From Daphnia pulex (taxonomy: Eukaryota > Arthropoda > Branchiopoda > Diplostraca > Daphniidae): a stretch of DNA of 64,000 bases. The stretch lies in NCBI RefSeq assembly GCF_021134715.1, contig NC_060017.1, positions 3,844,001-3,908,000 of the forward strand, read 5' to 3'. The notes below the pieces were generated by a model. The model was not told the DNA's origin. It made no database searches and saw only the letters and a list, made by a program, of their open reading frames with translations. Positions 1 through 64,000 of the stretch are shown in pieces. Position 1 is the first letter of the stretch. The number at the start of each line of letters is the position of its first letter. Made by a program: the position numbers and the translations under genes.

Positions 1-3000
1 GTGTGTAGTATTAGTTTAGTATTACGCTGCACGCCAGCTCAAAGGCCGGGTGGAAATGTGTGTGTTTTTTTCATTCAACCTTTCAGGAAATCGGTCAAAG
101 TTTATTTACCGACTAGCATACTAGATATGAACGGTAGAGGGGAGTTTAGGAGGGTTATGATGAATATCCGAGTTGCCGGGCATGGCGCGTGGCTGCCGTT
201 ACTGTCGCGGGTGGTGTCCATCAAAGCGGAGGGACGACGCTGTGGCGTGAATGAGCAAACTGACACGCATAAAATCTCTCACCCAAAAAAAAGCCGCCGC
301 CCAGCAGCAGCAGCTTCGAATGCTGCAGCACTACTCGTCGTTCGTCGTCAAGTCACTCTGGCGAGAGAGCCTCAAAGGTGACGGCAGATGAGATGAGAGA
401 ATACACACAAGTCACATGACGACGATAGGGAGAGTCCATCAACGACATCCACAACGGGCGGCACAGCCGGACGGAATGCCGGAATCATATGCGAGGCAAC
501 GCTCGACGATCGCCAACACCATTTTCTTTCATTTTCATTTTTTTTCTATTTTTTTTTCGTTTCCTCTTTCCTCCCTATTTTCATTCTTGAACATCAACGA
601 ATATTTTTCAAAACATGTTTGATGAGCATTCAAAAAATAGGAATAAGGGGCTGCTGCTGGATGAGACGTGTCGCGCTCGAGCACGTGCGAGAGTCGTTGA
701 CGCGCCATCGCATATGAAACTCATTTCGAATTCAGCGCCCATATTTTTACCCCGGCTGTACAAATGAGTTAAACCGGATAGAAAAAAAAAAAAAAAAACA
801 ACTCGACCATAGACCGTGTAGAGAGTTCAATTGTAGCCATTGTGAGGCTTTTTGATATAATGTAGAGAAGCCGAGGAAACTTATAATTGGCGCAGGCGGG
901 AGTCCCGACCGTATACATAGTTTCCGTGAAGAAAAAAAAATGTACATACTGCCATCAGTTCAATGAGGTTTGCACACAGTAGGAACGGACGAGAGTCTCA
1001 TCAAGTGCCGTTCACAACCCGAAAAAAAAATTTCAAAGAAAAGATAATAATAATAAGAAAGACCGTAGGCTAAAAGGGTATACGCCAAGGTAAAAATTGG
1101 TATCGCAGCCTTTTTTGTTTTTTTCACAGGAGGGGCTGTGGCGTAATGATTTAAACAAGACAGAATTCCTCTCCAAAAAGGTCCAAAAAAAGAAAAGAAA
1201 TCCAAGCGTGAATTGATAAAACAACTTCCTGAACTAAATGGATCTTTTTTTCTTTCTTGTTTTGGTGAGTGCGTGCGCGTTTTTTTTTTTTTTGGGGGGG
1301 CTGCTCGGCTGTTGTTGTTGTCGTTGAGCGTTTCACGCGGTTGATGATTGCTGTTGGCTGGCTGGCTGGCTGCCTTGTGGCTGGAATATTATTAGGCGGC
1401 CACAGCGCCGGTCTATAGAGCTCTCTAGCTAGCTGTGTGTGTGTGGTCGGGACTGATTGGTTCGTTGACTCTCTTTCTTTAGCCAACACCACACGGGAGT
1501 CAGACGAAAACAAGCTCGCAGACAAACAAATAATGTGAGAACCGTGTAATCACGCTGTCTCTCTCCCTCTCTTTCTCCCTCAATAAAAATGTGTATAAGA
1601 CGTCCCGAAAATGGTGACTCCCTTTGTGGTGGTGTGCTGGGCTCTGCAGCACACTCTATCGGGATAGATAGACTCCCGACGACGAGTCTCTCGGAGCTGA
1701 TGCTACACACTACTAAATAACATCCAACCAATCGGGACTGAACAAAGCCGGACCATAAATAGTCAAAGTCTGACTCAAAGATGGAAAAAGAAAAAGATAA
1801 AAAAAAAAAAAGAAAATAATAGAAGAATGCAACCCGTTATTTCCGTCTCGCGCTCACTTATATTCGATCCCAATTGTTCTGCTGGATGGGCCGCTGCATG
1901 AGGCGGGAAGAGAAGGAGGTGTATATAGGTGCACACAAGGCTTGATTATATGAGCAGATCAATTCCACGCCGGTTTCCACGATCGAGCCAGCAGAACAGA
2001 AATAAACACCACTGGCTGTTTTTCTTTTTTCTTTTTTCATTTTTTAATGTCCAATAAAAAAGAAAAAAAATGTTACATAAAGTGTTGGAAAGAATGTCAG
2101 TTGGCAACAAAAGATGTTATTAACAAAGTAGCCTAATACAATTTTCGGTGTGGTATAATGAGCGAAATGCACAGCAGACTCGAGAGGATATGTATGAATT
2201 CCGTCCGCACACATTCAACGCTTTAAGCCGAAATTCGTTCCTGTTTCACTCGCAAAACAGTTTAAGTGGCTCTAAATGACAGCATCGATAGTTTTTCGCC
2301 TACTGTTTCGCCTTTGTCAGTCTATAGTCAACTAAGTAGTCGTTGTAAAAACAAAAAAGCTAATTCATGCTGGCCATCTATATCGAGGGTTTAGGAGACT
2401 GACTCTGCTGGTCTGCTGTCCAGGTCGCAATATAAATGACTACTCATTTGCAACACGTGACAGATCCTACTGCTGCTCACTCTTGTTGCAACCTTCCGGC
2501 AAGGAAAGCCAGCCATCCAGCCAGCAATAATATAGTGTGCGACGCGGGAGTTTTATTGCACTCGATTGCCAAAAAAAGATCCTCTCCAGAGTCCTCTCCT
2601 CGGCTGCTGCGCTGTGTATATATATAAACGCGCTTGATGACGTAGATAATTGTCAAGGTCTGCTCGAGATTTTTTTATGACCTGGACCTTTTTATTTTTT
2701 TATTTTTGGGGGATATCAACAAATTTTTCCTGGGCAAAAGAGAAGGAGAAAAAAAAATACTTAGTAATGCATGTCTGAGACTATGAAAAAAGAAAAAGGA
2801 ATAAGGAAAACAACGGAGAAAAAAAGAGAAAAGGATATAAATGGCAAGTCATCAGTATAAGTGCAGGTGGGGCCATTGTTCTGTCTGACCGAGCCACGAC
2901 AAATGTGAAGCTGATGCCGTGATGCGAGGGGAGTAGAGAAGAAAGAAAGAAAAAAGTCAAATCGGCTATTTTATTTTATTTTTTCTTCCAGTGCGTGCTT

Positions 3001-5916
3001 GTGATGGACGGGGGGTGAAAATGCAGTGCTAATCACCGCGATTTGTTCTAGCTACCTTTGAGGCTGACGCGGACCCAACTGAGTGCTCAACTCGACAAGT
3101 GATATACGCAATATAACTCTCTGCCCTGTGAAGCCCGTCTTCTCTCTCTTTCCTGTCCAGTCGTCTCTCTCAGTAATCTATTCCCTCTCGTTGCGTTTGT
3201 GCTGGACATTATAGACGCCTTCGTGTGTCTTTCTTTAAAAAGATACCAACAATCTTTTAGCTCTGGGAGGAGGAAACAAGAAAAAGAATCTAAACGGGTT
3301 TCCAGCCCCTAGTTCGTTTTGCTCTCGAGCTGCTGTTTGATATTGATAGGCCAGCAGCTTCCTACTGTCCGATGGCTGAAATAGAATAATGCGCTGCCCA
3401 CCCATGGAGTTGGCCAGCAGTTAAATAATCACCCTTGTCTGCTAAGAGTATAACCAAGTAGCTCGTGTCCAACCGTCTCCAATCTCTGTTGTTTTTTCTC
3501 TCTCTCTCTTTCTCTACCTACTCTGTTGATGTCTCACAAATCAACAAATGTACACAAGAGAAAACTTCTCCCTTTTTACCTCGTCAAGCCTACATTGCCC
3601 TGTCTTAGACTTTGATTTGATCAACATAACTCAACAAGCAGCTATTTGATTCTTTCGGGGATAAATAGTATGGATATAGTTCTTGCTGATTTGAAATTTG
3701 TCGAGAGCCCGCGCAAAATAAAGACTGCGGGATGTGACTCATCATCGGTATGCGGATACTCGCCAACCATTTTGAAAAAAAAAAAAAAAAAATTGAAAAT
3801 ACAAATTTAATTGTCAAAGTATATCCAGGAATGAAATATAGTTAGTTGATGTCATATAGCTGACCGAGTTTGGCGAGACCCACCGCTGTGAATCGCCCAA
3901 CTCGTGTACACACATGTGAGAGACGTCATTTAGGACCACCAAAGTATAGCATTTGGCTTTTTCTTTATTTGTGTCGTCCTCAAAAGAGTATAAACGAAGA
4001 GGCCAAAAGAAGCCGCTCCGACGACATATAATAGACCACCGAAATATGAGCAGCCATATCACATCAAAAGGAAATGATGTTTGTTGTGCAACTATTTCAA
4101 TCACAAAAGATATTTAGCTGGGGGAATCAAAAGAGATCTTACTCAGATTCGACCCCCAAAAACCGCGCGCTATTCAAAAACGACTATCATCATCATAGAT
4201 AGCCGCCTCGCATCGTAGCAGCGTCTGTCACAACACTTCAATAGATTTGGCTGCTGCCTCGCCTCCCCTCGCTTATATTTTGGTCTAGTCTCTTCCATAT
4301 AGATGTATATGCTATATTCACCATTCGTGTATCTATATGTATATATAACTATTTTATGGATATAAGCGGAGAGAGTCGGATGCCATATGCCCGGCACCGT
4401 ATAGGTCGATCCTTATAGGGGGGAGAAGTCTAAAAGAGGGGATATCATATCAAAAGAGACAAGTTAATGCTGATGTAGAACTTTGGCTAGATGCGCAGGA
4501 GGAGTCTCTTTCTCTCGTCTGCGTCCCTATTCAACTATTATTTCTATAATACCACACGCGCAACAGCTGCCACAATAGTTGGCAGCCAAAGAATATACAA
4601 CATCACCGCGTGAATGAAAACTTCTGTCATCACAGCACACCAAGTAAAATTGATTCTTATTACTATTATTTCCTTTTTGACATTTAGAAAAAAGAATTAA
4701 AAAAAGAGAAAAACATTCGGGAAAAATCTCAACACGCTTTTCGATAATTGTTTCATTGTGTGTGTGTGTTTTGTGTTTGTGTTCTGCATCCGGTATCCCT
4801 TTCACGGTGTATAGAAACCAAGTATATTTATATTTTTATGGCTTTTTTTTTCATTTACGATGATTTCGATATTTTCCAGTATGGTAGCAGCAGCAGCAGC
4901 ATTTACCTTATATAGTGTGGCACACGGGCGATTTCAACGCGTCCCGCATACGTTGTTTTTATGGCATTTTCATTTCCTATTATATAGTATACATCGGCAG
5001 ACTGCAAAGTGTTGACATCTTTGTGTTCTCTCGAATCGGACACCGATTTCCAACTCAATCAGGACAAATCAAGAACAAAACAGTTTAACGGGAAACAACT
5101 ATCATTTCAAAATTTGCTTTGATGCGCTGCATCAATTTTTTCAGGCCAATTAATTAAATACAATCAAATATTCTATAAGAAAATCAATGAAAACTTTAGA
5201 CGCGCAAGTTCCAGGACTATCACATCTATATATACGATAGGTGATGCAATGGCTGTCAAAGTCAAAAGCTGAAAGCGCGATGAGGTTTTATATAATTGAC
5301 TTCTCGGCGTTTGATTATTCCATTTGCTTCATTCAAAGGAATCGCCCGGAAGGCCGGAACTGTAATGAAGATGAAACGAGTCAAAATTCGAGAAGAGAAG
5401 ACCAGTTTGGCCGGCCGCTGTTGCCTTGCCTGCCCTGCCTGCCATACAGTCAGCCAGCAGCTGCCTTCAATAAATTGCGTTTCACATTTTTGGAATTTGG
5501 TTCTCTTTTTCGGATTGTTGTGCGCTGCGCATGCGCTCGGCCAAGCCACGGGAGACCACCCACGGCTTCTTCTCTCTCTCTCAAAGATGAGAGAATTCCA
5601 AGTCTTGATTTTGATTCTCTTTTTTCCTGTTTTTCTAGCGGCCCCATATACTTGTTATCAATGTGATGAAGTCAACGAGGCTGAAGAGATAATTTTTGGG
5701 TCCGGACGGGGACGACGGGAACAGGGAACGATAGAGAGGGGAACCATCCCTTCTTTTGGATTGGGCGGCCGTCGGACCAATGGCGAACCCAAAGGAGGAG
5801 GTAACCAGCTCCGTCAAGCACCGCCCATTTGTTTTTCTTTTGGGTTCCCCAGCGTTGAAGTTTCTCGCTCTCAAGTCTGGGGGGTTTTAAGCCCCCGCCA
5901 GCTACTTGAGCTGTCG
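1..5916. other. Non-coding DNA upstream of engrailed
   Basis: I see no supportable gene here. The open frames are short, mostly lack ATG starts and do not resemble proteins. The stretch is rich in A/T homopolymers with CT-rich patches (for example near 3140-3180 and 3490-3515). Being the 5' flank of a segmentation gene, it probably holds enhancers (inference), but I could not define any element. Confidence 0.6.
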
Positions 5917-5922
5917 TCAGTC
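5917..5922 (+). promoter_or_regulatory. Possible initiator of engrailed
   Basis: TCAGTC fits the arthropod initiator and lies 156 bases before the engrailed ATG. Counting its A as +1 (5919), the bases at +28 to +32 read ACACA, which fits a relaxed downstream promoter element. Only a weak TTTTAA lies about 34 bases upstream. The site is a guess from motif spacing; 5'-end RNA data would settle it. Confidence 0.3.
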
Positions 5923-6077
5923 GTCGACAACACTTGCTCCAAAGCACACATATCTCAATCAAGCGGGCGCACTAATTGGTTTGGAACTTGTCAAGTTTTT
6001 CTGGGGGGGATTGCAGTGCTGTCGCACAATTCGATCCTGCATTCTACTGTGTGCGAATTGACTCAAGCAGCAATAAG

Positions 6078-9000
6078 ATGGCAGATGTCTCGCAACACAA
6101 CCAACTTCTTCTCTCCGAGTGCTACAGAGGCTCCAGCCCGCGCAGTGCCTCCACTCCTGGTCCGGCGGCTCCCGACAGCCCGGCCAATTCGGCGTCCGGC
6201 CGCTTCTCGGCTTCACCGTCCGTGGCGGCCGCTCTTCTCTCGCCGTCCGGCCCCAATTGTTTCTCGTCCAACTACCACTACTCGCCGTACCACCACCACC
6301 ATCACGCCATGAGCAGCCAGCACCATCCGGCAGCTCTGGGCCTCATGGGCTCCTTCCTCAGCGTTGGTTCCTATCCTTACGCGGCGCTGGCCGCTGCGGC
6401 CGCCGCTGCCGCCGCTGGAATGGCCGGCCACCACCTAGCCCCACCGCTGGCGCCTCCGCCTCTGCTGCATCCGCTCAACCGCATCCGGCAGCAATCGTCA
6501 CCAACGTCCCAGTCTCCAGTCTCCAGAGTTCTGCCCTTTTCCGTTGAGAACATCCTGAAGCCGGAATTCGGTCGCAATCAGCCGTCCAGCCATGACTCGA
6601 CTCCAGCAGAGACGGCCGACCAGCCGGAAAGCGTCGAGATGAAACCACTGGGCAGAGAGCCCATCAAGAGGACGGCCTCCAATGCCGGAATCACCAGCCC
6701 TTCGTCTTCGCTGGGCAACAAGCGCGTGAAATCGTCCCTTTCCGTCTCGCCAGCGCCTCAGATGAGCAAGAAAATCATCACGTCGCCCGTCTCCATCAAG
6801 GCTGACCCTGCTGATCTGTCGGGACGGACGAGCAGCTGCACCGATTCCTCGTCGTTTTCGTCCGGCGAAGGCAGCAGCCACGGCAAAGATGGCGAACAGT
6901 CGACCGGATCCACCGAACTGCCAACCGATCCTACCAAAATGACCGATCCAGCCAAATGGCCCGCTTGGATCTTCTGCACTCGCTACTCTGATCGACCGTC
7001 CTCTGGTAAGTCGCCATTGATTTGAATTTGTCTACTATTGTGTTCTTATTACATATAGCGATATGAAATAGTTTGGCATTTAGGCCTAGAATATTCCTGT
7101 TTAATTTAAATCTATAGCTGACAAGATTTGTTGGGAACCCATTTCAGAATTTCGCTAATTCATTTATAGCCCGGTGTATAGGAAATTTAGAAACTTGCGC
7201 TTAATGGCAGATTTTTATGCACTGTCTCAAATGAGACGTTGGTCAGGTTTTTTACTGTGAGAGATTTCATCCCATGAGGATTTTTTCCCATTTCTTTATG
7301 ACTTGTATATCATTCTCGAGCCACAGGTATATTTTTCTATATTTACTGCCTGGCTGCTGCAGGCTGCTATGGTACCCATGGGCGACTTGGGCTCAGATCA
7401 GAACTGCTACATCACAAATTGTTTGCGCTTATTTATAATAGACATCGCTAGACGAATACTATTTCTATAAAACAATTTATTCGGCAAATTATTCGAGTTG
7501 CCTTGAGCGTGATCGATAATGAAATTAATTAACAGCTCGGGGAGGGGGGAAGTTGTTTATTGGAATTTTGTTTTTCATTTATAGTTTGGTTTTGGCCTCT
7601 GTCCAGTTATATTAGACGGTCAGACGTATTTCGTTTTCATTTAGTAACGACAATTGATGTATCTTGTTTTACGCGTGGTATATACACAGCAGTGTAAGGC
7701 AGCAGCGAAATTTAGTGTGTTCGAAGCTGATACTGCCCAGCACATACGGTAAATAAAATCACACAAAAAAAAGGAACAGCCGTCTCGTCCAGTGCCGTGT
7801 GTAACATAAAGGATATAGTTATAGTTATATACTGCTGTGTATTAGGAGAGGCGTGTGTGGGCAATTGTCGTGATTTACGGTTATTTCACATCGGGCGACA
7901 GTCATTGCGCCTATGGATCTGCTGTGGTGGTGGTGGAACACACACACAACAACAGCAGATACGCCAGAGACAGCAGACAAACAAGTCTTTCTGATCAAGT
8001 CCTCAACGTCTTTATATAGTACTCTCTATTTCAAAAAGGCGTCAGGGAACTCCTGCTATGCTCGAATCCTTTTTGTGTTTGGCTGGCTGGTGACCCCACA
8101 CCAGTCCAGCATGCACTACTGGCCGTCCGGCGTATAAAGAGAGTAGACACATTTAAACGCAGTATTTTTTCAAAAAGGGAAAATAAAATAAAGCGGGGAA
8201 GGGTGGCTGAGTCTGGGCGAGAGAAAAGGAAAGAAAGGACGAACAAGAGGTCATTGCTGTTTCACTGGTTTCTAGGTTGGTCTGGTCGCCAGTGATAAGG
8301 ACTCTTAATATGTGAACGCATGGGCGAGCACACGTCGCACGACGGCAACGCGACCGACCCACAGTTACCACTGCCCTATACATGGAAGTGTGTGCGGTGC
8401 CATATCTGAACCACCAACGAAATGTATAGCAACTAAATAGACGTATTTATTTATTATGATTTTTATTATTTTCAAAATACGCGCCTTCAGACGAAATGTC
8501 CGGGGCTTTTGACTTTGAGCTAGACAGCGAAAATACAAGCAAAATTCGCCAAGCAAGCAATAAAAGTGTGATCATATCGATAAGCGGGGGGGGGAGAAGT
8601 TGTAGACGAAAACAATAGCTGACACACGTATAAACAATTCGCTTGCGTAATTTTTGGTTTGAATCGCCCAACTCTTAAAGAAAAGAAAAAGAACCAGCGG
8701 ATCCGAAATCAACTCAATTTGACAAGCTTACACGGAAATGCCAAAAATGTGAGTTTATTAGACAATACACAAAAGGATGCATGACACGAATGTCCCTTTC
8801 TGTTGTTGTTGGTCGGCTCTCTCTCGTCTCTCTACCGTGCGAACTCAATTGGCGTTGACCTTTTTTTTTTCTTCCTTCCTTTTTTTCAAACGCTGATGGT
8901 TATCTCTCATATGTCTGTTGAAGCTGGCGCGTTGGCCATGTTCAAAAGGAGGGAGAAAAAACGGGACAGCCGAGGCCATAAAAAGTGTGCTGAAGAGAAG

Positions 9001-11917
9001 GAGAGAGAGAAGAAGGAGAGATAGAGAGTGAAGGGGAAAGAAAAGAAGAGAGCTTATCAGTGACCATTTCAGTGATTGAATAAGAGAGACACAACACACT
9101 GAGCTCGGAAAAAAAGAGACGTGAAGAAGATATAACTTTTAGGCTTTTATTTCTCTCTCTCTCTCTAGCTGCTTCGTTGTATGTATATTTATTTACATTT
9201 TTGTGCGCGCGCGTGTGTTTGTATGTGTGTGTGTGTTGTGTGTGCGTCAAGTTAAAGGGAGTCGACGCGCTTTGAGACGAAGAGAGAGAGAGAAAAAAAG
9301 GCATCCAAAGATAGCGACCACCCGGGCGAGACCTGCGACTCGCCATGGAGGTTCAACTGGCTAGAAGATTGCTTCATCCTTTTTTCTTTTCAAATTCTAT
9401 TTCTCTTTTTTCTTCTTATTTCTTATTTCTTATTTCTTCCTTTTTGAATTTTACAATCCCCTTATTATTTCTCTTATAGCCAAGAGAATGTCCTTGTTAT
9501 ATAACCGTCTCCCACATATTTCCGCCAGCGAAATATCACGCGCCTGAAAATATTTCGATTTCGTAATTCCACCCAAACGTGAGTAATAATGAATTAGTTG
9601 ACGAAATACTTTTTATTTCGTAAAAAAGCTGTTTAGCGGAAGAGCCGAACCCACGAGAAACAATTCACTCGGGAAAAGAGCGAGGAGGAAGCGAACTCAA
9701 CTAGTCGCCTCGAGCTCTCACTTTGATGGATTAAGTATATGTGTAGTTATAGAAGCTCGCCGAGGAACGAGAATAACACGGTCTACACGAAAGATATGTA
9801 CAGGCAGTACAGGGGGTGGAGGGGGGATCAAGTACGTGCATAAGAGAAAGAAAGAAAAGAAAACCAAAAGAGCGTGTACCATCAAACTAGACAGTGATTA
9901 AGGTTATTTGTACATGACAGCCAAGGAGGGTTTGCGTGCAACCTGCGTGTGGTTTGCCAGAGCTCTATAGACGGGCGTGCGTTATATATAATACAGCCGT
10001 CTTTATTATACATCAACCACCATTTGAAATTTGGCAGGACAGTCCCATAACAGTTCTGTATTACTATATTCGATTGAAATTATGATTTGCTTATTTGGGT
10101 TTTGAAGCGGAAAGAAAATTAATTTGGTTGACGCAATAACAAGATTATTATTAGGTCGAACTCGACCGTATTGAATCGAATGAGATTTCAATCGTGAAAT
10201 TGTTTAACTAAAAAAAAAAAACATTCAGTTTCGACTTTCGATGTATAGGTACAAGCATCAGTGTTTGGGTGGTCTGTATTGTACGTACGTATGTAGATAT
10301 AACCTTGCCATAGTTTACCCTAGGCTGCGTCGATTATACCCAGCAGCCACAGACAATCTGAATCTTTTGAAATATCTGTTGCTTCTGCTGCATTTATGAA
10401 CCCAATGGACAATGGCATCCATCTTCATCCTCTGTGTGCCTTTTTTTCCTTCTTCTATCTGAGGGTCCTGTTGCTCAAACAATTGTAAACCGTGCGCGTA
10501 ACTTCCACTGAGAGGCTAGATGAAGCAATCATATCATGACTCCCTTCAAAGACAGCGATAATGGCCCACTGTCATCCGCCTCTATAATTTTCTTATCTGG
10601 GCATTTCGACTCAATCTTCCACGTTATTATTCTCTCTGAACCAGGCAGGCACGCTGGTATATAAGCCGGCAGTCATTTTCGAAAAGGAAGAAATAAAAGA
10701 ATAGATACTCAATTTTGGCTTCCCTTTCTCTCCGTGAAGGCAAATAGGAAACACACCGAGCATTTTTATTTTGACCCCCGAGGACTCAACAGCGCATTTG
10801 TTTTTAGCGCTATTTTATCCAAATTACATTCGACTAATTCCGTCACACTGATACAAGATGATATAAAATTCATCTGCCATTTATTTCTATAGAAATAGCT
10901 CGATCAATATCTTACCATCTGCCATTCCACGAAGTGTGAGTGTATCGCGTGACTCCGAGCTTGAAAAGTCAACATTTAGTCGGAATTAGAATTAGTAAGC
11001 GAAAGAATTTCCAGAAATCGACTGCCTGGAATGAGATCCTATTTCGAATGAAACTTAAGAAGATGGAGGGAGGGTGATTGACAGCTATATGGCACACAAC
11101 CAATATTTAGTCTAGGCTTCTTAATATCAAATCCATCTTGTAAATCAATAACAAACTCCAAAGTCGTATCATACCCCGCAAGAATAAGAACCTGTGCATT
11201 CTTCGCATAGTTCTGTAGCCTTTTTTTTTTAAATGTTTTTGCAATCCGATCTCTTTCGGTTGGTTCGATTTCCTTCAGATCAATCACAAACCTCTGAGGT
11301 TTGGGTTGCGCAAGGTTAGGGAGAGCTACAAGTGTGGGCGAATCACAAGACGATGTTTGGCTTATACGGTACCAACGGGTGGTCTTAATCGATTATTCAA
11401 ATTTGATCGATAGGTACAATAACGCTCTGGGCTATTTTACCACTTATAAGTGTAACTATAGTATTTACGATAAGCTGAAAAATCAGACCCTAAATTAGAA
11501 GAGATTATTAATTATATTCTTTTTTGATTTTTGATTATTTCTCCAGGTCCGCGATTGCGACGCACCAAAAAAGACCGGAACGCCGAGGAGAAGCGCCCGC
11601 GGACGGCTTTCACGTCGGAGCAATTAGCCCGTCTCAAAAACGAGTTCACGGAGAATCGTTACCTGAACGAGAAGCGACGCCAAGAGCTGGCCAACGAATT
11701 GCAATTGCACGAGAACCAGATCAAGATCTGGTTCCAGAACAAGCGGGCCAAAATCAAGAAAACCACCGGCCAGAAGAATCCCCTGGCGCTCCAGCTCATG
11801 GCTCAGGGTCTCTACAATCACTCGACTGTCCCAGTCGGCGAGGAGGAGGAAGACGAAGCGTTCTACGCCTCCCATCAGCAGCACCAGCAACAGCAGAGGG
11901 AACAGCACAGTGAATAA
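6078..11917 (+). CDS. en: engrailed: homeodomain repressor, two exons
   Basis: Exons 6078-7005 and 11547-11917 encode 432 residues; the 4.5-kb intron is in phase 1 inside the Gly codon of the SSG motif (donor GTAAG, acceptor CTCCAG). The ATG at 6078 has A at -3 and G at +4; the open frame extends upstream but without another ATG. Order of parts: Ala/Pro/His-rich N-terminus; EH1 Groucho-binding motif [14 protein letters not shown] (about 152-165); a PADLS CtBP-type motif (about 244-248); EH2, the Exd-contacting [18 protein letters not shown] (about 293-310); homeodomain (about 324-383) with WFQNKRAK; then the engrailed-family tail [17 protein letters not shown]. The family represses target genes in the nucleus and fixes posterior compartment fate. 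There is no RS motif between EH2 and the homeodomain, so this is the engrailed rather than the invected copy. Confidence 0.93.
7006..11546 (+). other. engrailed intron
   Basis: This 4.5-kb intron contains GA/CT and GT microsatellites near 9000-9020, 9150-9170 and 9215-9245, plus a protein-like fragment on the minus strand described separately. I searched for a 6-nt RS-type microexon. The one look-alike, GAAGAA near 10686, is followed by AT rather than GT and cannot be spliced. Confidence 0.6.
11042..11287 (-). pseudogene. Protein-like fragment with a P450-like I-helix motif
   Basis: An 81-codon open frame without an ATG lies antisense inside the engrailed intron. It contains a stretch ending [13 protein letters not shown]. 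The (A/G)GxxTT pattern is the oxygen-binding I-helix motif of cytochrome P450 proteins, and LAGYDTT is a common form in animal P450s. The residues after it do not continue like a P450, and no heme-binding Cys motif is seen. It could be a decayed gene or transposon fragment, or chance. Confidence 0.2.
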
Positions 11918-14900
11918 ATAAGCAGCAGCCAGCAGCCTATGCAAGTATAAATATGCACGCTCGTGCTGTGCTCGTGGGTCATTCTTCAATCAAAACAAAC
12001 GTCTACACGATTCACTCGTTCAATTCGCCAAAGAAGATTTCAGCCAATTTGTTATTTGAATGGCTCGACTCTCTCTCATCACCTTCTTAGACTCTTCTAC
12101 GCTACTTCGATTGCGGTTCCATACAGAGCAGTTGATTTCGCTCGAGGTTCCCGAAGAATAAGCCCCCCTGACTTTTCAAAGCAGTATTTAAATGTTTGTT
12201 TGTTTGTTTTTTGGTTTAGCTGTCGTGCCATAATGGTTCAGTTTTTCAGTTGACATCTGCTGACTGTAGACGAAATAGTATATATACATACTAGACAACA
12301 TAACAAAGCCCTATTATCTATGATCGCATATAATATGACATGCCCAGTTGAAATTCACTCTCTTTTCATTCAATTATACGTTGCAAACATTACTTTATAA
12401 TATCAAATCTCATCTATTGATTCCTATCGTGTTTCGAGCAACTGTGGATTTTTGAAAGGTCGCAATATTATTATCGTGTCGCGTTGTATTCCTCTGTAAT
12501 CATTATTATTTGTTTCCATTGTGTTACATTTCATACTTACCACATGCAGTGCTGTATATCTGTGAATAAAATCTTCATTACTCGCTACACATAGATTTGT
12601 TTGGTTTTGATTGAATTTTATAAACTGTTTAGCAGCAGCAGCAGAGAGACAACTAAAATTAAATCGAGAAGTTCGACGGCCTGGTGACCACCCACTCTTA
12701 TACCGTAGAAAATGCGACAATTAAATGTCGATTAAAAAATTAAAAATAAAACATAAAAATGATAGTGTGGCGAATTAAAATTTAATTTCAAGTGTGAGAT
12801 ATAGCCGAATGTGAACCTATCCGGCGTTGCCGTGCTCTATACTCTCCCACAGATCCCGTATCCGCTAGTATTCGATGGAATAGAAAATACTATATAGGTT
12901 TCAGCCAAAGAATCAGAGGCATTACTGTATAGCTATACAGAGGACAAAAGAATCCGCTTCGGTTCTGTACATCTCTCTACCTATGGACTTTGTTTGACTG
13001 GAATGTCGTAGAGACGTTCAGAAAAGCGGGTGGGCGATTAACGCGCTTTTTCTAGTCGCGTAGGTCGCCGCCGTAGCTAATCGATTAGGATCAAGTATCG
13101 GTCGTGTTGCTTTAGGACTTTAGGGTCCCTCTTGAAAAAAAAAAGAAAAATAAAAATAAATTCTTGACTCTGCAAACCTGCAGCAGGGTAGACAAGAAAG
13201 AGGTGGAGACCGGGGAGGGCGAGAATGGTTTTGACATGGGGGTTTTTCGTTGAGGCGTCCAAGCGTAGCTGACATGTTTGCCCCAAAACATATCTGTCAC
13301 AGGGACATACAATGGCCAGGCTGCTGGCTAGCTAGCTCTAAATGGCCAGGTTTTTTCTCTATACAAGATCTATACACAGAGAAAAGAGATGTGTCCAAAC
13401 AAATTTGGCATGTGACCTCTTGTCACAGACTCACAGGCCCAATTGAATTTCACCCTTTCAAATCAAACAGCTCGTACAAGTTCTCTTGCATCAAGAATTA
13501 TGCGACTTGTGCGATCGGCCATGATATGCAAATCCCATCCATCAGTCCAGGTACCATATTTATTCTTAATTAAGATAATTGAATAATTAGAATTTTCGCT
13601 CGACATTTATTTTACCGGATTTATTGTTCCGCCAGGAGAAATTAAAAAGACGTTCATAATTCAAAGCGCATGTGGTCAAAATCGTTTCGTATTGGTTTCG
13701 TATACCCCTCGCAGCAACCAGGGTGGTCATATCATCCAGCAGCATCAACGGCCCTATAGAGTCTTGACGTATAGCGTCCAAGCGGTCAAAGTGATGTGTT
13801 GATTTATGATGGCCTGTAAGAATACGCAGTCGCACAGAAGATAGAAAAAAAAACCATGGGAAGTTTGAAAAAATAAAAATGTTTTTCAACCCATAAAGTG
13901 TGCGCATATATATAGTCCCTTCGGCTACAATGAGGCAGCGGTGCTGGTAGTGTGCCCAAATTGTTCCCGAGACATTCCACTATGGTTCAGCAGCGCAGAG
14001 CCTTGGCTGGCCGAAAATTTGTCTGGTGCACTTTTATTGGGCCTGCCCAGCAAACACACCAGCAAGGGGAGAATTCACACACAAATTGCCTTTCATAAAT
14101 CGCTTATTGCATTCCAGAGTCCAGCCCTCATTCTTTCTTTTTTTGGTACCTCGTGTACTATATACTTTTGGGAAGAGTTTATCTCTCAAGGTTTATCTTC
14201 GTCCATCATTAACCATTTAACCCTGAGTCCAAAGAAACGTGCCCTTAAACAGCAGACCCCCTCGAATTTCTATGGCTGCTAATAATCGGTTGACCAACAA
14301 TTGCGATCTCTGCATTACTTTATATCTGTATACATTTATTGAACGTTTAATGCAGCAATTAAAATCGTATCATTAAATTGAAATGTTATATCCCTCGGCA
14401 ATGGGGTGCGGTTTCTTATTACTATAGCTAATTAATTGATCAAAATAGAATTTTTTAAATTTGTGTCATGTCCTTGATTATTTAGCATATGTTGTATAAA
14501 CGTCTTTGGGTTTGCAGCATTTAAAAAATTACCTCGAACGAATACAACGACTGTTGCGCTGAATAAAGAATATTATTACACAGGAATAATTGGGGCTTGA
14601 TTGTATTCACTTCCAATTAGTATCTTCTATATTTGCAAAACCCATTTACTCCCATGATAAACACTCTGAAAATTGCCTCTCTCTATACATATTTGTCTCC
14701 TCCATCAAACGGGGAAAAACAACAAGGTAGGAGTTTCTCAAAGTTGATTTCTGGTGTTCTCAGGAATTGTCCAAGTATTTTCCCATCAAATGCTGAAGCA
14801 GCAGGTCCGCGATGGAGGTCTAAACTGGGGGATTCTACCCTTTTATTCTTCATGCTTTAAAGAAGAAGAAGAAGAAAAAAAAGGACTAGTCCGACTAGAC

Positions 14901-17900
14901 AAATATCAGGGAGGACACCGTGCAGTGCCTACAGTTTTGAAATAGAAAGGAAAGAAAAGAAGGGTGTCAAATAAAAGGGAGATGGGAGGGGGAGGGTGGG
15001 CTCCGTCTCAGTGTGAGTCGCGGGCAACCCATAGCCCAGATGACAAGAAAGTGGTGAAACTTCCAAGGTGGTCCTCACGGTCGGCTGACTCTCACGCTTA
15101 CCACAGGCCTCCATCTCTCTACCGACCACCGAAACCACCAACTCTCCTCCTACCTTCTCTCCGTACTGTCACCCAAGTGTCTCCCTCTCAGCCCCTCTTC
15201 CCACTCCTACCGCAACCCCCAGCACCTCTCTTCTTAGACTTCATGAAGAAAAGGAGTACTAAAAATAATACAAAATAAAAATACCGGCTCCTTTTTCCAT
15301 TCTTTTCTTGTTTTGCTCAGTCTACTTCAACTTTTTGTTTCTTTCTCGATTTAAAAGTCTCACCTGTATAGCCTTGATACGTTACGTGGAAGAATCCCAG
15401 CAGTTCGCGACACTATTTTTAATTCCGATTTTTTTTTCCACGGAGGAACATCTTCGGGAAATTAGACGCTCAAAAGAAACAGTTTTTCCGGTCCTAGTCG
15501 AATCCATAATTTCCTATTTTTTATGTGTGTGGCTATGTAGAGATGCGATGAACCGATAAAGCAAAAGACCAGCCAAAAACATTATTAGTTTATACGCGCA
15601 GTTTTACGGGGGTCTCGAAGAATCCGTGAGCACAGCAATCAAAGAGGCTTACATATTTTTTTTATTTTTAAACAAACAACAAATTCACATATCCAGCAGA
15701 TCCTTTCAAATCATTTAGTGTTGCATTACAGATTTTTTTGTTCTCTCTCCACCCTGCGATCGGCCCGGTGTTTCATCGAGCGCATTAAATATCCAAAAGA
15801 GTATAGGTATCTCTATATCCCTCCCATGGCCATCATCGCTGGATGGTTGCCTCCATCCCAATTCGATACTCAATCGACCAAGTTGAGAAAAAAAGAAAAA
15901 CTCGTCAAAATTCCTCCTGAAATTGCTGCGCCTTTTGGGTTTTGTGTTGCTGTTTATACTTTTGACATAACATAAGTAGAGAGGAATGCATTTTTTAAAA
16001 AATGGCGCTTTGAGCTTCGGCGGTAGTGGATCTGATCTGTTTTGACGTGACGCACTCCATCGTCTCCGTCACCCTGTCGTTGTTTCTCGCCTCTCTCTCT
16101 TTGATTTTTATTTTAAATTTTAAATTTTCCTATTTGTACACGAGCAGCGCGCACCCGGGCGAGCGCCCTCTGTGCGCCGCTCGGCCCGGCACTCGGCCCG
16201 CAGGTCTGGCTGACTGCTGCTGCCCCGCTCTCCGCATTCCAGCGGATCAGAGCGCGAGCCGCTGTCACATCGTATTCTCGCGATGTGTGCGGCCCCCCCT
16301 CACTTGACGGAATAGAACAACATGAGGGCATGATCTATCAACTCTTGCGCGAGATATCTGTGTACACATCCCGGTTTCCACTCGGATTCACTCCCTTATT
16401 TCATTCATGAATTCATTCCAGACATGAGAGATTAGTTCAGAATGCAGCATCACCTTTTCGATCTGTGTGATAAGGGAATTCAAATTGCCTTGTTTATTTG
16501 TTGAGATTTTGAACACTTTTGTCACTTTCAATTTTGAAAACAACAATCATTCTCGGAGATTTTGAAAAAGTCGTAATATTTTGGCTCAGACATTTCTCTT
16601 CAATCATTCGAGTACTTTTAAAATTTTGGGTAGCAACCATTCTATTTTGTTAGACGATGGATGTAATTCGTTAAATGATTCGACGAACTCTGCGATGTGT
16701 GCTGTCTGTTGCTGTAGATACATTTCCAACAGTGATGGCGGAAGCAAAGCAATTCCTGACACGAAATGATCCGGAATCACTTCCCTTCTCTCTCCCCCCC
16801 ACCTCATATGCCGCCTGCTATTCATAGAAAATCTTCTGCTGGGTGCTAATGAGCTTTGACAGGAAGAAGGAGGGCGTGGGGGGACCCTCCTGTGAGAGAT
16901 GTTGGCATACCTCCATCACGTCTGGCGCTCAAAGTATTACCTTACTATACACCACTAGCCAAGTCATCCTTAAACAAAGTCGCTTGCTTTTCGGTCTATT
17001 ATTTTCCAACCAATTTAGTCGCCAGAGTCTCTCTCTAGATATATTCTTTTCGTCCTTGCCGTGTCCTGCGAATATTTCCCTGGAATGTGTCGGTTCGCCA
17101 CGCATCATCAGCCGTCTTAACTTTTTTCAGAAAAAAAGATATTCCGTGTTATTCAGGCAACATTTTAACCATCACTTCTGGCAATTATTACTTCAAAAGC
17201 TTTATCTTTGAAGCTCTCAAAATGGTTGACGCAATTAAAGCTATTGCTGCATCCTGATTTGAATCCTGGCCTTTCTAAATATAGGAGCAGTGAACACAAA
17301 CATCTCAAATCTCGTTGGATGAGAGAGACACATGAGGCGTCGCTGCGCTATACTACCCACGAAGAAGAAGAAGCATCTAATTAACGAACGGTCTCGTGTG
17401 ACACGTAGAGACACAGCAGACACAGCAGCGCATAGATATGTGATTGTAGTGAAAACGTGTAGGGCAACACAAAACCGATCCGTCTCAGCGGCTGCTAACG
17501 TAGCGATCAGTGCCAGGGCGCACGGAGCGACGAGTATATCTCGGATTCGGGAAGAAAATGTAAAAGGGAAAAAAGCGGCGGCTCATTTTCGGAGGGTTGC
17601 CAGCAGAATGATCGGTGTCTCATTATTCATTCCTAACAGTACGACATGTTACCCTACAAATTGAAGAACATTGGTGAAATACAAACAGACACAAAGACGC
17701 AAAGCTAGAGGAAACGTTAATTGGCTTTTGTTGAATGAAATATTTAAAGCTGTTTCAGTTTACTGAAACACGACCGGAATTTAGACACGAATTCGAACTG
17801 CTGTAGCACCCATCAATTACACAAATAGAATCAAGAAGCAAGAGGAATTTGGAACAGGATAATTATCGCAGGCGTCCTTATTCCGTGAACAGCAATTTCA

Positions 17901-18719
17901 ATTTACTAAATGCGCAAAGAAGTTAAATTAGAAAATGACAAAATGATGGGGAGATCAACGACACTCCCTCCTTATAGTCATAATGACTTGTCTAATGATT
18001 AACGACGGCTCCCTAGTCGCCTGTATAGCTACTTAGAGAAAAAGAGACACGTTAAACGTTCAGATGTCCTCAAAGATATTTGCAGCCGCGCGCGGTATGC
18101 GTGAAAAAATGCCGGCGCTTTTCCACTGTGGAGATCTCCGGAGAAGAGTGGCATTTAACACTGAGAGTGTGTGACAGATGTCAGGGACTCGCAAGGGTAT
18201 TATGGCTGGGCTTCATTCCGATCTTAGCTCATGCCAGGCTGGTCCCCAGCACATCACACCCTTTTAGGTTATTTTCTCTTTCTATTTAGGCTCTACCCGA
18301 AAGCGCATAACAAGGAGGACCTCCGGCGTTGCGACAGAGCATCCGCATATCACGTTAATTACGACCACATATTTACCAACACACATGTGTAAGTGATACA
18401 TCATTTGGTTTTCAGTTTTTATTGCGGTTCTTCTATAGTGAAATCAAAATATACACATAATTTACACAAACACATAAACGTGCCACGACAAATTAAAAAG
18501 AAAAATACAAAAACAACCAAAACAGAAACATATAAGTTGTTGCATGTGCTAATGATTATTGATGACCGTCATCAGTCGTTTCTTTTACAGCCAGCAACAT
18601 TCTTTCGCTCGTTTACGGCGAGAGGTGAGATGGCCTCCAGCGTTTTGTAGATATTGAATTATCGATCAAACATCTCAATGGCATGGTAGATAATAATCAT
18701 CTTGACTTGCGTGACTTTT
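11918..18719. other. Intergenic DNA between the 3' ends of engrailed and invected
   Basis: This 6.8-kb gap holds no gene I can support. It contains AT-rich DNA, a pyrimidine/C-rich block at about 15100-15230 and a GC-rich block at about 16140-16290. It may carry regulatory elements shared by the two genes (inference). Confidence 0.6.
16140..16290. other. GC-rich island between engrailed and invected
   Basis: About 150 bases are strongly G+C- and CpG-rich (runs of CGCGC, CCCGGG, GGCCCGG) inside AT-rich flanks. Two overlapping open frames cross it, but neither looks like a protein. It could be a regulatory core or the start of a non-coding transcript. Confidence 0.4.
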
Positions 18720-18725
18720 TTTATT
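18720..18725 (-). terminator. Likely polyadenylation signal of invected
   Basis: AATAAA on the minus strand lies about 60 bases past the invected stop codon, in an A/T-rich tract. The position suits a short 3' UTR, though AT-rich DNA yields such hexamers by chance. Confidence 0.35.
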
Positions 18726-18785
18726 TTAATTTTTTTTTTCAAACAAGTGTCAAAACGCGCAGTGGCTCACTTTTAATTCAAATGA

Positions 18786-21700
18786 TTATTCTTGTTGCAT
18801 CATCTCGTCGTCGTCGTCTTCGTCTTCGTCCATCGCCATTGTCGAGTGATTGTAGAGGCCCTGAGCCATGAGCTGGAGCGCCAGCGGGTTCTTTTGTCCG
18901 GAGGCCTTTTTGATTTTGGCCCTTTTATTTTGGAACCAAATTTTGATTTGATTCTCGTGCAGTTGCAGCTCGCGCGCCAGATCTTGGCGGCGCTTCTCCG
19001 TCAAGTAGCGGTTCTCCGTGAACTCGCTTTTTAACCGGGCCAATTGCTCCGAGGTGAAGGCCGTCCGTGGGCGTTTTTCCTCAGCCTTGCGGTCCTTCTT
19101 TGTCCGTATCCGACGTGCCCTAGGACCTATTTCATAGCAGAAATTTATTCGACCAATTCTTCATCGCAGTCGCACCGTGACCAATTGGGGACGATATATT
19201 TTATACACGCGGAAAGGGGGGAAATTGAAAAGGATTCCGTGTTATATGAGCATGTCACTCCGCCATATATATTAGCTTCACTGCTTCAGTTTGGCAGCTA
19301 GTTATTGCTGGAAAACTTCTTTTTTTTTTCTTTTCCTTTTTAGATTTTTCCCAACCATCATTGTAGCGTCTAAAAGCGTTAACATTCTTGTGAAAACTCC
19401 ACTAATTCTATCACTTTATTGACGAGGGATCCATAATACCCTTTTAATTGATATCTTATCTTTTATTGTTTAATAATACGTTTATTTAATATACGTATGT
19501 TATCCTGAAGAGATAAGGATAAACGAATGCCAAAAAAGTTCTTCTAAAAAATAATCGATTGATTTTAGCAGGTAATTTCAGCTCCTAATAAATGGTAATC
19601 TGTAATGACTTTGAAAATAGCCTCGTGTTGATGGCCATGTCTGATTTGATCATCAGATTACACGATTTGTTTTTTTTTTCTTTTATCATAATAGAGTTAT
19701 AATCAGTTTCGCAATGGTAGTGTTCCGCTGTCTAATGCTGGTTCACGCGACAAGGCGACAGCGGGAAAACTCGACGGGAGATCATTTTGAATCCAAATCG
19801 TTAGATCCTTTTTCTCGTGCGCTTACTCGTGAGCATGTGCTGCTTCTGCGCCCGAGATGCTGATTTATACTCGATCTAGTTTGGTGGAACGGAAGGACTC
19901 AATTTCTGTTAGTGTGGCGTATTATACAGCTTTATTGGATCTCTAGGCGAAATGATAAACTCAGGGCTAATGAATTCGTTGGAGAATGTAATGGGACTTT
20001 GATATCGAATCCCCCGCTGTTAGCGTCCTTCTGGTTGTTTAATCTCTCCCGTATGTGTAATGACCCAATCTCTCTCTCTCTAATTACAGAGCCATTTCCT
20101 CTTCGCCTGTAATAACTTTATCACGACTGCCTTAACGAACTCGAATTACTTTTTTTCATATCCCGTTGCCCAAGCGTTCTCGTTCTCAAGGCCACACACG
20201 CACAAACAAAGTCATATATGTGCTGGCCATTAAAACTGCTGTGTACCTTTTTTATCTAGATAAGCTTTTGTTTTTCTTATAGGCCTGAATATCCGATAGC
20301 AACAAGCCCGACATTATGGGCCGGTTTGCAACTTCCAATAAGAATTTAGAACAGCCTATAAACAGTTACCGAAAGCAAATTGGATTGCTGATATTCCCTT
20401 TGCTAAAATCTAGTTCTAAAATAAGTTTTGAATGCAAATTGATTTGTCTAAATTATATGCCCCCCCCCCCCACCCTTCCGTCGGCCGTATGAGCGTACGT
20501 TGAAACATATTACACTCTTATTTTCTGTACAAACTATATAACCGCTGGTAAAATGCCCCCGTGGCACTAATTGATGACGCTGCAAAATTGGGAAAGATTC
20601 AAAAACTCAAATGGATTCCTCGAAGTGTAAAAGGAAAAATCTGCTTTGTAGCTATTAGACGAATAACCGGAGAGAGAGAGAGGAAATGGCTAAATTGAAC
20701 CTGGTCTTGTTCTATGTGCACAGAGCCGAATAACTAAATATGGAGAAGAAGTGGTGGAAGACCACCCAACTGGTGCACAGCAGTGACGGTGGTGCACAAT
20801 CAAATAAGTCGAAGAGAAAAAGAAGAAAAAAAAGAATGGTATCTAGGAAAAGCAAAGGAAAAAGAAGAAGAAGAAGAGGGGAACAGCTATACAACTTCAC
20901 AATTACAGGTGACAGCGTCGTGGGCGCCGTGGCCGCCACGCGGGGCCCAACGCCACGGGGAACATGACAAAGTGACGTTACCGCACCACTGGGGGCCGGC
21001 TCGACCGCTTATTTTTTTTTTTTTTTTTTTTTCCTTTTTCATGTAAACTGAATTATTCCCCGAATAAATACTAAAAGGAAAAACTATTGGGAATTCCCAG
21101 GAAAATTTCGTTTAGCATTCTTCCACACCAAATAATATAAAGTTGCGCAGTCGAATGTTTTTAGATGTTTTCCGATTTTTGTTTCTCCTTTTTCTTCCAA
21201 TTCAGATGTCGCCGTCGGGAAAAATTAATATCTCTACTGTTTTGTTTTTTTTACCTGCAAGGTTTGGGCTCTTTGGGTTTTGAGGATCTTAATTATGAGG
21301 AATCGGATGAACTGAAAATCACTTACTTCTTCCTGAAATCGAGAGAAAAAAAGACAAGATGTTAGTTTTTCATTCACATACATTTCAGACGTAACATATG
21401 GGCAATATAAGTTAAGAATATCGGCGCTCTTTGTAACACTATCCGGGAGATTATCTACTATTTTGAACATGATTGGGCATTTTAAGGTTTACATATTCTA
21501 GCCATTGTCAAACCGAATACATTTTTCCCGAATCAGTAAAATAATTCTGAGCGTTTTTTTGACAATGTGAAAAGATTGACGTTCAAATGAAAAAGTCATG
21601 CCGCTTTCCCGGTATTTTGTTTGTTTTTTATTTTTATTTTTTCCCTTATTATTTGTTTTGTGTGAAAGAAAAATCTTTCACCTACCCCCTGCGATGGACG

Positions 21701-24700
21701 CGGGCATAGAGTACACGTATCAACTGTAAAGGAGGCAAGATGGATGTCTCGACAACGGTTCACTTGCTGATGTGATCTCAAAAGGAGAGTAGAGAGTGTC
21801 GGGAAACAAGGAACTTGTATAAATTCTTTTTGGTTCCTTCTCTGCTGCCAGCTTCATTTCTTGCTATTTGACATCTTTCCTCTGTTGGACGCCAAGCTAT
21901 TCATCAAGCGGTACCAGCATTCTCAAAACTATTTTTATACATCTCTATTTATGTGTATGAGGTTGGTCTCGCTACATGTGACTATCGTCGTGCCGAATTT
22001 ATTTGATTTCATCCAGAATTCTCCAGCGCTCGTAATTTTATTACGCAATTCAAATATCCATGAACGCAACGAAAAAAAGCTTGCCACATGACTATGTATC
22101 AGCAAAGATAATAAGAAAAACTTACTCGTAATTTTTTATTAAAATTAAAGTAAATTACAGTGTACGGCGAGGCTAATTCTGCGAACATTGCCTTGTGAAT
22201 TTTCACGCTAAAAGTAATAATCAGGAAAATGGAATGATTAGAAATGCGGCGCGGGATTTTTGAGTAACAGCAGAAAGAAAGCAAATTGTAATTGAATAAC
22301 TGCCTGAAGGTTATTTGAATCTATTGTATATAACCTAGGGCAGTTTTGGTAGTGTTTGAATAGTGTTTGTATTCAATTGTCAGTTTAATTCCCAGTCCCA
22401 CGAAGTGTGGCCCGATAGCTGTTGCGTTATTTGCAGCCAACAAAGGAGGACCTACCGCATCGGTGTCACCACAAGAGTGTACAGTGGCCGTTTGCCATAC
22501 AACAGCGTGACAGTGCCGTCTAAATAGTAAATGGCATGCAAATGAAACTATAGTGTATATATATATACCGGCCGACGGCTTGGCTGGCTGGGCTATAGGC
22601 TACATGCAGCAGCTGAGCAGATATAGGAAACTCCAGCACAGACACAAAAATACGTGCTCCGTCGAGCGTGAATTACATCTAAACAACTAGCTCTTTGTGT
22701 CAACGTGAGAGCAGTTGGGTGAAGAGTGGGAGGTCCCGACAAATAGTATAGCCACGGTAATCACTCACCGAATAAAAGTGGGAGAGTCAAAAGAATTAAA
22801 TTTGTGAAGCAAATCATCTGATGGTCTCATTAAGAGCCTACGCACGCGCACAGTGGTCCCTGTGTATATTAATCTCTAATAAAACGACCAAAGTTCTTAC
22901 TACTTTTTATTCAACACATAGAAAATGGTCAATAATAGGAACTTCAAGCTGAGAGCTTTTGTCCTGGACTCTGTAATAGTCTACCGTGCACAAAAGGCCC
23001 ACCACCAAGGTAGCCCCAGTAAACTTCATGCCTCCATGCACATTAATTCATCAAGGGTTGGGGGGGGGGGCAATTTGAGCCTCGTTTTTATTCCGGCCTT
23101 ATCACGATATTGTGTTGTCTTAGCATCAGGTTTGGTCAAACGGTTTCCGGTTCTCATTCAGAATTTCGGAGCCATTTCGAATGAAGTCACTCAACCTTGG
23201 ACTTGAGCAACTGAAAAGCTGAAATTTGTGGTGAAATGTTGATTTTAAAACACGAGGAAAATCTACACAGAAAAAGGACCACCAGTCAAGAAAGCTGTCG
23301 GAATTTGACTGTAATTACTGTAAAATAATCAAGAACATGTTGTTCCCTAATTGAAAATTTTTTGTGTACAAAATTTATAGGGAAAAGACTATTTATTAAA
23401 AACATGTTTTATTTAATTTTTTTTTATCCCATTAACCTTCACGGTCCCAAATAAAGAGAAAGGTGAATTGAAAGTTTGATCATTTCTAATTTTTGTAAAG
23501 GAAAAATTGAACAGGTTAGTTGAAAATTGTTTGCCGTGCCAAATGAGATAATCGACCAAATAGTTTATGGGTATTTCAATCACAGTCATGACGTGGCGTA
23601 TTTTCGTTATATAGCAAACTTATTTTTAAAAGAAATTTTCCCCGAATATATTTTTATTAAATAATTATTTTTGTGTGAACCATTTTCAGTTATGGTATTT
23701 GTCAACGGTTATTCCGAATTTGGCGTGTTTTAAAAGAAAACACTTTGTGGCGTTGTTGAATGATGCGAAGCTGGTGGTCTATTGGCGCAATCGAGATATG
23801 GAGCCCTGTTGCATAATTGTTGTTGCATTTGCCTTGCCAATCAACTGATGTATAAATACATTTTTTTGGTTTTCCGTTCGTTTGGAAATGCGTGGAGCGT
23901 GTTGAGTATTTAATTGGATAAGCGACACGGGAGTTCGGGCTAGTCTCTCTACACAGCGAGCTGAGCTTTAGCAGAATGCCAGCACCGACAAGTCTTTGTC
24001 GGTTTATTTTCTATAAGGCCCCACACTTCCCAATTTTTGGCCACCCTCTTTCCGTTCGTCATAGTCTACATAGCACGTTCCTCTCTCCGGGCTACACGTC
24101 TCTCTAATGCCCCATAATAAACGCTTTGTCATCTCTGAGAGAAGTCGCTTCATGAATTGTAAAACCGGTAACACCTGGGACCAGATCATCATTACTAAAT
24201 GGACGCTTGTGAGCATGATTTTTTTTTTCTCCAACTTTTTATCACTTAACAGCTTTTATGATTCCCTCCCCCACACACATACCACCACACGTGACTATCA
24301 TTAATTAATTCTGTATTGCTTGTCTTTTTCAATTGTCTAGCTGCAGCTATTTAGAATGATCTTCGATTTTTTTCAAACCTCACAAATCCGATTCAATAAT
24401 CCGTGGGCTCGCAAATGCTTTAGTAACGCATCAGGCATTTATCATCCTTGCTTGTTACAATTACTAGACATATTTCAAAGCTAGATCTGTTATTACGTTT
24501 GCGCTTGGGTGGCGCTATTAAGTTGTAACGCGAGAGAGAAATGACAGATGATTGGGGAAAAAAGGACCACCAAGATACCAAGTCCACCTCCAGCCTCCAC
24601 ATATTCCTCGTAATTGTTATGTGACACTTGACTATCTCATCATTTCAACAAAAGACAGGATGAATCGTTGTACAGTACAACAACAAGTGACATACATATA

Positions 24701-27700
24701 GGCTACACTATAAAACATCAGACGTCGTTGTATAACGAGCACAGCCATTCCCGGTCGACATCAACGAAATTCAAAAGTCGCGCCATCGTAATATCCCATA
24801 CAAATACGCGCTGCAATAATAAAGACATTCAACTTAACCTTTTTTCTTGTATGCGTAACATAATAGTTTGCCTTTGAAAAAAAAAAAAAGTCATTGGATG
24901 GGCCGTCCTTTTTTTAAACTTTTCCCAGTTTTCTAGACACTTGTAGTGGCACAATATTTTGAAGAAATTCGTAAGAAAGCCCGCGACAGCAGCTGCGAGC
25001 AATAATTCAAGTCTTTCATCAAAATATACGTTACGTGTTACCTTGTCCAGGTTCGTCCATTGAAATTGAATGAAAATCTTTGAGGCCAAAAAGGCGCTGG
25101 CGCCCGAGAAAAATGGAAAGGAGAGAGAAAAAGTTTGACGTGGACAAAGTGAGGCAACACGAGTTGAATGAATGAGAGCCCTTTTTTTAAAAAAGAAAAA
25201 AAAGGTCGATCTTAACACGCTATATATATATATTCCCTAGCCCAGAGCAGACCTATATTCTGAAGGATAGTGTTCTTACTTCATGTATATAGACATGTGA
25301 CACAACTATATATACGCTATACATCCAAACATGTTGCACCAGCGCATGTCGTGGGGCTATACGTTCACATGTAACCGAACCCGAGCTGTTCCCCCCTCAT
25401 CTCTTTGAGCCTTTGAGGGTGCTGGTAGATTTAATCATGTTGTCATATTTTGTGGAAGAACTTTGGGCCTGGAACAATGGGACACACTGCCACCAACTTT
25501 CCCTGGAGAGGCAAGCAAGGCTATGCGTCATTATTTGAGTCATGTCGCGCATGTCGAGTCTCTCACCTCTCAAGGCGTACAAATAGAAATAGTGCCACGC
25601 TTCGGCTGTGAGCCAGAAAAAATAATTATACCTGACACCGTACCCGCTTGTAAGCGATTCTTATCATATCCATCAGATGAGCGATCATTAGAAAAATGAG
25701 ATAACCCTATTGTCGCATTGAAATTCGCTGATCAACGACCCGAAACATCTAGGCCTATATAGTTTCCAAGCACGTAATCAAACTGATCAAGTCTTAAAAT
25801 TTATATTCAATCAAAATAACAGAATGCCAAAAAATAACGGAGGCTAATAAAGAAAGCGGAGTTTCAAGATAGAAGTCAAAAAGGATTAAATTAAGCCGAT
25901 AGGGGCATGCGCGATTTCGAGCGATGATGTCGACTATAAAATGCAGAAAGAACTGTCCAAAACTTTTGATTGTTCATGATTCCATCTCGACGGTATTCTT
26001 TCTAAATGATTGCAACCATCAAAGTGATGTAACCGCCTTTTAGGGTGCTGGAGAGCGGATCCGCCGGATCGCAACATATTTCATAAAACCACTTTTCAAA
26101 TAAGTTACCTCTTGTCATTTATAACAAGGAATACTGCGCGCATGCTTATTTCTTTTGATTACTTCACCGGGATTTCACTTTAAAAATAATAAGTTCCATC
26201 TAAAATTCTAATACATCCCCCATTTTTTTTTAAGTTAAAAAAAAGGTGGACAACTTAACCGTATTTTATTACTTATGTATAATAAAACTATAGTCAAAAC
26301 GATCGAATAAATCGTTTACCGGAAGACGGGCGGTCGGAATAGCGTGTGCAGTAAACCCAAGCCGGCCAGAGAGTTTCCTTGTCGCCGCCGCTGCCCCCCG
26401 ACGATGTTTGCTGTTGATTGGCACTTCCCGCGCTCGATCCGCCACCGGAAACAAGTTCGTTGTTGCCGACGGAACAAATCGATCCGCCAACCTGATGATA
26501 TATACGTTCCAAAAAAATGGCAAACCGATTAGATTTGACACGAACAAATAAAAAATACCATTTTAATCGAATATTCCAAACTATCTACAATCTAAATTAT
26601 ACACAGCTACTATTCTACTTGCCACTTTTCACTTGTCATGGCCTATAAAGGCTATACGACGAAGAAATTGAATTGATCAATTCGTAGAGACGGATTCAAA
26701 CACAGCAGGATTGTGTACTGCATGCATAATCGTGCTTAGATTTGCGTTACACCAAAGGGCGATGCAAATGATAACCATTATTACATAAGAAGTGCGATCA
26801 AATCAAAAAAGGATAGCGCGGACTTACGGAAACAGATCGGACAGGACTAGCAGAAGAGTTATCGTCGGTGCTGTTCGAATGAAGTGACGGGCTCTCTTGA
26901 GAAGCTGACTGTTTCTCAGCCGCCGTGAGATTTCCGGCCGTGAGTCGGTGGACGGGATCCGGCGGCGAGGCGGAATTGCGAACACTCAGATCGATAGCTT
27001 TGCTTCCGGCCGGTTGGTGGTGGTGCACCTTGTTCACTTGCTGAGTTTTGACCTTGGCGCTGGCGGCGATGGTTGCCGACGTCAAAGCGCTCAGAGGATG
27101 AGACGTCGATCTTCCGGTGAGCGCACCACCACCGCCAGACGGCGTTGGCTGATGAGGCCAGCTCTTGCCGCTAACATTTCCACCGAGATATTTGTCCGTG
27201 CAGTTTTCGACTAGATTGAGGGTAGTCGGAAGGTGATGATGATGCTGCTGCTGGGCTTGGTGAGCCAGCAGCATCGTGTTGAGTGGGTGCGGATGCGTGA
27301 TGGCTTGGGCCACAGAAGCGTGATGGGCCGCGGCCAGTTGCTGTTGGTGGTAGTCGATGGATGAGCCGGCTGCGGCCGTGGCAGCCAGAATCATTTGGCG
27401 GGCGGCAGCCAGAAATGGCAACTGATGAAAGGCTCCCAAGAAACTGCCGGTGGTAGTGGCACTGGCCGAGGAACTCATCTGCTGCTGCTGCTGAATCAGC
27501 TGGTGATGGTGCGTGTGAAAGGCCACCGCGGCTGCCGACTCGACCGGATTCATCCGATTTCCGAATTCCGGATTGAGGATATTGTCAATGGAGAATTTGA
27601 TGATGTTGGTAGCCGACGCCACCGAGTCTTTGTCGTCCTCGGAAATCCCATTGAGGTCGCGGTGCTCGTCTTTGAGACTTTCCGGCGATGGGAATTCGTC

Positions 27701-27856
27701 ACCCGATTGCTGATCCGGTGGCGGAGGCGTAGTTCCGCCGACACTTAACTCTTCGTCTGACACCAGGTTATCCGATTGATGATCACTGATTGCATTGCCA
27801 CCGCTCTTATAGTGCCTCAAACTATGATGGCGAATCACTGGGCTTTCATCGGCCAT
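18786..27856 (-). CDS. inv: invected: RS-motif engrailed paralogue, four exons
   Basis: Exons 27856-26828, 26491-26320, 21332-21327 (microexon) and 19126-18786 give 515 residues. The ATG (MADESP) has A at -3 and G at +4; the frame is open a little further up but only with TTG. Order of parts: acidic N-terminus with PPPP; EH1 [12 protein letters not shown] (about 88-99), close to the fly invected form; Gln/His/Ala-rich stretches; AIDLS, a CtBP-type variant; EH2 [18 protein letters not shown] (about 384-401); RS (402-403); [10 protein letters not shown]; homeodomain (about 419-478); the [15 protein letters not shown] tail; and an acidic C-terminus. The exon 1/2 junction is in phase 0. Both junctions around the microexon are in phase 1, and the EH2-side junction matches the engrailed intron. 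Role: nuclear homeodomain repressor, usually co-expressed with engrailed. Confidence 0.92.
19127..21326 (-). other. invected third intron
   Basis: This 2.2-kb intron lies between the RS microexon and the homeobox exon (acceptor ATAG before GTCCTAGG). It is AT-rich with a C homopolymer near 20461. I see no gene in it. Confidence 0.7.
21327..21332 (-). CDS. inv: Six-base RS microexon of invected
   Basis: On the minus strand GAAGAA is flanked by TTTCAG on the 5' side, with a long T/C-rich tract before it, and by a perfect GTAAGT donor. The preceding exon ends in G and the next begins GTCCT, so splicing gives G-GA, AGA, A-GT, CCT = Gly-Arg-Ser-Pro. This inserts Arg-Ser exactly where invected proteins carry it (DRPSSG-RS-PRAR) and keeps the frame. 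From memory, insect invected genes also use a 6-nt microexon here. Confidence 0.85.
21333..26319 (-). other. invected second intron
   Basis: This 5-kb intron lies between the EH2 exon (donor GTAAAC) and the microexon. It contains an octamer-like ATGCAAAT near 22536 within 22380-22640, a region denser in G+C than its surroundings. The 78-codon open frame near 25463 lacks an ATG and resembles nothing. No other gene is supportable. Confidence 0.6.
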
Positions 27857-30800
27857 GATGTCCTTTCTTACGATTTGCAATTCACGTTCAAACTTGGGTA
27901 CGTTAAATCAAAACGGGAGATAAAATAAAATAAAACATGCAAACTCGATAACTATACTAGGTTTGTAGCAGCTACAACAACCGAGATGGCCACTGGGAAG
28001 CGGAAGAATGAACACTGAATAATGACGTATCGGCGGTCGTGGCGTCCATCAGAACCGTTAACAGCTAGTTACGAATCTGTTTGGATCATGGCAAGAGACT
28101 GCCGATCGGATGAACCAACCGCTTACCAAGGGCCAGGTTTCACCAAAGAATAGACGAGAGGGTGGGACTTGAGGTAATGGTTAGACTTGATGGGTGGGGA
28201 CAAACCGGAGGGCGGAGACTCGTGCACCAACGATAGTCCCGCCCGCTGGCGCCCTCCAGTTCTGGGCACCCCCCCCGAACGTTAAGCGGCTCCACCTCCT
28301 CGAAATCTCCCGAGTTCCTATCGGGTGGTGGGGCCCAACTTTGACGACGATCGGAGAGTTGAACGCAAAGAGAGAATCGCTCGTGAATGGAGTTATATTC
28401 TCCTTTTCATCGGAACAGTTGCAGTTTTTTTTTCCTTTTGCCCAATCTCAACGCACTAGACTTTATCTTGACCATAACCATCACCGGGACTTCTGATTAG
28501 TTCCAGACAATTCACTTCATTCAAGGAATTTTCTTTTTGGATGCACCATAGGCAGGCAGTTTTTTTTTTTATATTTTTTAAAAAGACGCGCGTTGTCACT
28601 TTCACAAGCTTTTATGTTGAGACAGTCTATTTCATAGCAGCCCAAGTACTAATATTGTGAGAAAAAGATTTTTTTTCAACGTCATCTAACGAAGCGTCTC
28701 ACGTTTCTTCTTTTTTTCAGCTGTTATTAGCCGTTACTGTTTCAATAGCTCAGGATAAAGTCACTTGGTATTATGTGCTATATAATTTTAGTTATGACAA
28801 TAGTGCCGGCATTGTGTATTTCACCGAATCGCACCACGTATGTAGAATTTTTAAATATTTATACCACTGGGTGCGTACCACACACAAAACGTGAGACTCT
28901 TTTTTGTTTAGACTGTGCCATCGAATTCTGTGGAATTTTTTACTTTGACTTGTTTTCGTGATTTCTTTCAGGTTGCCAAAAATAAAAAGTTGCGTGTTGC
29001 GTTAGTAAATTTGCGCATAAAAAAGTGAATGACACACTTATAGGCTAGATACTTGAGTGCAAGTCGTTTGGCAATTATTCACGACGACATAAAAGGCGGC
29101 GCAGAGGTCATTTGATTTTTCCGTCGGGAAAAGTAAAAAAATAAAAATAATAGAAGAAGGAATATCACATACTCGCCCGACATGATTCTGTTACATGGGC
29201 GGCCTATCGTATATATATTGGTATTGTATGTGCAGAGTGCGCCGCTAAACAGTCATCAGATAAAAAAGGATCTATTAGACCAAGCTGCTGCTGTGAGCCA
29301 TCTGCTTTCCAACTGACTTTCCATTTGTACAATTCGTCGCTTCTTCTCACTGTAGATGCTGTAATATATCCTTGTCTATAAGCTACAACATGATGGAGCG
29401 TCGGAGCCTAATAATGTAAGATGGATAAGATGGACAAGTCCGAACCCTAATCACACTGGATTATTCTTCCAGGATAGGACAGGGTGGCGCAGGGTGTGTT
29501 GTATCTATCACACTAGAGATTAAATTGGGGTGCCTTTCGCCACGCACACCTGCATCAAACGGAACTTATTCGGCGCAGTTTCCTTCTAGCTCACCCCTCT
29601 GCCGCCTTTTTTTTCGTTTGTCTCGGTTCTATGTGAAACCAATTCCTTTCATCTCTCCAAGTTGTCAATTAACTAGCGTTTGTTACTTAAATTAACAATT
29701 TAGATTATGCAAATCGAGTTGTGCTTTTTATTTTACAAAATGTTGTATGTGCCCTATAAAATGATAATGATCGTGTAAGTGCTGAATGTATCGTTCATCA
29801 TGCTTTGGGTATAATCTCATTAAAACTTTTTTTCTTGTTGCTTAACCGGTTTTTTTTTAGTATTTATCAGATTATTCGACCAAAAAATAAGAAGAAAAAA
29901 AAGAGTGAAGCTCAGATTCAGAATGCTTTAAAAAAAACTTGTCTTACGACAGCACTTGAATCGAAGTTTGCCATGTTGATTCGACTTTTACTTCTTTTAC
30001 TATAATATCCCATGACGTGCTGCAAACACCTTAGTGAGTCAGGCTCTTGTACTGTATTCATGCAGATAGGAGCTGAGCTCTTATGCATGCAAGGAGGAAA
30101 TGGGACAACTTTGTGTCTTTTGGAATAACTACAGCGACTCCATCGATCCAGTTTCCGTGGTTGTCAGTTCGAATTACACAGAGGCGAATGTTACGTATCA
30201 AACTGGCGGCCCTGGCGCTGTGTGTTGTGTTGGCGTACACGCCGTGTAATCGTGTACTTAATGATCTCTGCACACTTTAAGGTGCGTGACTGAGAGCCGC
30301 CAAACACCTTTCGGGATGCGTTCGAACACCACTTTGCCGTGAGGCACGTTGCCCGAACAACAGCACACGACGCCTTGGTCCATTGTGATGAGTACGAGCC
30401 CATAACAATAAGAGAATCAATCACCGTGCTGCACACACGACATACAGTAATACAATATATAGCATCTACTACGTCTACATTGCGAGAGAGAGCTCTCTTC
30501 TGGGCGGTGTTTTGCGTCTCCGACAGCCGCAGCAGCAGTGAATAGTGCTATAACACCGCTGTTGTAATATCCCCGAGCAAGGTCTTTGCACCCGGACAGC
30601 GAAACAGGCAATAATAGCGAACACTATTTTTTTTTTTTTTTATGATCAAGACGTTAACTTAGTCAGACTTTTCTTTTCTTCGAGAGTCAAATAATAGCAC
30701 GGCATGGCTTATTTATAAACACGACGCTAACTATATTCACCAGGACATTTGGTTCGCGTTGAGTCGTTTTTGAATAGGTTGCGACGTATTCAAGTTTAAA

Positions 30801-32700
30801 AAAACCTTGGGTTAAAACGTTACATTAAAATGTAGCTTGTGATGACAGAATAGAACCAAGTGGAAGACTGACTGCTCCTAATGGACCCAAATATAGACCC
30901 CTTCAAAATTCTCTTAGGATTGGCCCAGTCATTTTACGCAGAGAATTTCTTTTCTTTTTCGATCTGTAAAGTAAGAGAACAGATTTCAAAAGTGGCGCCT
31001 CTGGTGACTTGCAGATGAATCACTATTCAATGACGCTAATTGATTAGAGTACAAAGAACAGATTTAAAATAAATTGGAGAGTTAGATTGTATTTCTAGCG
31101 GGTTACGATACCAATTTTATTCCGGGGTGCGCAACACATTTCTGCTGTTGGAGGACGGAAAAGAAACGAGAATGGCTGGTGGCCTGTCGATGAATGTGGC
31201 AGCTCTGAAATGTAATGGATGAAAAAAAGCTCGAAGAAGAGCAGCGAGGAAATAGTTTGTCTCGAGCTTTCGTCGTATCGCTGCATATATCTATAATTAC
31301 ATCCCAACTCGGTTGGGACTTAATAAAAACAGGCCCATCGCGGCTTTATCGGTCGCGAAGCGCTAGCGGCGGGCGATGAGATCGTCCTATTTTAATTGAC
31401 CCGCTCCAAGAACACGCTGCCTTTTTTTTTTACCTGCGCCCTAATGTGTACTAACCATTGTGTGTATGCATTAAAAAAGAAAAGAAAAAAAAAAACTAAA
31501 CAAAAATTGAATCCCTGCCCCTCGAGTCACGGCGGCCATGTTGGAATTGGGTCTCGTCCAATCCAGTGCCTCCGTCCACCATGATCAATCCAATCGAAAC
31601 CACTCAGGTATATATTCTATACCCAACCCCCCCTCTCCTCCCTCAAGCGCTTTTTATATTATATTCCCCTCGAAACAATCAACAAACTGCTCCACCGTTC
31701 TTCTCTTCTTCCGTTTTTTTTTTTTCGTTTTTTTTTGTTTTTTTCCCAAGGTTGTTTTAACTCACTGTTGTTGCCGAGCTCAATTAGGTTGAACAGCAAT
31801 AATTAAACCGTCTGGCTCTATGTCATCCCCGGCGTCGCTATCACTGAATCTTCCAATTAAATACATTCTCTCCGGAGTCGACGGGCGTCTGGTGTATAAT
31901 CGTGTAACGTTTCAAACGGATTGACACGGTCTGCAGATAATTAATCCGGCGAGATTAATTTTAGACGAGCCAAAGCGCAGCGGTGTCAAAGTGAACATTC
32001 TCAACGGGTTCTCATATTGCCGGACATTACGTCATCCTATCGGGATTTCCAAATGTTTTGATATCAGCGAGTTTCAATTTTGTCGTTGAACTTTGGGACT
32101 GATGGAGATTCGTGCGTCACTTTTATAGATTCGTATGCAAAGCGCAACGATTACATAAAAGCAAATAACCGGTATGCATATTTGTAGGATTACACCACGT
32201 AGGTTTTTCAGCTAGGTCTAGGTGGCCCTAGCTGAGGTGGCAAGATTGTTTTCTCTTTAGATGGCAGCACAAACTAGGGGCAACTTAAATCGCTAATCGC
32301 TACTTACAAAAAAGTGAAAAACGTAAATGTAATTTTAAATTTTTTTAGTAAAATTCATTATATTCTTCAGCAATTCCAATTTCATGATTAGCATCGTTTT
32401 TTATCTATCATTATTTTAATGATGATGCAGGAAGCAAGATGTTGTTGATTTTCAACCCGGCGTCCTGACAATTTACTCCAATAGGGGTGGTCGAATCCTT
32501 TCTTCTCAAATTCAAATCTAAAATCATATTCGAGTGTAACCATGAATAATATCTTTTTGGAATTTCTATTTGGAAACAATTAATTAAAAAAAAAAAAAAA
32601 CGATCGCCTTGATTTTCTAATTATCGCGCCACATCTGTCTTGACTAAGCAGTTTATCACTCGAGCGCTTGATGGCGCTGTTTCACTAGTCGAATTATACT
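27857..32700. other. Non-coding DNA between invected and NAC-alpha
   Basis: About 4.8 kb upstream of both divergent genes. It is AT-rich with short unconvincing open frames. One neat inverted repeat near 32212 is listed separately. Enhancers of invected are expected here (inference). Confidence 0.6.
32212..32241. repeat. Short perfect inverted repeat
   Basis: TCAGCTAGG and CCTAGCTGA form a 9-bp stem with a loop of about ten bases. It lies about 500 bases upstream of the NAC-alpha start site. It could be a protein-binding palindrome or chance. Confidence 0.35.
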
Positions 32701-32886
32701 TACTCTCCCTCTCCGACAGACTCTTTTTCGTCCGCTAAGCCGAGTCTACCGCGTCACGTGAAAACTAAATTGGTGAGTTGCATTATATTTATCGTTAGAC
32801 ATCCGAGAAAGCATACGTGTTACAGTGTTAGATTAATGTATGCAGGTTACTGATAATCTTTTCTTTACAATTTGAACAGACTCAAA

Positions 32887-33761
<875 letters not shown>

Positions 33762-34296
33762 GACACGCTTTGAACGAAATAACCCTCGTGAATCATTCAA
33801 TACAAGTCATAAAGTGAATCAATTTTTCTAATTTTTTTTTATTTTTGCTGAAATCTGAAATTTGCAGAACTTCCTAATGCACTCATTATAATTCTAAACA
33901 AAACAATTTTGTAGAAGTTTGTATGGAATTAAAAAAACGTTCTGGTAATGTGGAAAGTGTTCCATTTTGTTTATTGAGTAAGAAACACGTTTGCCGGAGG
34001 TACTACATTTAATGAATGGCGAGACACACATGCCTTGGGAGCAGTAGCAGGAAACGGACTCTATCCACTTAATCTACATACAGTATACTAAGTTTAAAAT
34101 TTTTTTAAATTTTGTAGTCGACATACCGTATTTAATATTAATACCAAACGACCTAGCCTAAACTTGTACATCTTTTAGACCGGTCCCCACTTGTTCTTTT
34201 CCTTCCTTGAATCGGGTTTTGATTTTCATGGATAGGCCTACTAATTGCTGGGTTTTTACTTATTTAGTTAACTTGAACCATATATTAGTAGAAATT
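33762..34296. other. 3' flanks of NAC-alpha and the receptor gene
   Basis: The two genes converge here, so this stretch holds both 3' UTRs. It is AT-rich and I see no other feature. Confidence 0.6.
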
Positions 34297-35971
34297 TTAA
34301 TTTAGAGGTTTAATAATATTTGATGGTTCTTGGGAAACACATTTACTTGAAGGGTAAACTTTGCGCCAGGTCCGAACCATTCTGAGAGCAAATCGAGGAT
34401 GTCGAAATCCTTGTAGTATTGGATTGACACTGCTTCCCACATTGATTAATAGTCGAAAAATGGACAAGAATATGGTTGCATACTGAGGCAAGTAAATACC
34501 TGCAACAAGTAGAACCCATGGAGGAAGATAAAGAATCACAAAAGCTACCATTACTGCAACTTGGATGCTGGTAGGGCGTTCCCATTGAATTAATGTAACC
34601 TTTTTAAATTTAAAGATAGGCTTGCGCTTCTTCTTTTGACGCTTTCTTCTATTTTCTGATGCCGGTCTAGATTGAGGAAATGAATCTGGTGATGGTGTTT
34701 CCGGATCCGGCGAAGATATTGGACGAGCATCACTAAGTTGTTGTAACCGTTGATGCAATTTTTCGACAGATAATTTCAGCGCAGTGTTGGTAATTGTTTC
34801 ATGGACTGAATTAGTTGAGAGATCGGCCGAGTACATGCTCATATTAGAAGCATTAGATGTCGGCGATGGAATGGTGTCAATGATGGAAAGAGAAGATACA
34901 AAATCCGGATTGCCTTCACGGGAGACGAGGTTCAAGTTACTCGTGTTGTTAGAGGGGTAAGTGAGCTGATTGCCATCAATCGATTGATGGGGCGTAGATT
35001 CGGTAGCATGTTCAAACCCATTATGGGTAACAATCGTTGGGATTAAAGTTACTTTTAAATGAGGTCCATTATTTTGTTTCAGGACCCTTGCCGAATAAAA
35101 GTTAGATGGTGTATAATCTTCCTTGCTGTCGGAACACACACAATCAGCATCTTGACAATTTGTTTGGTGATTACTTTGAATCGCTCTAGTGGTAAGATGG
35201 CCAGTGACGGGGGGTATTGAACTGAGATTAGAGAAAAAGAGCAAAAAAGCGGATCCAATGAATGTCAATGAATAAATGCGCAAACAAGGCTGAATCGCCC
35301 TTCTGTCATTTTCAGCCACCGTAGTGGTCAAGCCGGTCCCCCAAAACGCCACGAGAAAGTTGAGCCAAGTGGCAAACAGAAGCGCCATCAACCAAAGAAC
35401 ACAGAATACAACTTTGATCACTCGATAGCCATTGGGCATTTCAACATGATTGGCCGAGATGTTTAAGGACCACCAATGCGTCCAACTAAAATAAAGGTAA
35501 GTAACAATTAATAAAATCACATCAGTTGACTTAATCTAACCTACCTAACCTGAGAGCTGCTGTTCCTGCAATGGATAGTAAGTGAATAGCATGAATAATG
35601 TTATGTAAAATAGAACACCACCAGTTTTCTTTGAATGTAGATGGCGAGGCGTTGTAATCGAGCACCACTAGCGAAGAAATCACGCCAGCGAGACTGGTTA
35701 AGGAAAGGAGACACTGAGCGAATGCCAGGTTCAAAAGCCCGAAAAAGTACCCGCGACATGATGCGTTGTATACCTTGGCGGATGTCATTACGAGACTGTT
35801 GATCACAAATGCTGTAACCGCTGTGGACATTTCTAACCAAATTAAACATTTTCTAAGGAAAGGCAAGTCATGATTTGAAATAAGCCATTCGGACGAAAAG
35901 TTGTAATCAGTCTGTGGAGTCAACGACTTCTTGATGTCATGATCCATGACGAACAGTAAAATAAACCACAT
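34297..35971 (-). CDS. Atypical rhodopsin-like seven-helix receptor
   Basis: Exons 35971-35550 and 35485-34297 join in phase 2 across a 64-bp intron to give 536 residues. Hydrophobic segments: about 40-64, 75-104, 119-140, 163-189, 210-233, 446-474 and 477-499. The Trp-Trp-Cys at 117-119 supplies the usual TM3-top Cys. TM6 has LYLPPW, a proline kink like CWxP. TM7 ends NPILQ in place of NPxxY. No DRY motif follows TM3; the splice gives ALSWTHWWS. The third intracellular loop is very long (about 210 residues), Ser/Thr/Pro-rich, with a basic cluster RRKRQKKKRK just before TM6. N-glycosylation sites occur near the N-terminus. It should sit in the plasma membrane. Ligand and subfamily are not recognised. 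The start could also be the Met nine codons in (35947). Confidence 0.72.
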
Positions 35972-37801
35972 AGAAGCCACTTAAAAACAAGTCGGACTCA
36001 AATTTTACATTTCTCATGTGCACAGTTTTTGGTTAAAACAGATTTTTAGCGTAAATCGTTCGTGGTTCATGAGCAAACTATGTAAAATGGCCATCTGTTG
36101 GACGCGGCCACCCTTTTCTTTGTTAGCAGCACCCTCCTTCCGATCCGATTGCTTACTGGAGTTCATATTCCTTCGGCGCAAGTAGACTATATCTCAGAGT
36201 TCTAAGAATCATCACCAAGGCAACTGAAACAAATCAAACCAAAATAATAAAGCAACCGATATCATTACCAGAACTGCGTGCTTGATGTCGAGAACGGATC
36301 ACTAAATCACGTAGGAAAATCCTAATTACGATCTTGAAAAACGCTATGCGCTATCTACTCTGGTTACCTGGTTGGCATTTATAAGGTAACTGCTCATCTA
36401 GCCTTATATCGACCATCGTCGTCGATCGTCTTAGACATGCGGGTCGTTTTTTTTTTAATATTAAATTAATTAGCGAGATCTTTATAATAATCGCATGTTT
36501 GCTTTGTGCATTGTGAGATTTTATATGACAAGAGATATTTTCCTGTGTGGGTAGATAACCACCTAGATTCGACAACCTAAATAGAGAGAACCTACTAGCC
36601 GAATGATCCGTTATAACAGCCACTGTCAACTGTCGATGACCCTAAGGTAGCAGTGACCTGCCCATTTCTTTGCTGCTTTTGTATCATAACCGAGAATGGG
36701 TCATTTGATTAGAATCACAGATTCCGGAAGTAGCTTGCTTGACATTCAACGTTGCAGGTCTGTAGGCTATATCCAAAGAATAAAGGTCACAACTTAAATG
36801 AATTGGAATTTTTCTTGCTGAAATAATTATTTCGTGAAAAATTAAAAATTAAGGTAGCCTACAACAATTTTTCAGATGCAATATAATGTTTCACAGGCTT
36901 CATCAATCATTTATCAAAATTCTAAAGGAAAAAACATACGTCACCGTATGTTTTTACCGGAACATCATAAAGTTTTATAAGGCAGCCGTATTTCATACTA
37001 ATTGGGTCACCGGTAATCCTTTTTCATTCCGCATTATAAAAAGCCAGGAGGAAAACCAGGAGAGGAAATGGAGATAGAAATTCTATAAGAGAAAAACACA
37101 GCTATGGTAAAGGAATTGTCATTTCCTTAGAATAAATGCATGCACGCACGTAGTACCGCTATCCTGAATTACAGAAGAGGAAAACAATCGTCAGCATCAA
37201 GTTGGATACACTATCTTCCTCAGACAATGGATCTTTCCTGGTTTTTATTTAAAACTCATTTGTCCAATAAATGTTAAAATCACTGATAATACCGGAGTAA
37301 ATGTACGGAAGGTGTAAGGTAGTTCGTAAGGATGCTTATGGGATATTGACGAGATCGAAGACGTTTATTATGTCTGGATGTATATTTTCATATATGTCCG
37401 CGATCATTTCCGATATATCCTCATAGAGCTTTGATCACAGTGTAGATCATACAGATTCATAAATGTTCCAATTCAATAAAAGCATTTGTTTTATACCTTG
37501 AATTAAAAGACATGCATTTTCTCGTGAAGTAAAAAACCTTTTCAGCGAATGGGCAAGTAACATTCTCGCACGTTTAATATTTGATTTATGTGGAAGAATG
37601 CTGAGTGTTAGTTGTCCTCAAGAGGAAGTGTCTATGAGTTTCGTTTCTGCTTTATACGAGCCCGAGAACGTATCCATGGAAGCCAACCGGAGGCTATGAA
37701 AAAGAAACGGACAACACGCGGTGACTGGCCAAGTACGAAGTCCCTTCATCGGACAAGCGTGTTTTTTGTATAAGGATAGCTAATCTGAATAGGGCCGCAG
37801 G
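35972..37801. other. Intergenic DNA
   Basis: This lies between the receptor gene and the promoter of the Gly-rich secreted protein. It is AT-rich with no supportable gene. Confidence 0.6.
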
Positions 37802-37926
37802 TATAAAAGCAATGCAAGCCTTATCCAGTTCGTCTCACTCTTCGTCGACTAGCCAGTCGCTTAACTTGTGTGTTTCAACTTCTAGAGCCAATCTGGTTCT
37901 TTCTTACTCATTAGGCTACCATACAG
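37802..37926 (+). promoter_or_regulatory. TATA promoter and likely non-coding exon 1 of the Gly-rich gene
   Basis: TATAAAAG at 37802 is followed 25 bases later by TCCAGTT, a near-consensus start. The next 100 bases contain no ATG and end in CATACAG before GTATCT, a fair donor. Splicing to the acceptor at 39915 would give a short 5' UTR to the secreted-protein ATG. A canonical TATA box suits a strongly regulated structural gene. The link is inferred from strand and spacing. Confidence 0.45.
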
Positions 37927-39198
37927 GTATCTATTATCAGTGCTTTATTTCCCTTACAATTTTGATTTATGTATTTTCCTGTGAGAATTTCCATGTCGTG
38001 TTCAGATTAGTGACAAGTAAGAATTTCTAGTTGAAGAAAAAAGGCTAGAATTTGTTTTTAACATTGTAAGAATTTTAAAAATAAAACCCAAAGACAAGTC
38101 ATTCAGAGTTAGATAAAAGATAAACACGATACTAGCCGCTTAGGTCGAAATTATTCGGTTTATTTAATTAATTGAATAGCTGTAAGCCATTTCCTTTAAA
38201 CAGATAAAGATAATCTTGATTTAAATCAATCTGTAACGGAGAAAGAGGAAACATTTTTTCGGTCTGAATCCTTTACCGTTTTTTTTTTTTTTACTAAAAA
38301 AAAATAATTTATTGCTTCTGGACATAAGAGCCTAAGAGGTTAAAAAACCCATTTTCAGTCCAAGGAACAATTGATCCGTGTCCTGCTGAGCTTGCTCGAG
38401 GATATACTCACAGTCCGTTACTCCAATAATTCAAGCCATATATATATTTTCTCAATGGAAAGTTATCTATTCATATTGTCACAAGTATATTTCTGCTTAT
38501 ATCTTCGGACTGTGTATATAGCAAATTAGCAATGTGTAGAGAACTGTTATAATGAGTCAGATTTTGTCTCAGACCCAAAAATTCGCCGCTGTCCACTCAG
38601 ATATAATGATTAACAACTTCCGTGTTGGGTTCCTATGAGTGACCCTGTCTGCAAGGCATGGCATTAGGGTGATTGTCCTTTCGTTCAGCAACAGCTGCTT
38701 TGTAAATAATAGAGATGGAGGGGAAGATTTTAACGGGACTAGGTCCACTTATGTGAGATAAATATAAATAACAAAGTCACGACTGATGTATTATATAGTT
38801 AAGCTTAAAGCAACAGGTATAAACACGGATCTTTTCTCAATAGCTTTTTTAGTTGTACAAATCATATATTTTTTTTAAGGTATCATTATTGAAGCATCGT
38901 CATTAAATTTTATTCTCTCTTGGTTTCCAAGAGGAACTGGAGGGTCTTATTGTGGCAGTTTCGTTCTAAAAGTATTTGTCTGCAGTGCAAATTTATATTT
39001 TTATCTGGTGGGTGACTTGTAGTGTAGTAACTTGTTGAGACATTATTTAAAAAAAAAATAACCCGATCCATTCAGCCGTTTTCAGCGGTTGTCGAGCGCG
39101 GGTAAAGGGGAGGGCTCGATTCTTAACGATTTTCTATCGATTTCTTAAATACGGAAAGAAAGTGTCGTCTGCTCTTGTTGTTTTTCCAAGTTTTGAAA

Positions 39199-39804
39199 AT
39201 GAAGCGGAGGTTAAGATTAGAAGCAAAACGGAATAATGACATTCTAAATTTAGCTGAAGGTAAAATAAAATTTGTAATGATTGAGTGTATTGCTTAAGTT
39301 ATTTTATGTTTACAATCTATATGAAAAGCAATTTTGTTGACATGCAAAAACATGGTGAACATGGTGAACACAACATTTTCCATTTGCCCCTTGCTTTAAG
39401 AGCTAAAAGTTTAAATGTTTTAAAATTTGTAAGTAATTAATTGCGAAACAAATGTAGGTTTTTGTGGGCAAATCATGTTGAAGTAAGAAAACATGAAAAC
39501 ATAAAATTTTAATTTTTTCGTGCAAGTTGTCTTGAACCGTCATGAACTGTTTCATGCTTCAGTAGCTTGGTAGTTTAAACAGTTTTACTTTTAAAACATA
39601 TTCTTGCTTTTAACAACATTGGAATGATTTGCAACCAACCTCTGTTTTATGATTTAGATTGTTGAATGATTTTTATATTAAAGAATTTTTTAACTTACTT
39701 GAAAGCAAAGTGCAACTAGTCAATAACTAGACAATTTTATTACCAAAAGGGAACCTGCCACCACACCAGCACCTCCACGTTCAAAGGAAAATATAGTCTC
39801 TTAA
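39199..39804 (+). CDS. Possible 46-residue microprotein, three tiny exons
   Basis: ATG at 39199 (A at -3, G at +4) opens an exon to 39259 (donor GTAAAA). Exon 39458-39482 (25 nt, acceptor AATGTAG, donor GTAAGA) and exon 39750-39804 (acceptor CAAAAG) keep one frame and end in TAA. The product begins MKRRLRLEAKRNNDILNLAE and ends PATTPAPPRSKENIVS, basic then Pro/Thr-rich. I recognise no family. It would lie inside the first intron of the Gly-rich gene. All three junctions were chosen by eye to keep the frame, so chance is a real risk. Confidence 0.3.
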
Positions 39805-39942
39805 GAAATTGTGTACCAGTTTCTTTGCTCCTTATTCTTACCAAGCTCTTTCAATCAATCCAGTCAACAGTTATTAAATGTTGTAATATGTTTTGTTTTA
39901 TTTGTTTTCATACAGAGAAGAAAGTCAAACCAGACAATCAAG

Positions 39943-42180
39943 ATGACAAAAGTTATGCTTATAACATTGACTTTGGTAGCTCTCGTCTGCGCCGAGGAGC
40001 TGAAAGCTGAAGGCCGTCAGATGAACTGGAGTAACCTTAACTTTGCCTCAAAGCCAGCCTATCAGCAGTCCAGCTACGGAAGTGATTCTAGCGACTCGAA
40101 CGGATCTCCCTCCGTGCAAAATGCTCAAGCAAAATCTTCCGGTAGCTACCAGGGACTTGTGTCTCAATCTTTGGACGGGCAGGACATCAACCGCGATGGA
40201 AGCTATTCGGCCCCACCCAGCTATGGATCAAACAACGATTACGGCTATGAAGCTTCACCTGATTCATCTTACGGCAATGCCGTCGGATACGGGTATGATT
40301 ATCAGAGAAACCTTCCAACCCCTTCCGGCCGTTTTTACAGCATGAATAATCCTTCTTTGCCTGGAAACCCTGTCCCTGATTCGTATTTGAGGGGAATGCC
40401 TCGTGAACAACAGGATCACTCTGGGTCACTATTATCCAGCATGCAAAGCGGAAAGATCTATCAGTACCAGAGACCAAGCGGATTTAACTTTAATAGCACT
40501 AATTCCGATCAAATGACAAATCGAGCTGGCTACGACGAAGATGCTCCACTTGGCGGAATTTCATCGTCATCATCAACCGGATCGATGTTATCAAGCACAT
40601 CTATGCGTAATCCCATATCTAGACAAGACGATTTTAGTTACGGGACTGTGAATGGCGGATATGGTTCCATTCCGCCAGCCGCGGGATACGGAGGTGGGGC
40701 ATATGGCTATGGTGGGGTTGGCTACGGGGGGTCTTACGCCTCGCCGGGCTACTCAAGCAACTACAGAGTTCCTTATGGTGGTTATTCAAGCTACGGGACT
40801 CCCTCTTATTCTAGCGCTGGATATTCAGGGTCATACGGCTCTCCGCTGTATTCCGGCTCGGGCTATGGTTCATCCGGATATGGGGGCTACGGAGCGGCGG
40901 GCTACGGGGCCGGAAGCGGATACGGAGCGGGTGGCTACGGGGCCGGAAGCGGATACGGAGCGGCGGGCTACGGAGCGGGTGGCTACGGGGCTGGATACGG
41001 AGGGGGTTATGGGTCTTATGGTGGATACGGATCCAACTACGGATTACAAACTGGATTTCAACCAGGTATCTTCAAGAAACCAAAGAAAGCTTTCCATGAT
41101 TGGTTGAAAGGTAAAGACGTCCTCCCTTACGGCTACGGATCAGGCTACGGTTATGGAGCCAATTACGCAGCCATCCCCTACGACTATTATTACGACCCAC
41201 CTGGCATTTGGCATTTGAGCAAATTTGCCATGAAAAGCATCTTCAAATCAATGTTCAAGCCCATCTTTAAATGGCTTCCATTCTGCTCCCCGTTTTTCTA
41301 CGCTCGAACTGATCGATCGTGAGCATTTGACAATTTAAAATAATTCGTAGACGCATTCGTGAGATGGGGAAGGTATCACTTTAGTTACTCCTCTTGCACG
41401 TATCAATTTTCACCGCACATCCCTTCGTTACCTTTAAGAATTGTCGTCTCAACTAATTTATAGATTAAAACCAAAAGGAAATGGTAATAACTCTGCCGTA
41501 GATTGCTGTAGAATGTCGACGTAAAAGTTACCACAGAGCATCACATAATAGCTCTATGTAGATAAGAGTGGCACATTAATACCAAATCAATATCTTTCAT
41601 TGCTAACATTTTATGTAATTTTTACAGAGATGACAAACACAGCAGTTTCGTAAGTGCCTTGACTGCTTTCCTGCCCATCGGCCTCTTCTTAGCCGCCATC
41701 GTTCCAAACATCGTTACCGTCAGTGCTGGGTAATTCGTTTAGACAAAAACATACATTTCAAGTTAATGTAATTATTCTTTGAAAATTCTACAGTCGCCGT
41801 AAACGTTCAGAAGCTGGAACCAAGGAAGAAGCAAAAGCTGCTGTAGATGAAGCTACATTCCCCATTCTCGACATGATCAGCTCTTTCGGCGTCCGTTCTC
41901 TACAGGAGCCCTCCTGCCAATCCAAAATCGTTTGCGAAATTGGCCGGATGGGCGGTCTTCCGGAGGCTAATGCAGTTCAACGAGCTCTTTGGTTCACAGC
42001 AAACTAGTATGATGATACCATTTAATTGTTTTTATAGTTCACTTGGTAATGTTTTTCTTTTAATTCGTTGTTTTACGAAACAGTGTTCCAGAACGCGTAT
42101 CGAACTTGATCGGAGCGGACAAATTATTCCGTCAGATCCGAAGCCAGCAATGTTCGGAATTTATGTGCTCCTCTGACTAA
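39943..42180 (+). CDS. Secreted Gly/Tyr/Ser-rich protein with a conserved-looking C-terminal module
   Basis: Exons 39943-41318, 41628-41729, 41794-42006 and 42084-42180 encode 595 residues. The signal peptide MTKVMLITLTLVALVCA should be cut before EELK. A Ser/Asn/Tyr-rich part follows, then GYGG/GYGAG repeats (roughly 235-370), and aromatic-basic segments near the end of exon 1. Exon 2 adds a hydrophobic stretch FLPIGLFLAAIVPNIV. Exon 3 opens with RRKR, a likely furin site, followed by about 98 residues with Cys pairs (SCQSKIVCEIGRMG and QQCSEFMC). The start was chosen at the ATG before the signal peptide; the frame is open further up but lies in the intron. Gly/Tyr repeats suggest a structural extracellular, perhaps cuticle-linked, protein. 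Family not recognised. Confidence 0.75.
40860..41040 (+). repeat. Internal Gly-Tyr coding repeats
   Basis: Units such as GGCTACGGGGCCGGAAGCGG recur nearly unchanged in tandem and encode GYGAGSGYGAGGYGAG. The DNA-level identity suggests recent expansion, so length may vary between alleles. Confidence 0.8.
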
Positions 42181-42504
42181 TCCCGCTTTCAAAGTTAAAT
42201 CACCTATCATTTGCACCAATGATAGATCTTTCGACTGTGACAACTAAACTAAAAAAAAACAACAACATCCGAATGAATTTTGAAAGAGTTAGCATATTCT
42301 ATCACCCAGAATTTCTCTCTCCAATTCTCTGTACAGAATAGTAAATGATCAAATGTTTCCTTCTTCTACTTTTCCTCACTTTTCCGTTTCGAGTTTTAAG
42401 AAATTTTCTCAAAACCCTAAGTATGTTTCAGAAAACACTAACAAACTATTTATACATGCATTCAAATATTTATACCGTATAACAAGACGAGTGCTCGTTG
42501 CATT

Positions 42505-42510
42505 AATAAA
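42505..42510 (+). terminator. Likely polyadenylation signal of the Gly-rich gene
   Basis: AATAAA lies 325 bases after the stop codon in an AT-rich 3' flank. It is the clearest hexamer before the next transcription unit. Confidence 0.4.
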
Positions 42511-43479
42511 CACAATTTTTTCATTCAATTTGGAAAATAAAATTATTTTTCATTCAATCTTTTGACAATTTTCTCTGAAAATATATATTGTAATACTAAT
42601 AGACGAGTTGCAGTCTTGCGAATCTTCTCGTAGCCTCTCTTCCTCCTCTCTTCGCCTCGACATGGGTATGGAGAGATATGGATGAGGTATGGATCAGAAG
42701 GTGTTGTTGTTTATTATTTTGGTTCGGTTCAAGTTGTCTCAGGCTTGTAAGTTGTAACGCCAGTTAAGAAAAGAGATGTTTATTCAACAGTTCTTTTAAA
42801 AACTTGTGTTTGTATTGCACTTATAAATAGTCGCATGAGATATTGCCTTTTTTTATTCAACTTTGAAGCTACTTTACCTTTTTGCGTTTTCCAGATTACT
42901 CTCAAGAGATTCAATGAAAAGCAAAAATAATTTGATTCCCCTTTATTTTTTATTTAGATTTTTATTTTTCTCGCGCGGTTGTTTGCGTTGCCATTTCGTT
43001 CCCACTCGAGTTGAGGTGTAATGACAAATTAAAATTTATATTTCATTCTACTGTCGTTTACTAATTTGGAAAATATTTTATTGAAGCTAAAGCCTAAAAA
43101 TAAAGTATATTAGTTTATTCATATGATTAATGATAAATGATATGGCAATGCATTATTCAGTTTTCCGAAGGATAGGAAATTCACCGGTAGAGGGAATCCG
43201 TCGACCGTACTCGACGAAGTGAGTGACAACCACGTTTGAATTCATTTGAACATTTGCGATGATACAGTCAAGTGCTATGGCAAGCAATGTTAAAATCGAT
43301 TTTGAGATTAGTTTATGTTACATTCTGTTATTTTGTTAAATTAACTTAAGAGTGTTCAAGTTTTCTGTAGTTATTTAAAGTATGCTTGACTTCTATGTAA
43401 TTCACATAGTTTCCTATTATGTCAACGCCATGCTTCCTATTTAACGTGGTAAGTAATATCCTGGTTATTTGCATTCCTG

Positions 43480-43562
43480 TTAGATGATGATCTTTCGAGT
43501 CTCGTTCGTATGAATTTGACTAGGTCAATTTATTGATTCCAAACTTAACTCATCTGATTTTT
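43480..43562 (+). ncRNA. SNORD30: Box C/D snoRNA 1, U30-like
   Basis: C box ATGATGA at 43484 and D box CTGA at 43554. GAGTCTCGTTCGT (43497-43509) abuts ATGA used as D'. It is the exact complement of ACGAACGAGACTC in 18S rRNA (from memory). The +5 rule points to the A of ACGAA, the site I recall for vertebrate U30. Intron-encoded. Confidence 0.65.
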
Positions 43563-43708
43563 AAAATACTGTTTTCACTTTCCATTTTTTTTCTTCACCG
43601 AACTAATCTATGCATTTTTATTTAGATAATTCAGCTTTTGTAACTTCATGAAACAACCTCTGGAGATTTTCTCAGGTAACTTTACTTTCATTATGTAAAG
43701 AAATAAAT

Positions 43709-43786
43709 GAGTGATGAAACAACTTACCGAATCTGAGGTGGAATGATGTATTACTTAATTCATCCTTACCTACATTCTCTGAAGTG
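43709..43786 (+). ncRNA. Box C/D snoRNA 2
   Basis: C box GTGATGA (43711), D' CTGA (43733), C' ATGATGT (43743) and D CTGA (43779) are all present at normal spacing in one intron. Guides are CAACTTACCGAAT before D' and CCTTACCTACATTCT before D. I could not place either on an rRNA. Confidence 0.65.
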
Positions 43787-43933
43787 TTTTTAAATTTAAA
43801 AACATTGTGCTATCTACCCCAGTTCTTATACATGTCTGTTCTCACAGGTAGTGCATCTACCTGTCTCATGCTGTGATAGGAAAATTTAGAGGTGTGTATT
43901 ATTTTCAATTCTGTTTTTTTGTACTATGTGTCT

Positions 43934-44008
43934 ATGTGATGATTTGTTATCCCTGTCATACAAAATGTTGGTGACATCTTAACAATGGTAACTTGAAAAT
44001 TCTGAGAA
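43934..44008 (+). ncRNA. Box C/D snoRNA 3, two 28S matches
   Basis: C box GTGATGA (43936) and D box CTGA (44002). GTTATCCCTGT (43946-43956) complements ACAGGGATAAC, and TGGTAACTT (43986-43994) complements the adjoining AAGTTACCA of 28S rRNA. Neither guide sits directly on a canonical D/D' box, so the exact modified base is unclear. Confidence 0.6.
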
Positions 44009-44151
44009 TGTTAATTAAAGGGTTAAAGCTGCTGTCATGCTCTTGTGTTTTTTTTTCTAAAATGATCTTCTGGTTACAGGGTTTCCGATGTGTGACGGAG
44101 TCGATCGTTTTTCGTATCACTAGTCAGCGGCGTGTCCCACAGGTAAATTTA

Positions 44152-44216
44152 GTGTCTCGTTGTGGTGGATTGCAGCGAATGATTATTTTTTATACCGCCC
44201 CAGTCTGAAGGACAGT
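44152..44216 (+). ncRNA. SNORD31: Box C/D snoRNA 4, U31-like
   Basis: TACCGCCCCAGT (44193-44204) directly precedes CTGA (44205). It complements ACTGGGGCGGTA of 28S rRNA, and the guide plus box equals that of vertebrate U31 as I recall it. A TGTC/GACA terminal pairing brackets it. The C box is weak (GTGGTGG at 44162, or ATGATTA at 44179). Confidence 0.6.
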
Positions 44217-44385
44217 GTTGATTGGTTTTTTCTCAATGACAATTTTTATTGTTTATTTTCCCTCTTTGTTGAGTTTTTTAAGGTCTTAAAGTGGTCTTGT
44301 TTTATTTTTGCAGGATATCTTTTTTGTTGGTGGGATGTTGGACGACAGGTAATATAGTGGAAACATTTTGTAAATCATGTTTCTC

Positions 44386-44471
44386 TAATTGATGATAGCT
44401 AAGTACGATGCATCCGTTATACGCGATGGCTCTGCAACAAATTCATGAAATCTCTTGCCCTCACTGAAAGA
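44386..44471 (+). ncRNA. Box C/D snoRNA 5
   Basis: C box TTGATGA (44389) and D box CTGA (44464), 79 bases apart inside one intron. The guide before D is CTCTTGCCCTCA; its CTTGCCCTC core complements GAGGGCAAG in 18S rRNA, but only over nine bases. Confidence 0.5.
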
Positions 44472-45114
44472 ACGACTTTACTGCATAGTTGGACTTGGGT
44501 AGGAGTCAAATTAAATTATCTTTTTTTACTTCAGGTGCTTGCAGCTTGATTTTCTGGATTTCATTCTGTGGAGGATTATGTGACCGAGTGGTGGCAATCG
44601 TATGTCTTTCAGGTACTGAGTTGGCTAAGGAAAATTAATTGGGCTGTAATGTTCTTAAGCATATGCCTGATACACCACACGGTTTTGATCTCAAGCAGGC
44701 TATTGAGCTCATTACTTCGGATATCTAAGGATCATTTGATCTAACTTTGTATTCTATTGTCTCAAGTGATGGTGTGCAGCTCTCGATTCTACAATGTAGA
44801 AGTTTTTGAGGTAATTTCAAGTCTTGTGTCAATAAATTACTACTCCGGTCGCCACGCCTTCTCCTCAATCGATGGGGAGGAAGGTGCCTAAATTTCGAAC
44901 GGGGAAATTATGGTCACGTAGGAAGCAACTGAGATTGCATTGATTTTCAGGTTGTGCCTCAAACGGAGACGACACTGGGCGTAGATGGGTACATTACGTT
45001 TTTTAATTTTATTATTTTACTCTTATTTCAGTTTTACTGTACCGTATGATGCCGTGCCGTCGGAGTATTAGTAAGGGGCAGGTAACTGTTAATTTCCTAG
45101 TTTTTCCACTTAAC

Positions 45115-45183
45115 GTTCCATATGATTTTTCATCTTTCGGGTCTGAATGTATTTGGATGACAACTTATTATTGCTGATGGAAC
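45115..45183 (+). ncRNA. Box C/D snoRNA 6, 28S guide
   Basis: A perfect 6-bp terminal stem (GTTCCA 45115, TGGAAC 45178) closes the unit. C box ATGATTT (45122, imperfect), D' CTGA (45143), C' GGATGAC, D CTGA (45174). CATCTTTCGGGT next to D' complements ACCCGAAAGATG of 28S rRNA; +5 points to the G of CCCG, the site I recall for yeast snR39b. Confidence 0.65.
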
Positions 45184-45403
45184 ATCGTATTAAGTTTCAA
45201 CATTTCTTTTATATGAAACTTTTTATCGCGGTTCAATTTTTCGAAAGGTTGCGATGTGGTGCGCTCTGCAGCTGATGGCTTTGTTAAGGTGGATATTCTC
45301 AGGTAATGTGTACAGGTTTTGCTGGTTGTTGCGTTTGTTTCGTCTTGTTGCCGAACGTGGATTATTATGTTAAATTTGTAAAGGATTGCCAGTTTAGGGA
45401 ATA

Positions 45404-45470
45404 GTGTGATGAAAGATTAGTATTAGAGCATTGGGTTCTGAATTTCACAATAATTGTTATTTCTGATATT
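45404..45470 (+). ncRNA. Box C/D snoRNA 7, 18S guide
   Basis: C box GTGATGA (45406), D' CTGA (45438), D CTGA (45463). ATTGTTATTT next to D complements AAATAACAAT of 18S rRNA (ten bases), near the U16 site. The D' guide GAGCATTGGGTT is unplaced. Confidence 0.55.
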
Positions 45471-45545
45471 GTTTTGATCGTTTCGTGCATGGACGAACTG
45501 AGGCAGTAACTGGAGAAATTTTTGTTGGTCTAGTTTCTACAGATT

Positions 45546-45610
45546 ATTGTGATGATTAACACAGACCTGTTCTGATTGCTTTGAGGACAAATTGTTTTAC
45601 ATCTGAATTA
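45546..45610 (+). ncRNA. SNORD25: Box C/D snoRNA 8, U25-like
   Basis: C box GTGATGA (45549), D' CTGA (45572), D CTGA (45603). CACAGACCTGTT directly before D' complements AACAGGTCTGTG of 18S rRNA over 12 bases. Vertebrate U25 uses CACAGACCTGTA at the same place. +5 gives the G of AACAG. Confidence 0.72.
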
Positions 45611-45749
45611 GTTAAAATCATAATGATTAAACATCCATTGTGCAATGCTAGTTATTTTAATTTCAAGTTTTTCTGTAGGTGTGTGAAGGTCTTCCTGACG
45701 GATTTCACAGTTCAGGTAACTAAGTAAACTACTTCAAATGAACTTATTT

Positions 45750-45829
45750 CCAGTGATCATTTTTTCTGATGTGCACAATGTTGCTTTCTGAAGTCAATCA
45801 AAATATTAGACATGCATGACTCTGAGGAA
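45750..45829 (+). ncRNA. Box C/D snoRNA 9, 18S 5'-domain guide
   Basis: C box GTGATCA (45753), inner CTGA (45766 and 45788), D CTGA (45822). TTAGACATGCATG (45806-45818) complements CATGCATGTCTAA near the 5' end of 18S rRNA over 13 bases. +5 points to the A of GCCATG. This is a different site from that of vertebrate U27. Confidence 0.55.
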
Positions 45830-45996
45830 AGCTTTTTTTTTTTGTATTGAACGTCTTGATTCCTGTTAATCCAAGTGCTTTGAAACATTTATATAGGTTC
45901 CAATAAGATGAGGTTGCTTTGGGGTTTCCTTGATATTTCTTTATAATGTGAAGGTATATTATATGCTCATTCTAGCAAGGCTCAGTGTGTTAATTT

Positions 45997-46073
45997 TAAG
46001 TGATGACATAAGATTTCTGTGTCCAGGCCAATGATCATTTGTGATATAAACTATTTTGGTGACTACTGATTTT
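45997..46073 (+). ncRNA. Box C/D snoRNA 10
   Basis: C box GTGATGA (46000) and D box CTGA (46066) with a C'-like ATGATCA between them, within the intron after exon 45897-45953. The guide ATTTTGGTGACTA next to D is unplaced. Confidence 0.55.
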
Positions 46074-46495
46074 TGTTAATTGGAAAAACTAGTAGCGATC
46101 TTCTGCACAATATTAACTGTTTCTATTTGGGTGTTAGGTTGTTATTGGATATATAGCCTGGCGGACTTCAGCATTTCCATTAGCCCAGGGTATTGCTGCT
46201 GCAAATATTCTGGTGTGTATGGTTTAAATATATTCGTCGATTTACCCATGACAATATCATATTTCCAGACATACAATGGTACAAACTGATTTATTGAGAC
46301 TGGGGAAACTACACTTGACACAATACGAGGACTTTGGTGTAACGGGTTTTAAGCGATGTTTTTAACTTTTTTTTTTCAGACGGCCGTGCATCTGCAGTGC
46401 ATGACTGAACTGCTACTGCCCAATTGCAAGCGGTGTCAGAGAGCGGTATCGTCTTTTTAAAGGTAATGCGTAACGATAGATATTGAAATCACAAA

Positions 46496-46566
46496 TGAAT
46501 GATGCACACCATTAATATTTTGAAGATTCTAATGATAGTTTAATTTTCGTCACTACCACTGATAAC
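46496..46566 (+). ncRNA. Box C/D snoRNA 11, 18S guide
   Basis: C box ATGATGC (46499) and D box CTGA (46559). TTTTCGTCACTACC (46544-46557) complements GGTAGTGACGAAAA of 18S rRNA over 14 bases, one base short of the box. +5 points to the A of GGTAG. Confidence 0.65.
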
Positions 46567-46762
46567 ATTGCTCTAAAAGAAATATTATATATCTGGAATT
46601 GTCATTAACGGTCTTCCTCTTGCAGGCTAGGAAGAGGGCACACTAATTAAAATCTTGGTCTTCTGGTATTCCCCTTATCCTTAATAAGTCGTACCTATCT
46701 GCCGTGTCATAGTGGGACGTTAACGTACAGGTAATTATCAAAACTATTTGAATTTAGAAGTT

Positions 46763-46842
46763 AACATGATGGATTGTATAACTTTCTGACATCTCTTCTG
46801 AGTTCATCATTGAAGATATCTTTACAGCTGAATATCTGAATA
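46763..46842 (+). ncRNA. Box C/D snoRNA 12
   Basis: C box ATGATGG (46766). Several CTGA motifs follow (46786, 46798, 46828, 46836); the last gives a normal length of about 74 bases. It lies in the intron after exon 46626-46730. No rRNA match found. Confidence 0.4.
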
Positions 46843-46974
46843 AACTAATATAGTTATGAATTGTGAGGCATAAATAATGGTTCAAGAATTTGTTTAGTTT
46901 CAGGTCAATACTTCGTAGCTTCATCTGGCACTACCTTACAGCGTGACAAGCATATACGTGTGGAATGTTTTCAG

Positions 46975-49266
46975 GTTGGTAGAAGTTTGTTGGTATACCC
47001 CACTAATTAAGCCGATTGACTAAGTCCCTAACTGGCTATTCTTTGGTATACGGTGGGAACAGTAAATGCTATTCCGTGTAAGGTCTTCTACCCAATTGCT
47101 TGGTGGGATATCTAAGGGTTGAATCAGCAATATTATAATAATAAGCTTATTGTTTTGTTTTTTTTGTATTTTGTTTAAAGTTGTTCGGAGGCTGCTATTC
47201 TTTCGTGGGACGTTGTCTGAGCCGCAATCTAGTTCATTCTTGGATATCCTATCATCGATCTCTTGAAATAAAATTTGAAAATCACATTTTACAAAGTTTA
47301 TTTTTTGAATCATAATTTTGTTTCTCAAATACAAATTTCAGTGAGATTCTAAAGGTTGTGTCGTTGATTTTTATAAACTCTTCAGTCTCTTATGTGTTCT
47401 ATGAGTAATATGATCAGAAACATTTGGTCTGTTGCAAAGTCGATTGTGAGTGTCAGTTCGTATTGGTCGCTCTTTACGTTGTCGACCCAAGCCCAACATC
47501 TGAGGCCGGACATTCTGAGAAGGTCGGTGCAAATTTACTTGCTAAAAAAATAACCTTACTAAAAATTTGAAGTTTGATTGAAAAAATTTGACTAGTAGCA
47601 TGTTTCGGCTATATTCCCTCAGACTAAATAATTTTTGTTTAAATACGCGTTATATTTTACCTTCCTCCACTCACTTTCAACGATTCTGTTATATCTTAAC
47701 ATCACTACCTACCACTGCCTGTCCACTTTTACAAAAAAGGGTAGGCGTTTGATTTCCAAACCAACCTGCACCCTAAGCAGCCAAGCTGATGCTGTTAGAC
47801 TTCATTTGCCCGTCTCACGGATTGACGAATAAAGTAGTAGACGTAGACAAGTCGATAGGAATTATTGTGAGGATGAATAATTGCAGGTGTCTCGACAATA
47901 CCGTGATAAAACTAGAATATTTGAGTGTATTTTACTTAACGAAGGTATTCGTGTAATATAACCTGGGATTTGAACATTTCCATATATTTGGAAAACCAAT
48001 GATCAGGCTCGATCAGGCTACATTTTGACTGAGCAAGTTTTTTTGGCGAAGAACTCTAATGAACGTTTAAAAAGCATTTCTGGTTGCTAATTCGTAAGCA
48101 ATATTTTCAAACCGACGCTTTTTTTATTACACATTTAACTTTTGTACTGAAGCACAGAAAAGTCCCGAAATCCACCACAAGGTGCCACTGCAGGTCTGCA
48201 GTTTAATAACAACAATGGCTGCCATGGTTAGTGCAGCGTTAGTGCATGAATTACAGACTGGTAGTGTACTTCATGGTTACTGTTATGTCTTTTACGTGTC
48301 GATGCAGTACTTAAAGGGATCTTTTAAGTATTTCAAAGTGTTTTTTAAGTAGCACAATGTTGTAAAGTACTAAGCGTTGACAATCTTCATCGGTCGTTGG
48401 CTTGTAGATTCCATGAAAGTCATGCATATTCAAAGTTGGCTCAGTTAAAGTGAGTGTTTACTGAACCTGAAGAAAAGAAAACCACAAATCGTATCGTCAT
48501 CTGTATCCTACATTTACAATATTCTTCTTAGTTGATTTAATATTTTTTAATTTTTTAATTTCCTCAACTTCTATTCCCACATGAAAAATAGCTATTAATG
48601 TCTGATTTCTTGTAACAGTTAAACAGTCCATGTGGGAAAAAAAATGTAATAATTCAGACTGTTCATTGATTACCAGTTTCAAATGAAGTAAATTTAGACT
48701 TGACACAAAGGCAAAATATCCAACTAAAATTCTCTTCATATTTGTGGTGTACATTTATTGTAAAGTTTATACTAATTCCTGTTATTTCTCCTTTAGGTCA
48801 TGATCGTCTGAACTATGGAAAATATTCTGTCTAGGGAATGACACCTTAAAAGAAAGAACTGCGGTTGCAATCTCCAACAATATTGCGTGAGTGTAAATTT
48901 TTTTTCATTTTTTTTCTGCTTGTTATTTTTGTTTCTAATTTTAGTAAGTCTCGATAAGCTAGAGCAGGGATCCTTTTAATTTTACTGTTATAAATTTTAA
49001 ACATTTGTTGTTTACAACGCTAGATGGTTATACGATGGCTTAGATTGTTTTCAGCGGTAAAAAACATTAGTTTCACTGTTTCAGTTACTTTTACTATTAC
49101 ACTATTCTTGTTTGTTTGCAAAACTGAAAAAAATCATTGAAGAATTCTTCGTCAACGTCAATTTTGTTATGCCAAAAACAGTGCAGGAAGAATTCATCCC
49201 GTTACGCTATTTCGTGTGCCCTGACACGCAGGATACGAATTACTTGTAATCTAAAATTGAGCGAAG
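46975..49266. other. Region after the snoRNA host gene
   Basis: No firm gene. ATGATCA (47412) with CTGA near 47501 is a possible thirteenth snoRNA. ATG at 48214 opens a 44-codon frame in good context, but I could not extend it through splicing. The rest is AT-rich. Confidence 0.4.
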
Positions 49267-50018
49267 ATGGTGGATGAGAGTAGCAACGCAGAAGCTGCTC
49301 ACCTCTGGAAGGCGTTGAGCGAAGATGAAATCAAAGTAAATTGCAGTTGGTTCCGTGTCCTCCACTTCCAAATCAGTCGCTCTTCTCAGATCCTGATTGA
49401 AGTGATTGACGAATTTGGTAGATTGGTCCACCCATCAAAGTGTGAAGTTCCCTTGATGGATTTAGTCGTAATAATTAAAAAAAAAAATTGTTATTGTTGT
49501 CCATGTTGTTGGCTGAGACACTGAAGATGACATCTTGTGGCCAGGTTTGTCTTCAGTTGTAGGGCGTAGGCTAGCCCTTTAGCCCCTACCTTCTTGGTTC
49601 ATTGTTAGGTTGAATCATGAGGTTCTGAGAGAAAGAGTCGCCATTTTTAGACCTTTTTATTTTTTTGGGTTTTGATGTTAGCTTGATTGCCACTTGTGAC
49701 TTTTCTTAGAATGTGATGGGTTTAAAGTTGGTTCGGGTTGGCGGTTCGTGAGCTTGCTATTATTCTTGGTATAATTGATTCGATTAAATTCTATTGCATT
49801 TGCAGTGAAAGTGGCCTGAAAGTGTTTAATAATTTCATTTTTTATTTGTAGACGAATTTTGATGCTGAAAGACTTGGCAACCATGCTGTCCACCACGCCG
49901 AGAAGCTGAGTAACATTCTGCTTGTACAATGGTAAAACAATTAAACTGATTGAATTATATGTGGATCATAACATTTGTAATGTTTTATTGCAGGCACCTC
50001 TTAATAAAAGGAACTTGA
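49267..50018 (+). CDS. Possible 57-residue microprotein, three exons
   Basis: ATG at 49267 (A at -3, G at +4) starts an exon to 49335 (donor GTAAAT). Exons 49852-49931 (acceptor TTTGTAG, donor GTAAAA) and 49994-50018 (acceptor TTGCAG) stay in frame to TGA. The product begins MVDESSNAEAAHLWKALSED, continues with an Ala/His/Leu-rich stretch (GNHAVHHAEKLSNILLVQW) and ends HLLIKGT. It looks like a small soluble helical protein: no signal peptide and no clear membrane segment. No family recognised. The codon-like composition of exons 1 and 2 and the three consistent junctions argue for a real gene. Confidence 0.45.
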
Positions 50019-50556
50019 GCCATCCAATCTAGGGCTTCCATCCAATCGTGCAGGCTGCATGGAAGTCACATTTACCTTTGCTGTGAACATCATGAACACA
50101 TACACTATTTGAAGGTGACAATCTTATCCAGTTTAGATTTTACAATTAAAATGTGATAAAGCTTTGCATCCATTGGTTAGTTTTAACATTTTGGGATTTC
50201 ATATAGTTAACAGCTATTTCCTTCAGGGTTGTGTTCTGTTATGGATTTTTTAAAGGGGAGTTTGTTGTATGCAAGAAAGGCAGATTCCGAAAGAAGTTTT
50301 GTTTATTTGTTCCATTGTTGAGTATCCTTTAAAGTTGAAATGAATTTGTATTTAAATCTTGAATTAGTCATCTAGTTTCATGTAAATTTATTAATTCAAG
50401 TTTCCACGATAGGTATAAGATAATGTTGCCATATAATATTTGGGTTGAATATTTGAAGTGATATAATGTAGCATATTATTTTTAGTTTCGTACAGGATTT
50501 CCAATGATGCTGAAGATTAATTTTATTTTGTTTATAGGTTCATGTTTATGTAACAG

Positions 50557-50672
50557 TGGTGTTGTTGCAGCCTTTGGTGGTGAAAGATATCTGCATCAAG
50601 TTGCTGTTCCTGTGGTGTGTTGTTGCAGCCTATGGTGGTTAAAGATATCTGCATCGAGTTGCTGTTCCTTGT
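50557..50672 (+). repeat. Tandem duplication of about 60 bp
   Basis: GTTGTTGCAGCCT(T/A)TGGTGGT then AAAGATATCTGCATC and AGTTGCTGTTCCT occurs twice in direct order, with a few substitutions between copies. No function is apparent. Confidence 0.75.
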
Positions 50673-51210
50673 GCATCCAAGGTGCTGGTTTTGTGCTACA
50701 GAAGTTGCATTCAGTATTGTGTTTAATTGCTATTCGTGTCTATGCAGTTTACCTTTTACATGTTGATAAGAAACAAAAAAAGTAATACTGGGAGGATTAT
50801 GTCAAACAAATAATAAACATGTCAGGGATGGGGAAATGAGGAGGAAGTTGGGGTGGGGTATTTGGTTATGATTTACTAAAAGAAGTGAGGTATATTTGTA
50901 ATGAATATGCAGTACTTTGTGATAAAAACTGTTGTTAACCTATACCTTCCTGTCAACCTATACCTCCCCTACTTCCACTTACACATCTATTCCTAAAACC
51001 CCATAAGCACCAACATCAAATCCCACAAATCCACTCACATCCATTCCTAAAACCCCACAATCACCAAACACCCAACATTCACACAATTTTTGTATATGTA
51101 TAATTAAATTTTAATAAATAAAATGCATTGTATGTAACATGTGTGAAACTATATTTATTTTCGAACACTTGCAAAATAAAAAATTCATTAAACAGAGCGT
51201 CCGGTTCAAG

Positions 51211-51746
51211 ACATTTTTTTTGTGCGAGGCTTTTTAGCAAGCAATCTGCCACCCAATTCGACAAAAAGTGGTAGTTTGTTTTCACGGAAATTGCGTCAGA
51301 CGGTTACAAAATTTCTAGTTCAACAATGTCATGTAGAATTAGCATCTAGTCTACTGGTGCAAATTGCGATTCTTTAAGCTTGATTAATTTAGGTGATGTG
51401 TTAATAGCGATTGTGGGTAGCTAAACAATTGAACTAACTTTTTCTGAATATTTTGGTTTTAGATCACTTCGTTGTTTTTAGATTTTCTTGTGATCTCTCT
51501 TCAAATTATTCTGAAAAAGCGAATTAGTTCTATTTTTTAGCTACCCACAATAGCTTTTAACACATCACCTAAATTAATCAAGCTTAAAGAATCGCAATTT
51601 GCACCAGTAGACTAGATGCTAATTTCTACATGAGATTGTTGAATTAGAAATTTTTAACCGCCTGATGCAATTTCCATGAAAACAAGCTATCACTTTTTGT
51701 AAAATTGGGTGGCGGATTGCTTGCTAAAACTCACACATGCAGTGTC
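51211..51746. mobile_element. Foldback (long inverted repeat) element
   Basis: The left arm (about 51211-51455) and right arm (about 51505-51746) are inverted copies. Matching blocks include TTTTAGCAAGCAATC, TCTAGTCTACTGGTGCAAAT and TTAATTTAGGTGATGTGTTA. Only about 50 bases separate them, and even these hold GATCAC/GTGATC. Arms differ by scattered substitutions and small indels. No transposase is present. It is best read as a non-autonomous foldback/MITE-type element; I could not define target-site duplications. Confidence 0.75.
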
Positions 51747-52217
51747 GGCGTAGATCCAGGGAGATTACCTGGAAATGGAAGAGGAGAGAAGAGTGCGAGG
51801 CAAGTTTTTCTGGGGAGCGATTAGTCACTACTAGGCTTCCGGGTTAGACTCATGACCCTCAGATCATGCGCCTTCCAAGTCCCCGTTCGACCAGAGCCCT
51901 CCCCTCCTCCTGGTTTCACAGCGGGTGAGTGACCACCGGCGGGCGTTGGTTAGTGGTTAGTTAGGGAAACGGGGCCACAGAAAAGAAGGGAGCCCAGAAA
52001 TGCACTTGTAATTTAATCTAACTACACAATTTATCAGTCTTGGATTACAGCATTCTCTCGTCGGTTTTCAGTTTCACCAATGGAGTCCCTGATCAGTAGC
52101 GAAGGATTACCCTGTAAGCAGAATGAACATTTATTTGGATGACAATAATTTTCAATAAGATTGTAGCAACAAAAAGCAATACCTCAAATCAAGAGGGACT
52201 GTGTAAGGAGCTTAATA

Positions 52218-52700
52218 GGGAGATTCAAGGGTAGCAGCCATTGGGTTAGCAAACAAGGGACCTTGTTGACTTTCTTGAAAAAACATTACTTTTCATAAAC
52301 TCTGCCATGCAAATTTAGGAACCTGAAGATTAGAACCTGTAAATGAAAAAAAAAATAACATTTTAAAACTAAGTAAAAGAATAATTAAACAGTTTTAAGT
52401 ATATACTCACGCAATATTTTTATCGCCAAAATCATCATCTCGTCCAAGGAAACGCCATCATGTACATCGCGCACAGCCAAAAATCTAAAGGGTAAAACTC
52501 CGTGCTGTGTTGAGAGCAGGGTAGTAGAAGCCGGTTGGGTAGTCGAATGATGCTGACCGCCTAAATGATGTTCATGTAGGCCGCATCTTCTCGGTCATAA
52601 CCTAAATGGCTAAATCAAGAAACAAAATTTAAATTCAGTGACATGACAATGAAGTTACACAGGTAACGGTTTCCTAAGCAATCCAGAAGATGGAACGAGT
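52218..52700. repeat. Degenerate duplication, copy A
   Basis: Begins GGGAGATTCAAGGGTAGCAG and shares ordered blocks with 52927-53345: AGAACCTGTAAAT, AAAAGAATAATTAAACAGTT, TTCAGTGACATGACAA and TGGAA(C/T)GAG. Copies differ by indels and substitutions. Copy A alone carries the spliced open frame described next. Confidence 0.7.
52293..52560 (-). pseudogene. Spliced open-frame remnant in copy A
   Basis: On the minus strand, exon 52560-52411 (acceptor ATTTAG, donor GTGAGT) joins exon 52336-52293 (acceptor TTTACAG) in one frame to a TGA. It contains GVLPFRFLAVRDVHDGVSLD followed by an amphipathic stretch. Upstream, neighbouring frames carry stops, and no start is found. It may be a decayed gene or the end of an unseen one. 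Family not recognised. Confidence 0.25.
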
Positions 52701-52926
52701 TAGGTTCGATGACAAAACGAATAATCCGCGTTAAACGTGTGGTCATTGCCTTATTTTAGAGGGACAACCAGACATTTGGTCTTATAGGCCATATCTAAAT
52801 AAGAAACCAAACAATCATTAAAATTGCTATTAGGATGACAACTTCTCTAAATTCAATTTAAACACAACTTACATTTATGATAGCATAATCACAATATTGA
52901 ACCTCTGTTTTTGTTGTTGACAAACA

Positions 52927-53345
52927 GGGAGATTCAAGGGTAGCAGCCAACAGTTAGCAAACAAGGAATCTTGTTGACTGTGTAGTCCTTGTCCTTTTTT
53001 TTGAAAGGACATGATTTCTCTTACTTAAATAAGTCTGTCATGCCAATTTAGAAACCTATAATTTAGAACCTGTAAATAAAAAAAAATAAGTCACCTTGTT
53101 TATAATTTGTGTTAAGGCTATAGTTTGTGCTTGATGTCTATGACCTAACATTCCTAAAAGAATAATTAAACAGTTATCAGTATAAACTCGAAATTGTCTT
53201 AAAAATTAGATAGACGTAAGAGCAGATCAATACTTTTAAACCATATTAGACTGCAACAAAGAAAGTTCAGTGACATGACAAGTGAACTTACACATGAAAC
53301 CACCAATCAGTTATCCAAGGTTCTCTAGAAAATGGAATGAGAGAT
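52927..53345. repeat. Degenerate duplication, copy B
   Basis: Second copy of the block at 52218-52700, offset by about 640-710 bases. Its equivalent of copy A's last small exon is interrupted by an early stop, and the region matching the larger exon is missing. Confidence 0.7.
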
Positions 53346-54112
53346 TGGTCCATATTGCAATTTTTTACGTTTGATAGTTTATGAGATATAAATAATTTAT
53401 TTTAAATGGTGGCTTGCCAAAAAATCGAATTAAATACACTTTTTCAGAAAATTTTGAAGGTTTCAGTTCACTAGAAAACTTATATCCAAAGTCAAACAAT
53501 TTTTTTTTTAAATAATACCAACCATTAGTGTTTACTAACTAATGATACTGGGTAGCCACAAAACAGAATTTTTTCGACTTTGGATGTCAGTTTACTACCT
53601 TATTAGAAATGTCACGGTGGTCAAGGTTAGAGCAGTTGACTTCTTTGTTTTGGCGATGTCTCTATATGGCAAAATGTTGTTTCTATTCTTTTATGTGACT
53701 TCAGAATTCCAATCAAATTAATCTTTGACTTATGGTAAACTGATAAGTTGGATTTCACTTGTTATGTTATCCTTGGTTAATACGACGACCAACGAAAAAT
53801 CCGCCGTTTACCGTACAGCAGACGTACTTTCGTGAAATTTAGGAGAAGCCACGTTGCCAATTTATGCAACTCAACTTGACCAGTAGAAATTTTGAATATC
53901 CTCTTGTATTTGGTATCGTGTTTTGTGCGCGGTTCCTAGATGGCGAAAACTTGTTTACAATTTGATTCCAATCTTTTCCTGTCATTCAATTTACATTTTC
54001 GATCGTACAGTTTGTCTGCTTGAGTCGGTTTCCACACGTGTTGGCACTTCGTTTTTATAAGTCTAAATTGAGCCATCAATTTTGACATTGGACATTCGAC
54101 ACAGTGGCAGAA

Positions 54113-55348
<1,236 letters not shown>

Positions 55349-55570
55349 ACAATAAGGCCGGTGGTTTTTGTTTCAATCCTTTTTTTGTATTGGATATGGC
55401 GTGTCGTAAAAATTGGTTACATAACATGATGAACATTTATTTTCGATACAACACAATTTATTTTGTACACGTTATGTACACATAACAGATCGGAGGATAA
55501 CCTCGAGTAGGAGGAGCTGTCCGTGATTTGTCTAGGGCTGAAATTGGGTAGTTAGTTGCTTTCAAAAGCA

Positions 55571-55576
55571 TTTATT
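55571..55576 (-). terminator. Likely polyadenylation signal of the SERTA-domain gene
   Basis: AATAAA on the minus strand lies about 155 bases after the SERTA gene stop. The 3' UTR between them carries two GA/CT dinucleotide tracts. About 220 bases separate this from the enolase-phosphatase stop. Confidence 0.5.
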
Positions 55577-55731
55577 GGTGTATGTCTGTATGTCGGAACA
55601 TGATTTCATTGAAGAATCGTCTCTCTCTCTCTCTCTCTGGTTCACTTGAGCAAATGGAAGTTTTTTCACTGTAATCGAGAGAGCAACGTGTGGAAGAGAG
55701 AGAGAGAGAGAGCGTGCGCCAAGAAGAAATA

Positions 55732-57612
55732 CTAGGAACCAACCAAGATGTGGACGAAGCCTTCCAGTTCGTCGCCCAATTCACTTTTCCATCTCACACC
55801 CGAAAAGTCAGAAGAAGAAGAATCACTTGTCCACGACGAACCGACGCCACTATGGCCGCTAGTAGCCGAACCACAATGGCTACTCTTCCAATTGGCGAGT
55901 CCCAATTCGCTCACAAGTTCAGGACCGGATGCACCAGCAAACAGAGACGGATCCGAAGAGTTTGAATCGCACAAATATGAATCAGACGACGAACTGGCGT
56001 TGGAATTACCAGCGGCCGACACGTCAAACCCCGACGCAGTCGACATGCTAAAAACGGAACTCCAGTCAATGTCTCGACTGTCTTCATCGCCGAATCCGGA
56101 ATCGTCCTCATCCGCATTGACCACCGAATTCGATTTGCTCTGACTATTCGTCGTCGCCCCATAGTCGCTGGCGAAATTCGTTTCCGACGACGTTGTGTTG
56201 TTCTCGTAGACATTGCTGCTATTAGTCGTCGTGGTGTTGTTGTAGATGGTCGGAGGTGTGTTGTCGGGCTTGGCCGCCGCCGCAGTGTTGTTGAAGACGG
56301 TACCGCAATGAGAGCAACAACACGTATCACAGTTGCTGGTTGCCGAATTGGTAGCTACTGTCGTCGTCGTCTCAGCAGACGGATTGCAGACCAATCCTTC
56401 CCTTTCCATCTCATCCTCAATGTGCCGCAACGTGTTGCAAATGAGAACGGACCGATGGAGGCTCGGGTCGGAGCACTGCCGGTATCGGTTGAGTTTGAGC
56501 ATGGAGAGAGAGAGGACTGAGAGTCGTTGATGCCGATAGCACGGCTGGGGTAGAGATCGCGGATTCATAAGGACGTGGCCGCATTTGGAACAAGATTTGA
56601 CAGCCGGAGCACCACCGTAATGTTGTTGTTGTTGTTGTTGCTGCTGATGTTGGCTTGCAGCTTGGTTCCACATTTGCGGACGCACCCACTCTGGCTGGAC
56701 CGCCGCTTTGGCACCCAATTCTAAATAGGATTTGCCATTTTCATCCCGCTGGATCGTCTGCCCACTACCTCCGGTAGTCAACTGTTGTTGTTGCTGGTAA
56801 CCGTTGGCAGTCGGTTTGAATCCGTTTTCGCCGTAGCTACCGCCGTTGTAGTTGTTGCATTTGGCGTATCCAGCGCCAGTCTTTTTGGGGCAGGTCGACG
56901 TGTAGCCAAAAGTCCAGTAACGTTCATCTGACCTGACGGACTCGTTGCTGCCGTAATGATATCCAGCTGGCTCTTCCCGGCCGCTGTACTGGACATAGGG
57001 ACGAGGGCTGCTGCAGACTCGCTCGAATCGATCCGCCAGCGACTCTCCGCCTCCATTGGCGACGGGCAGCATGGACGTCAGGTTCTGATAAACATTTTGG
57101 CTCGAGTACTGGACCTCGTTGTTGGAACCATTGTTGTTGTTGTTGGCGTAGGAATATTCGACCGCAGGGACGGCCACATTTTCGGTGGAGTGAGTCGACG
57201 TCCCAGTCGAGTAGTACGTGTTGTTGCTGGATGCAGAGTACGGAGTTGAAGCCCGGACTTCGGCCGCGTTGAAGCCATTGACGTACGTTTCATAATCAGG
57301 AGCGGTTGGCTGCTGCTGCTGTTGCTGGACATCTCGATACCAATTGTTGTTGTTGTTGTTGGGCAGCGATTCCGTTCCAGAGGCGCAGTTGCCGGGCACC
57401 AACGTCTGAGCTAAATGATCCGGAGCTTCGACTCCAACTCGTATGGTGCATTGCTGTTTGGCCGCCCGTGGACCGCTGTGTAGTTGTTGGTGTTGTTGGT
57501 GTTGTTGCTGGTGATTATTATTATTATAATGATGCTGCTGGGCCCGTCCGGCCGGTTCTTCCAATCCTTCGATTGTCCGCTTGTTGCTGCAAGGATGCGC
57601 TTGTAGACCCAT
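55732..57612 (-). CDS. tara: SERTA-domain protein, taranis/TRIP-Br-like
   Basis: One long exon encodes 626 residues from ATG 57612 (ACC before it) to TAG. A splice acceptor (TTATTTAG) lies just upstream at 57652, and the frame stays open to it, so an upstream coding exon is possible. The N-terminal half is rich in Gln, Asn and Gly. A CxxC pair (SCSKCG, about 340) precedes the SERTA domain (about 363-406: LSMLKLNRYRQCSDPSLHRS, then VLICNTLRHIEDEMEREG). A second Cys cluster, CDTCCCSHCG, lies near 428-437. An acidic region (DEDDSGFGDEDSRDIDW) and a C-terminal motif ELGDELEGFVHILVGS follow, as in TRIP-Br/taranis. The family are nuclear co-regulators of E2F-type and chromatin programmes; taranis is a trithorax-group gene. 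Confidence 0.8.
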   Translation of the reverse strand: MGLQAHPCSNKRTIEGLEEPAGRAQQHHYNNNNHQQQHQQHQQLHSGPRAAKQQCTIRVGVEAPDHLAQTLVPGNCASGTESLPNNNNNNWYRDVQQQQQQPTAPDYETYVNGFNAAEVRASTPYSASSNNTYYSTGTSTHSTENVAVPAVEYSYANNNNNGSNNEVQYSSQNVYQNLTSMLPVANGGGESLADRFERVCSSPRPYVQYSGREEPAGYHYGSNESVRSDERYWTFGYTSTCPKKTGAGYAKCNNYNGGSYGENGFKPTANGYQQQQQLTTGGSGQTIQRDENGKSYLELGAKAAVQPEWVRPQMWNQAASQHQQQQQQQQHYGGAPAVKSCSKCGHVLMNPRSLPQPCYRHQRLSVLSLSMLKLNRYRQCSDPSLHRSVLICNTLRHIEDEMEREGLVCNPSAETTTTVATNSATSNCDTCCCSHCGTVFNNTAAAAKPDNTPPTIYNNTTTTNSSNVYENNTTSSETNFASDYGATTNSQSKSNSVVNADEDDSGFGDEDSRDIDWSSVFSMSTASGFDVSAAGNSNASSSSDSYLCDSNSSDPSLFAGASGPELVSELGLANWKSSHCGSATSGHSGVGSSWTSDSSSSDFSGVRWKSELGDELEGFVHILVGS

Positions 57613-60600
57613 GGTAGTAGTAGTAGGCGTGATTGTTGTGTTTGTCAATGCCTAAATAATAAAAATAATAAAAGAAAATGAACATTTTGAAATTCATGTG
57701 TCGCCTACATCTACCCACGTATGCGCCCTCCCTCCCCTCCTCAGCCGGAATATTATGTTGTGGCAATGCGCGTAGAGATTGGCAAATGCTGGTTGCTGCT
57801 GACCGCTGCGGCGGCAACGATTCAAAAGCGGATGAGACATGCTGATGTCTGTTAGTCGTGGAATTGTTTTTGAGCAGCAAGCACAGCTCTCTGTCCTGAG
57901 GGCTCTGTGTCGGGGGGCGGAAGACGAAGGGCCTTCTTTCTTTCTTTCACAGTCCCCCCCTCAAGCGAAAACGGGAAACAGGCTTTTCCCCTCCCTTTAA
58001 TACCAGGCGGATTGATCCTCCTCCTCCCTCCCTGGCACGTTGCCCCTTCTCTCTCTCAGTCAGCTGGTCGTGGGGTGGTGGTGGTGGGCGAAGGTTCTCT
58101 TCCCTTTGCGCAGCAGAAGGCAACAAACCCAAGGCCAACCCCAGCCCCGTTTCTCAACCTTCTTTTTTCTTCATAACACAAGAGGAAAAAACATTTTTCA
58201 TTCTCCGCTAGAGGCGCTCAGCCGCGCCAAGCTTCAAAAACATTTCCCCCCCTCTCCTTCCATTGGCCTACGTGCCCGCACAACTTTCGATCCTCTCTCG
58301 ACTTTCTTCTTCTCTAATAAAACAAAAAAAAAATTCATCCGCCGCTGTTCCATAGCGGCGGAGGTCGCAACGCTGGAACAAGGACGGAATTTCCCAAGGC
58401 TTTTCCACTAAAAAGTGGCCAGCCACAACACACAACACACAGGCTGGAGAGTTCCCATTTTGCTTGGGCAAATGTCTGACTAGTGCACGTCCGTTAGAGG
58501 AAACCAGTTCCCCTCCCTTCTCTCTCTCGCTCATGTGGCTGGAGATGGGACGAATCCGGTTCTATACCAACCAAGGACAATAACAATTTCTTGAATGTAT
58601 TTGAAACTTACAAAATTTACGCGCCCTGGAAAAAGAATTTAAAACTAATCATCTGGCCGCGTAATGTACTAAAAATATTCGTGGTGATAATGGGAAGAAA
58701 TTGGGCAACGCTGTGGCCAGACAAGACGTCGGCGGCCACTAAGAATAGAGAGAGAGAGACGGAGAGAGAGAAAAGGAATAGAAAAAGGAAAAGAATTTTT
58801 GAAGAGAAAAGATTATAAAGAAAAAAAGCCCCAAGAGCTGGCAGCACATGCGCGCATCGTCGACGCGCCCCTCTGGCGGAGCAGCTGTGTGTGTGTGGGT
58901 TGAAGAAGGGGAGACAGGATGGAGGAGGAAAGATAGATCATTGGGGAGGAGGAGAAATTCGAGAGGGGGTCGGTTGCCAGGCGTGTGTGTGGGCGCAGAG
59001 GATGAAGGGGGGAAAGAGAGGACTGAATGAAAGGCAGGACAAAGGAGAGAGAGAGAGAGAGAGAGCGATCGAAACCTTCGTCGTTTTCTGTCCGTCTCAG
59101 CGGCAGCGAATGAAGCCACTATTCCCAGGCAGCGTTGCCAACGACCCATCAACCGAAAAGAAAAATAACCATTTCTACCAAATTGGGATCACTGCTTCTC
59201 CGCGCACACTCCCATCTTTTTTACATTTCAAACATTTTGGCGGGCTGCACATTTTTTTCCCAATTAATTTAATTCAGAGTTTATTTTTTAAAATAAATAA
59301 ATAAATATAAAATGAATTTTCAGGATAACTTTTAAAAAGAATGGTGGACCGAATTTCTCTTAAGGAGGACGAGCATCTGCTGGTTCGTAAAAGATATTTC
59401 GAGTTTCAGTCGAGAGAACACCTGAACGTCAGAAGATACAAGTTTTCTTGGGTTCTTTGGGCTGCACACACACACAAGTTTTTTCTTTCTTTTCCCCTTA
59501 GCTCCGGTAAAATGCCCGCCGGCCATCCATAGTCTTTTTGACCGTAGCAGTAGGAAAAACAACGACCATCTTCTTCTTCCCCTTGCTATGCGTTCCATGA
59601 AAAACACAATTTCTACCTGCGCGCATTTCTACCTGATCCTTCCCAGGAATACGGCTTTTATTTTTCAAAAATATTGTTAATGAACTCGCTCATTGCATTT
59701 ATGGCGCCTTAATTTCAAAAACAGAAGAATAAAAGGCCCGACATTTTTTGGCGTGAAAATTCAAATTGCCAAATCAATCAGAGAGTCTCTTCCCGTGAAG
59801 CAATCGTCAACGTGTTTTGGCGGGTTACTTCCTTATTCAAGCGACGTTATCGACACACACGGACGGTACAACACAACTCAGCGCCATCCAGTGTTGGTCA
59901 GATTAAACGCCCTTTCAAACGGCAACACGCATGCCGACAAAAACAGAAAAATAAATGTCTAATATGCACACGTCTCTAATACCAGTCGTACGTGGCCGAA
60001 ATCGAACGACGACGCTTTAATGTGCGCAACCGCCGCAGCGACCTCCACCATCGCATCGAACCGGTTCCTACACACAGGACGGGGATAACACACACACACA
60101 CAAAAAGAAATGGGCCCCGTTTCCATAACAACTAACGTCGCTCTCCCCTCCTCCTTGCACGGCTCGCAACTGTCAGCAACCATCAATGAGACGAGCCCGC
60201 GTGTTTTGACGTCTGCAGACGACGACAACCCTCAACGACCGCGCCAAATACAAAAAAATAATATTTAAAAAGAAAACCCAACATCAAATGAAATAATCAA
60301 CAACCTCCTTTTTTACCCAGTATGACGTGATTGCACAATTGAATTGCTTTAAAATTTTCGGTTATTCTCCTGTAACTTGGGCTCGATGTACTGTCCTTAT
60401 TATATTACTGCAATGTTTAACTAGAGTTTGATGGTCCCTGTTAACTAAACCCCGTGTCTACATGTTGAAACGAATATTCTAGCAATCAACAAAGGCAATA
60501 AAAATTAAATCTTACCTGATGATCCGTCATCTTATCTGCAAACCCTTTCATTAGGCATAATGAATAGTGTTCAGGTTAACAATGTAGTCGACTTGTTGTT

Positions 60601-63600
60601 GTTGTTGTTCAAACGCCGGTTGTAGAGCAGAAAATTCACCGTCAAAAAATGTTCTTTTGGTCAATTCAAGTTTGGGGTTGGCCGACGACGACGAAAGAAA
60701 AACGAACCACTGTCAGTTTTCGAAATTCCTTTTTTTCTGATTTTCCAAATGTCAAGATTATTATGTCCGCCGATTGAATGGCTATAAAATCAACCGACGT
60801 TGTTGTTGTTTCGTTTTTGTTTCCCCGGCTTCGTGTGTGTGTGTATATGAGAAATGAATTTTGTTCAAATGGGCGAAGCTTGGGAGTAACACGTCCAACT
60901 CTGGCAGACTATAGAGCTATACTGTGTGTGTAGTAGACGGAACGGTGGCGCTATAGCCGAGAGCTTCGGCTATTCCCAGCACCCGTCCTCCTCCCACTTC
61001 TCTCTCTCTCTCTCCCCTCGCGTCTATTTCCACCACCACTACCGCCCTCTGTTGAGGAGGGGGCCCTGCTTCAACGACGACGAGGGGTCTCGGCAGGCAG
61101 GCAGGGGAGCCTCCGGGCTCTATTGCGAGAGAGAGAGAGGGGGGATATGGGGTGGAATTTCGTAGAAGAACAAGTCGTCGACCAATGAGAAAAAAGTACC
61201 ACGTTATTCTCTCTCTCTCTCTCTTCTCCTTTCCTTCGTCCCCCTTTTGTTCGACCGGGTTTTGGCTTGAGCTATTGCCTTTACCCACCAGCTCTCTATC
61301 TATTCCCTTGCTGCTTCTTTTCTTTCTTCTTCTCTTTTTAAGGAATACCAAACGGAGAGGAGATAGTAGGGACGACGAGAAGGAAATGATGAGACTCGAC
61401 AACATCGACTCCTTTTTTTTAAAAAACAGAAGAAGAAGAAGAAGAAAACCGAGGCGGGAAAATGGGGGGAAATGGACTTGCAGCAGCAGCGGGCAGTTCA
61501 AAAACTTGTCGTAGTATCTTTTTTCGCCAAAATATATTCGCCCGAAATGACGTCACATATGCGTGGGAAAAAGCGGAATTCTTTCGGGTCCATCATTTCC
61601 GATGATGACGTTCTTATATTTACTAAAATAAAAAATTTTATATCAAATAAGATACTGCAGACGACATGATTTTTCAGAGAGAGAGAGAGAGCCAGGAGCG
61701 AAATAAAGCAGCACACAACAGGGCGGAACGAACTTCTTTTTCTTCTCTACCACGCCAGGTATGCAGCAGCAGCAGTTGCCGACGAAGAAGGTTTCCAACA
61801 ACCGACGACGAGGTTCCACAACAGACAAACTGCCCTGAAGCGAAGGAAAAACAAGTTTTTATTTTCTTGTGGCTTTTTCTTCTCCGGGTTCTGATCTCGT
61901 CACTTTTTTATTCCGCCAAGACACAAAATCACACACCGATGTAATAATAATCAAAATTGAGATGAAGGTGTGCCACAAGTGGACGTCGTCAAAGTTGCGA
62001 TCTGGCAGTGTGTGTGTGCATATATACTTGTTGAAACGCTGGTGATAATGAATGGGGGATCCCCCAACTGAATACGCGGCGGCAGTTTAAAGAGCCACTC
62101 ATTAGTGTCACACGTTTCCCATTCATTTGTTGTCGTGGGTGTATATAATAGTTTATAACAAGAGACAATATAAAGCACTCGTGTATAAAACAAATAATAC
62201 GGGGATTGGTAGATATCGTGTCGACACTCTTTTATGGCGACAAATAGACGATGAGACAATCACACACAATCAATCTAACCCCTCCGTTCAAAAAACAGCA
62301 CGGACGGTCTGAATGAAAAGAGCCCACAATTTTTCAAGTAGCCGAGCTCCTCTAAATGGCAACACACTGACAGGTTTGTCTCTCAGAAGGCACGTGCCTT
62401 TTTAACAAACATCAACGTTAAAGACACTAAATATACACAAAAAAAGAGCCCCCACGTTTTACCTCCTTTTAAAGAGCGCGCCATCATTTGTGTTCGGTGG
62501 TGGTGGTTTGCCTGTCTAATCTACAATATATACAAAAGAGACGTCTCAACTGGATCCTCACAGCTAACTGTCACTCCCCATACATAGAGAGACAGTCAAT
62601 ACAATTAACTTACAAGACCCCCCGCCATTCATTTCTTATGGGCTCATCTCATTGACCGGAGCTTTTGCTCATACCCGTCGACAAATGGCCCTTTTGTCGG
62701 ACGCTGTAAATCAATTTTCTCAAAACCATATCGCTTGTAAAAACTTGATGCGACTAATTTCTACCTCAATGGATTTCAATCTTTTTTTTATTACACAGTT
62801 GTATCTTTTATATTTGGAGCCGCTAAAATAAACAATCACGTCTCAATTGCGGGGTTCTGCAACTGACCAGCCCACTTGTCGAACTCATCTAAACCCGGAA
62901 TCACGTGTTTAACCGAGTACTATAGACGGTTTTTCGCAGTAGTGCAGTACTATATGCATACGGTGTGTGTGTGTGTGTGTGTACACTACTTGCGCATCAT
63001 AAACCTGTTATAAACGGTAGCCTATTGGATGCTGAATGACGAGCAAGTGGTTGTCGTTTGAACACACCAAAACAAAAATTGAAATTCATAAATTATAATC
63101 TTGAGAAGATTGACAAGAGAAAACCTTTTTTGTTTTTCCAATATTTATTGATTCGGTGTGGCCGATTAAAAATTGCTGTACGCGCAGTGATTTCCTGTGG
63201 TTCGTCCATATAAAAACATTTCTGGTTTTATACGGGCGGCGGCGCTTTAGTTTTCCGTTTGAATTGAAATTGAAAAAAAATTCAAAACAATGGAGAGAAG
63301 AAAAAAAAGAAGTTGTACAGTTTCTTTTAGGGGAAAGAAAGTCTGCCACTAGTGGCGCTGTAGCCTGGCTGGTGGCGTAGTCTATAATAAACCAGCCCCG
63401 GCTGCAGCCCAAGCACGAAGAGCTTGGCGCGGCTCTCTCTTTTTTCTTTTATCCCCGTCTACTTCTTTTCATCCATCTCTTCTTCTTCCTCTTTCTTTTT
63501 TCTCTCTTTCTGTTCTTTTTCTTTTCAAGTCGTCGTGTTGTTGCTCTCCCCTTATCAAGGCCTTCCCATCCTCGTGCCTTTCGTGCTGGTTTCGTATACG

Positions 63601-64000
63601 CCAATGTCGACTGCCATCAACCCCACCTCCCCACCACCACCCATCTCCGCAGCGTTGCCAGTCTAAAACCTTTTTGGCTACTACTACTTGGGTTTTTCTT
63701 CAAATATTACGTGTGTGTCGCAAGTCTTCTCCACTCTCTAGCGCGCCCATAATATCCACACACACACACACACACATTACATATTCTCATGGACCAACAG
63801 TCTGCTTTTGAGTTGATCAACATTTACTTTTTACCTTTTGCATTTTTATTTCACACTATTATTGGCCTCTCCCAATAACATAGACAGATGAACAATTTTG
63901 AGATTTTTCTTTAAAGAATTGACTATTGATTATCGTCTGGGTTTCTCTTAACTGGTAGTTTCGTAGTCGCAGATGCAAATTATTCCTTACAACTATTGAA
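57613..64000. other. 5' flank of the SERTA gene
   Basis: No gene supported. CT/GA tracts occur at about 58747-58780, 59047-59066, 60999-61016, 61130-61140, 61209-61222 and 61675-61690; GT or CA tracts at 60832-60843, 62962-62982 and 63758-63776. Upstream non-coding exons of the minus-strand gene are likely (acceptor at 57652). GAGAG runs could bind GAGA-type factors (inference). Confidence 0.55.

Follow-up and report, generated by a model that had tools for sequence, protein, structure and literature searches.

Does the invected gene of Daphnia pulex contain an exon of only six nucleotides that supplies the Arg-Ser (RS) motif ahead of the homeodomain, and is that exon included every time the gene is spliced? 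The question is raised by a 64,000-nucleotide stretch of the genome (contig NC_060017.1, positions 3,844,001 to 3,908,000; hereafter the window, whose numbering is used throughout), in which an initial annotation proposed the hexamer GAAGAA on the minus strand as such an exon. We examined the gene structure around the hexamer, the convergent engrailed paralogue, the odds of meeting so strong a site by chance, and the strengths of the competing splice sites.

Results

Gene structure and the candidate microexon

The minus-strand gene belongs to the engrailed class, with Pfam matches above the curated cut-offs both to the homeodomain (PF00046, E 9.8e-22) and to the engrailed C-terminal signature (PF10525, Engrail_1_C_sig, E 8.2e-19). 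Coding exon 1 (26828..27856) runs from the ATG to GTTTCC/GTAAGT, where the slash marks the splice junction, and coding exon 2 (26320..26491) ends at 26320 with a weak donor, TCTTCCG/GTAAAC. The last coding exon (18786..19126), which holds the homeodomain and the C-terminal signature, starts at 19126 behind a weak acceptor (GAAATAG/GTCCTAGG). The interval between these two exons is a 7193-nt intron if the hexamer is skipped; if it is included, the interval divides into an upstream intron of 4987 nt (21333..26319) and a downstream intron of 2200 nt (19127..21326).

Within this interval the minus strand reads AAAAACTAACATCTTGTCTTTTTTTCTCTCGATTTCAG/GAAGAA/GTAAGTGATTTTC, with the boundaries of the hexamer lying exactly at 21332-21327. 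It has the anatomy of a microexon (internal, at most 30 nt, with its own AG and GT), being 6 nt held between TTTCAG and GTAAGT. The acceptor region (21333..21365) consists of a CTAAC element, a pyrimidine tract and TTTCAG, and the donor GTAAGT occupies 21321..21326; the hexamer, tract, TTTCAG and donor are as the initial annotation described. The CTAAC element (21365-21361), with its second A 29 nt upstream of the final base of the intron, is a putative branch point by its match to the consensus. A zero-length recursive splice site at 21332 was also considered, and was rejected as the AG there is followed by GAAGAA and not by GT.

The reading frame accommodates the hexamer in either state. Exon 2 leaves a single codon base (G), and given this phase the microexon codes for (Gly)-Arg-Ser, the codons being G/GA AGA A/GT. 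The protein would then read SSG-RS-PRARR (junction GRSPRARR), compared to SSG-PRARR without the microexon. Translation of the joined exons gives an included form of 515 residues and a skipped form of 513, both open to the stop codon, and the expectation that skipping is in frame and costs only Arg-Ser was thus correct. The Arg-Ser of Invected, which falls after the WPAW...RPSSG segment and ahead of the homeodomain, is therefore encoded in the genome, conditional on inclusion of the microexon. A search of the genome for a spliced retrocopy, using the 117-base joined stretch, matched only the two genomic exons.

The engrailed paralogue

A second gene of this class lies on the plus strand of the window. 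Its coding exon 1 (6078..7005) ends in ...RPSS-G with a strong donor (G/GTAAGT), its intron of 4541 nt (7006..11546) has the same position and phase as that of invected, and its last coding exon (11547..11917) again carries the homeodomain and C-terminal signature. The intron has a GTAAGT donor and 13 pyrimidines among 17 positions at the acceptor. The two genes, at 6078-11917 (+) and 27856-18786 (-), converge, with coding ends at 11917 and 18786. When all 133,188,837 bases of the genome (13 contigs) were searched at the protein level, 29 homeodomain matches were found at E 1e-6 or better, only two of which are engrailed-like: the minus-strand gene itself (100% identity) and the plus-strand gene (92%), with the remaining 27 at 32 to 56%. 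Twelve of the 13 contigs are large; the other, of 15,333 bases, looks mitochondrial, as the 10,000 bases examined hold long open frames under code 5 that resemble, by eye, ND2, COX1, COX2, ATP6, COX3, ND5 and ND4. A 118-residue engrailed-type stretch found no relative among viral contigs or prokaryote genomes.

A pattern scan of the 4541-nt engrailed intron found no Arg-Ser-type AG-N6-GT site. The minus-strand gene hence has what is expected of invected, namely a close, convergent engrailed paralogue that lacks the Arg-Ser site. From WPAW to EKRPRTAF the proteins have 30 residues in Invected (Arg-Ser included) and 26 in Engrailed, so that two of the four extra residues of Invected come from the microexon. 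Taken with its position, phase, residues and splice signals, and with its uniqueness in the invected intron, the absence of a similar site from engrailed supports the initial reading of the hexamer as the RS microexon of invected.

The coding regions differ in one further respect: the 336-nt intron (26492-26827, minus strand) splits exons 1 and 2 of invected, whereas engrailed is a single open exon up to its sole coding intron. The engrailed intron also contains a 10-nt pseudo-exon at 9169 on the plus strand (TCTCTCTCTCTCTAG/CTGCTTCGTT/GTATGT), which would break the frame; it is the top-scoring of 431 AG-N(1-30)-GT combinations in that intron, and a pyrimidine repeat there has probably produced it by chance.

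Several open frames elsewhere in the window were noted in passing. A 639-residue frame (55732-57651, minus strand) contains a SERTA motif (PF06031, E 1.1e-15), and thus a Taranis-like gene may lie near the engrailed-invected pair; a role in Polycomb-mediated repression has reportedly been suggested for Taranis in Drosophila (PMC5493352). At 34297-35980 (minus strand) two adjoining frames resemble, by eye, pieces of a seven-helix receptor, and the larger of them (412 residues) had no Pfam hit at E 0.001. A 505-residue frame at 39805-41322 (plus strand), rich in Gly, Tyr and Ser and with a stretch like a signal peptide, is, again judged by eye, perhaps a cuticle or matrix protein.

Chance occurrence of comparable sites

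To gauge the role of chance, we counted sites that could encode Arg-Ser in this phase, defined as AG-[NNCGNA or NNAGRA]-GT. The 7193-nt invected intron contains 20 AG-N6-GT sites, only one of which is of the Arg-Ser type with any first residue. In 1000 sequences simulated from a first-order Markov model of the same intron, the mean was 0.352 such sites, or 0.081 for the form with Gly as the first residue, and 29.1% of the sequences contained at least one Arg-Ser-type site of any strength. Control loci (20 of 10 kb each, or 200 kb, read on both strands for 400,000 bases) gave 21 Arg-Ser-type sites and a single Gly form, corresponding to 0.38 and 0.018 per 7193 nt, respectively. The initial annotation had put the expectation at about 0.2 from uniform base use.

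We called a site strong if it had a GTAAGT donor, a pyrimidine before the AG and at least 14 pyrimidines among the 17 positions upstream. No strong Arg-Ser-type site occurred in the 1000 Markov sequences or among the 21 in the control loci, nor was there a strong site among all 1194 AG-N6-GT sites of the 200-kb controls, even with GTGAGT accepted alongside GTAAGT. As the threshold for strength was taken from the observed site, these figures show that the site stands out and do not amount to a clean p-value. When all AG-N(1-30)-GT combinations in the invected intron were ranked by a splice score (the sum of donor-consensus matches, pyrimidines and a pyrimidine before the AG), the microexon came first of 560; combinations less than 25 nt from the intron start were excluded, and the score is a simple count with no training on Daphnia pulex.

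Strengths of the inner and outer splice sites

The sites of the microexon itself are stronger than those of the exons on either side. The inner donor (GTAAGT) matches the consensus at all six positions compared to four of six for the outer donor (GTAAAC), and the inner acceptor has 15 pyrimidines out of 17, compared to eight for the outer acceptor (GAAATAG). The acceptor of the other invected intron (26492-26827, minus strand) is equally poor at eight of 17, and so a weak acceptor means little when taken alone. Within 150 nt on each side of the microexon there are no exact complementary 8-mers between the two flanks. Neural microexons have UGC as a signature; no TGC occurs in the 60 nt upstream of this one.

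Six nucleotides are too few for exon definition of the ordinary kind. The microexon's own signals (CTAAC, long pyrimidine tract, TTTCAG and GTAAGT) are strong, and the competing outer sites, GTAAAC and GAAATAG, are weak, which would disfavour direct joining of exon 2 to exon 4. We propose that, given strong inner and weak outer sites, inclusion outcompetes skipping. GAAGAA would then connect the WPAW exon to the homeodomain exon and place Arg-Ser in the linker before the homeodomain, presumably lengthening and altering that linker.

Discussion

Is the site used, and always?

The hexamer at 21332-21327 is, on the sequence features described here, very probably a real and used RS microexon. The opposing view, that it is a chance pseudo-exon which is never used and that Daphnia pulex Invected lacks Arg-Ser, can appeal to the 29.1% of simulated introns with some Arg-Ser-type site. 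It has to contend, however, with the lack of any equally strong site in those 1000 introns or in 200 kb of controls on both strands, and with a top rank among 560 combinations that coincides with the expected motif, place and phase, and we regard it as very improbable. Still harder to credit is that Arg-Ser comes from elsewhere, whether by use of a displaced donor at exon 2, by use of a displaced acceptor at exon 4 or from some other exon: we found nothing to support this, the GTAAAC after exon 2 and the AAATAG before exon 4 do not yield Arg-Ser in phase, and the intron has no second 6-nt Arg-Ser site (other lengths were ranked by splice signals only). We give similarly negligible weight to a 10-nt variant that would use the next donor (GAAGAAGTAA/GTGATT) and shift the frame. 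This is the second-ranked candidate in the invected intron, but its donor, with five of six matches, is weaker than the GTAAGT four bases away, and the frame would be broken before the homeodomain.

The main rival accepts the microexon and differs only in how it is used, holding that it is alternatively spliced, for instance by tissue or stage, so that forms of Invected with and without RS are both made. Included and skipped forms are both in frame, and among Drosophila microexons with exons on either side 68.9% are reported as alternative (283, compared to 128 constitutive; PMC8042270). The same survey finds that the 5' sites of constitutive microexons exceed the upstream 5' sites in strength whereas alternative microexons have 5' sites much like the upstream ones, and that 3' sites follow a similar pattern, the constitutive ones exceeding the downstream 3' sites. 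The strong inner and weak outer sites of Daphnia pulex invected fit the constitutive pattern, though the genes differ, and the missing TGC within 60 nt upstream also counts against regulated use. Alternative splicing thus seems to us unlikely, if clearly less so than the other rivals.

A precedent for constitutive use in a comparable setting is MPC1, in which a constitutive microexon of 4 bp is flanked by introns of over 12 and 3 kb, with 67 nt of upstream sequence and its own 5' site sufficient for its definition (PMC9929638). The two cases share a tiny exon, strong sites of its own and long introns on either side. They differ in the gene, in the nature of the evidence (sequence only for invected) and in the branch points, which in MPC1 are unusually distant (the main ones at -68 and -63; PMC9929638), whereas the branch-point-like element of invected is at an ordinary distance. 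That distance, and the length of the flanking introns (4987 and 2200 nt), speak against a constitutive reading; PMC9929638 describes short introns on either side as the usual setting of constitutive microexons. Because the contrast between inner and outer sites matches the Drosophila constitutive pattern, and because of the MPC1 precedent, constitutive inclusion is nonetheless our first choice, and from the sequence and these analogies we consider it probable.

Relation to known microexons and gene pairs

In hexapods the RS motif is reportedly present in only one of the engrailed-invected paralogues (Peel, Telford and Akam, 2006), and the same authors are said to have proposed that a serine-rich stretch including the motif is phosphorylated. 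The 6-bp exon of Drosophila invected encodes Arg-Ser at the same place as the site described here. That Drosophila invected has a 6-bp exon is stated in PMC7392893, which cites Coleman et al. 1987; both gene family and length match, and the differences are that Daphnia pulex is a non-insect arthropod and that its exon is known here from the genome. The existence of so long-known a precedent, which the initial annotation omitted, makes the Daphnia pulex exon less of a surprise. Other sources say little about it. Invected is not named in the main text of the genome-wide survey of microexons in Drosophila (PMC8042270), and term searches of PMC4989106, PMC10455198, PMC4262259, PMC5069518, PMC9632033, PMC7188484, PMC4901127, PMC10208574, PMC8042270, PMC13017635, PMC5450833 and PMC3199776 returned no passage on the Drosophila exon. 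Among the literature matches listed, all of them open-licence papers, none describes a crustacean version in its title or the opening of its abstract; in view of this scope we make no claim to a first report.

The arrangement of the genes is also familiar. In holometabolous insects engrailed and invected are described as closely linked (PMC10455198), and for hexapods both convergent transcription and gene conversion between the paralogues have been described (PMC3199776). In a psyllid invected was not found (PMC9632033). The Daphnia pulex genes resemble the hexapod pairs in their linkage, in their convergent orientation and in the restriction of an Arg-Ser-type microexon to one of the two paralogues; what differs is that the present pair lies in a branchiopod genome.

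Evolutionary meaning

The kind of exon is thus already known; the present case adds a member in a crustacean, and the gain is evolutionary. We infer that the six bases at 21332-21327 correspond, in a crustacean, to the insect invected 6-bp RS microexon, and that the two are related by common descent. It is quite likely that the RS microexon and the tail-to-tail gene pair were both present in the ancestor of branchiopods and insects, and that the frame, the residues and the layout of strong inner and weak outer sites have been kept since. We judge the interest of the site as an evolutionary marker to be moderate, and its interest for splicing mechanism to be moderate to low. With 4987 nt of intron before it and 2200 nt after it, the 6-nt exon is a clear natural case for studying exon definition by the spliceosome, and it allows a concrete test of whether such exons are missed by gene models. 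If included, the exon marks which paralogue is invected in Daphnia pulex independently of the homeodomain, and the engrailed-invected duplication, together with its hallmark exon, would predate the insects, having arisen before the split between branchiopods and hexapods.
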